From NCBI GenBank assembly GCA_014879675.1, contig JACSRQ010000055.1, positions 1-58,699 of the forward strand: a stretch of DNA of 58,699 nucleotides, given 5' to 3'. The stretch comes from Ignavibacteria bacterium (lineage in GTDB: Bacteria > Bacteroidota > Ignavibacteria > Tepidaquicellales > OLB5). Of the stretch, positions 1 through 58,699 are shown piece after piece; positions within the stretch are counted from its first letter, which is position 1; each line of letters starts with the position of its first letter. Under the pieces are notes generated by a model. That model was not told the origin of the DNA and searched no databases. It saw only the letters and a list, made by a program, of their open reading frames with translations. A program made the position numbers and the translations under genes.

Positions 1-19
1 AAATATGGTACCTTAATTC

Positions 20-108
20 GGAATGCATCTTGAAGCTTGACCGCTTGCTCAAAGTTTGTTCAATCCAAACACATTTCACTCATTACAAAAATAGCGGAGA
101 TGCATTCC
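20..108. repeat. MITE-like repeat, copy 1
   Basis: An 89-base element bounded by perfect 10-base terminal inverted repeats (GGAATGCATC / GATGCATTCC). Two more copies with the same ends and a similar interior lie at 410-498 and 4033-4120. All copies continue into a shared CCTACAGGATG just outside the right end. It has no coding capacity. The class assignment is inferred from the short length, inverted ends and multiple copies. Confidence 0.7.
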
Positions 109-273
109 CTACAGGATGTTGCCAATTATTGCGTCCGTTCATTTCTCCCTGGAAGGGGGAACACAAGGGGGTCACTTTCACAAAATTCTATTTAACGGTT
201 AGCCCAATATTACCATCGCCAGTCAACTGATGTTGGTGTGGTTTGGTCTTGTTAAGGGATGCATCCTTCCTCT

Positions 274-299
274 CATTCCCAAACTCCAGTTTGGGAATG
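274..299. repeat. 26-base perfect palindromic element, copy 1
   Basis: Twelve-base arms (CATTCCCAAACT / AGTTTGGGAATG) separated by two C residues. An identical copy lies at 523-548. It would form a strong hairpin in DNA or RNA. It is followed by another GC-rich inverted stretch near 308-345 (CCCCTCC AAA GGAGGGG). The window from 1 to about 669 holds these repeats and no gene I can support. Confidence 0.8.
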
Positions 300-409
300 C
301 TCATCAAAAGACCTCCCCTAAATCCCCTCCAAAGGAGGGGACTTTTATCGGATGCACTTTTGCGCCTTTGCGTCTTCGCGTGAGCTAAAAAGTGGGTCGT
401 CTTGATATC

Positions 410-498
410 GGAATGCATTGTGAAACTTCACTGATTTCCCAAATCTTGTTTAATCCAAATTCATTTCATTCATTGCAAAAATAGCTTAGATGCATTCC
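410..498. repeat. MITE-like repeat, copy 2
   Basis: Second copy of the 89-base element, with GGAATGCAT and ATGCATTCC ends. Its interior differs from copy 1 by scattered substitutions, so the two are diverged relatives and not an assembly duplicate. Confidence 0.7.
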
Positions 499-522
499 CT
501 ACAGGATGATACCGTCATACCT

Positions 523-548
523 CATTCCCAAACTCCAGTTTGGGAATG
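523..548. repeat. 26-base perfect palindromic element, copy 2
   Basis: Identical to the palindrome at 274-299, with the same flanking CT on the left and GC on the right. It lies 25 bases beyond the second MITE-like repeat. Confidence 0.8.
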
Positions 549-669
549 CAGAAATACAGTTGGATTTCCTTCGGGATGATTTTCTTGTATCCCGCAGCCC
601 ACACAATTTTGTATTATATGTCATTTATTTTTATTAATTTAGCGCAAATAAACTTTTCGGTGAAACGAA

Positions 670-1323
670 ATGGCGAAAATAGTATTTACAATTATAGTAT
701 TAGTGCTGACCCTGCAGGTAAATGCTCAAATCATTACGAGTTGGGGCATAAAAACAGGCTTAACATCCACCGGTTACTCCGAGTGGGATCCCGCAGATTC
801 ATCCCTTAAAAAATTGTTCACAACTAAACCAACCAGAAGGGCGCTCTTTAGCATTGGTATGTTTGCAGAAGGGTTAACCACAAAATATCTCAGCACTGTT
901 TTGGAGATGTCTTACAACCCGAAAAGTGTTTCATTCAGCTACCCAACACGCAATGGCAGCGGAGAGGTTACCGGCGAAGAATATATCGATAACCGGATCG
1001 GCTACCTTTCAGTGATGTTGTGCCAAAAGGCAAGGATCGGGTGGAACAAAACGAACCTCTATGTTTTTGCCGGTCCCAGATTGGATTTGCAGATAAATGA
1101 AAATGTTGATATCGATTTTTCACCTACATATAAAAAATTTGACGCAACGATCTTTGGTCTATCCGCCGGTGGTGGTTTGCAGTTCGTTGGCAGAAAGGTC
1201 ACTGCCTTTTTTGAATTTCAATATGAACCCGATCTTTCATATACCATTAACAATTCATACGGCAAAGTTAAAAAAAATACGTGGCTTGCCAGAATAGGAG
1301 TGAGTTTTAATGCAAAGAAATAA
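670..1323 (+). CDS. Outer-membrane beta-barrel protein (porin-like)
   Basis: A 217-residue protein with a signal peptide (hydrophobic segment, then VNAQ cleavage region near residue 20). The rest consists of alternating short amphipathic strands ending in LARIGVSFNA, as in small Bacteroidota OMP_b-brl-type barrels. The expected location is the outer membrane; substrate or partner is unknown. The 3' end overlaps the next gene by 14 bases, which suggests translational coupling with the lipoprotein downstream. The start is the ATG preceding the signal peptide; no strong Shine-Dalgarno sequence is visible. Confidence 0.7.
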   Translation: MAKIVFTIIVLVLTLQVNAQIITSWGIKTGLTSTGYSEWDPADSSLKKLFTTKPTRRALFSIGMFAEGLTTKYLSTVLEMSYNPKSVSFSYPTRNGSGEVTGEEYIDNRIGYLSVMLCQKARIGWNKTNLYVFAGPRLDLQINENVDIDFSPTYKKFDATIFGLSAGGGLQFVGRKVTAFFEFQYEPDLSYTINNSYGKVKKNTWLARIGVSFNAKK

Positions 1324-1729
1324 GATATTCTACTGGTTTATGCCGCCGGCAGTAATTGCAGCGGCTATAATATTCTCATCATGCTGGTTTCTGGATCCCT
1401 CAAGCGAGATTTACCGCGTTAAAATAGACAGCTTTTTTGTGCCAAACTCGATAGTGAGCGGGAATCCTGTTACAATAAAGCTATGGGGGAAGATTGGTGA
1501 TGATACATGCCACTCGTTTTCGCACTTCCAGTCGGTGCAGGATTCATCCGGGCTGGAGCTTGCCGTGTGGGGCTTCTACAATCCCGCATATCGAAAAGGC
1601 TGCCCCGGGGCAGATGTTCAGCTTGGGGGAAAAGAATACAGTGTTACGCCTTACAAGCGAGGCATTTTTACAGTTACCATAAGACAACCAGACGGATCAT
1701 ATTGGAAAAAATATGTTGAGGTGAATTGA
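1310..1729 (+). CDS. Small exported lipoprotein of unknown function
   Basis: A 139-residue protein with an N-terminal hydrophobic segment and a lipobox-like FSSC near residue 25, so it is probably a lipoprotein. The mature part is short and predicted beta-rich, including a segment VSGNPVTIKLWGKIGDDTCH and two further Cys residues. The start lies inside the end of the upstream barrel gene (14-base overlap), so the two are probably one operon and may act together in the outer membrane. I do not recognise a family. Confidence 0.6.
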   Translation: MQRNKIFYWFMPPAVIAAAIIFSSCWFLDPSSEIYRVKIDSFFVPNSIVSGNPVTIKLWGKIGDDTCHSFSHFQSVQDSSGLELAVWGFYNPAYRKGCPGADVQLGGKEYSVTPYKRGIFTVTIRQPDGSYWKKYVEVN

Positions 1730-1918
1730 CTCTCTCATTACAGTAAAACTGAAATTGCCGACGGTATAAGAAGTTACCAGCAAGAACAGTTGTTTTAATT
1801 TGCGCCAAAATGTTTTACTTTTATGTATTAGAGATTAAGTATGTATAAGAGATAAAGCGAAGCCTACAAAACATTCGCATTTTTTATTATATTAAATATA
1901 ACTTTTATCTCTCACTAC

Positions 1919-3988
1919 ATGAACCTGAAAATTATATCTATATCTCTTCTTATTTTACTTATCTCGATTAGCAGCATAAATTCACAACAATGGCAGCAGC
2001 TAAATGGACCCTATGGGGGCAGCGTTAGGGCGTTTTTGAGTGATGGCCCATTTATCTATGCGGGCTGTTCACCGGGCGGCGTTTACCGCAGCTCTAACAA
2101 CGGAAGTTCATGGCAGCCAGTTAATGATGGAATTGACCGGTCCGAGCTTGATATAAGGTCACTTGTATCAAATAATGGCAAGATCTATGCAGGCAGTATT
2201 GGCGGTTTATATACTTCGACCAATAGCGGGATAAACTGGAATAAAGATTTGTTGTTTCCAAATTCATCAGTAAGTTCGCTGATGTCCTCCGGGGATCATA
2301 TTTTTGCCGGAACCCCAAGTGGAGTTTATATATCTGCTAATAGCGGTGCATCATGGATACTTTCTACAAATGGTTTGACAAATACCGACATAAACTGCAT
2401 TGCACTAAAAGGAACAGATATTTTGGCAGGTACTATTTATGGATTATTCCGGTCAACAAATAACGGGAATTCATGGAACAGAACCGATAACGGGATAACT
2501 CACTTCTGGATAAATGACATTGCGGTTTTAGGAAATGATATCTACGCAGCTACCGCCGGTGGTAGAATTTTCCGTTCTACCAATAATGGCGCAAGCTGGT
2601 TCAGCTCTTCTGAGGGAATTATTTCTCAAAATGTAACTGCTTTGGAAGTATATGGAGATACACTGATATCGGGGGATCATGGCAATAGTATATATTATTC
2701 TTCTAATAACGGAACTGATTGGGAGTTTTCATCAATCAATAATGAGCTAAACCAGGCGCCCATTATTTTAGAAATAAAAAAAATAGGGAATATCTTGTTC
2801 GCCGGACTATTCGGTGATGGTGTGTTGAAATCCACTGACGCAGGAATGATATTTGATACAACTAATGCAGGGCTGAATGCGAATACTGTTTCATCGGTAG
2901 TTTTTTTCCAGGACATGATGTTTGCAGGTACCGATAAACGTATTTTCTCTTCAACCAATCGCGGTTTGATATGGCAATTATCAACAATTGGGATACAGTG
3001 TACTTACATTACTTCATTCGTTGTTGAGGATTCCGATCTTTTTGCAGGTGCAGGAGGTGGCTGCGGGGTTTATCATTCTTCCGACGGCGGAAGTTTATGG
3101 AATACTATAAACAATGGATTGGAAAATACTTATGTAAAAGCGCTGACTTCATACGGGGGCTGTCTTTTCGCCGGTACGGAAGGCGGAATCTTTAAAACCA
3201 CAAACAAAGGCCAGTTATGGATGCCTGCGAATAGTGGAATCGGGGACCTGAACATAACTTGCCTGGATCTGATTGACGGAGTGATTTTTGCTGCAAATCC
3301 ATCCGGAATTTACAGATCGACTAACTTAGGCAGCAATTGGATCTACAGCAGTTCGGGAATTCAGCAAAACGTCTTTATCCGCAAAGTGTTAAAGCACAAT
3401 ACCAGCCTGTTTGCTGCAACGGCAGTAGGAGTATTCATGTCTTCCAATAATGGAACAAGCTGGGTGGCAAGAAATTCAGGTATTCAGATCCCCTCTGCCG
3501 ATGCAATAGCAAGCATAGGTTCAAATCTGGTGGTAGCAGCAATTAATGGTATTTACTTTTCGTCAAATAATGGAACAAACTGGTTTCCGATGAACAACGG
3601 AATAAGTGCTTTATCGCAGGTTTTTGCTGCCACGGATAGTATCTTATTTGCAGGAACGTATGGATCCGGAATGTACAGGTTTGAGAGTAACCTTATTGCG
3701 GTTAGCGGTGAAAGTGAAGTTGTGCCGAAAGAATTCAGATTGTATAATAATTATCCAAACCCGTTCAATCCGGCAACGATAATAAAGTTCGATATACCCA
3801 AAGATGCATTGGTGAAGGTCCGGGTATATGACATTATTGGCAAACAGGTATTCAGTTTGAATGAATTTAAAAAAGCCGGGAGTTATGATCTGCAGTTTAA
3901 TGGCACGGCCCTTGCAAGCGGAATGTATTTTTATTCTGTTGAAGCGAATGGATTTAAAGAAACGAAGAAGATGGTCCTTCTGAAGTAG
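1919..3988 (+). CDS. T9SS-exported protein with Asp-box-like repeats
   Basis: A 689-residue protein. It has a signal peptide at residues 1-22, then more than ten ~40-residue repeats of the form '(Y/F)xSxNxGxSW ... (I/L)xAGT', resembling the BNR/Asp-box repeats that build beta-propellers in sialidase-like folds. Residues ~610-689 form a T9SS type A sorting domain: NNYPNPFNPATIIKFDIP, then VRVYDIIGKQV, and a final GMYFYSVEANGFKETKKMVLLK type strand. Secretion to the cell surface by T9SS follows from known families. No catalytic residues can be assigned, so an enzymatic sialidase role is not supported. A terminator lies at 4151-4176. Confidence 0.85.
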   Translation: MNLKIISISLLILLISISSINSQQWQQLNGPYGGSVRAFLSDGPFIYAGCSPGGVYRSSNNGSSWQPVNDGIDRSELDIRSLVSNNGKIYAGSIGGLYTSTNSGINWNKDLLFPNSSVSSLMSSGDHIFAGTPSGVYISANSGASWILSTNGLTNTDINCIALKGTDILAGTIYGLFRSTNNGNSWNRTDNGITHFWINDIAVLGNDIYAATAGGRIFRSTNNGASWFSSSEGIISQNVTALEVYGDTLISGDHGNSIYYSSNNGTDWEFSSINNELNQAPIILEIKKIGNILFAGLFGDGVLKSTDAGMIFDTTNAGLNANTVSSVVFFQDMMFAGTDKRIFSSTNRGLIWQLSTIGIQCTYITSFVVEDSDLFAGAGGGCGVYHSSDGGSLWNTINNGLENTYVKALTSYGGCLFAGTEGGIFKTTNKGQLWMPANSGIGDLNITCLDLIDGVIFAANPSGIYRSTNLGSNWIYSSSGIQQNVFIRKVLKHNTSLFAATAVGVFMSSNNGTSWVARNSGIQIPSADAIASIGSNLVVAAINGIYFSSNNGTNWFPMNNGISALSQVFAATDSILFAGTYGSGMYRFESNLIAVSGESEVVPKEFRLYNNYPNPFNPATIIKFDIPKDALVKVRVYDIIGKQVFSLNEFKKAGSYDLQFNGTALASGMYFYSVEANGFKETKKMVLLK

Positions 3989-4032
3989 AGAAATAGCGAG
4001 TTGGTGAAATAGGGGCGGTTTGGTCTTATTAA

Positions 4033-4120
4033 GGAATGCTTCTCAAAACTTCACCGTTTGCATAAATTCCGTTCAATTCAAATACATTTCATTCATTACA
4101 AAATAGCGGAGATGTATTCC
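4033..4120. repeat. MITE-like repeat, copy 3
   Basis: Third copy of the 88-89-base element (GGAATGCTTC left end, GATGTATTCC right end), sitting between a T9SS gene and its terminator. The ends carry mismatches relative to copies 1 and 2, consistent with an older insertion. The same GGTTTGGTCTT(G/A)TTAAGG string precedes this copy and also occurs at about 239-256. Confidence 0.65.
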
Positions 4121-4150
4121 CTACAGGATGTTGCCGTCACACCTCGTATC

Positions 4151-4176
4151 AGCCCCGAATTTCGGGGCTTTTTTAT
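4151..4176 (+). terminator. Rho-independent terminator
   Basis: Perfect 9-base stem AGCCCCGAA / TTCGGGGCT with a one-base loop call (in practice a few central pairs open) followed by a run of T. It closes the transcription unit of the T9SS gene ending at 3988. Confidence 0.85.
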
Positions 4177-4189
4177 TTTATATAAACCC

Positions 4190-4197
4190 TATATTTG
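4190..4197 (+). promoter_or_regulatory. Bacteroidota-type -7 box for the symporter gene
   Basis: TATATTTG matches TAnnTTTG and lies 21 bases before the symporter ATG, directly after the preceding terminator. The -33 region is only T-rich, without a clean TTG, so strength cannot be judged. Confidence 0.55.
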
Positions 4198-4218
4198 CAG
4201 ATAAATTATTTTTAACAA

Positions 4219-5679
4219 ATGAACTTCTCATATATTGATCTGGTAATTGTGGTATTATACCTGGGCGGCATTACCGCTTATGGAATCATAAAAGGCGGCA
4301 AGCAGAAATCTGCCCGTGATTATTTTGTGAGCGATAAAGCCATACCCTGGTGGGCTGTATGCTTCGCCATTGTTGCGACAGAAACCAGCGCACTTACTTT
4401 CATTAGCGTTCCCGGTTTAGCTTATGTTGGCAATCTTAACTTCCTGCAAATTGCAATAGGCTACATACTAGGCAGGATCGTTGTCAGTTGGTTTATGCTC
4501 CCGAAATATTACGAAGGCGAGCTGCTGACCGCTTACGCATATCTCGGCAAAAGATTCGGTGCTAAAACAAAAAACACCGCATCAACAGTATTTATGGTTA
4601 CACGTGTGTTCGCTGATGGTGTAAGATTGTATGCAACGGCTATTCCGCTTGCTTTGCTGCTGAAAGGCTGGAATTTATTCCCAACTGCGCCTGATTGGCA
4701 GATATATACATACTCTATAATAATAATCGCGGTAATTACCCTGGCTTATACTTATTTAGGCGGTGTGAGGGCAGTTATATGGACCGATGTTATACAGATG
4801 TTCATTTATATCGGCGGCGGCATACTTGCCGTTTATGTGCTGAGCGAAAAAATGACAATGGGTTTCGGTGAAGCAATTTCACAGCTCGGCGCAAAAGGTA
4901 AACTAAACTTCTTTGACTTCTCGTTGGATTTTACCAAGCCCTATACAATTCTTGCCAGTGTGATTGGCGGCGGATTCCTTTCAATGGCTTCGCATGGTAC
5001 CGATCAGTTAATTGTGCAAAGATTGTTAACCACCGATTCACTCAAATCTTCACAAAAAGCGCTTATAACAAGCGGGTTTATTGTATTCCTTCAGTTTGCG
5101 CTCTTTTTGTTTATAGGTTCACTGCTGTTCATATTTTTTAACGGCGAAGTAATGAAATCTGATGAAGTTTTCCCGAAGTTCATTATTAACTATATGCCGA
5201 GCGGTATATCGGGTATAATAATTGCGGGATTGCTTGCCGCGGCGATGTCAACCCTATCCGGTTCAATTTCCGCGCTGTCATCAACACTGGTTGAAGATAT
5301 TTACAAGCCGTATTTCGGTAAGGGTAAATCAGATGTTCAGCTTCTCAAGGTTTCAAAAGTTGTAGCTCTGATTTGGTGCGGTGTGCTGATACTCTCGGCA
5401 TTCCTCTTTATGAATTCATCGCAGGCAGTAGTTGTACTGGGTTTATCGATCGCATCATTCACATACGGCGGTCTGCTGGGTACATTTTTGCTTGGCGTAT
5501 TTTTCAAACGCATGAGCCAGGTTCCCGCCATAGTTGGATTTTTGTGCGGTATAACCGGAATGATATTTATAATATACTTCACAAAAATTGCATGGACGTG
5601 GTACACTATAATAGGGGTGATAATAACTCTTGTTGTGGCTAATATTGCGGCTTTGTTCACAAAAAAGAAGGCAGTGTAG
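4219..5679 (+). CDS. Sodium:solute symporter (SSS/SLC5 family)
   Basis: A 486-residue polytopic membrane protein with about 13 hydrophobic segments. The N-terminus (DLVIVVLYLGGITAYGI), the SARDYFVSDKAIPWW segment and the TETSALTFISVPGLAY segment are characteristic of the Na+/solute symporter family, and length is typical. Substrate cannot be told from sequence; sugars, amino acids or vitamins are all possible in this family. It is a single-gene unit with its own -7 box upstream and a strong terminator downstream. Confidence 0.9.
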   Translation: MNFSYIDLVIVVLYLGGITAYGIIKGGKQKSARDYFVSDKAIPWWAVCFAIVATETSALTFISVPGLAYVGNLNFLQIAIGYILGRIVVSWFMLPKYYEGELLTAYAYLGKRFGAKTKNTASTVFMVTRVFADGVRLYATAIPLALLLKGWNLFPTAPDWQIYTYSIIIIAVITLAYTYLGGVRAVIWTDVIQMFIYIGGGILAVYVLSEKMTMGFGEAISQLGAKGKLNFFDFSLDFTKPYTILASVIGGGFLSMASHGTDQLIVQRLLTTDSLKSSQKALITSGFIVFLQFALFLFIGSLLFIFFNGEVMKSDEVFPKFIINYMPSGISGIIIAGLLAAAMSTLSGSISALSSTLVEDIYKPYFGKGKSDVQLLKVSKVVALIWCGVLILSAFLFMNSSQAVVVLGLSIASFTYGGLLGTFLLGVFFKRMSQVPAIVGFLCGITGMIFIIYFTKIAWTWYTIIGVIITLVVANIAALFTKKKAV

Positions 5680-5705
5680 AAATACATTTTCAGAAGAATC
5701 TTAAT

Positions 5706-5734
5706 AAAGCAGGCCTCAAAAGCCTGCTTTTTTA
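5706..5734 (+). terminator. Rho-independent terminator after the symporter gene
   Basis: Nine-base perfect stem AAAGCAGGC / GCCTGCTTT with a seven-base loop and a T run. Confidence 0.9.
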
Positions 5735-5804
5735 TTGCTCAAAATCGCCCCCACATGCTTAAACAATTAATCATTATGATGTTACAGAGTACCGAAAAAG
5801 TGCA

Positions 5805-5835
5805 TTGATTTCGCTAAACTAGAGCGATATTTTTG
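5805..5835 (+). promoter_or_regulatory. Promoter of the TrmB-type regulator gene
   Basis: TTG (5805-5807), 20-base spacer, TATTTTTG (5828-5835): a good match to the Bacteroidota -33/-7 consensus. The -7 box overlaps the left arm of the palindrome at 5832-5858. Confidence 0.75.
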
Positions 5836-5858
5836 TCGTACCTTAAATATACGACAAA
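5832..5858 (+). promoter_or_regulatory. Palindromic operator candidate over the TrmB-type gene promoter
   Basis: Inverted repeat TTTGTCGTA / TACGACAAA, nine-base perfect arms with nine bases between them. The left arm overlaps the -7 box; the right arm ends on the A of the ATG. A dimeric repressor bound here would cover the -7 box and transcription start. TrmB-family proteins bind palindromic operators near promoters, so autoregulation is a reasonable inference. Whether this regulator is the one that binds is not shown. Confidence 0.7.
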
Positions 5859-6727
5859 TGAAGTCAAATGAGATAATCGAGAGATTCAAAGAGATTGGTT
5901 TCAAGGAATACGAAGCCAAGATATTCCTGGTGCTGCTGAAGGGCCTTCCCCTGAGCGCATCTGAAATTGCAAAAGAAGCAGGCCTTATAAGGACTTCGAT
6001 ATATGACTCCCTTAAAACTTTTGTGGAAAAAGGTTACTGCAACGAGATCGAAACAGCCTCAATACTTAAGTACCGGATAATTGATCCGCAGGTAATTGTA
6101 GATAAAGTTGAAAAAGAGTTCAACGAGCTCAATACAAAAAAAATATCATCCCTTAAGAACACATTCCAGGATGCAGCAGAGCTTACCGGCTATGGGAAGA
6201 ACGAAGACCCTGCCAAAGAAGATAACATTGAGCTTATCCGCGGATTCAACAAGCACAGGGTGGTAAAATACACCGAGCTTGTAAAAAACGCGAAGAAACA
6301 GATCCTCGGAATGAACAGGCTTCGCGGAATAGTTACAGATGAGCTGCAAAGCTCCGCAAGCGAACTGATAAAAAACGGCGGCGCGGTGAAATACATTTAT
6401 AAGATCAGTCTTGATTTCAAGATCAAAAAAGACGGGAAGCTTCTGCCTGCAAAAAAAGAAGACCTGGTAAGGATCTGCAGGGAGTTTGAATCACTTGGTG
6501 AAGAAGTGAGATTAACGGATAAAAACATTCCAAACGCCGCCATTTTTGATGAAGAAACGGTTTACATAAACGTTACCAGCACAAACCCCAATGCTAAGAA
6601 TAAACAATCCGATATCATAATCAAAAGATCAGACTTTGTAGAAAATATGCGGGAGATATTCAGCTACTACTGGAACAATTCAATTTCAATAGACGAATAC
6701 GAATCACAAAACAGGAAAGAAGATTAA
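5858..6727 (+). CDS. TrmB-family transcriptional regulator
   Basis: A 289-residue DNA-binding protein. Residues ~1-70 form a winged helix-turn-helix of the TrmB type (EIIERFKEIGFKEYEAKIFL, then SASEIAKEAGLIRTSIYDSL as the recognition region). A short coiled-coil-like stretch follows near residues 80-100. The C-terminal part (~110-280) is the kind of effector-binding region found in TrmB-like proteins; the ligand is unknown. The 885-residue T9SS cargo gene begins only 21 bases downstream with no terminator between, so regulator and cargo are probably cotranscribed. The palindrome at 5832-5858 suggests autoregulation. Confidence 0.85.
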   Translation: MKSNEIIERFKEIGFKEYEAKIFLVLLKGLPLSASEIAKEAGLIRTSIYDSLKTFVEKGYCNEIETASILKYRIIDPQVIVDKVEKEFNELNTKKISSLKNTFQDAAELTGYGKNEDPAKEDNIELIRGFNKHRVVKYTELVKNAKKQILGMNRLRGIVTDELQSSASELIKNGGAVKYIYKISLDFKIKKDGKLLPAKKEDLVRICREFESLGEEVRLTDKNIPNAAIFDEETVYINVTSTNPNAKNKQSDIIIKRSDFVENMREIFSYYWNNSISIDEYESQNRKED

Positions 6728-6748
6728 CCTTAACTATCAATCAATAAT

Positions 6749-9406
6749 ATGAAAACTACAGCAATCGCTATTTGTTTACTCCTATTTACAGTGTACGGCT
6801 CACACAGCCAGTGGGTTTGGCAAAATCCGCTTCCGCAGGGAAGCACCCTTAACGATGTTCAGTTTCCCAACAGCAATACCGGTTATGCCGGCGGCTCGCA
6901 GGGGCGCCTGCTGAAAACCACGAACTCCGGGGCAAACTGGAGCCTGATATACACGGGATACCCGGCTGATATAAACGCACTCTATTTCTTTGATGCGAAC
7001 ACAGGATTTATCTGTTCCGGCGGTGAACTGTTAAAGACCCTGAACGGCGGAAGCAGCTGGCAGCTTACCTATACTTTTCCTGAAGCCGGAAACACCGCAC
7101 TCGATCTTATTTTTCTTGATCAGAACACAGGTTTTGCGACACTTGCAAACGGCAAGATCATGAAAACCATAAACGGTGGCTTGACATGGAGCCAGTACAA
7201 CACTCCGTATGATCTTTATAACATTGCATTTGCCAACAGCAATACCGGTGTTGCAGCAGGAGACTGGGGTGCGGTTATGAGAACAACCAACGGCGGAATC
7301 TCCTGGGTATATCAGCAGGTGGGCGGGGATATCCCGTTAAAATCCGTTTGGTTCACAGATAATAACACAGGATTCATAACCGGTACAAGCGGCATATTAA
7401 GGAAAACCACGAATGCCGGCCTTAACTGGAATATCACAATACCCTTAAGTACTACGGTGGAGTTAAACGCGATCAGATTTTTAAATCCATCAACAGGTAT
7501 AATAACCGGCGGCAGCGGGGTTGTTCTCAAAACCACCGATGCAGGCGATACCTGGATAGTAAACTATACAGCGAATTATAATAAACTAAATTCTGCAGTC
7601 TTTGCAGATGCAAACACGGTGTTTGCAGTTGGTGATGCAGGAACAATAGTTAAATCAACCAATACAGGCACATCCTGGAACTTGAGCTCTATAGGACCAA
7701 CCAACACTCTAAATGCTATAAAGTTTGTTGATCCAAACACGGGCTTTGCTGTTGGCGACTCAGGCACGGTAATGAAAACAACTAATGGCGGCTCGCTTTG
7801 GCAGAAACAAACCATTTCGCTTACTAGCAAATACAGCTCGATATACTTTTTGGATCAGAATACCGGTGTTGCGGTCGGACTGAATGTAATCAGAACGACT
7901 AACGCGGGAACAACATGGTCAACAACTACAGCAGGAACAAACTGGCTTGTCGGGGTTCAGTTTGTTGACCAGAATACCGGTTATGCAGTTGGTTATGCAA
8001 ATGCATTTCAGAAATCAACCAATGGCGGAGTTAGCTGGTTCGCGATCAATCCGTTAATTAATGTCAGTTACTCCTCCTTATATTTTGTTAATCCAAACAC
8101 CGGCTATGTGGTTGGAATAAACGGATTACTGGCAAAAACAACAAATGCCGCCGCAAACTGGAGTACTATTAACCTTGGTATCAATACAAATTTAAACTGT
8201 GTTTACTTCACGGGTCCAACCAGCGGTTACATATGCGGAGATAACGGGCAAATTCATAAGACCACCAATGGCGGCAATAGCTGGATATCGCAAAACGTAA
8301 CAGCATCAATCGGTCTGCTCTCAATGGTATTTGTGAACGATAACACCGGTTTTGTTTCCGGAAGGACCGGTTTAGTTTTTAAAACCACCAACGCCGGAAA
8401 TTCATGGACTCCGGAGAATACCGGCGCCTCGGGCGACCTGCGAAGCATGTGTTCAGATCCTGCGGGCGGCATTTATGCTGCAGGAGTAAGCGGCAACATC
8501 CTGAAAACTTTCCAATTCCAAACGCATACGGTTGCTGGTTTTGTCAGGTTTTCAGATAACAGCCAGCCGGTAACGGCTGGAAGGGTGCAGGCGGTGAAGA
8601 TAGATCCATTCACGCAGCAGAGAATTGTGGTTGATTCGGCGGTAATACAGCCAAACGGATCCTACCTGCTGCCAAATGTGCCGCAGGATAGCATTGATAT
8701 CATGGCTTTCCAGGATGATGAAGATAATGCAGCTTATGTGCCAACTTATTATTCATCAACCATTTTCTGGCAAAGCTCAAACACGCTGTATCCAACAGGA
8801 AATCTTTCAGATATAAATATCAATGTATTCCGCAATAGCTTAAGCAATGAGAACTTCACGGTATCCGGCAATGTGAGCAGCATGTCTGCCGCCGCATCTT
8901 CACTGGTGAAAGCTATAGTTTACTTTAAACAGGGAAATGTTTTCCGCGGATACGGATTTACCAATAACGCGGGCAACTATATGGCAAACCGACTTGCGCC
9001 CGGCAGCTACGAAGTGATCGCCGACTGTATGGGTCACAACGGGCAAACCGCAAATTGCGTGATCACAAATTCAAACATCAGTAATTTCAATTTCGTACTG
9101 CAGTCGGTAATAGCGGTAGATCCGCCCGGAACAGAAATTCCCGCAGCGTTTACGTTGGGACAAAACTACCCTAACCCATTCAACCCGGTGACAACAATTA
9201 CATATTCATTGCCGCGGACTGCCTTTGTTAAGCTTACGGTATACGATGTACTGGGCAGGCAGGTAGAGAGCCTGGTGAATGAACAGAAATTTGCAGGCAC
9301 TTATGATGCGAGATGGAATGCTGAAAGATACTCTAGCGGTATATACTTTTACTCCGTAGAAGCCGGTGATTTTAGGGAAGTGAAAAAAATGGTACTACTT
9401 AAGTAG
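6749..9406 (+). CDS. T9SS-exported YCF48-repeat protein with a C-terminal sorting domain
   Basis: An 885-residue protein. It has a signal peptide (cleavage near SHSQ, residue 20), then about 13-14 repeats to residue ~590 with the pattern 'F.d.NTGf..G..G.i.KTTNGG..W', typical of YCF48/BNR-like beta-propeller proteins. Residues ~600-780 contain two beta-sandwich-like units, the second with features of a carboxypeptidase-regulatory-like fold (GYGFTNNAGNYMANRLAPGSYEV). The T9SS CTD starts at QNYPNPFNPVTTITYSLP and ends KKMVLLK. It is surface-exposed by inference. It follows the TrmB-type regulator by 21 bases and converges on a helical-family gene at 9487-10962. Confidence 0.85.
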   Translation: MKTTAIAICLLLFTVYGSHSQWVWQNPLPQGSTLNDVQFPNSNTGYAGGSQGRLLKTTNSGANWSLIYTGYPADINALYFFDANTGFICSGGELLKTLNGGSSWQLTYTFPEAGNTALDLIFLDQNTGFATLANGKIMKTINGGLTWSQYNTPYDLYNIAFANSNTGVAAGDWGAVMRTTNGGISWVYQQVGGDIPLKSVWFTDNNTGFITGTSGILRKTTNAGLNWNITIPLSTTVELNAIRFLNPSTGIITGGSGVVLKTTDAGDTWIVNYTANYNKLNSAVFADANTVFAVGDAGTIVKSTNTGTSWNLSSIGPTNTLNAIKFVDPNTGFAVGDSGTVMKTTNGGSLWQKQTISLTSKYSSIYFLDQNTGVAVGLNVIRTTNAGTTWSTTTAGTNWLVGVQFVDQNTGYAVGYANAFQKSTNGGVSWFAINPLINVSYSSLYFVNPNTGYVVGINGLLAKTTNAAANWSTINLGINTNLNCVYFTGPTSGYICGDNGQIHKTTNGGNSWISQNVTASIGLLSMVFVNDNTGFVSGRTGLVFKTTNAGNSWTPENTGASGDLRSMCSDPAGGIYAAGVSGNILKTFQFQTHTVAGFVRFSDNSQPVTAGRVQAVKIDPFTQQRIVVDSAVIQPNGSYLLPNVPQDSIDIMAFQDDEDNAAYVPTYYSSTIFWQSSNTLYPTGNLSDININVFRNSLSNENFTVSGNVSSMSAAASSLVKAIVYFKQGNVFRGYGFTNNAGNYMANRLAPGSYEVIADCMGHNGQTANCVITNSNISNFNFVLQSVIAVDPPGTEIPAAFTLGQNYPNPFNPVTTITYSLPRTAFVKLTVYDVLGRQVESLVNEQKFAGTYDARWNAERYSSGIYFYSVEAGDFREVKKMVLLK

Positions 9407-9446
9407 TGATACGCCGGATATAAAGAAATTAACTACACCCTTTGAC

Positions 9447-9480
9447 TGCGGGACCAAACTCTAATGAGTATGGTCCTGCG
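9447..9480. terminator. Weak hairpin between convergent genes
   Basis: GCGGGACCA pairs with TGGTCCTGC with one wobble and a 14-base loop. There is no proper T run on either side, so it is only a possible bidirectional terminator. Confidence 0.35.
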
Positions 9481-9486
9481 GTGTTA

Positions 9487-10962
9487 TTATTCACATTTCG
9501 CAAGAAGCTGGTCGGCTTTATTCAGCAGCCAGCCTTTATGATTAACCATTGGGTACGATAGAAGCTTTTCTTTTGTCTTGAGGAGTATCTCACTTCCTTT
9601 ATTGCCGCTTGTGATTGCGCGGATGTATGATGTAACTGTGTTAATGAAGCGGATATTAACTTCCCTGAAGATCGCCGAAAATTCCTCACGGCTTGTTAAC
9701 ATGTGGCGGAATGAATCGAGTACACTGGCGCATGGATCATAATGCCCCTGCTCGAAATACATTATGGCAAGGTGAGTTTTGACATCCGAGGCGTAAAAAG
9801 GATTTTCGAGATCCACATTGCTAAGCAGCTTTATCGCTGTATCATAATCTTTTTTTACATATGCAATAATTCCCCGTGCGTGGTTGTAAATACTTTCCTT
9901 TGATTCTTTATTAACGAGGTCAATATATTTTTCTATAAATTCCTCAACCCAGTCCAACTGTTTCAGCCTAACGGTCGTGAATATTACATTCCGGAAGTTA
10001 AGCAGGCTGATCACTCCCCCGGTTCTTAATGTTATTGTACCATACTCGAGTTTCATTTTCACTACTTCAAACTCATCCCATATCGCATTTTCGACGCCAT
10101 CGTTGACACGCTGAATTGCTATGTTGTGAAGCGATTCTATTAGTGACGCAAGCTCATAAATGCTGAATCTACCTGCATTATCAATGATGCTCTGCCGGTA
10201 CCGGTGATAGTTCTCTCCGCTGCCAACAAGCATAGCATTGAGCCTGTGGTAATATACTTCTATCATTTCACTGTAAGGATAATTGTTCATCTTCAGGTAT
10301 TCCAGCAGGTGAGCGAAGTCGAGCTTGTCAAGGACTTCCTGAACAAGGTCTGTTTTATGCTGAATGTTGAATGAAGTCATGTTCGCGTTCAGGTCAATCG
10401 CTATCCGGGTAAGCTCGGTTATAAAGAAGTAAATGAGGTAATCGCCGGCTTTCATCACGTTATCAGCGGCATATTTCTGTTTATCGCGCGAAAGCAGGTA
10501 TTGGGTTTTTATGGTTTCCAGCTTGTGCAGGTGGAAAAAAAGCGGGTGTATCATATGGGTTGTATCAAGCAGATCTTTCTCAAGCTTCTTCAGCCTGCTT
10601 TGAAATATGTTATCCAGTCTTTTAGTATTTAGTTCACTCAGTATATCAAGCTCTTTATCGTTGGCGTTCCTGCTGCGGTATTTGTTTATAGCAAGGAACT
10701 CAAGCAATAACTGCAGCAGCTCTGATGAGAGGTTTTTCATTATCTGCTCATTGTAGGGCTTCAACGGAAACAGCTTGTTAAAGAGCAGTTCCTTCTCAAT
10801 TTTTGCCCCATCGAACCCGGGGTATTGTTTCTTCAGCAGCCCAAACAGCCTGATAATATTGCTGTTGGAGTTGAAATATGGCGAGTTAATGAAATTATCC
10901 AGCTCCTTCAATTCACATTCGCTAAGCACACTGATAATTTGAACGGCCTTCGAAGTTTTCAT
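9487..10962 (-). CDS. Helical TPR-like protein, family A (copy 1)
   Basis: A 491-residue soluble protein, no signal peptide or membrane segment. I do not recognise a named family. It shares a layout with genes at 15737-17191, 31748-33199 and 41255-42718: an N-terminal 'ELKELDNFINSPYFN' signature, then YPGF, an 'YN..imkNL.SeL..L' segment near residues 75-95, a TPR-like hairpin near residue 370 (ARGIIAYVKKDYDTAIKLL), a 'DVKthLaimYFEqGhYd...vLDSFrhmL' segment, and a C-terminal GWLLNKADQLL. Family members sit beside T9SS cargo genes. It is divergent from the unit starting at 11218 and convergent with the 885-residue cargo. A scaffold or regulatory role is possible but unproven. Confidence 0.75.
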   Translation of the reverse strand: MKTSKAVQIISVLSECELKELDNFINSPYFNSNSNIIRLFGLLKKQYPGFDGAKIEKELLFNKLFPLKPYNEQIMKNLSSELLQLLLEFLAINKYRSRNANDKELDILSELNTKRLDNIFQSRLKKLEKDLLDTTHMIHPLFFHLHKLETIKTQYLLSRDKQKYAADNVMKAGDYLIYFFITELTRIAIDLNANMTSFNIQHKTDLVQEVLDKLDFAHLLEYLKMNNYPYSEMIEVYYHRLNAMLVGSGENYHRYRQSIIDNAGRFSIYELASLIESLHNIAIQRVNDGVENAIWDEFEVVKMKLEYGTITLRTGGVISLLNFRNVIFTTVRLKQLDWVEEFIEKYIDLVNKESKESIYNHARGIIAYVKKDYDTAIKLLSNVDLENPFYASDVKTHLAIMYFEQGHYDPCASVLDSFRHMLTSREEFSAIFREVNIRFINTVTSYIRAITSGNKGSEILLKTKEKLLSYPMVNHKGWLLNKADQLLAKCE

Positions 10963-11178
10963 TTTTTTATTACTTATTTCTGAAACTTACCTGAATTTTA
11001 CTACAAAATCAACATAAACCCGAGAATTTTACATTATCGAGTTATTACTTTTGGCAATCATTTTCAACTCCTGGAAATTGTATTACTTTATTAACCAATT
11101 TTGTGCGAAAAATCACTAAAATGTAACTTTATTACCAGAAACGTTCTCTAGCGGTTGTTACTTCAGGGATTGATACTC

Positions 11179-11210
11179 TTTGAAATCCCAGCGAGACGCT
11201 TATATCTTTG
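11179..11210 (+). promoter_or_regulatory. Promoter for the 11218-15544 operon
   Basis: TTTG (11179-11182), 20-base spacer, TATCTTTG (11203-11210): strong Bacteroidota-type promoter. Transcription would start roughly at or a few bases before the ATG at 11218, so the first ORF may be translated from a leaderless or near-leaderless mRNA. The rest of 10963-11178 contains nothing I can name. Confidence 0.75.
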
Positions 11211-11217
11211 TAGCAGA

Positions 11218-11448
11218 ATGAAAGATGGCAAGAGGGAAATGAAAAGGGGAAAAAAAGCAGAGGGTGAGATCGAAGTGAACAGTTTTTATAACTTTGAACT
11301 TGAATTCAAAATGATGGAAAATCAAATGTACAGCTGGCTTATCAGCAGTGCATATCCGCAAATAAACACAAAACCAGAAAGATCTAAAAATAAAAAAAAT
11401 AAAACAATATCAAATAATAATAAATCAAAAGGAGACCAAAAAAAATGA
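11218..11448 (+). CDS. Small Lys/Asn-rich ORF coupled to a T9SS gene (copy 1)
   Basis: A 76-residue ORF when started at the ATG seven bases after the -7 box; the ORF-track start at 11155 lies upstream of the promoter and is unlikely. The N-terminus and C-terminal third are Lys/Asn-rich; the middle contains FELEFKMMENQMYSWLISSAY. Its TGA overlaps the ATG of the next gene (ATGA arrangement), so it may couple translation. An ORF of the same length (76 codons) with the same -7-to-ATG spacing is found at 17505-17735 in the same context. It could be a regulatory leader peptide or a real small protein. Sequence similarity between the two is weak. Confidence 0.5.
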   Translation: MKDGKREMKRGKKAEGEIEVNSFYNFELEFKMMENQMYSWLISSAYPQINTKPERSKNKKNKTISNNNKSKGDQKK

Positions 11449-12671
11449 AATCACTTAAATTACTTCTGCTGTGCCTCGCCTTCACCACTTCGGTTTTTTC
11501 GCAGTGGCAGCAGCAAAACACACCGGATAATACAAGTTCGTATTACGATCTTGAAGCAATTAGTCAGCAGACCGTTTATTGCGCCGGCCAGATAGTATTA
11601 AAAACAGTAAACGGCGGTACAACATGGACGCCGCTGACTATTGCGGGCTATTTTCAAATCGTCTTCGGAATTTCATTCTACAGCGCCACTACAGGATGGG
11701 GATGCGGATACGACGGCAAGATATTTAAAACGACAAACGGCGGAACGGCGTGGACAACACAAACTGCAGGTACCGAATCTTTCTGGGATATTCTGTTTGT
11801 AAACGCATCTACCGGGCTTGTATGCGGAGGTTCTGGCAAACTTTATAAATCAACGAACGCAGGCGCAAACTGGATAGCCAAAAACCCGGGAACTTCTCTG
11901 GAATTGAGAAGTATTGCGAATTACAATGCGAGTATTATATGGATAGGCGGAGGTGAATCACAAGATGGAATTATTCTAAAGTCAACCAACAGCGGCGATA
12001 GCTGGCAGACAATGCAAACCTTTGACAGGCCAATTCAAAAAATTCAATTCCTTAATGCCTCGACGGGATTTGCTTCAAGTGACAGCAGGGTATTCAAATC
12101 AACCAACGGCGGCGCTAACTGGGTTGATGTAAACCTTCCTACCTCGGGATATTTTCTGACCTTTTATATGGCGAATGAAAATGTTGGTTACGCCTCCAAT
12201 TGGGATAATACTTACAAAACCCTCGATGGCGGCATGACATGGGGTGAACAAAACACCATTTTGCCGAATGTTTCTATGAAGGATATAGAATTCGCGCCGG
12301 GCAGCACCTCAATTGGATGGATGTGCGGATCAAACGGGGCGATAGTTAGTACAACCAACAGTGGCGGCGGATTCATAGGTATCGAGCCTATCTCCGGAAA
12401 CGTGCCGGAAAAATATTCGCTCAGCCAAAACTATCCGAATCCGTTTAACCCCACAACTAACATTAAGCTTCAAATTCCTGAATCAGGTTTGGTAAAGCTG
12501 GTTGTGTTTGATGTAACAGGCAGGGAAGTTGCTGAGCTTGTGAATGAAACATTAACGGCAGGTGAATACAAAGTTGATTTTAACGCATCGGGTCTTACAA
12601 GCGGTGTATATTTTTACAGACTGACTACAGAAGGTTTTAGTGAAGTTAAAAAAATGATATTAGTTAAATAA
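11445..12671 (+). CDS. T9SS-exported YCF48-repeat protein
   Basis: A 408-residue protein with a signal peptide (TSVFSQ cleavage region, residue ~20), six or seven YCF48-like repeats ('IFKTTNGGTAWTTQ', 'LYKSTNAGANW'), and a T9SS CTD from QNYPNPFNPTTNIKLQIP to KKMILVK. It is probably a single beta-propeller displayed on the surface. The ATG overlaps the stop of the small ORF upstream. Its CTD is nearly identical, also at DNA level, to those of the genes at 12706, 17737 and 19558. Confidence 0.85.
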   Translation: MKSLKLLLLCLAFTTSVFSQWQQQNTPDNTSSYYDLEAISQQTVYCAGQIVLKTVNGGTTWTPLTIAGYFQIVFGISFYSATTGWGCGYDGKIFKTTNGGTAWTTQTAGTESFWDILFVNASTGLVCGGSGKLYKSTNAGANWIAKNPGTSLELRSIANYNASIIWIGGGESQDGIILKSTNSGDSWQTMQTFDRPIQKIQFLNASTGFASSDSRVFKSTNGGANWVDVNLPTSGYFLTFYMANENVGYASNWDNTYKTLDGGMTWGEQNTILPNVSMKDIEFAPGSTSIGWMCGSNGAIVSTTNSGGGFIGIEPISGNVPEKYSLSQNYPNPFNPTTNIKLQIPESGLVKLVVFDVTGREVAELVNETLTAGEYKVDFNASGLTSGVYFYRLTTEGFSEVKKMILVK

Positions 12672-12705
12672 CTGCCTTTATAAAATAAACTGATCATATA
12701 AAAAA

Positions 12706-14343
12706 ATGAAAACAATAAATAAAATGTCTTTAAAAATTGTTACCATTATCATGATGTTCCTCTGTATTTCAACCGGTCTCATATCGCAGCCTGCTCAAAT
12801 GTGGGTAAATTCATACAACGGGATAAATAACACGAATGACCGCGCATTCAGATCTGTTGTGGATGCTGCCGGAAACCTATATGTTCTTGGAACAACATTT
12901 AACGCACAGACAAAAGATGATATTGTACTGATAAAGTATAACCAGGCAGGGGTGCAGCAGTGGGCAAAAATATATGCTGGTGAAGTGGATGCTGACGATA
13001 TGCCTGAAGATATTGTAATTGATGCGCAGGGGAATGTATTTTGCGCAGTTTATAATCAATCATCGGTTGGGCAGAATCCGCACAGGATAATTGTATTAAA
13101 ATACAACCCTTCAGGCACTCTTGTGTGGATATTTGAAAACACCCCGATAGATAACTATAAGATTCCAACATGCCTGACGGTTGCAAATGACGGATATATT
13201 TATGTTGCAGGCAAATTCTTAAACGGTAACCAGATTCAGCCTTATTTTGTAAAAATAAACCCAAACGGCACTCTTAACAACCTGGGCTATCTTCCATTTA
13301 CAGCAGATAATTATAGCTCGTTCTTTGATATTATCGCCGATAATTTCGGGAATGTATATTTAACCGGTTCATATAAGAATAACATTGTTACTTGCAAATT
13401 TAACACTGCATGCGATACTGTGTGGACAAGGTCGTACAAAGGTACAGCAAATGGTATTATCGCAGGTGATAAAATATGTTTTGATGAATCTTTCAATATA
13501 CTTGTGGGCGGTTCGGTTATGAATACCGGGACATCATATGACTTCTGCGTAATAAAATACAATAATTTCGGTGTTCAGCAATGGGTACGCACTTACAACG
13601 GATCCGGAAGCGGGGCGGATATATTAAAAGACATGGTTGTTGGAAGTGATGGCAGCGTGTATTTGACAGGAAGAGTTTATAACGGTGTAGCCGGCAACGA
13701 TATCGCAACATGCAGAATAAACCAGGCAGGTAATCTTTTTTGGACAAACCTTTATAACGGCGCAGGCAATGGCAATGACTGGGCTTCATCAATTGCACTA
13801 GATAATGCCGGAGCTTTATATGTCGGGGGCACTTCAAATGAAGGTTCCAACGGCACAGATTATACCGTGATAAAATATTCAACTCTCCTTGGAAACATGC
13901 ATTGGGCAGCGCATTACAGCCTTTCAACATCAGACACCCTGACCTCAATGGTTCTTGATAATAATTATAATGTATTAATAAGCGGACATCATAAAAGGTT
14001 TTTGAACAGTGACAGGGATTTTGGTATATATAAGCTTGGCAGTACAATAGGCATTCAGCAGATGTCAAATGAGATACCGGCACAATTTGAACTCTATCAA
14101 AACTACCCGAATCCGTTTAACCCCACAACAAACATCAAGCTTCAAATTCCTGAATCAGGTTTGGTGAAGCTGGTTGTGTTTGATGTAACAGGCAGGGAAG
14201 TTGCTGAGCTTGTGAATGAAACACTTGGTGCAGGGGAATATAAGGTCGATTTCAACGCATCGGGCCTCACCAGCGGCGTGTATTTTTACAGGCTTGAAGC
14301 CGAAGGATTTTCTGAAATTAAAAAAATGATATTAGTAAAGTAA
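12706..14343 (+). CDS. T9SS-exported SBBP-repeat protein
   Basis: A 545-residue protein with an N-terminal signal segment (residues ~9-28) followed by about eight ~50-residue repeats of the type 'D..GN.YV.G........DI..IKYN..G..QW...Y.G', the SBBP beta-propeller repeat. The T9SS CTD begins QNYPNPFNPTTNIKLQIP and ends KKMILVK. It lies 34 bases after the YCF48 gene and 46 bases before the beta-lactamase-like gene, so it is probably in the same operon. The propeller is of a different type from its neighbour although the CTDs are almost the same. Confidence 0.85.
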   Translation: MKTINKMSLKIVTIIMMFLCISTGLISQPAQMWVNSYNGINNTNDRAFRSVVDAAGNLYVLGTTFNAQTKDDIVLIKYNQAGVQQWAKIYAGEVDADDMPEDIVIDAQGNVFCAVYNQSSVGQNPHRIIVLKYNPSGTLVWIFENTPIDNYKIPTCLTVANDGYIYVAGKFLNGNQIQPYFVKINPNGTLNNLGYLPFTADNYSSFFDIIADNFGNVYLTGSYKNNIVTCKFNTACDTVWTRSYKGTANGIIAGDKICFDESFNILVGGSVMNTGTSYDFCVIKYNNFGVQQWVRTYNGSGSGADILKDMVVGSDGSVYLTGRVYNGVAGNDIATCRINQAGNLFWTNLYNGAGNGNDWASSIALDNAGALYVGGTSNEGSNGTDYTVIKYSTLLGNMHWAAHYSLSTSDTLTSMVLDNNYNVLISGHHKRFLNSDRDFGIYKLGSTIGIQQMSNEIPAQFELYQNYPNPFNPTTNIKLQIPESGLVKLVVFDVTGREVAELVNETLGAGEYKVDFNASGLTSGVYFYRLEAEGFSEIKKMILVK

Positions 14344-14389
14344 CTGAAGTACAAAATATAAACCATAAAGGAAAAATTTTTAAGAAAGT

Positions 14390-15544
14390 ATGAAACGAAT
14401 AAAAGCGAATAAACTTATCTATTTAGTAACACTGATCTTAGCCGCGTTCTTAACTTCATGCGGCGAAGAGGGAATTAATAACATTCAGTCAAACGATCCG
14501 CAATTTAATATGGATAAGTTTGAAGAGAATCTCAGGGATTCACTTGATGGTGCTACGGTAGGCTATGTTTATGCAATAAATCTAAACGGGCAGCTTAACC
14601 GGTCGGGTGATTCAGGATTTGCAAGGACATCACTTGACGGGCAGATATTGCAGTCAACCACAAAAAGAATGAACATTGCATCAATAACCAAGACCATCAC
14701 AGCAGCCGCAGTATTACAGTTGCTTGAAAGACGCGGACTGACAATTGATTCACTAATAGCGCCATGGCTGCCGGCTGACTGGAATTTAGGAACCGGGGTA
14801 GGCAGTTTGACATTCAAGAGCCTGCTTACTCACCGAACAGGATTCAATTCCGCCAACTCAAACTTTGACGCGACACTTTCGTTTAACGCGTTAAGAGATT
14901 CAGTGGCGACAGGCTGCATAAATCCGCAGACTCATTTGTATCAAAATATGAATTACGCCTTATGCAGGGTAATTGTTCCGGCTTTATGGAAAGGGTTACC
15001 CGGCTCGCCTTCTATTGGAGAGATGAACGCAACATCTGCAAGCTTCTTCTATAGGCTCTACATTCAACAGGAAATTTTCGATAAGATAGGTGTGTTGAAT
15101 GCGGATTGTATAAGCCCGGCGGGTGAACAGCCGACATTGTTCTACACAAACGCCGCAAATACACCCGGCGTTGATTATGGTGACTGGTATATGATATGCG
15201 GCGGCGGCGGTTATTATTTATCAGCAATCGATCTTGCGAACTTTCTGGCAAATATCAGGTACAACAACGATATACTCTCAGCCGTAAACAGGAATATTAT
15301 GAGGGATAATTACATTGGCTGGTCAGAAAACGGAACGCTTAATGGAGCGCATGGCGAGTATTTCAATCACGGCGGTTCAATAAATAATACCGGACCCGCA
15401 GGCGGAAACCAGGGGAATATGCGCGGACTTATCATCCAGTTTCCAAATGATGTTGATCTGGCGTTAATGACTAATTCAGAAATTGGCGCTGATGTAAGCA
15501 TAAGGACAGTTGTATTCAATGCATATGAAAATGCATGGGAATAG
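14390..15544 (+). CDS. Serine beta-lactamase-like / class C penicillin-binding lipoprotein
   Basis: A 384-residue protein. The lipobox LTSC (Cys24) predicts membrane anchoring. The beta-lactamase class C/serine hydrolase motifs are present: S98-I-T-K101 (SxxK), Y184-Q-N (YxN), and a HGG near residue 326 in the KTG/HxG position. This family includes D-alanyl-D-alanine peptidases, esterases and AmpC-like enzymes, and the substrate cannot be assigned. It is the last gene of the operon starting at 11218. A terminator follows at 15607. Confidence 0.85.
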   Translation: MKRIKANKLIYLVTLILAAFLTSCGEEGINNIQSNDPQFNMDKFEENLRDSLDGATVGYVYAINLNGQLNRSGDSGFARTSLDGQILQSTTKRMNIASITKTITAAAVLQLLERRGLTIDSLIAPWLPADWNLGTGVGSLTFKSLLTHRTGFNSANSNFDATLSFNALRDSVATGCINPQTHLYQNMNYALCRVIVPALWKGLPGSPSIGEMNATSASFFYRLYIQQEIFDKIGVLNADCISPAGEQPTLFYTNAANTPGVDYGDWYMICGGGGYYLSAIDLANFLANIRYNNDILSAVNRNIMRDNYIGWSENGTLNGAHGEYFNHGGSINNTGPAGGNQGNMRGLIIQFPNDVDLALMTNSEIGADVSIRTVVFNAYENAWE

Positions 15545-15606
15545 TATTTTAGAAGATTAAAAAATTTACCTGTATATAACCCCCAATTGTAAAATAGGTA
15601 AATCGG

Positions 15607-15649
15607 TTGCAGGACTTACTCGCTTGAGAGGTCCTGCAATTGTTTTTTT
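15607..15649 (+). terminator. Rho-independent terminator of the 11218-15544 operon
   Basis: Stem TTGCAGGAC / GTCCTGCAA with a 15-base loop and a T-rich tail on the plus strand. Confidence 0.8.
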
Positions 15650-15658
15650 CAGAAAATG

Positions 15659-15732
15659 CTATTTGTTCAGGTAAGCAAGCTCGAAGCTGCCATCGGGGTA
15701 AATAACCGGGTGTTCGGCATCGCGGGAGTATT
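15659..15732 (-). pseudogene. 3' fragment of a transglutaminase-like gene
   Basis: Translation on the minus strand gives 24 in-frame C-terminal residues (YSRDAEHPVIYPDGSFELAY and LNK, then stop) nearly identical to the end of the protein encoded at 20997-21656 (YSRNAEHLVIYSDGSFELAY). DNA similarity begins at GCTATTTGTTCAGG, position 15658, and stops by ~15732, next to the 3' end of a helical-family gene. There is no start codon or upstream part, so it is a remnant of a duplicated or rearranged copy. Confidence 0.8.
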
Positions 15733-15736
15733 TTGT

Positions 15737-17191
15737 TTAAAGATTCTCGATCATTTCCAGCAGCCACTGCCTGCTGTGCAGATTGGGAGATACGGCATCA
15801 ATTTTATTTTTCACCTCATTCGGGTCTGCCTTCTTTTCACCTGATTTCATCTTCAGCAGCTCGTAATATATTGCCGTAAAGTTCAGGTATAAATTTCTGT
15901 AAGTGTCGTTCATGTTTTTATTTTTATACAGGAATTGTTTATATGAATCAAGCGCAAACCCGGCAGACTGGAAATCGCCTTTTTCATAGTATATCCTTAA
16001 ATAGAATGATTTCATTGAAAGCTTGAACAGGAACTGGCTAAGCTTGGTTTTATTCAGCATCTCAAGCGCCTTATCATATTCTTTCCGTTTATAAAGAATA
16101 ATTGCCCGCGCGAAATTTATGGCTCCTTCCCTGATCTCAGGCTCAAGATCAGCATGGTGCTTTTCTGCAAACTCCTCAGCCCAATTTACCTGGTTAATTT
16201 CAACCGAGTTTATAAAGATGTTCCAAAACTTCAGAAGATGCAGAGTTCCTTCTTCGTAAAGCTTCAGCAGGTTCAGCTCAATTGACTTTCTGTGAATTGT
16301 GTTCAGCTCTGCCCTGAATTTTGCAGAATCTATCTTTATGTTATCGATACAAAAGGTCTCAAGGGTGGTGATGAAGTTATAGTTGGTTGACCTGTTGAAC
16401 AGCGAAATATTATCGAGCAGTAATTTTTTGAACTTCACGTAATCTTCTTCTTTTCCGTTGAGCGAGAGCATTGCCCTGTAATAAAAGATAAGCAGCACGG
16501 AATGCTCTTTTTCCGAGGAAACCTTAAGCTTGTTAAGTATCGAATCCATATCAAGCCCTTCAAAAAGCTTCAGGGTGAATGAATTACTATCCTTCATGCT
16601 ATAGTATCTTTCGTTCACCTTCATATCGATTATGTGGTTAATCAGCTTCGAGATATAATCGTAAGTAAGCAGCTCACCCTGCCTTACAACAACGGGGTAA
16701 ACGCCTTCCTGCCGGTTGTGCGTTATCTCGTTGAGAAAAACCTCGCCTTCAAGCTTGTAAAGATTTTCGAAATATAAAAAATCGAAGGAGTGATCCTTTT
16801 GCACCGCCGCGTATGCAGCCTTAAGATTCTTATCATACTGTGCGTCAAGGTTTCTCGTCCTCAACGCATGCAGGATAGATCTCATTTTCAAATTTTGATC
16901 TTTGAGCAGGCTTTCGGATACGAGAAAATCATAGCAAAGCTGTAAAGCATCGCTCATTAGATTCCTCATTACCTGGTCATTATACACTTCAGAGGAAAAT
17001 ACCTTTGCATAGATCTTTTCTTTTGTGAAATTCCTGTTCTCAAAATCAGGGTGATATTTCTTCACAAGCTCTACCAGCTTCTTCACAGACTTTGATGAAT
17101 TATGATAAGGGGAATTGGCAAAATCAGAGAACTTTTTCATTTCCTCCTTTGATAGAGTTTTGATCACATCTATGAAGTTGGTTTTGAGCAT
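15737..17191 (-). CDS. Helical TPR-like protein, family A (copy 2)
   Basis: A 484-residue cytosolic-type protein with the family A signatures: FSDFANSPYHNSSKSVKKL near residue 20, YNDQVMRNLMSDALQLCYDFL near residue 75, ARAIILYKRKEYDKALEML near residue 365, a YYEKGDFQSAGFALDSYKQF segment, and a C-terminal QWLLEMIENL. It is mostly charged helices with no catalytic motif seen. It is divergent from the small ORF/SBBP T9SS unit at 17505 and convergent with the 11218-15544 operon. A -7 box TACTTTTG lies at 17202-17209, only ten bases before the ATG. Confidence 0.75.
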   Translation of the reverse strand: MLKTNFIDVIKTLSKEEMKKFSDFANSPYHNSSKSVKKLVELVKKYHPDFENRNFTKEKIYAKVFSSEVYNDQVMRNLMSDALQLCYDFLVSESLLKDQNLKMRSILHALRTRNLDAQYDKNLKAAYAAVQKDHSFDFLYFENLYKLEGEVFLNEITHNRQEGVYPVVVRQGELLTYDYISKLINHIIDMKVNERYYSMKDSNSFTLKLFEGLDMDSILNKLKVSSEKEHSVLLIFYYRAMLSLNGKEEDYVKFKKLLLDNISLFNRSTNYNFITTLETFCIDNIKIDSAKFRAELNTIHRKSIELNLLKLYEEGTLHLLKFWNIFINSVEINQVNWAEEFAEKHHADLEPEIREGAINFARAIILYKRKEYDKALEMLNKTKLSQFLFKLSMKSFYLRIYYEKGDFQSAGFALDSYKQFLYKNKNMNDTYRNLYLNFTAIYYELLKMKSGEKKADPNEVKNKIDAVSPNLHSRQWLLEMIENL

Positions 17192-17201
17192 ATCTAGATT
17201 A

Positions 17202-17209
17202 CAAAAGTA
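17202..17209 (-). promoter_or_regulatory. -7 box candidate for helical-family copy 2
   Basis: TACTTTTG on the minus strand, ten bases before the ATG at 17191. No clear -33 TTG at the usual spacing. Transcription from it would give a very short or absent leader. The remainder of 17210-17465 shows nothing I can name. Confidence 0.45.
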
Positions 17210-17465
17210 GTTACTTCTTAGTGAATAATATATTGAAAACTATGAGTTTATTGCCTGCTAAGACATTTTACTGTAATAGGCAGCAGGTTACAAGTTAATA
17301 AAACTTTTAATCTAAAAAAAAGTTATTACAAATCAGTTTTTTTTACTCCGGATAATTGCCTAAAGGATGCCGGAATCGAGATAAAAGTGATCTACTGACC
17401 GGTTAATAAGCGGTTATAGTGCAAAATATTGCGCTGATTCAGGTTACACCGGCAAATAGTTCTAA

Positions 17466-17497
17466 TTGAAGAGCATACCGGGCAGATGCTATTTTTG
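17466..17497 (+). promoter_or_regulatory. Promoter for the 17505-19437 unit
   Basis: TTG (17466-17468), 21-base spacer, TATTTTTG (17490-17497). The ATG at 17505 follows the -7 box by seven bases, the same distance as at 11210/11218. Confidence 0.7.
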
Positions 17498-17504
17498 AAG
17501 AGTA

Positions 17505-17735
17505 ATGAAAATCAAAAAAAAGGTTGAGGGCGATGGTAAGAAGCAAAGAGATACAGACCGTGTAAGCACAGAGACCATGATGGATAAACTCTATTATTCA
17601 CATCTTTCAGAGCTGCTGTTTGAGTGCGGAACGAACGGCAAGGACGGAAAAACCAACAGCATGAGCACCAAAAATGATTCAGAAAAAAAGAAGAACAATA
17701 ACAAAACATACATCAATAAATTAAACAAAAAATAA
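17505..17735 (+). CDS. Small Lys/Asn-rich ORF coupled to a T9SS gene (copy 2)
   Basis: A 76-residue ORF, Lys/Asn-rich at both ends, with a central hydrophobic/aromatic stretch (MMDKLYYSHLSELLF) that can be lined up with MMENQMYSWLISSAY in the ORF at 11218. The stop codon and the ATG of the downstream T9SS gene are separated by one base (TAATATG). Length, promoter spacing and position match the 11218 ORF, but overall identity is low, so homology is probable and not certain. It could be a leader peptide. Confidence 0.5.
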   Translation: MKIKKKVEGDGKKQRDTDRVSTETMMDKLYYSHLSELLFECGTNGKDGKTNSMSTKNDSEKKKNNNKTYINKLNKK

Positions 17736-17736
17736 T

Positions 17737-19437
17737 ATGAAAGACAAACACTACACAACTTCCTCAGCAGGATCGGGAATTTCATTCACGGCAAAGCTAA
17801 TTTTTATGTTTGCCATTTTCTTCGTTTTCGCGGGTACATTTGTTTATGCCCAGCCATCAGAAATATGGTCCAGAACCTATAACAATCCAAACGGAACAGG
17901 AGATGACTATGGCGACAAATCAATAGTTGATGCCGATGGCAACACCTACATTTCAGCCAGCACCAGAACGGCAAGTACAAGCGATGACATCATGCTGGTT
18001 AAATATAATTCTTCCGGCGCACGTTTATGGACCAAAATCTACAACTACAGCTACAACGGCATAGAGCAGCCCAACGATATTTGTTTTGACGGCAGTGGGA
18101 ATATTTACGTTACGGGGACAAGCACAAGGGGCCCCGGAGGTGTGCATGACGCGATACTTTTAAAATATGATACGAACGGGAATATTCTCTGGGTGAAAAG
18201 AATAAACAGGACGAATTTTGCTGACCGTGAAGCCGAAGGTGTTTCGCTGGTTGCAAGAGACGGAATTTATGTAGGCATGACATTGCAATATAACGGGTAT
18301 ACGGAATGCGGCATAGCAAAGTATGCTTTTACCGGCGACTCACTTTCGTATATATCACTGGGTGTTGCAAACAATTTCTCGTACCGGATGATAAAAATGG
18401 TAAAAGATAATTCGCTCAATATTTATGCGGTTTGCGCAGGTGATCTGATTGCGAATGAAGAGCAGGATTTTATAGTAAGAAAGATAAATACAAACGGCAG
18501 CTTTACGATAGAATGGAGCAAAACATATACCGGCGCTTCGCATATGGATGACAATCCCCGTGATATTGCAGTTGGCCCCGATGGCAACATATTTATCGCA
18601 GGAAGTACAACGGTTTCCAACCAGGGAACCAACTCGCTGCTTCTGAAGTATGGCAGGGATGACGGCTCATTGATATTTCAGAAAACATACAACGACCCTG
18701 TTTCGAACCAGAGTGACTATGCGAGTCATATTTCTTTTGATTTGAGTGCAAATATCATTCTAGGCGGAGCTACAACACCATTGAACACATCTTCAAATCT
18801 GCTGTTAATTAAATACTCTCCGGCCGGTTCACAGTTGTGGGTAAAAACGTATGAACATCCCGGAAACAGGCCCGAGGGAATCCGCGATATGAAATTAGAC
18901 GGTTCTGATAATATATATGTTATCGCCGATATGTTTGACCCGATTGCTCAAACCGTAAGTCTTTTGACAGCTAAGTTCAGCTCAGCGGGTGATTTAGACT
19001 GGAACATAGAAAGACCCGGCCTGAACAGTTCACAGGGATTCAAATCACTCCATATTTTACAGGATGGAAGCCTTATTGTTTCAGGAAACACAGACTCTGC
19101 GGGTATCAGAAAAACATTGCTGATAAAATATGGATCTACCATAGGAATAGAGCCGATCTCCGGCAATCTGCCTGAGAAATATTCCCTTGGTCAAAACTAC
19201 CCGAATCCGTTCAACCCGACAACCAATATTAAGCTGCAAATTCCTGAATCGGGTTTGGTAAAGCTGGTAGTGTTTGATGTAACAGGCAGGCAAGTTGCAG
19301 AGCTTGTGAATGAGACATTGATGGCAGGTGAATACAAGGTCGATTTCAACGCATCGGGTCTTACAAGCGGTGTTTATTTCTACAAGCTAACTTCAGCAGG
19401 ATTCACGGAAACTAAACGTATGGTACTGGTTAAATAA
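17737..19437 (+). CDS. T9SS-exported SBBP-repeat protein
   Basis: A 566-residue protein with a longer signal peptide (hydrophobic residues ~19-38, FVYAQ cleavage region), eight or nine SBBP-type propeller repeats ('DADGNTYISASTRTASTSDD', 'ILLKYDTNGNILWVK'), and a T9SS CTD (QNYPNPFNPTTNIKLQIP through KRMVLVK). It resembles the protein at 12706 in both repeat type and CTD. It is probably followed in the same transcription unit by the gene at 19558, 120 bases on, with no terminator seen between. Confidence 0.85.
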   Translation: MKDKHYTTSSAGSGISFTAKLIFMFAIFFVFAGTFVYAQPSEIWSRTYNNPNGTGDDYGDKSIVDADGNTYISASTRTASTSDDIMLVKYNSSGARLWTKIYNYSYNGIEQPNDICFDGSGNIYVTGTSTRGPGGVHDAILLKYDTNGNILWVKRINRTNFADREAEGVSLVARDGIYVGMTLQYNGYTECGIAKYAFTGDSLSYISLGVANNFSYRMIKMVKDNSLNIYAVCAGDLIANEEQDFIVRKINTNGSFTIEWSKTYTGASHMDDNPRDIAVGPDGNIFIAGSTTVSNQGTNSLLLKYGRDDGSLIFQKTYNDPVSNQSDYASHISFDLSANIILGGATTPLNTSSNLLLIKYSPAGSQLWVKTYEHPGNRPEGIRDMKLDGSDNIYVIADMFDPIAQTVSLLTAKFSSAGDLDWNIERPGLNSSQGFKSLHILQDGSLIVSGNTDSAGIRKTLLIKYGSTIGIEPISGNLPEKYSLGQNYPNPFNPTTNIKLQIPESGLVKLVVFDVTGRQVAELVNETLMAGEYKVDFNASGLTSGVYFYKLTSAGFTETKRMVLVK

Positions 19438-19557
19438 CGGGTTCCGGAATGAACACATGGAACACCAAGCCTCGCGCTGCAGGTATAAATCTGAAGCGGA
19501 AATTAAGGCTTCACAGAAATAGTAAAAATAAATCTAATAAAATTAATAACAAGAATT

Positions 19558-20805
19558 TTGAAAACAAAAGTACTTATATCTTTATTTACACTTGTATTAC
19601 TAACAACTGCTGCGAATTCACAGTGGACTGAATATGATCTGCCCGGAACATATGGCAACTCTAACGATATTGTTTCGGTTACGAACCAGATTATCTTTTC
19701 CGCCGGCCACGATATTCATAAATCAACCAATGGCGGCATTAACTGGGTCAAACAAACAAATCTTGCGTATGAGAACCAGCGCACTGAAATACAGTTTTAT
19801 AATTCATCTACAGGATGGTCTTGCGGAGCCGATGGCAGCTTCATGAAGACCACCAATGGAGGGACAAACTGGGTGGAAACATTTGCGGGATTTGAAACTT
19901 TAACCGGATTGGACTTTATCAACTCCAACACAGGGTACCTTTCAACCGAAACCGGGAAAGTTTTAAAAACAACCAACGGAGGAAGTAACTGGACATCTTA
20001 CTCGCCTTCACAGATATCATATCTTACTTCAGTATTCTTTCTAAATGATCAAACAGGATGGGCAAGCGGAAGCCAGGGAACTACCGGAAAAGTCATCAGA
20101 ACAACCAATGGCGGCTTGAACTGGGTTATACAGCTTAATAATGTTTTTAATGCGGTTGATCATGTATATTTCAGGAATGCCGAAACCGGATTTGCAGGAT
20201 GTTATAAAAAAATGTACAGAACCACCAATGGCGGAAACTCATGGGATACCGTAAATATCCATTCTGATGTGAACGATATTAAGTGCGTTCTAATGGTGAG
20301 TGTTACAACGGGCTACGCAACTGGAAGTTTTTTCGGCAACTCGGGCGGAGTGATAAAAACTTTTGATGGCGGTTTAAACTGGTATCTTCAGTGGGCCGGA
20401 TCTCCCAACAGCGCCAATTCAATTTCATTTGCCCCGGGAAGCACAGCTAACGGCTGGGTTTCAACTAATTCAGGGGTTTTACGGACAACAAACAGCGGAG
20501 GTGAGTTAATTGGGATCCAGCCGGTTTCAAATATCATACTTGAGAAGTATGAGTTAAGCCAGAATTATCCGAACCCGTTCAACCCTACAACCAATATCAA
20601 GCTGCAAATCCCTGAATCAGGTTTGGTGAAGCTGGTTGTGTTTGATGTAACAGGCAGGCAAGTTGCTGAGCTTGTGAATGAAACATTAATGGCAGGTGAA
20701 TACAAGGTTGATTTCAACGCATCGGGGCTCACAAGCGGTGTGTATTTTTACAGGATCACAACTGCGGGTTTCAGTGATGCTAAGAAAATGATATTGGTTA
20801 AATGA
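19558..20805 (+). CDS. T9SS-exported YCF48-repeat protein (TTG start)
   Basis: A 415-residue protein. The start is a TTG directly before a good signal peptide (KTKVLISLFTLVLLTTAANS); no ATG lies at that position. It has about seven YCF48-like repeats ('FMKTTNGGTNWVE', 'VLKTTNGGSNW') and the same CTD type as the genes at 11445, 12706 and 17737 (NYPNPFNPTTNIKLQIP to KKMILVK). It is predicted to be surface-displayed. It converges on the transglutaminase-like gene across a bidirectional terminator. Confidence 0.85.
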   Translation: MKTKVLISLFTLVLLTTAANSQWTEYDLPGTYGNSNDIVSVTNQIIFSAGHDIHKSTNGGINWVKQTNLAYENQRTEIQFYNSSTGWSCGADGSFMKTTNGGTNWVETFAGFETLTGLDFINSNTGYLSTETGKVLKTTNGGSNWTSYSPSQISYLTSVFFLNDQTGWASGSQGTTGKVIRTTNGGLNWVIQLNNVFNAVDHVYFRNAETGFAGCYKKMYRTTNGGNSWDTVNIHSDVNDIKCVLMVSVTTGYATGSFFGNSGGVIKTFDGGLNWYLQWAGSPNSANSISFAPGSTANGWVSTNSGVLRTTNSGGELIGIQPVSNIILEKYELSQNYPNPFNPTTNIKLQIPESGLVKLVVFDVTGRQVAELVNETLMAGEYKVDFNASGLTSGVYFYRITTAGFSDAKKMILVK

Positions 20806-20919
20806 TCTTTCAACGGTTAAAAGAAATAAAGTATAATTACTTTCTGTTTTAATAAATCCCCCAAAGGACAGGAGAGTTAATTATCTGCATGGTATGTTTT
20901 CCGGACCGTGCACGATCTC

Positions 20920-20955
20920 AAACAGAAAAGAGGGCTATGACCCTCTTTTCTGTTT
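20920..20955. terminator. Bidirectional Rho-independent terminator
   Basis: Perfect 15-base stem AAACAGAAAAGAGGG / CCCTCTTTTCTGTTT with loop CTATGA, between convergent genes ending at 20805 (+) and 20997 (-). Confidence 0.9.
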
Positions 20956-20996
20956 TCACCCTAAATGAAATATGACTTAAGATAATGTACCGGCTG

Positions 20997-21656
20997 CTAT
21001 TTGTTCAGGTAAGCAAGCTCAAAGCTGCCATCGGAGTAAATAACAAGGTGTTCGGCATTGCGGGAATACTCAACGAACCTGCCGCCGGGGTAACGATCCT
21101 GGTAATCCAGATTAAGCCACACTGTTCGGTTAGCGTCTGTGTGATAATTCAAAAAATTGGCGCGTGTTCTCGAGCCCTTGTTTTCATAATACCGGTTAAT
21201 ACTGTTTTGCACGGATTCAAGTTCATCCTCAGTCATATCTCTGCCAAGGTAAATCTCGGGGTACGCATGCCCGGAAACGCACACAACCCTTCCTTCGCCG
21301 CCAATTGATTTAATAAGCGATATCATAAGCGTGGCGTAGTCATCACAATCACCTGTATATGTATAAACCGATACACCGGCCTTTTCAAAGTACTCCATTC
21401 CGCCGGGGTCGCGCTGGTAGTTCCAGTTCCTGAAAACATCATCAAATATGGCGCATACATTCTGAATATAATCGCCCTCTTTAAAAGGCTCAGTTATCTC
21501 GTTAGCACGCCTTATAACTGAAGTATTTTTCGGCTCTATGGCTTCAGATATCCCAATCGCAGTCAGCTCTTCCATTTGTGTCTTGGTGAACTGCGAGTAC
21601 GTTGAAGTATAACCGGCACTCAACATGGTAATAAATAGCAGTATAATTTTTTTCAT
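20997..21656 (-). CDS. Transglutaminase-like exported protein
   Basis: The protein starts best at MKKIILLF (position 21656), because AGGG lies seven bases upstream; the ORF-track start at 21674 adds six residues. A signal peptide (YTSTYSQ) is followed by a transglutaminase-like core: GDCDDYATLMISL (Cys nucleophile), SGHAYPEIYLG (His) and VWLNLDYQD (Asp position). Such proteins can be peptidases or cross-linkers of the cell envelope; the substrate is unknown. It follows the two T9SS genes at 21761-25327, possibly as the last gene of that unit. A 24-codon duplicate of its 3' end lies at 15659-15732. Confidence 0.8.
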   Translation of the reverse strand: MKKIILLFITMLSAGYTSTYSQFTKTQMEELTAIGISEAIEPKNTSVIRRANEITEPFKEGDYIQNVCAIFDDVFRNWNYQRDPGGMEYFEKAGVSVYTYTGDCDDYATLMISLIKSIGGEGRVVCVSGHAYPEIYLGRDMTEDELESVQNSINRYYENKGSRTRANFLNYHTDANRTVWLNLDYQDRYPGGRFVEYSRNAEHLVIYSDGSFELAYLNK

Positions 21657-21760
21657 ATTCATCCCTATCAGCATTATGGTAACTGTGCCTTGTTACCATA
21701 TGGTTCCGGAGGTGATGTTACAATATGTTACCGCTCTGATAAACTGCGGCTTAATTCTGC

Positions 21761-23206
21761 TTACTTTAGCAGGATCATCCTTTTAGTTGCAGTAAACTCA
21801 TCGGTTTGGAGTCTGTAGAAATACACTCCCGAAGGCAGCTCCGAGGCATCAAAATCTATCTTATATGTACCTGCATTCAGTTCCTCATTTACCGGCAAGC
21901 CAACTTCTTTCCCGGCTACATCAAAAACTGAAAGTTTCACAAATCCGCTTTTTGGCAATTGAATAGTTATGTTGGTCATCGGATTAAACGGGTTAGGGTA
22001 ATTTTGCCCAAGTGAATAATCCGAGGGTACAATTGTGGAAACCGGCGTAATGCCGATCGGATTTCCGGTGGGATTCTTTTTGTAATATATCTCGGTGTTG
22101 CCATCACGGTTATCATTCCAAACAACATGCAGCGCCGAGCCGGAAATATTTATTGAAGGGAACCCTGAAGCACTGCCATTATTTGTCAGCCTTGAATCCG
22201 CCAACCAGGTTGTTCCGCCATCGGTCGATAATTTGTAATAGATCTCATTGTTGCCGTCCCTTGCATCCTGCCAGCAGATATGAATGAATGAGTCATAACT
22301 TATTATAGAGGGATACCATGAATTCCCCGCTGCATTTGTCAGCCTTTGGTCAGAGCTGAAACTTGCCCCGCCATTGACAGAGTACTTGTAATATATTTCC
22401 CAATTTCCGTCTCTCTGGTCAGACCACGAGAGGTCCACAAAATCACCTTCCGAAGTAACGGAGACCGAAGTTGAAGATGATGAGTTATTAGTCAGCCGGT
22501 TCTCTCCGCTCCATGTTAAACCGCCATCATTGGAATAACGGTTATAGATCTCCCTGTTGCCGTTGCGGTTATCTTCCCATGCAATGTTAACTTTTGATCC
22601 TGATATTGTAACTGAGGGATATTGTGAAAACGCGGTGTTATTGGAAATTCTCTGATCGGCCCCCCAGCTATTACCGCCATCGGTTGAGCGTTTGAAGTAT
22701 ATTTCGTAATCCGTATCACGCAGATCCTGCCATACAATGATTACAATACTTCCCGAAGCTGCTATTGAGGGATAGTCAGATCCGGAGGTATTGGAGGTTA
22801 ACCTTGTATCTGCGCTCCATGTGCTGCCGCCATCTTCTGACCTTTTGAAATATATCTCGAAATTGCCGTCACGGTTATCTGACCATGCCACCAAAATCAT
22901 GTTTCCCGAAACATGAATAGCCGGGAAGTATGATGATCCGGTGCTGTTGGTTAACCTTAAATCCGCTTCCCAGCTTACTCCTGAATTGAGAGATCTCTTA
23001 TAATAGACTTCGGCATTTCCGTCTCTTTCATCCGCCCACACAGTATGCAGAACTGCTCCGTTCGAGCCAATGGTTTTTGCATTATTGTATGCGGGAAATG
23101 AATTGTTATTGTTGTTTGTAAGCCTTGTATCACTTTCCCACTGCGAAAACAGGGAAACCTGAAGAGCGATGATACAGAAGATAAATAATATTATTGTATT
23201 TCTCAT
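21761..23206 (-). CDS. T9SS-exported BNR/sialidase-like repeat protein
   Basis: A 481-residue protein with a signal peptide (VSLFSQ, residue ~21), then seven ~50-residue repeats of the form 'DG...N.EIYYK.S.DGG.TW..D.RLTN...S..P.I..SG....VAW.D.R', which is the BNR/Asp-box propeller pattern of sialidase-like folds. The C-terminal T9SS domain runs from QNYPNPFNPMTNITIQLP to KRMILLK. The sialidase Arg triad and nucleophile are not recognisable, so enzymatic activity is not claimed. The gene starts 12 bases after the upstream T9SS gene, so the two are cotranscribed. Confidence 0.85.
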   Translation of the reverse strand: MRNTIILFIFCIIALQVSLFSQWESDTRLTNNNNNSFPAYNNAKTIGSNGAVLHTVWADERDGNAEVYYKRSLNSGVSWEADLRLTNSTGSSYFPAIHVSGNMILVAWSDNRDGNFEIYFKRSEDGGSTWSADTRLTSNTSGSDYPSIAASGSIVIIVWQDLRDTDYEIYFKRSTDGGNSWGADQRISNNTAFSQYPSVTISGSKVNIAWEDNRNGNREIYNRYSNDGGLTWSGENRLTNNSSSSTSVSVTSEGDFVDLSWSDQRDGNWEIYYKYSVNGGASFSSDQRLTNAAGNSWYPSIISYDSFIHICWQDARDGNNEIYYKLSTDGGTTWLADSRLTNNGSASGFPSINISGSALHVVWNDNRDGNTEIYYKKNPTGNPIGITPVSTIVPSDYSLGQNYPNPFNPMTNITIQLPKSGFVKLSVFDVAGKEVGLPVNEELNAGTYKIDFDASELPSGVYFYRLQTDEFTATKRMILLK

Positions 23207-23218
23207 GGGTTTTATTCT

Positions 23219-25327
23219 CTATTTGATTAGTACCATTTTTCTTGTGGACACGAAATTTCCGCTGCTGAGCCGGTAAAAATACACTCCCGAAGGCAAACCT
23301 GAGGCATCGAATTCTACTTTATGAGTACCTGCGTTTAGTTCTCCATTAACAAGAACCTCCACTTCTTTGCCGGTTACATCATATACAGCAAGCTTTACAA
23401 ATCCGCCGGTTGGTATATGTATCTTCAGGCTTGTCACCGGATTGAACGGATTGGGATAGTTCTGTTCCAGCCTGTAATTATCGGGAGTTGTGTTTTCATT
23501 CTGCCCGAAACCTGTTATTGAGCCGTTGGTGCTTTTCAATATCATTCCTCCGGCCCCGAGCAGGTAAGTAGTCCCTGTATTATTGTTGTGATACATTGTT
23601 CTTATTGCGTAATCAACGGGGGTAGTTAGCTGCACCCAGTTTGTTCCGCTGTTTGTGGTGCGGTAAAAATTTCCAAACAGGCTTACTGTATATCCAATGT
23701 TTTCATTCACAAAATACATGTCATTTATATACGGTGTTACCGGTGTACCCGCAATCCAGTTAACCCCGCCATTTGTAGTTCTGTAGAAATTCTGCCCGCT
23801 GGAGTTTGAGCCGGCAAATCCTGTATTGCTGTTCACGAACCAAAGGGTTGTCATGGCAAGTGGTGAGCTGAGTGTTTGTTCTGTCCAGTTTAATCCTGCA
23901 TTGGTTGTTTTTTTGATGAGTGCACCGGCAGGCGAGTTTTTGTAACCGGATAGATACCCTGTTTGCGGATCTGTAAAAGTCATATCGGCATAATAGGCAT
24001 TATCAGTTGAATCTATTTGCTGCCAGTTTGCGCCCGCGTTCGTTGTTTTGAGAGTTTTCGCATTTGAAGTAACCAAGTAACCGGTGTTATCATCTGTGAA
24101 ATTGATACTGCGGAAAGGTGACGGATAACCGGTTATCAGCGGGGTGAAGTTTGCTCCGCCATTCGTTGTTTTGTAAAGTAAGCCCGAGTTCATAGCTGCG
24201 TGGTAACCTGTGCTTGGATTCCTATAGTAAACGGGTCCGCCAAATGCTATCGAACTCAGCTTTATCCAGTTAACCCCGCCGTTTGTAGTCTTAATAACAC
24301 TGTTGAAAGAAGAGGCATAGCCGTTGTTATCATCAGTGAAGTGCGAGTAGTACAGTTCATTGTTTACGCTGCCGAAAAGCTGGAGCCAGTTAGTGCCGCC
24401 GTTCGAGGATCTTGTTATGGTGCCAAATGCGCCTGACATAAAAATATCATTGGCATTTAATGGCTGAATGCATTGCAGTGTATTGAAGTAGGTTTCGCCG
24501 GGGTAGGTAACTATCCAGTTCAGCCCGCCATTAGTGCTTTTACCAACTGCGCCGCCCTGGCCGCATGCAAACACGGTTGAGGCATTCTGGTATCTCAGCA
24601 TATAGATGTCATACATTCCGCTTACAGTGATCGTATTCCAGTTCGATCCGCCGTTGGATGTTCGCAGCATTAATCCGTTCCTTCCGGCTGCCAATCCGTT
24701 ATCGGTATCGGTGAAACAGATAGAAAGAATATCGCCTGAGTTGGTTGTTTGCGTGATCCAGTTACCGCCGCCATCTGTTGATTTAGAAATACTTGTTGAG
24801 CCTGCCGAGTATATTACGGAAGGAGAGCATTGCCAAACGCCGGCATTGTAACTTATGCTTGTATTTACAGATATCCAGTTCACCCCGCTGTTCGTGGTTT
24901 TGAGAATATCACCTTGCTGGTGAGCGGCAACACCAGTGGCGGCATTAATGAAGTTTATAGACCGCGGCCCGTATTGCAATCCCAGGTTTTGTTCCGTCCA
25001 GTTCAATCCGCCATTCGTAGTCTTAAACATAAGGCACTGGAACCTGCCGGCTCCCATATATCCTGTGTTGGCATCTGTAAAACAGATGGATTGAATGGTT
25101 TCGGTTGTCGCCAGCGTGATCCTGTTCCAATCAGCGCCCGAGTTGGTAGTTCTGTAAAGCTCGCCGTTAGCTCCGCCCAGAAATCCGGTGCTGCTGTTGA
25201 TGAAGCAAACAGCATTCATATCATACCCGCTTGGTTTGGGGTTCTGCCATACCCATGCCGGCTGTGAATACAGAGTATTTACAACGAGAATAAATAAAAC
25301 TGCGGTCAAAAATTTAATTGTTTTCAT
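23219..25327 (-). CDS. T9SS-exported YCF48-repeat protein
   Basis: A 702-residue protein with a signal peptide (VNTLYSQP, residue ~22), about 13 YCF48-like repeats ('LYRTTNSGADWNRI', 'FKTTNGGLNWTEQ'), and a T9SS CTD (QNYPNPFNPVTSLKIHIP to RKMVLIK). The ATG lies inside the end of the upstream ribbon-helix-helix-like gene (14-base overlap), so translation is probably coupled. It is divergent, through that small gene, from helical-family member 25693-27228. Confidence 0.85.
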   Translation of the reverse strand: MKTIKFLTAVLFILVVNTLYSQPAWVWQNPKPSGYDMNAVCFINSSTGFLGGANGELYRTTNSGADWNRITLATTETIQSICFTDANTGYMGAGRFQCLMFKTTNGGLNWTEQNLGLQYGPRSINFINAATGVAAHQQGDILKTTNSGVNWISVNTSISYNAGVWQCSPSVIYSAGSTSISKSTDGGGNWITQTTNSGDILSICFTDTDNGLAAGRNGLMLRTSNGGSNWNTITVSGMYDIYMLRYQNASTVFACGQGGAVGKSTNGGLNWIVTYPGETYFNTLQCIQPLNANDIFMSGAFGTITRSSNGGTNWLQLFGSVNNELYYSHFTDDNNGYASSFNSVIKTTNGGVNWIKLSSIAFGGPVYYRNPSTGYHAAMNSGLLYKTTNGGANFTPLITGYPSPFRSINFTDDNTGYLVTSNAKTLKTTNAGANWQQIDSTDNAYYADMTFTDPQTGYLSGYKNSPAGALIKKTTNAGLNWTEQTLSSPLAMTTLWFVNSNTGFAGSNSSGQNFYRTTNGGVNWIAGTPVTPYINDMYFVNENIGYTVSLFGNFYRTTNSGTNWVQLTTPVDYAIRTMYHNNNTGTTYLLGAGGMILKSTNGSITGFGQNENTTPDNYRLEQNYPNPFNPVTSLKIHIPTGGFVKLAVYDVTGKEVEVLVNGELNAGTHKVEFDASGLPSGVYFYRLSSGNFVSTRKMVLIK

Positions 25328-25505
25328 GTTTTGGAATAGTAATATTTGATCTTTGATTTATTTGCAGGCTGTAATGTTTTAGTGCTTCTGATATTACCTC
25401 TTCCTGGCTTCCCTTAAGCTGTTTCTGTATCTTTTTTATAAGCTTATGTGTTTGAGGTTTAAGGCGGTAACCTTTTGCTACAGTAGTATTCTTTCTGATG
25501 TTCAT
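25314..25505 (-). CDS. Small ribbon-helix-helix-like DNA-binding protein (copy 1)
   Basis: A 63-residue basic protein. The segment KGYRLKPQTHKLIKKIQKQL followed by SQEEVISEALKHY has the strand-helix-helix pattern of ribbon-helix-helix regulators (short basic strand, 'xTHxLI' helix start, 'sEAL..Y' second helix). A relative with the same KGYRLxPxTHKLI core is encoded at 31386-31550 in the same setting. Its 3' end overlaps the T9SS gene by 14 bases. Paired TGTGCACA sites lie 20-45 bases upstream. Autorepression is a reasonable inference; no target is proven. Confidence 0.65.
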   Translation of the reverse strand: MNIRKNTTVAKGYRLKPQTHKLIKKIQKQLKGSQEEVISEALKHYSLQINQRSNITIPKHENN

Positions 25506-25526
25506 TTACACGGTTTCTGTTTTATG

Positions 25527-25555
25527 TGTGCACAATTTAAATGTGCACAAAACTA
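25527..25555 (-). promoter_or_regulatory. Paired TGTGCACA operator and -7 box of the RHH-like gene
   Basis: Two self-palindromic TGTGCACA octamers at 25527-25534 and 25542-25549, 15 bases centre to centre. On the minus strand TAGTTTTG (25548-25555) matches the -7 consensus and overlaps the second octamer. No clear -33 was found. The same TGTGCAC pair occurs before the homologous gene at 31550. Confidence 0.65.
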
Positions 25556-25692
25556 CAAAACAATTGCTGTCATATAAAATCTTTTTAATGTCATAAATTA
25601 GTTTTCAATTTAGTCCTAACTGGATAATTATTTGATTTCATAGCAAGAATCGCTATTATTGTGAGTAAAATTATATAAAAACTTAGTGTTCA

Positions 25693-27228
25693 ATGAAAAC
25701 TCCAAGTAATGATCTGTTTGACCTGATAAAGACTCTTGCCAAATCAGAAAAAACATATTTCAAACGTTCTGCTTATGATACCGGTGAGGGCAAAATATAT
25801 ATCAAGCTTTTTGATGAAATTGATAAACAAAGTGTATACGATGAAAAAAAGCTGAAACAGAAATTCAGCCATATAAAACAATTTTCAGTACTGAAAAACC
25901 AGCTATATGATGCAGTACTGGATGCATTAGGAAGACTTGCAAACAGGCTCAATTATACTTACAAAGTATCTGTAATGGTAAAAAAATCAGACCAGTTATA
26001 CAACAGGGGACTCTACGGTCAATCTGAAAAACTGCTTCTAAAAGCAAAAAAAGCAGCATACCAATCAGAGGATTTTACAGCGCTGCTTCAGATTGTTGCC
26101 GTCGAAAAAAAACTGATCTTAAAACAATTAAAACGCGACGAGAAGAAGATCAGGGAACTGCACAAAGAAGAAAGCAATATTATGTTACTGCTGAAAAATC
26201 TATCAGAGTATAATGAGATATTCACAAAAACTTACCTGTATTTTTTAATGTATGGATATATCAGGAATAAAGATGAAGATAAGAGGTTCATAAAAAACAC
26301 TTTTGTGCTAAGCTATGAGAAATTGTTCAAAAACACAAAGTCTAAAAGGGCAGAGCAGTTTTTGATGGAAACTTTTCACCTGTATCATACATCAAAATTT
26401 AATACAGAGAACGCAATGAAGTTTAACAGGGCTTCGTTAAAGATCATGGAAGATAATTCAGCATTATTAAGATCGAACGTTGAAAGATATCTTGCTACAT
26501 TTCAGAACTATGTTTTGCAATATTTTTACAAAGGAGATATTGAAAACCTGGAAATATCAGCAGACAGGCTAAAAAACTTTTTGGAAACCACAAAAATACA
26601 CATCCCGCGGCTTGTCAGGGTGACAGCCCAGGGTAAAATTTACGATATTTTACTCTCAGCATATCACACCTCCTGTAAGTTTGATAAAGCAATTGATGTT
26701 CTTGTTAAAGCTGAAATGCTGGTAGAGGAGAATTTTTCTGTAATTGATAAGTCAGTAAAAAATGTAACTTATCAAATGGGTACATTTATTTATTTTACCA
26801 CAGAAGACTACGATAACGCTTTGAGGCTTTCAAACAAATTGTTAAACGACCCGGATTCGCTTAAATTCCTGGAAGTGTATTGTTTTATCTTATTGCTGCA
26901 GTTACTTATACATTATGAATTGGGGAATTATGACTTGATAGAATATATTACCAAATCAACAAAAAGATATCTTTCAAAATCAGAGAAGCTGTACAAAATA
27001 GAGAGAATAATGCTAACATTCTTCAATAAAGTGATCAGATCTGAAAAAGAGGATAAATCGGAATTATTTAAAACACTGGAAGGCAATCTGAATGAATTAA
27101 GAAACGACAAGGATGAAGGAGTTTTTGAATATTATGATTTTTCTTCATGGTGTGAAAGCAAGTTAAGAAAAATGAAAATTAAGGATGTACTTACAGAAAA
27201 ATATATTAAGAGCCTCAAACAGCAATAA
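25693..27228 (+). CDS. Helical TPR-like protein, family B (copy 1)
   Basis: A 511-residue soluble, Lys-rich, all-helical protein with no signal peptide. It is closest in layout to 56264-57781: SNDLFDLIKTLAKSEKTYFK at the N-terminus, 'QFSVLKNQLYDAVLDAL' near residue 80, a TPR-like 'LIHYELGNYDLIEYITKSTK' near residue 410, and a C-terminal WCESKLRK. Relation to family A is suggested by the same length and the matching 'YELGNY' repeat position. It is divergent from the RHH-like/T9SS unit at 25505-20997. Function unknown; no catalytic motif was seen. Confidence 0.7.
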   Translation: MKTPSNDLFDLIKTLAKSEKTYFKRSAYDTGEGKIYIKLFDEIDKQSVYDEKKLKQKFSHIKQFSVLKNQLYDAVLDALGRLANRLNYTYKVSVMVKKSDQLYNRGLYGQSEKLLLKAKKAAYQSEDFTALLQIVAVEKKLILKQLKRDEKKIRELHKEESNIMLLLKNLSEYNEIFTKTYLYFLMYGYIRNKDEDKRFIKNTFVLSYEKLFKNTKSKRAEQFLMETFHLYHTSKFNTENAMKFNRASLKIMEDNSALLRSNVERYLATFQNYVLQYFYKGDIENLEISADRLKNFLETTKIHIPRLVRVTAQGKIYDILLSAYHTSCKFDKAIDVLVKAEMLVEENFSVIDKSVKNVTYQMGTFIYFTTEDYDNALRLSNKLLNDPDSLKFLEVYCFILLLQLLIHYELGNYDLIEYITKSTKRYLSKSEKLYKIERIMLTFFNKVIRSEKEDKSELFKTLEGNLNELRNDKDEGVFEYYDFSSWCESKLRKMKIKDVLTEKYIKSLKQQ

Positions 27229-27380
27229 AAGTGATGCAATATTTCCGGGAATTACATTAAACCTTTTTAATATGCTTTTGTCTTATAAGTACAAAAGGGT
27301 TATAACCACCTGAAAATTGTTCAAAAACACGCAAAAAACGAAATAAACAGATAATTTCATAAATAAAGGAGAAATCACAA

Positions 27381-28367
27381 ATGAAATTCTTAAAACCATC
27401 AAAAAAACTGCTATTACTTGCCGCAATTCCCGTATTAGCAATTTATTTTGCGGCATGCTCAGATAACAGTGTATCTGATAACCAGACCGATGATGAATTC
27501 ATACAGGAAGTGATCACCAGGGGTTACTCAGGCGTTAACGGCGAAGAAGATGACCTGATGAACAGCGAAGTAACCGATCTTGATGACGGCGGAGCTGTTG
27601 GTAACAACGGCGGCGATACACCGATCGATTCACTCATCAGGTGGGGCAGAAAGATCACCGGAAGCAGCGTTACGGTCACAATTACATCAGAAGGCGATAC
27701 AATAAAGTATGCCAACATTACAAGAACTATAACCGGAAATTATATAATTATCGGTGTAGTAAACGGCGTTGTTGATTCAATAACTAAACCTTATACAGAA
27801 GTTTTCCACAGGACAGCAACATTCAAAAGAATTGCACGTAATCCAAGACCAAGAAGTAACTGGAGGTTATACCAGGTATCAATGGTTGATGGCGGCACAA
27901 CAACACCGCAGAACAGTGAACAGTATATACAGATGCAGCAGATCCAGGTTTACAGGAACGGCACGCTTGTAAGCACCTATACAGGTCCTGATTTCACACA
28001 GAATGTATTCACAGTTAACAGGCCTCCTCACTGGAGCGGCAGCGGTATAAACGAGTTCGCTATAGGCGACCAGATCAGGTTAGTTGTAAATACATATTCA
28101 ACCCAGCCGGAGCAGGATATAGTTGCATGGCACTGGGGAAAGAGAAACTTCGGATTCCACAGGGAACCGTTCGCTATGACATCCGAGACAGTTAACGGCT
28201 CAGGATGGGACAGAGTTTACGAGAAAACATTTACGATCGGCGGCCAGCATCATCACGGAAGATTCAACGCGTTCATCAGTGCATCTACACATAAATCACT
28301 GTATGATGATTCATCTTCGGAATTCGCATCTGATATTGCGGGCGCACCGTATAAACTGGATCACTAA
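27381..28367 (+). CDS. Exported lipoprotein of unknown function
   Basis: A 328-residue protein with a signal peptide and lipobox (YFAAC, Cys26), an acidic linker rich in Asp and Gly (residues ~35-80), and a beta-rich body with NWRLYQVSMVDGG and a GGQHHHGRF cluster near residue 295. The HHH plus nearby His/Asp residues could bind metal, which is speculation. The start is well supported by AAAGGAG nine bases before the ATG. It stands alone, with a terminator downstream. I do not recognise a family. Confidence 0.7.
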   Translation: MKFLKPSKKLLLLAAIPVLAIYFAACSDNSVSDNQTDDEFIQEVITRGYSGVNGEEDDLMNSEVTDLDDGGAVGNNGGDTPIDSLIRWGRKITGSSVTVTITSEGDTIKYANITRTITGNYIIIGVVNGVVDSITKPYTEVFHRTATFKRIARNPRPRSNWRLYQVSMVDGGTTTPQNSEQYIQMQQIQVYRNGTLVSTYTGPDFTQNVFTVNRPPHWSGSGINEFAIGDQIRLVVNTYSTQPEQDIVAWHWGKRNFGFHREPFAMTSETVNGSGWDRVYEKTFTIGGQHHHGRFNAFISASTHKSLYDDSSSEFASDIAGAPYKLDH

Positions 28368-28430
28368 TACTGATCCAAAGATGACCAATATGGCAGTGCT
28401 GGTTTAAGAACTGCTTAGCAACAATAAACT

Positions 28431-28463
28431 AGCCTTCCGGTATCCCCCCGGAAGGCTTTTTTT
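28431..28463 (+). terminator. Rho-independent terminator of the lipoprotein gene
   Basis: Ten-base perfect stem AGCCTTCCGG / CCGGAAGGCT with a seven-base loop and a run of T. Confidence 0.9.
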
Positions 28464-28584
28464 ATGTTACTCGGGCTATATCTGCAGGGAGAGAGAGCAA
28501 CCTGTGTTTTACCCGGTAGAAAACTAAATTGCAAAGCTATTATAAATATTTATAACCGAAAACTGATTCTGGATGAAGCTGTAA

Positions 28585-31356
28585 TTACTTAACGATCAGC
28601 ATTTTTTTAGTATTAATAAATTTCTGACCTTCTCCTTCGGCAGTGATGCGGTAAAAGTATACACCTGATGAAAGGTTTGAACCGTCAAATTCAATTGTAT
28701 AATAGTCAGCGGTTTTGATCTCGTTTACTATGGTTGCAACTTCCTTTCCCAGGACATCGTAAATCCTGACAGAGACTTTTCCTTCAAAAGGCATCTGGAA
28801 ATCTATTTTACTTATCGGATTGCCGGGGTTGGGGTAGTTCTGACTTACCTTAAATTCAAAAGGTCTTGCAATATCTACGGTATTATTCAGATCGTAGTAT
28901 TCAAACAAACCGTTATAATCGATCTGCTTCAGTCTGTATTTATACTTTCCGGTATTAAGTTTCTTATCTTCAAAAGAATAGGTTTGGGGTTCATTTGTTG
29001 TTCCGGATCCGCGAACGAAGCCAACCTTAGACCAAGGAGATAACTCTCCCCCGGAAATTACATTACATCTTTCCACATCATAACCTGAGTTGTTCAGTTC
29101 CCATGTTGATTCCCACCGCAGGATTACGCTGTTTATTGAAGATGTGGAGCTAAAGTAATTCAACTGAACCGGAAGGGCATCATCCTGGTAATGAGCAATA
29201 TAATCAGAAGCATTACCGCCGGCTAAAGTAAAATCTCCGCCCGCATATAAATTGGAACCGTTAACAGCAACAGCCGAGACAGTACCAAGAGCAAGACCAC
29301 TTCCCATGGTACTCCATGATGTACCATCCCATTTGGCAATTCTGTTTACGGGTAAGCCGTTTACCTTTGTAAAGTTACCCCCAATAATCAGATTACCATC
29401 AGTGTTTGTTAATGAATAAACTGATGAATTTGGTCCCGTTCCGGAACCAAGCGCTGACCATGTTGTACCATTCCATTTGGCGACCTTGTTAGCGGTTACG
29501 CCGCCGGCAATTGAAAAAAATCCACCGGCAAAAACATCATTTCCAATCGAAGTAAGAGCAAAGACGAAGCCGTTTGTACCTGAATCTAAGGCTGTCCATA
29601 CAGCACCATCCCATTTTGCAACATGGTTTACCGTTATATCGCCCGCTGTTGTAAATGTGCCTCCGGCGTATAGATCCGTTCCTATAGCAGTAAGTGTATA
29701 AATTACATTATTTGTACCTGTACCCAGTGCTGACCATGTTGTACCATTCCATTTGGCGATCTTGTTAACGGTTACACCGCCTGCTGTTGCAAATGAGCCT
29801 GCGGCATATAAGTCTGTTCCGATGGCAATTAATGATTGTACCTGACCGTCCGTTCCGGAACCAAGCGCTGACCATGTTGTACCGTTCCATTTAGCAATAT
29901 TGTTTACCGTTACACCGCCTGCCGTGTTAAAATCGCCCCCTGCATAAACATCATTTCCAATAACAACAATTGCACGTACAGAACCATTTGTTCCTGTACC
30001 AAGAGTGCTGTATGTTGAACCGCTAAGTTTTGCAATACTGCGGGCATATTTATCACCGGCTGTTCCGAAGTTACCTCCCAGGTACAGGTCGTTGCCCGAA
30101 ACTGCAAAACAACGGACGATACCGTTTACTCCCAGGCCGGTTGGGTTTGAAAACGGAGTAAAAGCAGAGCCATCCCATTTAACGATCCCTTTATAATAAA
30201 ACTGCAAGTATCCATAACTTCCGCCAATGATAAGATTTGAACCCATTGCTGCCAGCGAATAGATATATGAACCCAGTCCTGTATTGAGCGTGCTCCAAGA
30301 AGTTCCATTCCATTTAGCAATAGCATTCACTGTTATTCCGCCCATTTTGATGAAATCACCGGCAGCATAAATATCTGTACCAATGTTTGTAATAGCATAA
30401 ACAGTGCCGGTTACTGTTCCCGTACCCAAAGCGCTCCACGAAGCACCATTCCATTTTGCAATCCTGTTAACCGTTACGCCGCCCGCTGTTGAGAAAAATC
30501 CTCCCGCAAACAGGTCGGAACCCGAAACAGCAAGTGAATATACAACTGCATTAGTACCTGTACCCAATGCACCCCAGGAAGCCCCATCCCACTTCGAAAT
30601 GTTGCTGCACGCCAAACCACCGGCAGTAGTGAACTGGCCTCCTGCGTAAAGATCGTTGCCCATAGCAACAAGCGCATAAACAGAATTATTTATGCCTGCA
30701 CCTAGCGCGGACCAGTTTGCCCCGTCCCATTTGGCAATGCGGTTTGCAGTTATTCCGCCCGCAGTTGTAAAATTCCCGCCAAAATACACATCGGTTCCAA
30801 TTACTGCGATGGAGTTAACGTTATTGTTTAAACCTGTTCCCAATGCGCTCCATGTTGTTCCATTCCACTTAGCGGCAAAACGTAAATTAGTAGAACCAGA
30901 ACCGCTGAAATATCCTCCTGCATATATGTCAGTGCCAATTGAAACTATAGATTTAACGGCATCATTAAGTCCGGCACCCAGTGCGCTCCAGCTTGTCCCA
31001 TTCCATTTAGCAATACAAATTGCTCTGATACCGCCAATTCTTTGAAAAAATCCTCCTACATAAATTTCATTTCCAACAACGCAAACAGTTTGTATTCCGC
31101 CCTCGGAGCCTACTACTCCATTGGGATCAATATAATCAGTATCCCACCCGGCAGATGGCATATCACTTCTGATAAACTTCGGAGATCCTGAATTTGTGTA
31201 CCCCATTTGATATCCAAGGGTGCTGTAACTTCCGTTTATACCCTGCAGCAAAGAACCATCTTTTTGCAGTACCCCTGATATTGAAGGCTGACCGTTTTCA
31301 AATCCAAAGGTAATTACAGAATTGAACAGCAGTATAGCAAGTATTAAATTTTTCAT
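28585..31356 (-). CDS. T9SS-exported protein with 13 'AKWNG' repeats
   Basis: A 923-residue protein with a signal peptide (residues ~1-18). From residue ~85 to ~730 it has about 13 repeats of ~48 residues with the pattern 'v..iG.dlYaGG.FttAGGvtvn.IAKWNGt.WSaLGtGtn', probably a large propeller or superhelix. Residues ~755-840 look like a fibronectin-type III-like unit (VILRWESTWELNNSGYDVER). The T9SS CTD follows (QNYPNPGNPISKIDFQMP to KKMLIVK, with Gly replacing Phe in NPFNP). The repeats are similar at DNA level, which favours copy-number change by recombination. It follows the RHH-like gene by 29 bases. Confidence 0.85.
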   Translation of the reverse strand: MKNLILAILLFNSVITFGFENGQPSISGVLQKDGSLLQGINGSYSTLGYQMGYTNSGSPKFIRSDMPSAGWDTDYIDPNGVVGSEGGIQTVCVVGNEIYVGGFFQRIGGIRAICIAKWNGTSWSALGAGLNDAVKSIVSIGTDIYAGGYFSGSGSTNLRFAAKWNGTTWSALGTGLNNNVNSIAVIGTDVYFGGNFTTAGGITANRIAKWDGANWSALGAGINNSVYALVAMGNDLYAGGQFTTAGGLACSNISKWDGASWGALGTGTNAVVYSLAVSGSDLFAGGFFSTAGGVTVNRIAKWNGASWSALGTGTVTGTVYAITNIGTDIYAAGDFIKMGGITVNAIAKWNGTSWSTLNTGLGSYIYSLAAMGSNLIIGGSYGYLQFYYKGIVKWDGSAFTPFSNPTGLGVNGIVRCFAVSGNDLYLGGNFGTAGDKYARSIAKLSGSTYSTLGTGTNGSVRAIVVIGNDVYAGGDFNTAGGVTVNNIAKWNGTTWSALGSGTDGQVQSLIAIGTDLYAAGSFATAGGVTVNKIAKWNGTTWSALGTGTNNVIYTLTAIGTDLYAGGTFTTAGDITVNHVAKWDGAVWTALDSGTNGFVFALTSIGNDVFAGGFFSIAGGVTANKVAKWNGTTWSALGSGTGPNSSVYSLTNTDGNLIIGGNFTKVNGLPVNRIAKWDGTSWSTMGSGLALGTVSAVAVNGSNLYAGGDFTLAGGNASDYIAHYQDDALPVQLNYFSSTSSINSVILRWESTWELNNSGYDVERCNVISGGELSPWSKVGFVRGSGTTNEPQTYSFEDKKLNTGKYKYRLKQIDYNGLFEYYDLNNTVDIARPFEFKVSQNYPNPGNPISKIDFQMPFEGKVSVRIYDVLGKEVATIVNEIKTADYYTIEFDGSNLSSGVYFYRITAEGEGQKFINTKKMLIVK

Positions 31357-31385
31357 TTGGTGAGTAATAATTTTTTTTAAAAAGT

Positions 31386-31550
31386 CTATTTTGCGGTTTG
31401 CATCTTTTTACTGAAATCTTTGCATGCCAGCCAAAGAACATTATCTATGTTGCTCTTTGTCCGCTTCGATAGTACGCTTATCAGTTTGTGTGTTTTTGGC
31501 TGCAGCCGGTACCCCTTTGCGATTGAGTTTTCTCTTGTGAGTGTTTTCAT
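31386..31550 (-). CDS. Small ribbon-helix-helix-like DNA-binding protein (copy 2)
   Basis: A 54-residue protein starting at the ATG at 31550; the ORF-track start at 31784 reads back through the promoter region and is not credible. The core AKGYRLQPKTHKLISVLSKR matches KGYRLKPQTHKLIKKIQKQL of the gene at 25314, followed by NIDNVLWLACKDF as second helix. The T9SS gene starts 29 bases downstream. Upstream lie a promoter (31608-31640) and a paired TGTGCAC site. The same arrangement as copy 1 supports an autoregulated switch for the cargo gene. Confidence 0.65.
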   Translation of the reverse strand: MKTLTRENSIAKGYRLQPKTHKLISVLSKRTKSNIDNVLWLACKDFSKKMQTAK

Positions 31551-31581
31551 AATTTGTATTTTTATTTCGTGTAAACTTCTG

Positions 31582-31599
31582 TGTGCACCTTTGTGCACA
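31582..31599 (-). promoter_or_regulatory. Paired TGTGCAC operator candidate
   Basis: TGTGCACC (31582-31589) and TGTGCACA (31592-31599), ten bases centre to centre, together forming an inverted repeat TGTGCAC / GTGCACA. They lie just downstream of the -7 box on the minus strand, at the expected transcription start, so a bound protein could block initiation. The same octamer occurs twice before the paralogous gene at 25505. Confidence 0.7.
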
Positions 31600-31607
31600 A
31601 ACGAGGA

Positions 31608-31640
31608 CAAATATATACCACAGATACCGGCCGGAGCAAA
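31608..31640 (-). promoter_or_regulatory. Promoter of the RHH-like/T9SS unit
   Basis: On the minus strand TTTG (31640-31637), 21-base spacer, TATATTTG (31615-31608). Good match to the Bacteroidota consensus. Confidence 0.7.
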
Positions 31641-31747
31641 GAAAAATCCGGTTGATTGTGAAAGATATTGAGGGTGGGCACTTGAATTTAATGCAAAAAA
31701 TGATAATTTTATTGCAAATATTACAGAAAGAGAGTGAATGAAAACAG

Positions 31748-33199
31748 ATGCTAAGTACTTCGTTGACTGACATTTTGAGTTCATTTTCTAAAAAGGAAAT
31801 TAAAGAGTTCGGTTTGTTTGTTGAATCACCTTACTATAATACAAGCGAAGCAACAACGAAACTTTACTATGAGATAATCAAGTTTTATCCCGGTTTCAGC
31901 AGCAGAAATTTTGAGAAAGAGTATTTATTCAACAGGGTTTACCCGGGCGCAATACTGAAAGAGGATCTGCTGAGAAAATTGCTCTCGAATCTGATAAAGC
32001 TGACAAATGAATTTATGAAACAGGAATCTGTTAAGAAAATGAATGATCAGGAATTGTTGGTATTGAAAGAATATTCAAAACGCGGATTAGCCGGTATGTT
32101 CGAAAAAAAGGCCGATGAGATATTAAAGATGGCAAATCTGAGAACGGGCATATCCGCGCAGAAGTTTGATCTGATATCTAAGACAGAACTTGTGAGATCC
32201 GAATTTTACGCCGGTATTAATCAAACGGAAAAGTATTTGTCATCGTATCAAAATCATACAGAAAACTTACTTGTTTTTTATATGACCGATCTTTTGTATG
32301 CAGCCATGCAGATAAAAATAAACTCAGGTTATCATAAAAAAACTGAACCTTCGTCACTATTGGGTTTTATTCAATCACTTAACCTGAGCTTGGTGCCGGA
32401 CCAATTTCAAAATGAACATCAGCGTCAGCTGGTAGATGTATATATAAGGATATATAAGTTGTATTTTGATCAGGTTAACGATGATAATTTCTTTTATTTA
32501 TTTAGTCGTCTTCAAATTTTCAAGAAAAAGTTTGATAAACCGCTGGTGAAAGTTGTTTTAACGGGCCTGGAGTATTATTGCATTTCAAAATATGAAAGAA
32601 TTAAAGACCGGGTTGTATTAGGCTCTCTTGCCGATGTTTACAGATTTGAATTAAGCGAAGATCTGTTTGAAAGGTCCCATGACGATTATATGTTTGTAAC
32701 AAATTTCAGAAATTACCTGATAGTTTTTTTGGCCGTCAATATTGAATATGCCGAGGAATTGCTGGAAAAGCATATTTGCCAAATTAACCCTGATATTAGA
32801 GAAGCTCTGGTGCATTTTGCGAAGATGATGATTTATTTTAAGAAAAAGGAATTTAAGCAATCACTGTTTCATATTAACAAAATAGATTTGATCTATTTTG
32901 CATTCAAATATGACGTGAAAGCGTTCCAGGTTAAGCTTCATTTTGAGCTTGGCAATTATGAACAGGTACTATCGCAGATAGATACGTTTAAACACTATAT
33001 CAGGGATGAAGATAAATTAGAACGTTATACTTTAGAGATCAAAGAGTTTCTTGATTGTTCACTCAGGCTAACCAAAGCAGTTTCCGGGGGTAACATTGAA
33101 GAGCTGGAATTGCTCAGAAATTATGTAACAAAAGGAAGCTTTGTATATGAAAGCAACTGGCTTCTGGAAAAATTGAATGACTTCTTAAAACCACATTAA
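31748..33199 (+). CDS. Helical TPR-like protein, family A (copy 3)
   Basis: A 483-residue soluble protein with the family A signature KEFGLFVESPYYNTSEATTK near residue 20, FYPGF, a 'LLRKLLSNLIKLTNEFM' helix near residue 75, a TPR-like AKMMIYFKKKEFKQSLFHI near residue 360, the DVKAFQVKLHFELGNYEQVL segment, and a C-terminal NWLLEKLNDFL. It is divergent from the RHH-like/923-residue T9SS unit, with both regulatory regions in the ~200-base interval between them. Function unknown. Confidence 0.75.
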   Translation: MLSTSLTDILSSFSKKEIKEFGLFVESPYYNTSEATTKLYYEIIKFYPGFSSRNFEKEYLFNRVYPGAILKEDLLRKLLSNLIKLTNEFMKQESVKKMNDQELLVLKEYSKRGLAGMFEKKADEILKMANLRTGISAQKFDLISKTELVRSEFYAGINQTEKYLSSYQNHTENLLVFYMTDLLYAAMQIKINSGYHKKTEPSSLLGFIQSLNLSLVPDQFQNEHQRQLVDVYIRIYKLYFDQVNDDNFFYLFSRLQIFKKKFDKPLVKVVLTGLEYYCISKYERIKDRVVLGSLADVYRFELSEDLFERSHDDYMFVTNFRNYLIVFLAVNIEYAEELLEKHICQINPDIREALVHFAKMMIYFKKKEFKQSLFHINKIDLIYFAFKYDVKAFQVKLHFELGNYEQVLSQIDTFKHYIRDEDKLERYTLEIKEFLDCSLRLTKAVSGGNIEELELLRNYVTKGSFVYESNWLLEKLNDFLKPH

Positions 33200-33263
33200 C
33201 TTGAACAGAGCATACGGTATTTTTGAGCGAAATTATCCGGTAGCAGTCTATTGAATTGTTTTG

Positions 33264-33271
33264 TATTTTTG
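33264..33271 (+). promoter_or_regulatory. -7 box of the alpha/beta hydrolase gene
   Basis: TATTTTTG matches TAnnTTTG. It lies after the ORF-track start at 33256 and 47 bases before the ATG at 33319, which favours the later start. The -33 region is weak. Confidence 0.5.
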
Positions 33272-33318
33272 TATTACACAACGCCTGTATTTCCGCAGGT
33301 TATAAAACATGCAATCCA

Positions 33319-34722
33319 ATGAGAACCAAAACTATACTTGCAGCTTTTCTTTTGATCACTTCATTCACCTTTAGCCAATCTGAAATAGATACAACTTGGA
33401 ACGGCGCGATCGATATCATGGGCACAAAGCTTGGGTTTGCCGTTAAGTTCACAACCACCGGCAGCGAAGTGAAGGCTGTTATGGATATTCCCGAGCAGGG
33501 CGCTATGGGGCTTGTGCTTGATAAGGTATCGTTCAAAAATCCTAAGATACATTTCGAGCTTCCCGCTGAAAGCCGCACTGCGGTATTCGATGGCATCTAT
33601 TATTTAGATTCCATGGGCGGTACATTTTCTCAATCCGGTATTAACGGCAGGTTCCATCTCGTGCGGGGTGAACTGACCGATCAAACCGCGCCCGATACCA
33701 CCGAAAAAACATTCAACAGCGAAGAGGTAACATTCTACAATGACGGGAATACATTTGCCGGAACTATCACATATCCCAAAAAGGAAGGCAAGTTCCCCGC
33801 TGTAGTGCTTATAACAGGCAGCGGCGCACAGAACAGGGATGAAGATATTTACGGATTTAAGATATTCAAAATAATTGCTGAATATCTTTCTAACAACGGT
33901 ATCGCAGTTTTGAGATATGACGACCGCGGCGTGGGAGGCTCTAAGGGCAAGACCGTGAATGAATCCACCACCATGGATTTTGCCGGTGATGTTGGCGCGG
34001 CCATTGACCTGCTGAAAACCAAAGATTATATCTTCGCGGGCTCTATCGGGCTGCTTGGCCACAGCGAAGGCGGAATAGTCGCACCTTTAGTTGCGATCCA
34101 AAGAGATGATGTTTCATATATCATTCTGATGGCAGGCACAGGCGTGAAGGGAATCGATATAATTAAGGAGCAATCTAAGTTGATAATGAAAGCTGAGAAC
34201 GCTACCGAAAACGAGATAACAGGTTATACGATGGTGATGGATCTTATCTACGCCAATATTGTGAAGAACGGCGATATGAAGGAGCTTAAAGAACAGCTCG
34301 CACAGAATGTTGAAGACAGCTTTGATAAAATGTCAGCGGAAGAAAAGAAAGCTATTAAGAATAAAGATGAGTATATAGAGAAAACCGTTGATGAAACTAT
34401 CAGCCAGTTCAGCAGCAAGTGGATGAAGTATTTCCTGAGCTATGACCCGGCCAAAGCTTTGGAAAAAGTGACAATCCCTGTACTAATGCTTTTCGGCGGA
34501 AAAGACCTGCAGGTGCCGGTAAGCCAAAACCGCCCGCCGATGGAAGACGCTTTGAAAAAAGCAGGCAACCAGGAGTACCTGGTAAAGGTGTTCCCTGATG
34601 CGAATCACCTGTTCCAGGAAGCAGGTACAGGGAGTCCGAATGAATATCCGCAGCTCCCAAAAGCATTTGTACCGGGATTCCTTGAAGAGATCCTGGAGTG
34701 GATAAGGGTGAAGACGCAGTAG
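33319..34722 (+). CDS. Exported alpha/beta hydrolase (S33-type)
   Basis: A 467-residue protein from the ATG at 33319, which begins a good signal peptide (TILAAFLLITSFTFSQ); the upstream extension in the ORF track is not signal-like. The N-terminal ~110 residues are a beta-rich accessory domain. An alpha/beta hydrolase fold follows: oxyanion region LITGSGAQNRDED, YDDRGVGGSKG, nucleophile elbow GHSEGG (Ser ~249), LMLFGGKDLQVP (Asp) and PDANHLFQ (His). It is probably a periplasmic esterase or peptidase; the substrate is unknown. Short repeats of GAAATAGTG fill 34725-34797 after its stop. Confidence 0.85.
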   Translation: MRTKTILAAFLLITSFTFSQSEIDTTWNGAIDIMGTKLGFAVKFTTTGSEVKAVMDIPEQGAMGLVLDKVSFKNPKIHFELPAESRTAVFDGIYYLDSMGGTFSQSGINGRFHLVRGELTDQTAPDTTEKTFNSEEVTFYNDGNTFAGTITYPKKEGKFPAVVLITGSGAQNRDEDIYGFKIFKIIAEYLSNNGIAVLRYDDRGVGGSKGKTVNESTTMDFAGDVGAAIDLLKTKDYIFAGSIGLLGHSEGGIVAPLVAIQRDDVSYIILMAGTGVKGIDIIKEQSKLIMKAENATENEITGYTMVMDLIYANIVKNGDMKELKEQLAQNVEDSFDKMSAEEKKAIKNKDEYIEKTVDETISQFSSKWMKYFLSYDPAKALEKVTIPVLMLFGGKDLQVPVSQNRPPMEDALKKAGNQEYLVKVFPDANHLFQEAGTGSPNEYPQLPKAFVPGFLEEILEWIRVKTQ

Positions 34723-34727
34723 ATGGC

Positions 34728-34797
34728 GAAATAGTGAGATAGAGAAATAGTGGAATGGTGAAATAGTGGAATAGCGAAATAGTGAGATAGAAGTAGA
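34728..34797. repeat. Simple GAAATAG-type short repeats
   Basis: A run of degenerate 8-13-base units (GAAATAGTG, GAGATAG, GAAATAGCG) between the hydrolase gene and the MNT gene. Similar short runs occur at 3990-4012 and about 54243-54300. No coding capacity. Confidence 0.6.
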
Positions 34798-34851
34798 AAA
34801 CTGAAGTTTTATAAACACATAGAAATAACACAAAGATTTGAGTATTTTTGA

Positions 34852-35163
34852 ATGATGAATAGCAGGATAAGAAATATAATAGAAAGCAATCTGAACGGAT
34901 ATACTCTTGAAAAGATTATTTTGTTTGGCTCAAGAGCAAATGGAAGTTATGATTCGGACAGTGATTATGATGTTTTAGTTATAATCAAAGAAGAACCTGA
35001 TTGGATCACCAGGGAAAACTTGTGTTCTGAAATCAGGAAAATAATGGCAAGAGAAGATATAAATATAGATCTGTTGGTAAGGTCCTCGAGTTACGTGGAA
35101 ACAATACAGTATGAACAGGGAAATGTGATTAATACTGCTATCGAAGAAGGAATTGAAATGTGA
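34852..35163 (+). CDS. MNT-type nucleotidyltransferase (antitoxin of HEPN/MNT pair)
   Basis: A 103-residue protein with the minimal nucleotidyltransferase signature GSRANGSYDSDSDYDVLVI: Gly26-Ser27 and the metal-binding pair Asp38/Asp40. In characterised HEPN/MNT systems such proteins modify or neutralise the partner HEPN ribonuclease. Its stop overlaps the GTG start of the next gene, so they are an operon. Start choice between the first two Met residues is uncertain. Confidence 0.85.
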   Translation: MMNSRIRNIIESNLNGYTLEKIILFGSRANGSYDSDSDYDVLVIIKEEPDWITRENLCSEIRKIMAREDINIDLLVRSSSYVETIQYEQGNVINTAIEEGIEM

Positions 35164-35576
35164 CTGATGAAAGAATAAAAAAGTGGCTCATTTCCGCAAA
35201 TAATGATTTCATGGCGGCCGGAAATCTGCTTTTTGTCACTGCGGAAAAAATTATAACAAATGTAATTTGTTATCTATCGCAGCAATCAAGTGAAAAGTTT
35301 CTCAAAGCATTTTTATTGTCCAAATCCGAATCCTTTTCCAAAACACACAATCTGGAACTGCTTATTGAAAAATGTAAGAAGGCTGACATAGAATTTCCGC
35401 AGCTTGATGCAGGAAGGCTAACATCATACAATATAGCCATGAGATATCCTGATGAATTCAGAATACCTTCAATTCAGGAAGCGCGTGAAAGTTATGAAAC
35501 AGCAAAGTTGGTCCGTGGTGTTATACTGAGCAGATTGAACATCTCGGAAAAAGAGATAACATTATTCAATAATTGA
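35160..35576 (+). CDS. HEPN-domain protein (partner of MNT)
   Basis: A 138-residue helical protein starting at GTG overlapped with the upstream stop (ATGTGA). HEPN features: 'WLISANNDFMAAGNLL', YLSQQSSEKFLKAFLL, SKTHNLELLIEKC and the RYPDEFR turn. In this subfamily the RX4-6H ribonuclease motif is not obvious here, so activity is uncertain; such pairs are annotated both as toxin-antitoxin modules and as uncharacterised. Known HEPN/MNT pairs are typical accessory genes. Confidence 0.8.
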   Translation: MTDERIKKWLISANNDFMAAGNLLFVTAEKIITNVICYLSQQSSEKFLKAFLLSKSESFSKTHNLELLIEKCKKADIEFPQLDAGRLTSYNIAMRYPDEFRIPSIQEARESYETAKLVRGVILSRLNISEKEITLFNN

Positions 35577-35594
35577 TCTTTACGTAACATTTAA

Positions 35595-37142
35595 ATGATA
35601 AAGCCACGCTTAGCGGCAATTGATATTGGAACAAACTCATTTCACCTTGTGATAGTTGAAGTGGATACGAATACCGGCAAGTTTAATATACTTGGCCGTG
35701 AGAAGGAAAGCGTAAGGCTGGGCTCCGGCTCAACCGATATGAAGCACCTGGGCAAAGATGCGATGAACAGGGGAATCGATGCGCTTAAAAAATTCGCCGC
35801 ACTGGCTGATTCAGCCGGCGCGCCGGTGCGCGCCATCGCGACAAGCGCAGTACGTGAAGCAGTAAACCAGCAGGAATTTATTATGCGCGCACGCACTGAA
35901 GCGGGCATACGTGTTGAAGTTGCCTCCGGTATTGAAGAAGCGCGGTTCATCTACCTCGGCATCCTGCAATCACTACCAGTATTCGATAAGCGCATATTGA
36001 TGATAGATATCGGCGGCGGCAGCACAGAGTTCCTTATTGGGCGCGGAAGGGATATCGCGTTCGATAACTCGCTGAAGCTTGGCGCGATCAGGCTTACCGA
36101 AAGATTTTTCGGTGATAAGGATACCGAAAGCAAATCGGTTAAGGCATGCAGGGAGTATATTAAAGGGTTCATGTCAACCGTTACCAGGGAAAGCGCACAG
36201 CATAAGTTCGATATAGCGGTCGGTTCCTCGGGTACTATAATGAACATTGCCAATATTATAAACATTGATCGCGGCGGGGCAACGGACGCAAAGCTGAACA
36301 ATTTTATTTTCACAAGGGAAGAGCTCTTCGGAGTTGTAGGGCGGATACTTGAGGCTAAATCAGTTAAGCAAAGACTAAAAATTCCGGGGCTCGATCCTTC
36401 AAGGGCCGATATAATTACTGCGGGTGCGATCCTGCTGGAACAGATATTCAAAGAGCTGAAACTGAAGGAAATGATGGTGAGCGAGTTTGCACTGAGGGAA
36501 GGCATAATACTTGATACGATTGAAAAAGAGTTCACGCTGAAGGAGGAAAATCATCTCGGCAATCTCAGGCTGAACAGCGTAATGCACATTGCGGAAAACT
36601 TCAGGATAGAAAAAGAGCACTCCGAACATGTTACCGGACTTGCATTAAAAATATTCGACCTCACCGGCAATCTGCATAAGCTGGGAAAGACTGAAAGGTT
36701 ATACCTGGAAGCTGCGACATTGCTGCATGAAGTTGGCGGATTTGTATCGCACTCGCAGCATCACCGCCATTCATACTATATTATCCGTAATGCGGAAATG
36801 CTTGGCTTCACTGAAAACGAGAAGGAAATTATTGCAAACGTTGCGCGTTACCACAGGAAGTCGCACCCGAAAGCTAAACACCCTGATTTTGCCAAGCTGG
36901 GTTTTGATGACCAGCAGGTTGTGAGGAAGCTGGCTTCTATACTGCGGGTAGCCGATGGCCTGGACCGCAGCCACACATCTTCTATAAATGATATTGAGTT
37001 AAAGCAGGATGGAAGGAGTATAACTTTTTTTCTTCACGGCGATAGTGCGAATATTGAGCTCGAGATCTGGGGCGCTGAAAGCAAGAAGAAGCTGTTTGAA
37101 GAAGTTTTCGGAGTTACCGCCGAATTTAAAAGGGCAGATTGA
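35595..37142 (+). CDS. ppx: Exopolyphosphatase / pppGpp phosphatase (Ppx/GppA family)
   Basis: A 515-residue cytosolic enzyme. The ASKHA ATPase-like fold is shown by AAIDIGTNSFHLVIVE at residues 7-22 and MIDIGGGSTEFLIGRG near residue 138, with a third conserved segment VGSSGTIMNIA near 215. The C-terminal ~200 residues form an HD-like domain (LLHEVGGFVSHSQHHRHSYYII). Family members hydrolyse polyphosphate and often pppGpp; which one dominates cannot be told. It follows the HEPN gene by 18 bases and may be cotranscribed. Confidence 0.9.
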   Translation: MIKPRLAAIDIGTNSFHLVIVEVDTNTGKFNILGREKESVRLGSGSTDMKHLGKDAMNRGIDALKKFAALADSAGAPVRAIATSAVREAVNQQEFIMRARTEAGIRVEVASGIEEARFIYLGILQSLPVFDKRILMIDIGGGSTEFLIGRGRDIAFDNSLKLGAIRLTERFFGDKDTESKSVKACREYIKGFMSTVTRESAQHKFDIAVGSSGTIMNIANIINIDRGGATDAKLNNFIFTREELFGVVGRILEAKSVKQRLKIPGLDPSRADIITAGAILLEQIFKELKLKEMMVSEFALREGIILDTIEKEFTLKEENHLGNLRLNSVMHIAENFRIEKEHSEHVTGLALKIFDLTGNLHKLGKTERLYLEAATLLHEVGGFVSHSQHHRHSYYIIRNAEMLGFTENEKEIIANVARYHRKSHPKAKHPDFAKLGFDDQQVVRKLASILRVADGLDRSHTSSINDIELKQDGRSITFFLHGDSANIELEIWGAESKKKLFEEVFGVTAEFKRAD

Positions 37143-37154
37143 TACTGAAATAAA

Positions 37155-37224
37155 ACGATCCTGCCTCTTCTTTTAAAACCGGGCAGTTAGCCCAAAACGG
37201 AGATGCGCAGAAAGACAGGATCGT
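37155..37224. other. Long-range inverted repeat in an intergenic region
   Basis: ACGATCCTG (37155-37163) pairs with CAGGATCGT (37216-37224) across 52 bases between the ppx gene and the DinB-family gene. It could be part of a structured transcript or a poor terminator. There is no T run beside it. Confidence 0.35.
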
Positions 37225-37307
37225 ATTGTTCAGCTTTAACCAATTCAAGCTATTTCTATTTTATGCTTCTCCGTTTTATAATTCTTAAGCCCGCTTATGA
37301 TTTGATG

Positions 37308-37817
37308 TTACAGCCCGCAATACTTTTCTTCTATTACCCGGAAGTGCCAGCGCTGGTGGCCCGGCAATACAAATCCGATGGCTGCTGCAGATAGATGTGG
37401 TAAACTTCCGGTTTTGTTCAGCATTTCAGGGGTAAATGAGCCGTACAGCGCGAAGAGTGATTCCCGAACTATCTTCAGTTCATCAATAAGATCTTCAACA
37501 GTGCGGTTGTTTGCGTTTGAGGCTGCTGCATAATCATCCTGGGGAAAGGGAAGTGCAGGCTGGTTAATTCCCCTTGCAAATGCCAGCGCCCGGAACATGA
37601 ATACCCTTTCAGTATCGATCAAATGCTGTATTATTTCTTTTACAGTCCACTTTCCGGGTTCATATGTTTTATTGCCGGTTTGTTCCCATTTTTTTACAGG
37701 TACTTTTTTTAGTTCATCAATGCTCGTTTGGATCGCCTGCATCAGCTCGGTATCATCGCATTTGTTCATGTACCTTTCATAGTACTCAGGCTTCGGTGAA
37801 ATTTCAGAAAGTTTCAT
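37308..37817 (-). CDS. DinB/YfiT-like family protein
   Basis: A 169-residue helical-bundle protein. Metal-binding His positions fit the DinB/YfiT pattern: WTVKEIIQHLIDTERVF near residue 62 and GHQRWHFRVIEEKY near residue 152. Many relatives are metal-dependent transferases acting with low-molecular-weight thiols; the substrate here is unknown. Short-range neighbours on the same strand are a GNAT gene and an unknown gene, with 52 bases between this gene and the GNAT gene. Confidence 0.85.
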   Translation of the reverse strand: MKLSEISPKPEYYERYMNKCDDTELMQAIQTSIDELKKVPVKKWEQTGNKTYEPGKWTVKEIIQHLIDTERVFMFRALAFARGINQPALPFPQDDYAAASNANNRTVEDLIDELKIVRESLFALYGSFTPEMLNKTGSLPHLSAAAIGFVLPGHQRWHFRVIEEKYCGL

Positions 37818-37869
37818 TTTTGTTTGTATAGATTCAGGTTAATGATCTTGTGTATATACTGCAATTGCT

Positions 37870-38409
37870 CTAAATATTCAGAAGCTTTATTATTTCCTTT
37901 TCAAAAAGCATACACCGCACTTTATCTTTTGTTACCGCTCCGAGCTTTTTGTAGAATTCTATGGCCGCTGTATTAAATTCTGGTGTTTGCCATTGAATTT
38001 CTTTGATCCCGTTCAGCAATCCTTCCTTCGCAACTTCTCTCATCAAAGCCAGCCCTGTTCCCGAACCGCGCGCATACTCTCTGAGGTAAAGGCAGTCCAG
38101 GTGAAGGTAGTACGCAGCATTCCATGTTGAGAAGTCATAAGTATAAGCTGCATATCCCGCTAACCTGCTTCCTGCCGCCGCAACCAGGCAATGCAAAACA
38201 GGTTCCTCCGCAAAAAGGAAATGTTTCAGCATTTCAGATTTTCCTTTAACGGAATAGCTGCATTTTTCAAATTCAGCATGCTCACGGCACATTTCAACAA
38301 TTTCATCAATATCACCGGGAGTGCATTTTCTTATCAAACAGACTGTATTGGAATTTACTTTCAATCTTTGGTTTGTACTTTCTTTCAGGTCCATATTATA
38401 CGTCTTCAT
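37870..38409 (-). CDS. GNAT-family N-acetyltransferase
   Basis: A 179-residue protein with a GNAT fold: IRKCTPGDIDEIVEMCREHA at the N-terminus, a core strand AAYYLHLDCLYLREYARGSG carrying the acetyl-CoA-binding loop (ARGSGTGLALMREV) and a C-terminal NTAAIEFYKKLGA. The acceptor is unknown. The ORF overlaps the gene upstream by 14 bases, suggesting coupling; a start a few codons further in is also possible because the first ~24 residues are outside the domain. Confidence 0.85.
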   Translation of the reverse strand: MKTYNMDLKESTNQRLKVNSNTVCLIRKCTPGDIDEIVEMCREHAEFEKCSYSVKGKSEMLKHFLFAEEPVLHCLVAAAGSRLAGYAAYTYDFSTWNAAYYLHLDCLYLREYARGSGTGLALMREVAKEGLLNGIKEIQWQTPEFNTAAIEFYKKLGAVTKDKVRCMLFEKEIIKLLNI

Positions 38410-38863
38410 TCAAAACAGAAGACAAATATGCTTCAAAATCAGGGCGGCTGCTATTTTTTATAACATGCTCCACCCATGCATTCCTTTCGTGCCACATAAC
38501 AGCCAGTTCCCATACACAGAACGTGATCCCTTTATCGGAAAACAATGTAAACTGACCGGGGTTCTCATATGCGGAAAAATAAACGTAATGCTGTAGCATG
38601 TTTTCGCCTATCCACCAGTTTATCAGCGCAAACACACCTTCATTGCCTTCGTGCAGTATCAGCGTTGCTATATTATATGTCTCAAGCTGATGAATGCTGC
38701 TGAGTTTTAACCAGCCGGGAATCTGTTCTTTAACCTGCGCTATGGTTTCCTGCGAAACGCGCTCGTTCAAAACTGATATACTGTATATTTTGATCTTCCA
38801 GCCGTTGGTTTCGTACAGATCAATAAATCTAACCGGTCTTTTTTTATATTCTGTATTCAGCAT
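38396..38863 (-). CDS. Conserved-looking protein of unknown function
   Basis: A 155-residue soluble protein rich in aromatic residues (GWKIKIYSISVLNE, FALINWWIGENMLQHYVYFS, CVWELAVMWHERNAWVEHV). The C-terminal half has W/E/H-rich helices. It has no signal peptide. It is the first gene of a probable unit with the GNAT and perhaps the DinB gene. I do not recognise the family. The 38864-39215 interval after it on the plus strand shows no gene I can support. Confidence 0.6.
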   Translation of the reverse strand: MLNTEYKKRPVRFIDLYETNGWKIKIYSISVLNERVSQETIAQVKEQIPGWLKLSSIHQLETYNIATLILHEGNEGVFALINWWIGENMLQHYVYFSAYENPGQFTLFSDKGITFCVWELAVMWHERNAWVEHVIKNSSRPDFEAYLSSVLNEDV

Positions 38864-39215
38864 CTGTTTCGTGTTATTCTCCGGATGTTTTTATTCAATA
38901 ATTTTTCAGTTCGGCAGCATACCGCACCCGCTTGATCTGCAGCGCGGCACGCTTGCCGGAACTAATGAAAGACTTATAGCAGCAGCTGCGGGCTGCAAAA
39001 GCCTATCGTTGTGGATTAGATCTCTGAATGAATTTACCATCTGTATTTTTTTCCGGTATAGGAGCACCGTTGATTCAGAGATTCAAAAAACGCAGGTCTT
39101 TTATGCTTACATTCAAAACACATGCAAAATTAACCATGAATTTCAGAATTCTCAGGACAACATGTGGACAATTTGAGCCTTAAAAAGTAGTGGCGCAATT
39201 TGTCCGCTGATTGGC

Positions 39216-39246
39216 TTTGAATACCATGCCCAATTTGCTATTTTTG
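39216..39246 (+). promoter_or_regulatory. Promoter of the GlxA-type regulator gene
   Basis: TTTG (39216-39219), exactly 19 bases, TATTTTTG (39239-39246), ending 17 bases before the ATG. This is the cleanest consensus match in the window. Confidence 0.8.
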
Positions 39247-39263
39247 TAAATAATAACAAAAAT

Positions 39264-40184
39264 ATGGCAATTAATTTCGTTTTTTTAATACTTCCCGAGA
39301 TACATTTAATGGACCTTGCAGGTCCGGACCAGGTGTTTCTGGAATCAATAGGCTATGGTGCGGATTTTGAGATAAGGTACTGCGCGCTGAGGAAGGGAGC
39401 TGTCACCTCGGCCGGACTTCCGTTCGGGGAAGTACCTTCTTATACCGCTGAAAAGCTGAATCCGGGTGATTTTCTTTTTGTGCCGGGCGCAAATGTAAGC
39501 TACCTTCTTTCGGATGATTTCAAAAAAGAGACCGCTCTGTTTGAGTGGCTGAATAAAATGTATGAGGCAGGTGTTAATATCTGCAGTATATGTTCGGGAG
39601 CTTTTGCGCTGGCACAAAGCGGCCTGCTGGATGGCGTTCCCTGTACAACACATTTTAAACGGACAGCACAGCTTCAGAAATGTTTTCCGTTCACACGCGT
39701 TACGGAAAACACGCTGTTCACCGAACATAACGGGATATATACAAGCGCGGGAATTGCCTCGGGTATTGATATGGCTTTGCATATTGTTGAAAAGCTGAAG
39801 GGCAGCTACTTCGCGCATAAGGTAGCAAGAGAGCTTGTTGTGTATAGCAGGCGCAAAGGAGATCAAAGCCAGTACAGCGCGTTAATGGAATTCCGCAACC
39901 ATATTCACTCCGGCATTCATAAAGCGCAGGATTGGATTCACGAAAACCTTGATTCAAAATTCACGCTGATAGATCTTGCGGAAACCGCGAACATGAGCGA
40001 CAGGAATTTCACACGGATATTTAAAAAAGAAACAGGCGTAACGGTGAGCGACTATATCCGCATGCTGCGCAAAGAAAGAATTAACGAGCTGCTGAAGAAT
40101 CCGGATATAACAAGGATAGAGATCGCGCGCAAGTGCGGCTTGAAAAGCGAAAGGCATTTAAGAAGGATAATGAAGCATGCGTAG
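39264..40184 (+). CDS. GlxA-type AraC-family transcriptional regulator
   Basis: A 306-residue protein of two parts. Residues ~1-185 form a DJ-1/PfpI-like domain with the nucleophile-elbow Cys110 in CSICSGAFALA. Residues ~205-306 carry the AraC DNA-binding domain with two helix-turn-helix units (FTLIDLAETANMSDRNFTRIF and ITRIEIARKCGLKSERHLRRI). In this family the first domain senses a small molecule; the ligand and targets are unknown. It has a strong promoter of its own. Confidence 0.9.
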   Translation: MAINFVFLILPEIHLMDLAGPDQVFLESIGYGADFEIRYCALRKGAVTSAGLPFGEVPSYTAEKLNPGDFLFVPGANVSYLLSDDFKKETALFEWLNKMYEAGVNICSICSGAFALAQSGLLDGVPCTTHFKRTAQLQKCFPFTRVTENTLFTEHNGIYTSAGIASGIDMALHIVEKLKGSYFAHKVARELVVYSRRKGDQSQYSALMEFRNHIHSGIHKAQDWIHENLDSKFTLIDLAETANMSDRNFTRIFKKETGVTVSDYIRMLRKERINELLKNPDITRIEIARKCGLKSERHLRRIMKHA

Positions 40185-40310
40185 CGATGTGAGTACAGCG
40201 ACCCCACCCCGAGCTTCAGCATTGATCCCGCTTATAGCGGGACTGCGAAAGTCACTTCGGACTTTCTTGAGGGGAGAAGTAAACAAGTAGTTTGCTGCTT
40301 TCCGAATTGA

Positions 40311-41153
40311 TCAGTACTCAATTTTTTCGAGGAAGAGACCCGATGGCGGCGCGGTGAATTCAGCGATGGTTTTGACCTCACCCCTAAACGCACCAGTGGT
40401 GCGTTTATTCCCCCTCTCCTGTGAGGAGAGGGGGAGAAGTAAACCTGCAATTCTCTGTTTATCCATTTTGCCCCTGCCAACTTCTACCAATACACCAACA
40501 ATGCGCCTTACCATCTTCCACAAAAAGTGAGAGGCTTTGATGCGGATGTAAATTTTCATTTTATCTTCGGTGATCTCGAGTGACTCTACAAGGCATTTGG
40601 TTGATTTATCTATCAACTGATTTCCCCTCTCCTTTGGGGAGGGGTTAGGGGTGGGGTCATATTCTGAAAACGCTTTGAAATCATGCATACCCTCGAATAG
40701 CTTAGATGCTTCCTTCATTTTTTTAACATCAAGCTTATCTTTAATCCACCATACAAAGCGTTTTTCAAACGCCGTCCGGCGTTTTGAGATCACATACAGG
40801 TATTGCCTCGACTTTGCATCATGCCGCGCGTGGAATCCGGGGTGCGCTTTTTCTATTTCCAGAATATTGATATCGCCGGGCAGCTCGTCATTGAGCTTAA
40901 TCTTCAATATTTCAGGCGCGAGCATTGTTTCGCACTCAAGGTGCGCAACCTGTTCAATAGCATGCACTCCTGCATCAGTACGGCCTGAGCCCTGCAGATC
41001 CATGAACCGGTTCATGCCCTTATTTTTGCTGAATACGGTATTTACGGCTTTGATTAGCGTTCCCTGTACGGTTTTGACGGAGGTTTCTTTTGGCTGCTTC
41101 TGCCAGCCGGAGTAGTTTGCGCCGGCATATTCGAGGTACATTTTGAATTTCAT
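40311..41153 (-). CDS. truA: tRNA pseudouridine(38-40) synthase, with in-frame repeat insertions
   Basis: About 280 residues from the ATG at 41153 (MKFKMYLEYAGANYSGWQKQ). It isomerises uridine to pseudouridine at positions 38-40 of the tRNA anticodon arm. Recognisable motifs are the catalytic-Asp region GSGRTDAGVHA, then FHARHDAKSRQYLYVI, FLWKMVRRIVGVLVEVGRG and the C-terminal APPSGLFLEKIEY. It is longer than usual because two palindromic repeats are inserted in frame, near residues 178-193 (TPNPSPKERGN) and 238-262 (LPLSSQERGN). Both lie between conserved segments. A TATCTTTG -7 box (41166-41173) overlaps the TTG used as start by the ORF track, so the ATG is preferred. Confidence 0.9.
   Translation of the reverse strand: MKFKMYLEYAGANYSGWQKQPKETSVKTVQGTLIKAVNTVFSKNKGMNRFMDLQGSGRTDAGVHAIEQVAHLECETMLAPEILKIKLNDELPGDINILEIEKAHPGFHARHDAKSRQYLYVISKRRTAFEKRFVWWIKDKLDVKKMKEASKLFEGMHDFKAFSEYDPTPNPSPKERGNQLIDKSTKCLVESLEITEDKMKIYIRIKASHFLWKMVRRIVGVLVEVGRGKMDKQRIAGLLLPLSSQERGNKRTTGAFRGEVKTIAEFTAPPSGLFLEKIEY
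40373..40447. repeat. Palindromic repeat inserted in truA (second)
   Basis: GC-rich element with two inverted pairs: AAACGCACCA / TGGTGCGTTT and CCCCCTCTCCT / AGGAGAGGGGG. It is read through in frame as LPLSSQERGNKRTTGAFRGE within the truA product. A related tail (GAGGGGAGAAGTAAAC) follows truA at about 40272-40287. Confidence 0.75.
40611..40659. repeat. Palindromic repeat inserted in truA (first)
   Basis: Element with arms CCCCTCTCC / GGGGAGGGG around TTTG, followed by TTAGGGGTGGGGTC. In truA it is translated as DPTPNPSPKERGN. The PTPNPSP(K/E)ERGN string is a recognisable translation of a common intergenic palindrome family. Confidence 0.8.
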
Positions 41154-41165
41154 AGTTTTATTATA

Positions 41166-41173
41166 CAAAGATA
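41166..41173 (-). promoter_or_regulatory. -7 box candidate for truA
   Basis: TATCTTTG on the minus strand, 12 bases before the ATG at 41153, implying a very short leader. No clear -33 TTG. Confidence 0.5.
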
Positions 41174-41254
41174 CAAAATTGTGGGGGAAGTTAGCGTTTT
41201 TTAGGTGCTATGATAAGATTCAAGGCTTGTTTCCAGCTAATCGGAATTAAAGAG

Positions 41255-42718
41255 TCAATTCAGAGTACTGCCCTGTAAATCTGAGATCTTTTCAAGCAGC
41301 CATACTTTAGAAGATGTCGGTTGTGATGCCATCACTTCTTCTTTAACTTTTTCCGCCAGCTCCGGATCCGGATCTGCTTTGAGCATTAAAATGTTTTTAA
41401 CAAAAGTGAGAAAGAGCCTCAAACCTGTTTTATTTTTGTCGTTGATATCAGACGCGTTATCAAGAAAGCGTTTGAAAGAATCAATCGCGCTGATCGTTGT
41501 TTCCATATGGCTCAGCTCGTAATATGATTTTAACTGGAGCAATTTTACATCACATTTAAAGAAAAAATTAACATTGTTCTGTTCCCAAAAATCCTTGAAG
41601 TTGATCCGGGAGCAGAGCGATAAACACTCTTCAAACTTTTTTTCGGCAAAACTCAAAGTTGCATCAGAGTACATCACGACTATTTCCGGGTTTTCACAAA
41701 TAACCTTGTGCTTGTTCGCATTTATGAAATCTTTCATTATCAGGTATTCATTTGTATTGGCTGCAAGTTTAACAATGTTCCGGTATGCTTCAAGCTCTAT
41801 AGAGCCGTCTTTTCGGTGTGAAAATATTCTCCTGTTAAGTACTTCTATGTTAAGCTCAAGCTGAATCCGCCTGTATTCATCCTTGCCTTCGTGTTTTTTG
41901 AAAAGGCACAAAAGGATAAGTATGTTATAAATGTTCTTTGATTCATTTACCGGAAGTATATCTATTATGGAATAGAAGAGCTTTCTTGCCCGGTCAAAAT
42001 AGTCGTCTTCCATGATCTCAAAGAATGAGAGCATGAGGTAATATAAAATTCTCAGTAAAGGTGAGCCGCTAAATGCTTCTTCATCTTCCCTAAAATAATT
42101 AAGCAGGTATTCCAGGAACCTGAGATCATGCTTGTTCGTGGTCTTCTGCATTTCAACCGCCAGGTGAAAATTATTGAGAAGGTAGTGCAGCATGAACGAC
42201 TCGAGTATAAGTTCGTTAGTCTTTGTCCTTGCTTCATCTGACATTTTGCGGTTCATGTAATATTCGTCAATAAGAGTCTGCACGGTGAATTTTTCAGTGT
42301 AATAAAACTGGTCTTTTACTTTGGTGTTTTCAATCTTGTTGTTGAAAGCATTAGCCTTCTTTAAGAAAATGTCAAATGCTTTTCTATCCCAGAGCTCATT
42401 TATTAATGATCTATCGTAAGTTGTAGTTCTTTTCCAATTGGAATAACTTAAGTAGTCTTCGGCTAATTTTTTAAGCTCGAAAATCAGGTTTTTCATTATT
42501 CCGTAATTGTATTTCTTGCCCTTGTAGATCTGTTCCCATAAAGATTCCTTCTCAAGCCCTTTATCATCAAAATCCGGCGCGTATTTTTTAATTGCCCTGT
42601 AAAGAGTTACCACAATTGTATTTTTGTTATGATACCCGGAAGAAATAAAGCGATCAAAATCAGAAAACTCTTCTTTTGTGAACGTTTTTAGAACTTCGAT
42701 GAGTGAAGATTTTAACAT
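41255..42718 (-). CDS. Helical TPR-like protein, family A (copy 4)
   Basis: About 487 residues from the ATG at 42718 (MLKSSLIEVLKTFTKEEFSD), which aligns with the starts of the other copies; the ORF-track start adds 11 residues. Family A features: FDRFISSGYHNKNTIVVTL, YAPDF, YNYGIMKNLIFELKKLAEDYL, SDATLSFAEKKFEECLSL, DVKLLQLKSYYELSHMETTI with DSFKRFL, and a C-terminal VWLLEKISDL. Unlike the other copies it has no divergent T9SS partner; an exported protein gene (42810-44231) lies just upstream on the same strand, separated by a terminator. Confidence 0.75.
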   Translation of the reverse strand: MLKSSLIEVLKTFTKEEFSDFDRFISSGYHNKNTIVVTLYRAIKKYAPDFDDKGLEKESLWEQIYKGKKYNYGIMKNLIFELKKLAEDYLSYSNWKRTTTYDRSLINELWDRKAFDIFLKKANAFNNKIENTKVKDQFYYTEKFTVQTLIDEYYMNRKMSDEARTKTNELILESFMLHYLLNNFHLAVEMQKTTNKHDLRFLEYLLNYFREDEEAFSGSPLLRILYYLMLSFFEIMEDDYFDRARKLFYSIIDILPVNESKNIYNILILLCLFKKHEGKDEYRRIQLELNIEVLNRRIFSHRKDGSIELEAYRNIVKLAANTNEYLIMKDFINANKHKVICENPEIVVMYSDATLSFAEKKFEECLSLCSRINFKDFWEQNNVNFFFKCDVKLLQLKSYYELSHMETTISAIDSFKRFLDNASDINDKNKTGLRLFLTFVKNILMLKADPDPELAEKVKEEVMASQPTSSKVWLLEKISDLQGSTLN

Positions 42719-42773
42719 TATGGTGTATGAATGATTAAGTGGCGCTAGCAATAAAAGTGAAAAAAGAATAAAA

Positions 42774-42799
42774 AAACAAGGGGCTCATGCCCCTTGTTT
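42774..42799 (-). terminator. Rho-independent terminator
   Basis: Perfect stem AAACAAGGGGC / GCCCCTTGTTT with a four-base loop, followed by a T run on the minus strand; A-rich on the other side, so it may work in both directions. It ends the gene at 42810-44231. Confidence 0.85.
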
Positions 42800-42809
42800 A
42801 ATTTTCTGT

Positions 42810-44231
42810 TTACTCGCCCCATTTCCGGAGGCTGGGCGCAATGCGCTGGCCGCCTGTGTTGCCGGGGGCTGCAGCTTTTTTGTTCGGATTGGGTTTGCGC
42901 GGCGTATCATCATCATCACATGAGCCGCCTGCAAGCTGGTTGGATGAACAGTTCCACCAGTCCTTAACATAATCCAGATGCCTGCTTATCCAGCTTGCCT
43001 TCTTTTTGAAGTCTGTTGGATTTTTAACCGCGTCCATTGCATCCTTCATGTGTTTATCGGAATTGAATTCACCGCTGAGGCTGTTTTCAGAGCCCTTGCC
43101 GGGATTATTGGAATCCTTTTTATACTTGGCTATTTTTTTGAAGAAATCATTAGCCGTAGTTAAGCGCGCTTTGTAAAGTGCTGCAGTCGGATCCTGCGGG
43201 TAGCTTTTGAACTCGGTTACATTCTTAAGCTCTTTGCCGTCGCCGCGAATCATCCACCCGAAATCTTCAATAAGCTCTTCTTCACCGGGATTTGTGCCGG
43301 TGAACTTAACCGATTTAAACCTGTAAACAGGATAAAACTTTCCGTCATCACCCTTCAGTACATCGCTTCCGGGTTCATCAATATAGCTGATCTCAATTTT
43401 ATCGCCGCCTTTTTCATACATTGTGATCCTGCCCTGTGCATCTCTTGTAACATTTACTGCCTGCGGGCGGTAAAGCTCCAATATCGATTTCTGGTAGCCC
43501 TCGGGCATCATACGCATATAAAATCCATCGCCGATATATGCCCAGTTACCCGGGTTAACCTGCTTCTTCAGCAGGTCTGAAGGCGGATCGCCAGGCAGTA
43601 CTGCCATGCTTTCGATCTCCTCAAAAGATGAACCGGGATCGGTGATCTTACCTCGCAGGTCTTTGTAGAATTTCGCTGTGCTTTTGACCTCGTCGGGGAG
43701 TATATCAAGAGGTACATCGCTTATGCCGATACTCAGCTCTGTAATTTCCGAAGGAGTAAGAAGCGGCTTCACGCGAAGCTGAAGCTCGGGGCTTAGATCG
43801 GTAAACTTTGCGCCGTAGATTATTGACCACAGCAAAAGCTGGATATCCTTCTGCGCAACTTCGGGGTGTTCTGCTGAACGGGTTAATATGTTCGTTACCA
43901 GGTTATCAAGCTTTCCTTTTATTGGCGCGATCAAATGTCCGCTGCCTTTTGTTGGGCCGTGAGTGCCTGCTTTGAGGCAATAGCTTTGAATGGTAAGCCT
44001 GTAATAGCCGGGTCCGAGCGGCGCATTGTAATCAGCCGGCTCAACCGGGTCTCTCAATTCTTCAATGTCATCTATCCAGAATGACACAGGGTATGCGTCA
44101 TCAATAGATGTTGTAATATTTTTTTCCTCCAGCAGGTCGGGTGCCGCGGTCTTTTTGATAATATCTTCAAACTGTGCCTGCAATACAGCGGGAGCCAGCA
44201 GCAGAAGAAATACCAGTAATTTGTTTAACAT
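42810..44231 (-). CDS. Exported protein of unknown function
   Basis: A 473-residue protein with a signal peptide (LLLLAPAVLQAQ, cleavage near residue 20). A conserved-looking block lies at residues ~75-165 (YYRLTIQSYCLKAGTHGPTK, LIAPIKGKLDN, DIQLLLWSIIYGAKFTDLSP). The C-terminal ~100 residues are Lys/Asn-rich, with SCDDDDTPRKPNPNKK, and look disordered. I do not recognise a family name. RBS CAGGAG precedes the ATG, and a -7 box TATTTTTG lies at 44265-44272 on the minus strand. Confidence 0.7.
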   Translation of the reverse strand: MLNKLLVFLLLLAPAVLQAQFEDIIKKTAAPDLLEEKNITTSIDDAYPVSFWIDDIEELRDPVEPADYNAPLGPGYYRLTIQSYCLKAGTHGPTKGSGHLIAPIKGKLDNLVTNILTRSAEHPEVAQKDIQLLLWSIIYGAKFTDLSPELQLRVKPLLTPSEITELSIGISDVPLDILPDEVKSTAKFYKDLRGKITDPGSSFEEIESMAVLPGDPPSDLLKKQVNPGNWAYIGDGFYMRMMPEGYQKSILELYRPQAVNVTRDAQGRITMYEKGGDKIEISYIDEPGSDVLKGDDGKFYPVYRFKSVKFTGTNPGEEELIEDFGWMIRGDGKELKNVTEFKSYPQDPTAALYKARLTTANDFFKKIAKYKKDSNNPGKGSENSLSGEFNSDKHMKDAMDAVKNPTDFKKKASWISRHLDYVKDWWNCSSNQLAGGSCDDDDTPRKPNPNKKAAAPGNTGGQRIAPSLRKWGE

Positions 44232-44264
44232 GATTTTGCTCCTGAAACGTTTAATTTATATATA

Positions 44265-44272
44265 CAAAAATA
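44265..44272 (-). promoter_or_regulatory. -7 box candidate for the 42810-44231 gene
   Basis: TATTTTTG on the minus strand, 33 bases before the ATG at 44231. Confidence 0.5.
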
Positions 44273-44443
44273 TACAATTTTTTGAATTATAAATAACGTA
44301 AATCATGAGACTCAAAACAAATGTAATTTTGATCTTCTAAAAATAAGAGGATAGTGTTAAAAATGAAGCAGTGTTCACCGGGTTAGCCCCCGGCGAACAC
44401 AATAGAGAATCTTCTGAGAATTAAACCAAATTAAGATTGGCGA

Positions 44444-44875
44444 TCAAACTCTTTCTTTTTTTCTGAATAGCAGATTATCAAGGCTGTACTTGCCTGCGCC
44501 GATAAACAGCAATGCCATGAAAACAGCGAACATTTCCATCGGGTAAATAGCCCTGTTCCAGGGATCAAGCTTGGAAGTATGCTGCATAAAAGCGACAAAC
44601 ATTGTGAATGCCATGAACGCTGACGCCGGACGGGTGAAGAGTCCAAGCAGAATTAATATGCCGCCGCCGAATTCTGAAACAGAAGCCATGAAGCCCCAGA
44701 ATGTTGGCGCGAAGGTTATACCGAGATTAGCCATTGAGCCGCCAAGCTTTGTCCAAAGCTCGGGACCGCCGAACATTTTGCCCCAGCCGTGTGTGAAAAT
44801 AAAAGCAATTCCGATACCGATTCGCAGAAACAGAATTCCTGCATCCTTATGTTTATCAAGAAAATTAGTTATCAT
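44444..44875 (-). CDS. DoxX-family membrane protein
   Basis: About 143 residues from MITNFLDKHKDAGIL (44875), with four membrane helices and the DoxX pattern: ILFLRIGIGIAFIFTHGWGKM, VSEFGGGILILLGLFTRPAS, FMAFTMFVAF and a final helix before YSLDNLL. DoxX proteins are small inner-membrane proteins, some linked to quinone or thiosulfate chemistry; the role here is unknown. The ORF-track start at 44920 adds 15 polar residues that are not typical. Confidence 0.85.
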   Translation of the reverse strand: MITNFLDKHKDAGILFLRIGIGIAFIFTHGWGKMFGGPELWTKLGGSMANLGITFAPTFWGFMASVSEFGGGILILLGLFTRPASAFMAFTMFVAFMQHTSKLDPWNRAIYPMEMFAVFMALLFIGAGKYSLDNLLFRKKERV

Positions 44876-45105
44876 ATTGTTTTTAGAATTAGTTGATTGG
44901 TCAATTATGTGTTGTAACACTCATATGGGGGTTTAAGTTTCATGGATTGGAGGAAACCGGTGTTTAAGGCTACTATTGGCATTAAGACGGCATGCTTAAA
45001 CCTAAAAAAATTGAAAATTAGCCTGATAAATCATGATCATATGAGTTACATATATATTGTATATTGAAAATTTGATATTATTAGTTTAATTTCACAAAAA
45101 ACAAT

Positions 45106-45343
45106 ATGAAACAACCTAAAAAAACTTTTTAATGCTGATGTAACAATTGCTCCGGTTATAAGTGTAAATGATAAAGAAGTTAAAACATACGATACGGTGG
45201 CAGAAGCAATTGCAGATTTAGAAAATGATCCAAATATCTCAAAGGAAAAACTTGATAAATTGAAAATTACATTAAGTGAGCTCAAACTCACAGGAAAAGT
45301 GAGTATTAAGAACGGGGAAATATTTACGGAGGAAACAAAATGA
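45106..45343 (+). pseudogene. Frameshifted small gene upstream of the 1292-residue protein
   Basis: In the frame ending at the TGA of 45341-45343 the sequence reads KKLFNADVTIAPVISVNDKE and continues to a C-terminal GEIFTEETK. It is paralogous to the intact 59-residue protein at 49796-49975 (MLKFLKKLFNADVTIAPVVS). The only nearby ATG (45106) is in another frame, stopping after eight codons, because the AAAAAAACTTTTT tract is two bases shorter than in the paralogue. This is either a real frameshift, a homopolymer sequencing error, or translation from a non-ATG start. Its TGA overlaps the ATG of the downstream gene. Confidence 0.65.
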
Positions 45344-48300
45344 GAACATTTAAAACACTGGCGGTAATATTCATGTTATTTGCGGCAGTTACAAGCTTGC
45401 ACGCAGGGGATAAAGTAAAAATTATACTTCACCAGCCTCCGCCGCATCAGTTGGGCATTGGTGATATGTGGAATCTTTCACTTGAAAACACGACCAAGAG
45501 TGATCTTAAGATATATTTAACCGGCACAGCAACAGAGGAAAAAGACGGGCTTATTATAGAGGGTAAATCGAAAGTGTTTACTATTAAACCCGGAAAGACC
45601 AATTACAAGTACAATGACTTTCCCGGCGCGGAAATTAAGTACAATAATGGTAAGTATAAAGAAGTTATACTCCGCACAGGCAATGCGCCTGAAGGCAGCT
45701 ATACTATCTGCGTAACTGCATTTGAGGAGAGCGGTGAAATTGCCGGAATGGAAAATTGCATAATGCAAACCGTGCAGCAATTGGGAAGCATATCGCTTAT
45801 CAGCCCCGAAGACGGCGCGGAAATAGACCCTAAGCAGCCGATAGTATTTACATGGACACCGCTGCCAAAAGGCGGGCCGTATTCAATTAAAATAGTTGAA
45901 ATTAAGGGTGATCAATCGCCTGACGTAGCGATAAAAGAGAACAGGCCAATCTTAGATAAAGAGGGCGTCAAAGTTAATACATATCAGTATGGACTCACAG
46001 ATCCTAAGTTGGTTGCAGGTAAAAAATATGCATGGCAGGTAACGAGTGGAGAAGTGGAGAGTGAAGCGTGGACTTTCAGGATGATGAGCAGCCAGTATCA
46101 AATAATAGTGGATACTGTTATAATAAAGTGTGACACATTAACTTTTAATCCTAATAAATTTTTTTATCAAATTAAAATACGTAACAACAATTCTGCAGGG
46201 ACTTCAGGACCTTCAAACACAGCAAAAGCTTATATAACTTCAACAAATCCGATAGTTACAAGTATAATTCCTGATTTTAATACACCAATTACAATTTCAT
46301 ATAACAATACAGGTATAATTTCAGGTTCAATTAATTTTTTAATCGCACCTTCAAGCATCCAGTTTGTTGCAAAGTTGGAGGATAATACTCAACCTGAGGT
46401 TTATAATGCTACTGCGCCATACACTATTAGTTTACCTATTTGCAATATATCAGAAGGCAAATGCGATTGTGGCAGAATTGACTTTCAAAACAATAAGATA
46501 ACATATACGTCTTCAGGGGAATTAAGAACTGTTTCAATTCAATGTGATGCAACTTACAGAGTTGATCCGGGTAGCATGGTTTTATTCTCGCCCGCATTTA
46601 ACTGCGGTGGCAACTGCCAGGCGAGATATGAATATACCGTGAACGGAATTCCCAAGGGAATTCAGGCTTCACCATATGCTATCGGACCTGTGAATTTTCT
46701 TACAAATGTGAAGATACGGTATTGGTGCGGAGACAATATTTGTGATTCATGTATTGTTATACTTGACACTTTGAGTAAGAAAGAGCTGGGAGATTGCGGT
46801 TGTAACATTGGCGGTCTTGTATTCGTTAATTATAATAACAGCAGCGAAACTTATCCCTGCCCTTGTGGAGCTACAATAAATGTTAATTCTAACACCCTTA
46901 TTACATTTACACCTAAAAATCCCTGTTCAGGAGATTCCTTATGTTTTAAAGGTTCTTCATATCAAATATTAGATAGCAATTACATAGTAGTTGGACAAAG
47001 CCAGTTAAATATTCCGCCTCAGGGAAGTTTCTCGTATAATTTTTACCTCGGGAATTACACTGTAAAAATTAAATCAATTTGCGGCAGCGATACCTGCGAG
47101 TGTATTATCTATATTGCCACTGGCAAGCCTGATTGCGATTGCGGCAGATGGGAAAACAATAATTCAGGAATTGGATATACGACTAAACCCCCGATTCCCG
47201 ACATAAACAGAGTTCCGAAATCGAATAATAAGCAGGAAAACGAAGACATAAGAAAACTAAAAATTATTCCTGATACAGGAATTGTAAATTCCAATCAAAA
47301 TGCAAATTCGGTAAATTGTAATGATACTTTATCAAATTTCGAAAAAAACACTGAATTCAGGTTCACGAGTGCAACTTATTTGTGCTCCTCTCCCGGATGT
47401 ACTCCGCAATATATCTGGACGATTAAACACCCAGCGCCATCAACTTTAGTACAGGATGTAAATGTAAAATCTTTTACTACTACACTTAGTGAATCAGGTA
47501 TTTACACTATAACGCGTAAGATAACTTGCGGTGGTAAAATCTGCGATGAATGTGTATTTTATGTTAAGGTAGATGATGTTAATACAGGACATAATACAGG
47601 CAATTGCAACTGCGGCGGATGGCAAAGAGAAAAAAAGGTCACATTTTCAGACAACCAGAGAAGCTGGACAAAAAACATTGAGTGTTTTATGCCGAATGTA
47701 TTAGGTCCTGTAAAACCAGGTCTTCCTATTACATTCGTCGCTTCATATCTGTGCGTTCCAAACTGCCCCACAAAATACAACTGGATATTGTATAACATGA
47801 CGGATAATACAATCGAATCATTTGCTGATAATGTTACCGGCATGCCTATTCAATTTACACCTGCCGGTTCATTAACAAATTACAGATTCGTTTTATATCC
47901 GAATTGCGGAGGAAAAATATGCGACTCCTGCGGATTTAATTTTAAAACACTTGAGAAAAAACAAACCTGCGATTGCGGTAGATGGTTTTCGCGGAGTTTA
48001 ACAGCAATACATGATGGTAAAGATACTTTGTACAATGATTATATAAATTGCAAAGATACAATAAAAATAAGTAAATTGAATACGGCTATCAACCTCTTTG
48101 GCAGCTATGCATGTGGGTCAAGTGATACAGGGCACTGCAGAGCTAAGTATCAATTTGATTGGAAAACACCATCCAATCAATATAATACATCCGGGAATCT
48201 GGTAATCGGCGAATACTCATTTCCCGCAGCAACACAAGGAATATATTCAGTTACTCTGTATTCTTTATGTGATTCAAAGAAATGCGATTCCTGTAATATC

Positions 48301-49218
48301 TTTATTAAATTAGATACAAATTATATTAATGATAATTCTTGCAAAACAAAAACCCTTAACATTAGTTCGGGAATCAATGGAATGTGGTATGTGGTTAGTG
48401 ATCCGAACATTTCTACTATCGAACCAAGAGAAGTCACTACAGTTGATATATATGGATATAAAGGATGGAATGATCCTTTCCCTCAAACAAAGTGGATAAA
48501 TGCAAATATTGAGGAAAAAGGAATCTATACATATCAATGCTGTTTTTGTTTAGAGAATACTGATAATGCTTCAATTTCGTTGAAATATTATGTAGATAAT
48601 GAAGCACGGTTTTTTCTTAATGGTTACGAACTTCCTGATTATAAAGTTGATTTCCCAGGTAACTTTAATAAACCATTCAAACAGGTTTCCATTTCAAATG
48701 AATTATTAAATAATGGTAATAACTGCCTAATTTTTATTGTAAAGAATTACAATGCTTTCGGTCATGGAACACCAACTGGCTTAAATGTTCAAGGTGTAGT
48801 TTTAGGAAATGTTCTCAAGCAAAATTGCTGTAATAAGGCAGTCTTACCCGCAAATTGTTCTTGCGGTGACAATGTTATTCCAAAAATAATAGTAACAAAC
48901 AGGAATTCAATGTCTCCTAAAACCGAAGAGCTTTCAGACGATGAAGGAACTTCATTAAATTCATTTTATTCATTATCAACTGGAAACGAATTGTCCTTTT
49001 CTTGCGATTATTTCTGTTCAAATCAGTATTGTCCTCCTCAATTCAAATGGGAAGTTTTAAACGATAATGACTTAGTAATCTTCGAAACAACCGAACAAAT
49101 ATTCCGATATGCATTCAGTTTCCAAGGATTCCCAAAACCTGTTTATTATAAATTACGGTTGACCATAAAATGTTTAGATAACACTTGTAAAACATTAACA
49201 ATAAGAATAAACCAATAA
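45340..49218 (+). CDS. Large exported Cys-rich repeat protein
   Basis: A 1292-residue protein with a signal peptide (SLHAGD, residue ~22). Residues ~150-250 are fibronectin-III-like (SLISPEDGAEIDPKQPIVFTW). There are then six diverged units, each starting with C-x-C-G/N (residues about 374, 485, 598, 755, 876, 1172); the typical unit is 'C(D/N)CG(R/G)W ... C ... y.C...C...y.W ... CGGKICDSC.F'. Between residues ~1015 and 1160 lies a jelly-roll-like insert with YYVDNEARFFLNGYEL. It has no NYPNPFNP domain. Cys pairs are probably disulfides outside the cytoplasm. It is linked by an ATGA overlap to the small gene upstream. Confidence 0.75.
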   Translation: MRTFKTLAVIFMLFAAVTSLHAGDKVKIILHQPPPHQLGIGDMWNLSLENTTKSDLKIYLTGTATEEKDGLIIEGKSKVFTIKPGKTNYKYNDFPGAEIKYNNGKYKEVILRTGNAPEGSYTICVTAFEESGEIAGMENCIMQTVQQLGSISLISPEDGAEIDPKQPIVFTWTPLPKGGPYSIKIVEIKGDQSPDVAIKENRPILDKEGVKVNTYQYGLTDPKLVAGKKYAWQVTSGEVESEAWTFRMMSSQYQIIVDTVIIKCDTLTFNPNKFFYQIKIRNNNSAGTSGPSNTAKAYITSTNPIVTSIIPDFNTPITISYNNTGIISGSINFLIAPSSIQFVAKLEDNTQPEVYNATAPYTISLPICNISEGKCDCGRIDFQNNKITYTSSGELRTVSIQCDATYRVDPGSMVLFSPAFNCGGNCQARYEYTVNGIPKGIQASPYAIGPVNFLTNVKIRYWCGDNICDSCIVILDTLSKKELGDCGCNIGGLVFVNYNNSSETYPCPCGATINVNSNTLITFTPKNPCSGDSLCFKGSSYQILDSNYIVVGQSQLNIPPQGSFSYNFYLGNYTVKIKSICGSDTCECIIYIATGKPDCDCGRWENNNSGIGYTTKPPIPDINRVPKSNNKQENEDIRKLKIIPDTGIVNSNQNANSVNCNDTLSNFEKNTEFRFTSATYLCSSPGCTPQYIWTIKHPAPSTLVQDVNVKSFTTTLSESGIYTITRKITCGGKICDECVFYVKVDDVNTGHNTGNCNCGGWQREKKVTFSDNQRSWTKNIECFMPNVLGPVKPGLPITFVASYLCVPNCPTKYNWILYNMTDNTIESFADNVTGMPIQFTPAGSLTNYRFVLYPNCGGKICDSCGFNFKTLEKKQTCDCGRWFSRSLTAIHDGKDTLYNDYINCKDTIKISKLNTAINLFGSYACGSSDTGHCRAKYQFDWKTPSNQYNTSGNLVIGEYSFPAATQGIYSVTLYSLCDSKKCDSCNIFIKLDTNYINDNSCKTKTLNISSGINGMWYVVSDPNISTIEPREVTTVDIYGYKGWNDPFPQTKWINANIEEKGIYTYQCCFCLENTDNASISLKYYVDNEARFFLNGYELPDYKVDFPGNFNKPFKQVSISNELLNNGNNCLIFIVKNYNAFGHGTPTGLNVQGVVLGNVLKQNCCNKAVLPANCSCGDNVIPKIIVTNRNSMSPKTEELSDDEGTSLNSFYSLSTGNELSFSCDYFCSNQYCPPQFKWEVLNDNDLVIFETTEQIFRYAFSFQGFPKPVYYKLRLTIKCLDNTCKTLTIRINQ

Positions 49219-49224
49219 TTAAAT

Positions 49225-49287
49225 ATGAGAGATAACACTAGTAAAATATTATTTACATTTGTATTGATGGCTTTAATAGTTCCATAG
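49225..49287 (+). pseudogene. Isolated signal-peptide fragment
   Basis: ATG opens a 20-codon frame MRDNTSKILFTFVLMALIVP that looks like a signal peptide and ends at TAG. It directly follows the 1292-residue gene. No continuation was found, so it is probably the remnant of another exported gene. The interval 49288-49530 has no intact gene. Confidence 0.4.
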
Positions 49288-49530
49288 AAAACATAATATT
49301 ACGGTTATATCAATTTGAACCATAAGTAACAGTTGGGCTATTAACTATGATACAATAACAAGCGATACGAATAATCGGTGCATTAATTTAATGGTTCCTG
49401 TATCAGTGTTTTATAAAGTTTTCAATGCGGATAAATCCGTAATGTGTGATCACAAAAATGTTAAGATACCAAGACCGTAGTAAGAGTAATATAAAAAACA
49501 AAATTGCTTCAAATCTAAAGGAGAAACAAA

Positions 49531-49778
49531 ATGTTGAACCCAGGGAAATCCCGGTATTTATCGGGTAAAACAACAATTTAATTTTTATTACTCATCTTTA
49601 TCATTTCATTATTTGCAAATCTTCAGGCAGTGCAATGGCGATACTAGTTAATGAAGAACTGCGGCCTGGTAAATACGAAGTTGATTGGGATGCTTCGCAC
49701 AGGGCAAGTGGAGTGTATTATTACAAATTGGAGACTGAAAGTTATACAGAAACAAAGAAGATGGTACTTATCAAATAA
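49531..49778 (+). pseudogene. Decayed T9SS cargo gene (signal region plus CTD end)
   Basis: After AAAGGAGAAACAAAATG a signal-peptide-like stretch with an early TAA (then FLLLIFIISLFANLQ in frame) is followed at once by the last ~45 residues of a T9SS CTD: ILVNEELRPGKYEVDWDAS, then SGVYYYKLE and TKKMVLIK stop (49635-49778). The central cargo part is missing. This looks like an internal deletion of an exported gene. Confidence 0.7.
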
Positions 49779-49795
49779 ATAAATGTAGTTCTATA

Positions 49796-49975
49796 ATGCT
49801 GAAATTCCTGAAAAAACTGTTTAATGCAGATGTAACGATCGCTCCGGTTGTGAGTGTAATAGAAGACGAAGTTAACACTTTCGATACTTTAGACGACGCA
49901 ATATCAGGCAATGAAAATGATCCGAATAAGCAAAATGCATTAGAGGATAAATCTGCGGATAAAGATAAAGAGTAA
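49796..49975 (+). CDS. Small protein paralogous to the frameshifted gene at 45106
   Basis: A 59-residue protein, MLKFLKKLFNADVTIAPVVS, acidic and Asn-rich at its C-terminus. The basic N-terminal helix and VTIAPVxSVxxxEVxTxDTxxxA core match the ORF before the 1292-residue gene. It is not in the ORF track. Function unknown. No cargo gene follows, so it may be an orphan of a lost cassette. Confidence 0.6.
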   Translation: MLKFLKKLFNADVTIAPVVSVIEDEVNTFDTLDDAISGNENDPNKQNALEDKSADKDKE

Positions 49976-50023
49976 AAGCGTAATATATCTTTCCCGGTAT
50001 CCGGAGATTACAGTGGGCAAAAA

Positions 50024-50142
50024 GAGTTAGTCTCAAAATTCAATAGGAGACGACCCACCGGGTCGTCTCTACACGATAATCCTAAAAAAACCAAAACATC
50101 TTGTTTTGAAACATTTCAAAATGTTTGATTTGAGACAAACTC
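50024..50142. repeat. MITE-like element with internal hairpins
   Basis: 119 bases bounded by 14-base inverted ends with one mismatch (GAGTTAGTCTCAAA / TTTGAGACAAACTC). Inside are a hairpin AGACGACCC / GGGTCGTCT and a second inverted pair AAACAT / ATGTTT. No coding capacity. Confidence 0.65.
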
Positions 50143-50170
50143 ATAAAGCCACTTTTGGGGTAGAATAGGT

Positions 50171-50944
50171 TTATTTCACAAACTCATACTTCAGTGAATC
50201 GTTAACCATATACAACCGGAGGCTTTTTGTACTATCGGCATTGATCTTAACGGTTTGGTATAATTTGCCTACTGAAATTGAGGCATTATGAAATCCGGGT
50301 GAGAGCTTTACATTTTTTATGATATCATCATCGCTGCTGATATCGCTTACAAGTATGCCCTTCTTAAATACGACATCACGGTTTATCTGCATATAGACTT
50401 CTTTTCCGAACAAAGTGCCGTTAAACTTTATCTCATATGGTTTCTTCTGAGCTTCCATATGATCTTTGCCGATCTTTTCTATGGCATTACTGCAGGCGGA
50501 CCATTCTTTCTTCCAGGAATCTTTGATGAAAGTCATTCCGGAGTTGCTTACGTTAATTTGTTTGCCTGGTTTCCAGCTAAGAGAAATACTTTCACCGCCG
50601 CGGTCATAAACTTTCTCTTCGTATGATTCAATTTCATCGAATTTGTTTTCAAGAAACACCGAATACAGTTTATCAAGCTCATCAGGAGTCAACCGGAAGT
50701 TAACACGCGTAACTGCGCCGCCATCGTTGATCTTGTAGTAACAAGAATCTTTTGAAATGAAAATATTTTCACTGTAATACATCATACCGCCGCTTTGTGA
50801 ATAACTGAAATACAGGTCATCGGGGCGTTTATCAGGCAGGGGAGAGTTATTGGAGCTGCCCGAACTTTTTGCGCAGATGAATCCGCTTGAAATAAACGAT
50901 AGACAAATTATCAGTATTGACAGATATTTCATTTTCAATTTCAT
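50171..50944 (-). CDS. Exported or lipid-anchored protein of unknown function
   Basis: A 257-residue protein with an N-terminal hydrophobic segment ending SSGFIC (possible lipobox). Residues ~45-150 form a beta-rich domain (YYKINDGGAVTRVNFRLTPDEL) of a type seen in uncharacterised Bacteroidota proteins; the C-terminal ~80 residues form a second beta-rich unit (VSDISSDDDIIKNVKLSPGF). Promoter on the minus strand: TTG (51028-51026), 19 bases, TAATTTTG (51006-50999). Start may be at residue 5 (MKYLSILI). Confidence 0.65.
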   Translation of the reverse strand: MKLKMKYLSILIICLSFISSGFICAKSSGSSNNSPLPDKRPDDLYFSYSQSGGMMYYSENIFISKDSCYYKINDGGAVTRVNFRLTPDELDKLYSVFLENKFDEIESYEEKVYDRGGESISLSWKPGKQINVSNSGMTFIKDSWKKEWSACSNAIEKIGKDHMEAQKKPYEIKFNGTLFGKEVYMQINRDVVFKKGILVSDISSDDDIIKNVKLSPGFHNASISVGKLYQTVKINADSTKSLRLYMVNDSLKYEFVK

Positions 50945-50998
50945 AAAATTATCAGTTAATTATGTTACTGAAATTACGGGAGTTTTGTTCCGATTGTA

Positions 50999-51028
50999 CA
51001 AAATTAGGGAATTAATTTTATTTTTCAA
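50999..51028 (-). promoter_or_regulatory. Promoter of the 50171-50944 gene
   Basis: TTG, 19-base spacer, TAATTTTG on the minus strand. Good spacing and consensus match. Confidence 0.65.
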
Positions 51029-51033
51029 CTAAA

Positions 51034-51053
51034 CACAGACAGGAATGTCTGTG
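51034..51053. repeat. Perfect 8-base-arm hairpin between divergent genes
   Basis: CACAGACA GGAA TGTCTGTG. Short intergenic palindrome beside the -33 of the minus-strand promoter and before the cupin gene. It could be a repeated intergenic palindrome or an operator; only one copy is in the window. Confidence 0.55.
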
Positions 51054-51073
51054 CTACTATTAACTTTTTAAAA

Positions 51074-51583
51074 ATGAAAAAGGCAGAATATTATATAAGC
51101 AAGTTTGGACTCAAGAAACATCCCGAAGGCGGATGGTTTAAAGAAGTGTATAGGTCAGATGAATTGACAGCGGCTGAACATTTGCCGGAGAGGTATTCCG
51201 GAAGCAGGCATCACTCAACATCAATCTATTTTCTGCTGACAAGCGATACGTTTTCAGCGTTTCACTGCATCCGGTCAGATGAGCTGTGGCACTTTTATGA
51301 AGGCTCGCCGGTAACGATATATATGATCGATGACGAAGGAAAATATTCCGAGATCACTTTAGGTCGGAATATTGATGCGGGTGAAGTGTATCAATGTGTG
51401 ATACCGCAAGGAGCTTGGTTCGGTGCAAAGGTAAACGCGGCTGATTCGTTTTGCCTTGTTGGCTGCACCGTCGCGCCGGGATTCCACTTTGATGATTTTG
51501 AGCTGGCAAGCCGTGATAAGTTAATCAGTGACTACCCGCAGCATGGAGCAGTAATAGAAAAGCTGACGAGGAGTTTAGATTAG
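51074..51583 (+). CDS. Cupin-fold protein, DUF985 family
   Basis: A 169-residue protein matching the DUF985/Cupin_5 pattern: KKHPEGGWFKEVYRSDE near residue 15, RHHSTSIYFLLTSDTFSAFH, SDELWHFYEGSPV, and a C-terminal CTVAPGFHFDDFELA. The fold is a single cupin barrel, and the HPEGGWF motif with His residues may bind a metal or sugar. Enzymatic role is not established for the family. Confidence 0.9.
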   Translation: MKKAEYYISKFGLKKHPEGGWFKEVYRSDELTAAEHLPERYSGSRHHSTSIYFLLTSDTFSAFHCIRSDELWHFYEGSPVTIYMIDDEGKYSEITLGRNIDAGEVYQCVIPQGAWFGAKVNAADSFCLVGCTVAPGFHFDDFELASRDKLISDYPQHGAVIEKLTRSLD

Positions 51584-51891
51584 ATCCTGTGTTTCCAGAT
51601 ATTCGGGTTTCTGCTATTATGTAAAACTGATACAACTCTTATTGAATAGTCCGTTTCATCAACAAAGAAATATACACAGTATGGAAACTTTCTAATTAAA
51701 TGCTTTCTGATGTCTAAATAAACGAGAGGATATAAGTGAGGATTTCGCTTTATCTTCTGAAAGGCTGAACTTAGGCTTCGAATAAAGGAATCACCAAGCG
51801 TTTTCTTTTGAAGCTCGTACCATGTATATGCGTCATCAATATCAGATTCAGCTTCTTCGGATACTAATAACTTAAATCTGGGGTTTTTCAA
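51580..51891 (-). CDS. ParE/RelE-type toxin
   Basis: A 103-residue protein with the RelE/ParE superfamily pattern: LLVSEEAESDIDDAYTWYEL at the N-terminus, NPHLYPLVYLDIRKHLIRKFPYCVYFFVD in the middle and IRVVSVLHNSRNPNIW at the C-terminus. Family members inhibit gyrase (ParE) or cleave mRNA (RelE); which one applies is not clear. Its start overlaps the antitoxin gene by 20 bases and its stop overlaps the cupin gene end on the other strand by four bases. Confidence 0.85.
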   Translation of the reverse strand: MKNPRFKLLVSEEAESDIDDAYTWYELQKKTLGDSFIRSLSSAFQKIKRNPHLYPLVYLDIRKHLIRKFPYCVYFFVDETDYSIRVVSVLHNSRNPNIWKHRI

Positions 51892-52099
51892 TGTATTTAT
51901 TTTTCAATGTTTCCCAGTTCTTGAATTTTGTCTTACCGCTTCTGATCTTCTTTAGTCTTTTTTTGATAACCTCGATGTGTTCCGGATAAGTAGTTCCCTG
52001 GACTTTTTCTTTGGCAATATTATCCCATAAAGTATGGACAATCTTTAATTTCTCGTTACGTGGTAAGTTGAGAAGTTTTTTCAGTTCGGTGTTAGTCAT
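51872..52099 (-). CDS. Addiction-module antitoxin
   Basis: A 75-residue helical protein of the small 'addiction module component' family: LLNLPRNEKLKIVHTLWDNI at the N-terminus and basic C-terminal half. It precedes and overlaps the ParE-type gene, the usual antitoxin-first order. It probably neutralises the toxin by binding; autoregulation is usual in such systems but no operator was recognised. Confidence 0.8.
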   Translation of the reverse strand: MTNTELKKLLNLPRNEKLKIVHTLWDNIAKEKVQGTTYPEHIEVIKKRLKKIRSGKTKFKNWETLKNKYIEKPQI

Positions 52100-52250
52100 G
52101 TTTGATCTCTTTCAGTAAAATATATCAATTTAATTAATTATTCAACTAAAATATCAGAACCTTTCGAGCTGACTAAAGAGAAGCGTTATTAATGATTTAC
52201 ATAAGAATGAAGAGATAATAAAGAGGCTGACGAGGATTTGGTTCTCTGTA

Positions 52251-53018
52251 TTACTTCTTCTTCTGCAGGACATCAAAATTAAAGCCTATACTTGCGATCG
52301 GGTAAAACGGCAGCGGAAAATCTTTGCTTGGAACAAATACCGCAAGCAGATCGAAATTGATAAACTCGTAAAAGGCCCTGAATCCGGCGGATAATATTGG
52401 AATTGTTTCGCCAACAATTACCCAGTTCTCAGAGATCAGCTTAAATCCTTTGCCTAAACGAACATCGCCTCCAACCTGGACTATTGTTTTTTTATCAAAC
52501 AGGTCTTCAGTGAAATTGTAGCCAACACCAATATTCAGCGAAGCATCCTGGTTGCCTATAGAAGAAGCAATGTAAGCAATAGAAAATGATTCAAATGAAG
52601 AGCTCTCCTGTTTCGGGCACCATAACATTCCTGCGCTCATACTGATCGCTTCCGATTTCAAAAAGCGTACTTTGGGTGCGAAGTAATACAATCCAACAGG
52701 TACTGAAATTCCAACACCAACATTTATGTAATCTGTAATTCCAACGTGAACAGTAGGCAATGCCAGGAAGGGAATCACCACCATTGTAGCTATCTGCACC
52801 TGTCCCTGTTTAATAGTCCTGCCTGTTGGGGCAAGTATCATCCGGTTATCATTTTTGTCTTCCGGCAGGCGGATTGGCTGGTCAAACAGACTATCGGAAT
52901 GTTTTTCCCTGAGCGTCCAATTTATTTTATGTGTAATGATATTTTCCTGTGAGAGCAGTAATAAATTGCCCGGAAGAAGTGAGCAAATAACTGATAAGAG
53001 AATAATGTATGTTTTCAT
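52251..53018 (-). CDS. Outer-membrane beta-barrel-like protein
   Basis: About 255 residues from MKTYIILLSVICSLLPGNLL (53018); the ORF-track start adds seven residues ahead of the signal peptide. The mature part alternates strands and turns (ITDYINVGVGISVPVGLYYF, LNIGVGYNFTEDLF, GFRAFYEFINFDLLAVF) and ends in PIASIGFNFDVL followed by a Lys tail, as in small outer-membrane barrels. Role unknown. It is a single gene. Confidence 0.65.
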   Translation of the reverse strand: MKTYIILLSVICSLLPGNLLLLSQENIITHKINWTLREKHSDSLFDQPIRLPEDKNDNRMILAPTGRTIKQGQVQIATMVVIPFLALPTVHVGITDYINVGVGISVPVGLYYFAPKVRFLKSEAISMSAGMLWCPKQESSSFESFSIAYIASSIGNQDASLNIGVGYNFTEDLFDKKTIVQVGGDVRLGKGFKLISENWVIVGETIPILSAGFRAFYEFINFDLLAVFVPSKDFPLPFYPIASIGFNFDVLQKKK

Positions 53019-53104
53019 TTTACATGGAATTTGTTTCAATCCTTAGTGCAAAATAAGCCGTATGGAAACCAAATAAAATGATTTTTATCATAAAAAAGTT
53101 CAGT

Positions 53105-53112
53105 TATATTTG
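53105..53112 (+). promoter_or_regulatory. -7 box candidate for the small membrane protein gene
   Basis: TATATTTG matches TAnnTTTG, 21 bases before the ATG at 53134. The -33 region is only T-rich. Confidence 0.5.
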
Positions 53113-53133
53113 TAGAAATAAATCTATACTGAT

Positions 53134-53406
53134 ATGATAGAAACTTGGTTGTTGGTGGTTACATTGGTCCTGCCCAGGATCGCTTTGCTGATTGCATACT
53201 TTTCTCACCAGATACCCAATAATAATATTCCTTTTATTGGTGACATATTATTGTATGCATTCCTGCCCCGGCTGCTGATGATAATTTACATTTACGATAA
53301 CATGGGATGGCAGAATCCCTGGTTCTGGATACACATAGTTGTGGCAATTATTGTCTGGTCGAAAGGTTCGCAGGAAACTTATAAGCGTAAGTTCAGAAGA
53401 AGATGA
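53134..53406 (+). CDS. Small three-helix membrane protein
   Basis: A 90-residue protein with three hydrophobic segments (residues ~5-22, 33-52 and 63-77), a conserved-looking PRIALLIAYFSHQIPNNNIPF segment and a basic C-terminal tail (KRKFRRR) that predicts its end in the cytoplasm. I do not recognise a family with certainty. It has its own -7 box and a terminator at 53607. Confidence 0.6.
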   Translation: MIETWLLVVTLVLPRIALLIAYFSHQIPNNNIPFIGDILLYAFLPRLLMIIYIYDNMGWQNPWFWIHIVVAIIVWSKGSQETYKRKFRRR

Positions 53407-53422
53407 ATACGTGAAACGTCAA

Positions 53423-53570
53423 AACTTCCAAAAAGCGGAAGTCAGGCGTGAAATGTGAAATGTGAAGCTTCCATAAAGCGGAAGGCAGGCGTGAAAACTT
53501 CCAAAAAGCGGAAGTCAGGCGTCAAATGTGAAATGTGAAGCTTCCATAAAGCGGAAGGCAGGCGTGAAAT
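53423..53570. repeat. Two copies of a 73-base tandem repeat
   Basis: The unit contains two similar blocks, AACTTCCAAAAAGCGGAAG and GCTTCCATAAAGCGGAAG, each a short hairpin (CTTCC / GGAAG). The first copy starts at 53423 and the second at 53496, 73 bases apart, with few changes. A further block is at about 54300-54350, on the other side of the hemoglobin gene, so the repeat flanks that gene. No coding capacity. Confidence 0.75.
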
Positions 53571-53606
53571 GGAGCTGTGATTAAAAATCACTTAAGAGTA
53601 AATCAG

Positions 53607-53632
53607 GACGGGTCAATTGGCCCGTCTTTTTT
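53607..53632 (+). terminator. Rho-independent terminator
   Basis: Stem GACGGG / CCCGTC with an eight-base loop, followed by T residues. It lies about 200 bases after the small membrane protein gene; the repeats in between are presumably transcribed. Confidence 0.75.
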
Positions 53633-53744
53633 ATTGCCGGTCATTAGTTGTAAATCCAAAACAGGGCAGACTTCGTATGATGGTTAAAGGCGAATTATAT
53701 CAATTAATTAACTTTTAACTATAAACCATCTTAAAGGAGAGAAC

Positions 53745-54242
53745 ATGCGAAAGATATTTAGTTTTATGCTGCCGATTGCATTAGTGGCGGTAATTTCACT
53801 GCAAAGCTGCGGAGATAATACAACTACTAACAGTACACCCTCAACACAATCATTATATACAAGACTTGGCGGCTCTGCAGCTATTGATACAGTTGTTGCT
53901 GTGTTCATAAACAATGTTGCCGCTGATCCGCAGATTAACTTTTTCTTCGCGCCCGTGCTTGCAGATACAACAGGTGTAAGATACAGGCTGCTGAGGCAAA
54001 ACCTGGTGCAGCAGATTTGTATGGTAACAGCGGGACCGTGTTTATACCTTGGCAAAGATATGCGCAAGGCGCACTCGGGAATGGGAATAACTGCAGCTCA
54101 GTTCAATGCGCTGGTTAACGATCTCGTAGCTGCTATGACAACACTTGGCGTGGCAACAACAGAACAAAATGACCTGCTTGCAATTCTGGGTCCGCTGTGC
54201 GGAGATATTGTTGATAACGGTGCCGGTACGGGATGTCCGTAA
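53745..54242 (+). CDS. Lipoprotein-anchored group I truncated hemoglobin
   Basis: A 165-residue protein. A signal peptide with lipobox SLQSC (Cys22) is followed by a Thr/Ser-rich linker and, from residue ~36, a truncated hemoglobin core: SLYTRLGGSAAIDTVVAVFI, DPQINFFF, and KDMRKAHSGMGI with the proximal heme His110. The usual 2/2 globin fold follows. Trace O2 or NO handling at the periplasmic face of a membrane is the obvious inference; export of this family as a lipoprotein is unusual compared with the well-known cytosolic members. RBS AAAGGAG precedes the ATG. Confidence 0.85.
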   Translation: MRKIFSFMLPIALVAVISLQSCGDNTTTNSTPSTQSLYTRLGGSAAIDTVVAVFINNVAADPQINFFFAPVLADTTGVRYRLLRQNLVQQICMVTAGPCLYLGKDMRKAHSGMGITAAQFNALVNDLVAAMTTLGVATTEQNDLLAILGPLCGDIVDNGAGTGCP

Positions 54243-54375
54243 GATGTGAAATAGCGAAATGTAAAACGTGAAACGTCAAATGTCAAACGTCAAACGAAAG
54301 GCGTGAAAATTTCCCAAAAAAGCGGAAGTCAGGCATGCAATGTGAAACGTCAGACGTAAAACGAGAGGCGTGAAA
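54243..54375. repeat. Degenerate GTGAAA/CGTCAAA repeats with a 73-base-repeat block
   Basis: Short runs of GTGAAACGTCAAATGTCAAACGTC type, followed by a TTCCCAAAAAAGCGGAAGTCAGG block similar to the repeat at 53423. No gene is supported in 54243-54620. Confidence 0.55.
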
Positions 54376-54620
54376 TTATTCACAACGTCGTTTGAGAAGG
54401 CAGAGTGAAAATCGAGAATAGCTAAATTGAGACGAAAAGTTATCGGAATATTGAAACATAGACTGTAACATTAAATTACAAATTAATTCGGGGTTTAATT
54501 CTCATTTTCGGGAACTTTAGGTGCTGTAAGTGAAGTTAAACTCTGAAATAGCCGATACAATTACCTCCGTAAACGCTATGAATTACGTCCTTCAAATCAG
54601 ATTGGAACGTAGAATACAGA

Positions 54621-54650
54621 AAAAAAGGGCTATTTCCAGCCCTTTTTTAT
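54621..54650. terminator. Possible bidirectional terminator
   Basis: Nine-base stem AAAAGGGCT / AGCCCTTTT with a six-base loop and T residues after it on the plus strand, A residues before it. It lies between the hemoglobin gene and the convergent T9SS gene. Confidence 0.7.
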
Positions 54651-54714
54651 TTATACACATAAGTCATTGCAAATTAACAGTAGTTAGGAGTTTTAACACT
54701 ACTGAAAATTAGCT

Positions 54715-55956
54715 TTATTTGATCAATATCATTTTTTTAACTTCATTAAATCCGCCTGCAGTTATCCTGTAAAAATAAGTACCGCTGGGTAATGCCGATG
54801 CATCAAAAGTGACAGAGTAGTTTCCTGCTTGTAAATTTTCATTAACCAGCATAACTGCTTCTTTGCCAAGCAGGTCATAAACTCTAAGCTGCACATATTC
54901 CTGTTTACTTATGCTGAAGCTGAAAGTTGTTTGCGGATTGAACGGGTTTGGATAGTTCTGCCCCAGCGAGAAGCTCTGCGGAATTTCATTTCCTGTTTGA
55001 ACAAATGAAGTAATGCCGCCGTTGGTTGTCCGTAATATTGTTCCGCCAGCCCCAACAATTATTCCGTTATCATCAGCCGAGAAAACATGGATCGCCCTGA
55101 GGTTAGCCGTAACCGGGCATGTTTGTGTAAACCAGTTTACCCCCGCATTAGTTGATTTAAGTATTTTGCCACCTGAGCCAACCATATAAAATATATTGGA
55201 CGAAGCAAAATGCATCCCGGAAAGATCAGTTGATACTGATGTGGTTATAGTATTCCATGAAGTTCCGCCATTAGTTGTTCTTTTGATTAGAGCATTATTG
55301 CCGCACATCATCCCGGTATTTAAATTTACAAACTTCATATCAAAAAAAACTCCGGGTGTCTTAAAGATCTGAGTCCATGTATCACCCAGATTTGTTGATT
55401 TAAAAACAAATGTAGTATCATTTGCGTTATCAACACCAAGTATCATTACAGTTTGACCGGTTACATATATAATTCTGTTTGCGGTAATAGCTGAGTTAGA
55501 TGTATAGTTAATATTAGTAAAATTTGTGCCGCCATTTGTTGTTTTGCTTACTATTGTTGATCTTACGGCAAAACCCGTGTTAAGATCAACAAAAGCAAGA
55601 TCGCTGAATGATCCTGTTGCTATCTGCTGAACCCAGTTAATACCGCCGTTTGTTGATTTAAAAACCCCAACACTTGCAACCCAGCCCGTTGTAGCATTGC
55701 CGGTTGGCGGGAAAAATATTTTATTTATGTTACTTGCCGAAGGGCTTGTAAGTGATTGCCACGTCCCGCCGCCGTTGGTTGACTTAAGCACAGTGCCCCC
55801 AAATCCTGCTGCATAATTGGTTACTGTAGATATACACTGTATGCTTGTGAGAAAATTGGAAGTTCCCGATGTTGTTTGCACCCACTGCGAGCTGGTGAAA
55901 CTGTTAAAAAGTGAAATGGTGAATATGATTATTAATAACTTTGAAATTGTTTTCAT
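54715..55956 (-). CDS. T9SS-exported YCF48-repeat protein
   Basis: About 413 residues from MKTISKLLIIIFTISLFNSF (55956), where AAGGACAAATAGAAATG supplies an RBS; the ORF-track start adds 41 residues that precede the signal peptide and are not credible. It has six to seven YCF48-like repeats ('VLKSTNGGGTWQSL', 'VFKSTNGGINWVQQ') and a T9SS CTD (QNYPNPFNPQTTFSFSIS to KKMILIK). It is divergent from the helical-family gene at 56264. No small regulator gene was found in the interval. Confidence 0.85.
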   Translation of the reverse strand: MKTISKLLIIIFTISLFNSFTSSQWVQTTSGTSNFLTSIQCISTVTNYAAGFGGTVLKSTNGGGTWQSLTSPSASNINKIFFPPTGNATTGWVASVGVFKSTNGGINWVQQIATGSFSDLAFVDLNTGFAVRSTIVSKTTNGGTNFTNINYTSNSAITANRIIYVTGQTVMILGVDNANDTTFVFKSTNLGDTWTQIFKTPGVFFDMKFVNLNTGMMCGNNALIKRTTNGGTSWNTITTSVSTDLSGMHFASSNIFYMVGSGGKILKSTNAGVNWFTQTCPVTANLRAIHVFSADDNGIIVGAGGTILRTTNGGITSFVQTGNEIPQSFSLGQNYPNPFNPQTTFSFSISKQEYVQLRVYDLLGKEAVMLVNENLQAGNYSVTFDASALPSGTYFYRITAGGFNEVKKMILIK

Positions 55957-56194
55957 TTCTATTTGTCCTTTCTGAGACTTGTTTGAGTTGTATTTTTTTA
56001 AGCAGGACCTTAGGGTAAGCTCTCCGGATGAACTTACCTGTATCAGCCCTTCCCATGTCGTCTCAGATTGGGAGAACAATTCTTGGGGGAATTAACCTTA
56101 CTGCAACGACATGATTTAAAGACTTCACGAAGATAGGTTTTGAAACCCTGGCTGACAAAACAATTAGTGAAGCGGATTAATTCAGAATATTTCT

Positions 56195-56202
56195 TATATT
56201 TG
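56195..56202 (+). promoter_or_regulatory. -7 box candidate for helical-family copy 56264
   Basis: TATATTTG matches TAnnTTTG, 61 bases before the ATG at 56264. No clean -33 TTG at the usual spacing. Confidence 0.45.
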
Positions 56203-56263
56203 CAGTGTATTTTGTAATAATAAGCTGTAAATCATAACAAAAACCAGTCAGGATTAATTCAGA

Positions 56264-57781
56264 ATGCCTGTATCAAATGATATTTTTGAACTTGTAAGGG
56301 TAATGACGCGGAAGGAAAAGTCCTTCTTTAGGAGATATTCCAGGCTTAATTCAGCCGGAAAAGATGGAGCTATGATAAAATTATTCGAAAAGCTCGTGGA
56401 ATATTCAGCGGAAAGGGATACATATGACGAAGAAGTATTAAAGAATGGGCTTGACGCAAAAACAATAAAACATTTTCCGGTAGTAAAGAATAACCTTTAC
56501 AAGCTATTATTAAAGAGCATGAACGTATGCAGGGAAGATAACAACAATACTGAAAGGGTAAAGAACCTGCTTGAACAGTATGATATACTATTCTCAAAAT
56601 CGTTATTAAAGCAGTGTGAAAGTATTTTAAGAAAAGCCAGGAAGATCTCTGAAGAAAACGAAATGTTCTTTCACCTGCAGGATATCATGAATAAAGAAAG
56701 AGTGCTGGCACGTTATATGCTTGACGCAGATAGTTACGAAAAAGTGATAGAAAAAGTTTACCGTGAGCAAATAATTAACCTTGAGAAGATAAGGAACCTG
56801 ACAGATATGAATGACCTGGGGAACAGGTTAACAATATTGAGCCAGAAAAACCCAACCGCCAAAGCACGCGATGAGAGCCTGATGGCAGAGTTGAAGTATA
56901 TCACTGAGCACCCGCTTCTTAAGGATGAATCAAAAATGCTGAGCTCAACAACACTCAAAAGGTTTTATAACCTAAATACTGTTACTTCCGAGTGGAGAAG
57001 TGATCATTCATCAGCAATGGTATTTGCCAGGAAATATTCCGAGCTTGTTGAAAAAGAAGTTGAGATCGGCAAATCGACCATACATGAATACATTATTTCT
57101 TTGTATGCAAATGCTACAGCATGTACACGGGTAGATAATTTTGATGAGTACGAGATAGTGTATGAGAAGCTTGCCGGGATCCATGAAAGGTTTGAATATA
57201 TTACAGAGCGCGATAAGCTTGAAGCCTTTTATTACCTTGGCTTAGATGTCTTTTCTGCAAGCGCATCTAACTATCACCCTGAAAGGGGACTGAAGATCCT
57301 TGAAGAAGCAGAGTTAAATCACGAGCAGATGGGTAGATGGCTCAGCGTTCAGCAGAAGATAGTCTGGTATTTTGTAATTGCCAGGTTTTGTTTTTCTAAA
57401 GGTACCTATAACGATGCCGGCAGGTGGCTAAACAGGCTGATCCAGATCCCTAATATAGATGTATCGCAGGATTACCAGTGTTACGCGAGGATAATGAATC
57501 TTGTGGTTGCATATGAATCGGGTAACCCTGACAGGATAGAACATGAACTAAGAAGATCGTATTACTTCCTTACAAAAAGGAACAAGATATATAAATATGA
57601 AAGAATTATTCTTGAATATACCAGGCAGGCATTCAAGGTGAGGTCACAAAAAGAAATAAACGAGATGCTTGAGTTCATGCACCGTGATCTAAGCTCCATA
57701 TCTAATGATCCGTTTGAGAAAAATGCGTTCGATGCATTCAATATGATACCCTGGCTCGAGGAAAAATTACTTAAAACTTAG
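56264..57781 (+). CDS. Helical TPR-like protein, family B (copy 2)
   Basis: A 505-residue soluble, charged, helical protein with the family B layout: SNDIFELVRVMTRKEKSFFR at the N-terminus, HFPVVKNNLYKLLLKSM near residue 75, a long helical midsection, VVAYESGNPDRIEHELRRSY near residue 410, and a C-terminal MIPWLEEKLLKT. It corresponds position by position to the 25693 protein, which has VLKNQLYDAVLDAL and HYELGNYDLIEYIT. It is divergent from a T9SS YCF48 gene. Function unknown; no catalytic motif. Confidence 0.7.
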   Translation: MPVSNDIFELVRVMTRKEKSFFRRYSRLNSAGKDGAMIKLFEKLVEYSAERDTYDEEVLKNGLDAKTIKHFPVVKNNLYKLLLKSMNVCREDNNNTERVKNLLEQYDILFSKSLLKQCESILRKARKISEENEMFFHLQDIMNKERVLARYMLDADSYEKVIEKVYREQIINLEKIRNLTDMNDLGNRLTILSQKNPTAKARDESLMAELKYITEHPLLKDESKMLSSTTLKRFYNLNTVTSEWRSDHSSAMVFARKYSELVEKEVEIGKSTIHEYIISLYANATACTRVDNFDEYEIVYEKLAGIHERFEYITERDKLEAFYYLGLDVFSASASNYHPERGLKILEEAELNHEQMGRWLSVQQKIVWYFVIARFCFSKGTYNDAGRWLNRLIQIPNIDVSQDYQCYARIMNLVVAYESGNPDRIEHELRRSYYFLTKRNKIYKYERIILEYTRQAFKVRSQKEINEMLEFMHRDLSSISNDPFEKNAFDAFNMIPWLEEKLLKT

Positions 57782-58125
57782 ATTTATATTTATATAAAAC
57801 AAACAGTTAACCACCATGCTTGGCTCCTTATGTTTATAGACTTATATCAAGCACGCCCCGGCGCTTCGCTTTGGGGCGGCTGATAAGATTCCCCCCGTGG
57901 ACAGCCTGAACCGGACAGCGGGGCGGCGATAGCAGGTAGTGCAGGGCAAGGCGGAAGAACCGCGCAGCCTGTCAGACACGGCCTTATCCCCTTCCCGAAC
58001 CGGGCGACGCGGGCGGAAGCGGCTAGGTGGCAGAACCATCGGCCCCAACCCCCAAACGCAACCCCGGCCTACCGTATCAAGGCTGTCCCCAGTGAAGACC
58101 CGGAACTCGAACCCCTGGGGGGATT

Positions 58126-58320
58126 ATGGAACTCGACATTGAAGCTCTCGACTCGCTATCGGATACGGAACTAGCGGAACTCGCGCAACGCTTGCGGAAT
58201 GAAGCCCTGGCGGCAGACTTGCACGCTTACGCCTTGCTGGGCTACTTGAACGACCTGCGGCGCGGCGTTAATCCAGCGAACGACAGCCCGGAAACCGACC
58301 ACGCCCCGCAAGCGGCATAA
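58126..58320 (+). CDS. Small acidic helical protein, unknown
   Basis: A 64-residue ORF beginning MELDIEALDSLSDTELAELA, with Leu-rich helices (AQRLRNEALAADLHAYALLGYL) and a polar tail. It starts after GGGGGGATT, a weak RBS. I do not recognise it. It lies 12 bases before the next small ORF in the GC-rich tail. Confidence 0.45.
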   Translation: MELDIEALDSLSDTELAELAQRLRNEALAADLHAYALLGYLNDLRRGVNPANDSPETDHAPQAA

Positions 58321-58332
58321 GGGGCTGTCCGC

Positions 58333-58512
58333 ATGAACGACCTTTTCGGGGAAGACGAACGCGACCTATGCCCGAATTGTGGCGTCAATTCGCAAGCAAC
58401 CCATGCGCCCTGGTGCGAAGAACGGGACGGAACCCCGGTTGACGCTACCGACCCGGTTTATTTTGCGGGGAAGCTGGTAGTAGCGGTTGTTGCGCCGCAT
58501 GGCCGAGGTTGA
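58333..58512 (+). CDS. Small CxxC-type protein, unknown
   Basis: A 59-residue ORF, not in the ORF track. It has one CPNC pair and a later WCEE, so two Cys pairs cannot be formed; a zinc-binding role is possible but weakly supported. It starts 12 bases after the previous ORF and ends five bases before the ATG at 58518. Confidence 0.4.
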   Translation: MNDLFGEDERDLCPNCGVNSQATHAPWCEERDGTPVDATDPVYFAGKLVVAVVAPHGRG

Positions 58513-58517
58513 ACGCG

Positions 58518-58699
58518 ATGAAGACATTTAAGGAATTGAAAGCGGAACTGCTACAAAACCCGGAAGTCCGGGCCGAATACGAACGGTTACGCCCGGAGTT
58601 TGAACTGGCGGAAACGATTATCACCGCCCGCGCCTTACACGGGTTGACGCAAGCGGAATTGGCCGCCCGTATGGAAACATCCCAGTCCTATATTGCCCG
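58518..58699 (+). CDS. XRE-type helix-turn-helix protein, 3' end cut off
   Basis: Sixty codons are present and the gene runs off the window. The start reads MKTFKELKAELLQNPEVRAE, and residues ~30-60 form a helix-turn-helix (ITARALHGLTQAELAARMET, then SQSYIA) of the XRE/HigA type. Such proteins are often antitoxins, paired with a RelE/HigB toxin gene beside them; that part is outside the window. Confidence 0.7.
   Translation, partial: MKTFKELKAELLQNPEVRAEYERLRPEFELAETIITARALHGLTQAELAARMETSQSYIA

What the first reader, a model, noticed from the sequence alone, without database searches (positions are those of the whole stretch)
45340..49218. 1292-residue protein with six Cys-rich units and no recognisable T9SS sorting domain
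The repeated 'C(D/N)CG(R/G)W ... CGGKICDSC' units are unlike the propeller repeats of the neighbours, and a jelly-roll-like insert lies near the end. An exported disulfide-rich architecture linked to a small paired gene may be a new adhesin-like type.
Basis: partly seen in the sequence, partly recalled or inferred. Interest (0 to 1): 0.6.

Follow-up and report, generated by a model that had tools for sequence, protein, structure and literature searches.

The report
Cysteine-rich surface protein with TANFOR-like head
This is a secreted, disulfide-rich protein of an uncultured Ignavibacteria bacterium whose front end belongs to a widespread Bacteroidota family that is almost always encoded beside one uncharacterised large outer-membrane pore, which suggests a so far unrecognised route for putting such proteins on the cell surface.

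Summary
The ORF 45340-49218 (1292 aa, 59 Cys) has a signal peptide, six Cys-rich units and a jelly-roll insert, and no T9SS sorting domain. Each unit is an Ig/FN3-like beta-sandwich (AlphaFold2 pLDDT 88.7) with eight conserved Cys. Cys 3 and 8 are present or absent together in 50 of 50 units, which supports a 3-8 disulfide. No database domain matches the unit, and in 149 genomes of the class nearly all hits lie in genes of the family below. Proteins with this head are encoded, same strand and usually next door, beside an unannotated outer-membrane beta-barrel of about 24 strands: 18 of 20 barrel genes picked blind from other classes of the phylum, and 26 of 28 named loci (adjacent or fused). 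Only 1 of 75 such proteins has a T9SS tail. One plasmid locus reads barrel, TANFOR-like WHH nuclease, SUKH immunity. I propose that the barrel is the dedicated outer-membrane partner of TANFOR-like proteins; the Cys-rich repeats are one non-toxin cargo. This copy is an orphan in a 5.2-kb strain-specific insert. Export and adhesion remain inferred.

The parts
45340..45405 (+). signal peptide (aa 1-22)
   Evidence: MRTFKTLAVIFMLFAAVTSLHA: basic n-region, hydrophobic core (best 12-aa Kyte-Doolittle 2.73), A-x-A-like end; no signal-peptide predictor was run
45403..45780 (+). N-module (aa 22-147), TANFOR-like beta domain
   Evidence: 60-75% identical to close paralogues and orthologues; alignment A1 against TIGR02542-hit proteins A10: hhalign probability 99.8, E 1.9e-30
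45784..46089 (+). FN3-like module (aa 149-250) always following the N-module
   Evidence: shared by the whole family
46096..46449 (+). middle domain (aa 253-370), shared only with two close homologues
   Evidence: 61-64% identity to G012/G005 proteins up to aa 369
46459..46767 (+). Cys unit 1 (aa 374-476)
46792..47124 (+). Cys unit 2 (aa 485-595)
47131..47574 (+). Cys unit 3 (aa 598-745), with a ~45-aa insert after the first CxCG
47602..47949 (+). Cys unit 4 (aa 755-870); modelled: 9-strand beta sandwich, pLDDT 88.7, pTM 0.83
47962..48315 (+). Cys unit 5 (aa 875-992)
48439..48819 (+). jelly-roll-like insert (aa 1034-1160), probably galactose-binding-like
   Evidence: 31% identical to part of an 893-aa T9SS-tail protein (L088); weak PDB profile hits to GH2 sugar-binding domains
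48853..49212 (+). Cys unit 6 (aa 1172-1291), lacks Cys 3 and Cys 8; ends the protein
45116..45343 (+). small conserved gene, copy 1 (body LKKLFNADVTIAPVISV...EETK); stop TGA overlaps the ATG of the large gene (ATGA); start region out of frame (A7 run, 2 nt shorter than the intact homologue)
   Evidence: 75% identical to the intact copy on contig C115, also ATGA-coupled to an N-module gene; 49% identical copy upstream of an N-module gene in G030
49635..49778 (+). remnant of a T9SS C-terminal tail (MAILVNEELRPGKYEVDWDASHRASGVYYYKLETESYTETKKMVLIK*)
   Evidence: same tail intact in G002 and G008 downstream of the small gene
49796..49975 (+). small gene, copy 2 (59 aa, intact start, truncated end); direct repeat of copy 1 (146 nt, 73%)
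44957..50168 (.). strain-specific ~5.2-kb insert carrying all of the above; in same-genus relatives the two flanking genes are 43 to about 200 bp apart
   Evidence: GC 35% against 41-43% for the flanks

Best explanation
The protein is an orphan cargo of a TANFOR-like two-partner family. Shown by sequence and models: a Sec signal, a TANFOR-like N-module plus FN3-like module (aa 22-250), then an exchangeable cargo, here five Cys-stabilised Ig-like domains, a jelly roll and a sixth Cys domain, with no T9SS tail. Shown by genomics: the family is encoded beside, or in Ignavibacteria fused within, an unannotated outer-membrane beta-barrel of about 24 strands. Inferred: after Sec export the N-module/FN3 head docks to the periplasmic or pore side of the cognate barrel (here encoded elsewhere, contigs C217 and C12), the barrel passes or anchors the protein across the outer membrane, and the disulfide-locked Ig string with its sugar-binding-like jelly roll is displayed outside as a ligand-binding, adhesin-like stalk. 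In relatives the same head carries RCC1 propellers, FN3 strings or, as in Emticicia, a nuclease toxin with an immunity gene. The paralogue arrived in this strain as a ~5-kb insert.
For: Head homology to TANFOR: profile-profile E 1.9e-30; the same long proteins are hit by the window head and by TIGR02542. Modular exchange: 59-71% identity to homologues up to aa 246-255 (or 369), then unrelated sequence; GC changes from 43% to 35%. Barrel linkage: 18 of 20 barrel genes taken from other classes without regard to neighbours have a same-strand head protein next to them, mostly within 100 bp; 13 of the loci picked by TIGR02542 have the barrel directly upstream; 26 of 28 named loci, including Bacteroidales, Cloacimonadota and WOR-3, have it adjacent or fused. 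Own genome: two barrels, both with the head fused at their N-terminus. Barrel model: pLDDT 82, pTM 0.81, about 24 transmembrane strands and two N-terminal beta domains; the best PDB hits are the usher pores FimD/PapC, E 8e-9. No T9SS tail in 74 of 75 C-termini. Emticicia triad barrel / TANFOR-like WHH nuclease / SUKH immunity. Cys units: model, Cys3-Cys8 covariation 39 both, 11 neither, 0 discordant, Fisher p 3e-11, units not independent. Almost all Cys-unit hits in 149 class genomes fall in head/barrel loci.
Against: The window copy itself has no barrel within 45 kb upstream or 9.5 kb downstream. Its small partner gene is broken. Similarity of the barrel to ushers is of size and general shape only (TM 0.2-0.45). 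TIGR02542 itself does not hit the window protein, and no relative scanned reaches its curated cut-off. Among 12 weaker, longer barrel homologues only 5 have a recognisable head neighbour. Direction of transport, surface display and binding were not tested. The jelly-roll match is weak.
Confidence: 0.55

Rival explanations
1. TANFOR-like proteins, this one included, are T9SS substrates that lack a classical tail; the barrel acts as a PorP/SprF-like anchor that collects them from SprA.
For: Jana et al. 2020 (PMC7073777) proposed T9SS export from neighbourhood enrichment and co-occurrence; the genome has SprA and T9SS-tail proteins in the window; PorP-like barrels anchor type B T9SS proteins (PMC9143113).
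Against: Only 1 of 75 family C-termini has a T9SS tail. PorP-like barrels are 14-stranded FadL-type (PMC9143113); this barrel is about 24-stranded, unrelated in Pfam, and its conserved partner feature is at the N-terminus. The barrel-head pair also occurs in MAGs labelled WOR-3, Stahlbacteria and Cloacimonadota, where T9SS was not checked.
Confidence: 0.25
2. The barrel and the head proteins form a periplasm-facing structural complex; the Cys-rich string stays in the oxidising periplasm and is not displayed.
For: Barrel termini of such proteins normally face the periplasm, so the fused head should be periplasmic (inference); disulfide-rich domains suit the periplasm.
Against: Cargo is variable and polymorphic (toxin, RCC1, FN3, Cys strings, 300-3900 aa), the pattern of exported effectors and surface proteins; a nuclease toxin with immunity gene is pointless in the producer's periplasm.
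Confidence: 0.15
3. The protein is a polymorphic toxin whose C-terminal region is an unrecognised toxin domain.
For: TANFOR proteins are described as polymorphic toxins (PMC7073777); conserved head with swapped cargo.
Against: The C-terminus is a sixth Cys unit of the same Ig-like family, no separate C-terminal domain and no immunity-like gene follows; downstream are only remnants.
Confidence: 0.04
4. The gene is a decaying, non-functional passenger of a mobile insert.
For: Strain-specific insert with a broken small gene, a T9SS-tail remnant and a truncated second small gene.
Against: The 1292-codon frame is fully open, all units keep their Cys, and signal peptide and head are intact.
Confidence: 0.15

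Closest known systems
TANFOR domain proteins (TIGR02542, T_forsyth_147; Jana et al. 2020, polymorphic toxins)
   Same: Sec-exported large proteins with an N-terminal ~150-aa domain followed by FN3-like module and exchangeable C-terminal part; profile-profile homology E 1.9e-30
   Different: TIGR02542 itself does not hit the window protein; cargo is a disulfide-rich Ig/jelly-roll string, not a toxin; linkage to the barrel is not mentioned in the passages of the paper read here
T9SS type B proteins with PorP/SprF-like barrels
   Same: large repetitive surface protein encoded next to an outer-membrane barrel
   Different: no C-terminal type A or B tail; barrel about 24 strands instead of 14, no Pfam match; shared module is N-terminal and in Ignavibacteria is fused to the barrel
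Two-partner secretion / CDI (CdiB-CdiA-CdiI)
   Same: barrel, long effector, immunity in one operon (Emticicia pEMTOL03)
   Different: no POTRA or Omp85 match in any barrel scanned; head is not a TPS domain by Pfam
Chaperone-usher pores FimD/PapC
   Same: best structural hits of the barrel model, about 24 strands
   Different: TM 0.2-0.45, about 10% identity, no usher domain in Pfam, no chaperone gene looked for
PKD/Ig/FN3-type beta-sandwich repeats (e.g. T4 Hoc Ig domain, GH158 Ig domains)
   Same: fold class of the Cys unit (Hoc E 0.02)
   Different: eight-Cys pattern not found in any; Foldseek E no better than 6e-3, TM up to about 0.6

Membership tests
TANFOR (TIGR02542) | score above the curated cut-off (67 bits) | tested here: not met
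   no match for the window protein at E<=1; own genome best 13 bits, E 0.18, in a paralogue
TANFOR (TIGR02542) | homology of the N-terminal region to TANFOR proteins | tested here: met
   hhalign of A1 against TIGR02542-hit proteins: probability 99.8, E 1.9e-30, 220 columns; those reference proteins are themselves sub-threshold for TIGR02542 (best 55 bits)
TANFOR polymorphic toxin class | C-terminal toxin domain | tested here: not met
   C-terminus is Cys unit 6; no Pfam/NCBIfam match
TANFOR polymorphic toxin class | Sec signal peptide and exchangeable C-terminal part | tested here: met
   sequence; identity stops at aa 246-255 or 369 in close homologues
T9SS substrate | C-terminal type A/B sorting domain | tested here: not met
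T9SS substrate | secretion dependent on SprA | not testable with these tools
   SprA is encoded; dependence needs a mutant
Omp85/TpsB exporters (for the partner barrel) | POTRA and Omp85 barrel domains | tested here: not met
   no Pfam match to these in the barrel-bearing proteins scanned
Usher family (for the partner barrel) | usher domain by sequence; 24-strand pore | tested here: inconclusive
   no Pfam match; usher pores are top structural hits but TM 0.2-0.45
Known Cys-rich extracellular domains | database domain with the same eight-Cys spacing | tested here: not met
   Pfam, NCBIfam, PDB sequence and Foldseek searches

The most novel reading that the evidence does not exclude
TANFOR-like proteins and the adjacent ~24-strand barrel form a Bacteroidota-wide two-partner outer-membrane export and display system that does not use T9SS tails; the head is the recognition module, and this window shows a cargo class of disulfide-locked Ig strings, i.e. 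a surface adhesin rather than a toxin.
Probability: 0.38. Interest if true: 0.85.

Novelty: new variant of a known kind. Interest (0 to 1): 0.62.

Why it matters
How TANFOR polymorphic toxins leave the cell is an open question; the 2020 paper could only suggest T9SS. An unannotated barrel encoded next to almost every head protein is a concrete, testable candidate for the missing export or anchoring partner, probably overlooked because it has no domain model. The Cys-rich unit is a new extracellular domain family with a predicted disulfide, confined in the survey to these loci, and shows that the same head serves surface architecture as well as toxins.

Tried and rejected
The search for related loci with the single protein: 10 pattern matches, none confirmed; the head and full barrel alignments were too diverse for that tool. 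Phylum-wide TIGR02542 search gave no member above cut-off, so canonical TANFOR proteins could not be compared directly. Automatic iteration of the FN3 and Cys-unit HMMs on all loci merged neighbouring repeats and was discarded; the first-round HMMs were used. A two-unit alignment for modelling was too gappy in the second unit and was replaced by one unit. Rejected: T4 Hoc kinship (E 0.02, fold class only); usher membership of the barrel; toxin reading of the C-terminus; the idea that the small gene is specific to this family (it also precedes BNR/T9SS genes in G002 and G008). An early count of 27 of 28 barrel loci with a head neighbour (notebook) was corrected to 26 of 28 (L122, L128 have none).
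Full report
Observation. The ORF is real and open over 1292 codons. It carries 59 Cys, 48 of them in the regions of six repeated units, with four CxxxxCxxC motifs where shuffles expect 0.18. The units diverge (20-30% identity) but an HMM built from them alone recovers the same unit in 11 proteins of related genomes with E down to 1e-77. No Pfam, NCBIfam or PDB sequence matches the protein.

The Cys unit. Across 50 units the eight Cys fall at model positions 2, 4, 28, 48, 53, 98, 103 and 106 (0-based). Positions 28 and 106 (Cys 3 and 8) are both present in 39 and both absent in 11 units, never one without the other (Fisher p 3e-11; units from one protein are not independent, so the p value is optimistic). 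Cys 4, 6 and 7 are invariant, so covariation cannot pair them. An AlphaFold2 model of unit 4 from 14 units has pLDDT 88.7 and pTM 0.83, all beta, nine strands. Foldseek against the PDB gives only generic Ig/FN3 sandwiches, E not below about 6e-3, TM up to about 0.6; a profile search gives T4 Hoc at E 0.02. So it is a new sequence family on an old fold. In 149 genomes of the class the unit occurs in 9, in proteins of the family described next, in their locus neighbours, or in one fragmentary contig.

The insert near the end. Residues 1034-1160 resemble part of an 893-residue protein of another genome that has a weak T9SS tail, and a two-sequence profile weakly finds GH2 sugar-binding jelly rolls. 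I take it as galactose-binding-like with moderate confidence.

The head. The first 250 residues define the protein. They are 59-73% identical to paralogues and orthologues whose later parts are unrelated. A profile of 35 heads aligns over 220 columns with proteins hit by TIGR02542 (TANFOR), probability 99.8, E 1.9e-30; the two searches independently reached the same long proteins. TIGR02542 itself misses the window protein, so this is a distant branch, not a formal member. TANFOR proteins were described as polymorphic toxins of unknown export route, with T9SS suggested (PMC7073777).

The partner. In nearly every relative the head protein is encoded beside a protein that AlphaFold2 models as an outer-membrane barrel of about 24 transmembrane strands with a helical insert (pLDDT 82, pTM 0.81; the strand count is my reading of the DSSP line). 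In Ignavibacteria the barrel carries its own head at the N-terminus. Barrel genes were found in 125 of 297 Bacteroidota genomes at E<=1e-5; the count includes longer, weaker homologues. Twenty strong hits from other classes were fetched without regard to neighbours, and 18 have a same-strand head protein adjacent, mostly within 100 bp or overlapping. Thirteen of the loci picked by TIGR02542 have the barrel directly upstream. Of 28 named loci (Ignavibacteria, Bacteroidales, Cloacimonadota, WOR-3, Stahlbacteria), 26 have it adjacent or fused. For 12 weaker and longer barrels only 5 show a recognisable neighbour. Ushers FimD/PapC are the best structural matches at low TM. On the Emticicia oligotrophica plasmid pEMTOL03 the order is barrel, 2719-aa head protein ending in a WHH nuclease, SUKH immunity protein. 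The window genome does have SprA.

The window copy. It lies in a ~5.2-kb insert absent from the same-genus relatives examined, where the flanking genes are 43 to about 200 bp apart, with GC 35% against 41-43%. The insert holds a small conserved gene whose stop overlaps the start of the large gene (ATGA, also seen on contig C115) but whose start region is frame-broken here, a remnant of a T9SS tail, and a second small gene that repeats the first. The same small gene stands before a BNR/T9SS gene in two relatives, so it is not specific to this family. The barrels of this genome lie on other contigs; the linked locus may be split in the assembly.

Mechanism. Shown: exported architecture, disulfide-type domain, TANFOR-like head, strong genomic link to a large barrel. 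Inferred: that the barrel exports or anchors head proteins, that the head is the recognition module, that the Cys string is displayed outside, and that it binds a ligand.

Verdict. A sound observation. The protein is a new cargo variant of a known family; the barrel link is the part a specialist would not expect.

Noticed in passing
L235 (Emticicia oligotrophica pEMTOL03), 8875-19394: Barrel, TANFOR-like 2719-aa protein with C-terminal WHH nuclease, SUKH-1 immunity in one operon: a CDI-like order with a non-Omp85 barrel.
   Followed up: partly
window 44957-50168: Strain-specific low-GC insert between a DoxX-like gene and a 257-aa gene; two small-gene copies form a 146-nt direct repeat 4.7 kb apart.
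   Followed up: yes
window 45100-45130: A7 run and a 2-nt length difference put the start of small gene copy 1 out of frame; pseudogene, assembly error or recoding not decided.
   Followed up: partly
L101, L102 (G002:C6, G008:C2): The small gene also precedes a BNR-type T9SS-tail gene, itself preceded by a 129-aa ORF; a recurring cassette of unknown role.
   Followed up: no
L238-L249: Longer (mostly 800-930 aa) barrel homologues with an N-terminal extension of about 250-330 aa, some next to ~400-aa head-like proteins; may be a further branch.
   Followed up: partly
window 41255-42751 (-) and 56264-57781 (+): Two large proteins without Pfam match that look alike at the N-terminus; a similar gene flanks the small-gene cassette in G002 and G008.
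   Followed up: no
window 42810-44231 (-): 473-aa exported protein, no Pfam match, 78-85% identical in the genus and about 42% identical to the N-terminal part of ~900-aa proteins.
   Followed up: no
L085:3388-6273 (-), L084, L089: Head proteins next to a barrel gene whose cargo is an RCC1-like propeller (Pfam-confirmed in L085; similar C-termini in L084 and L089).
   Followed up: partly
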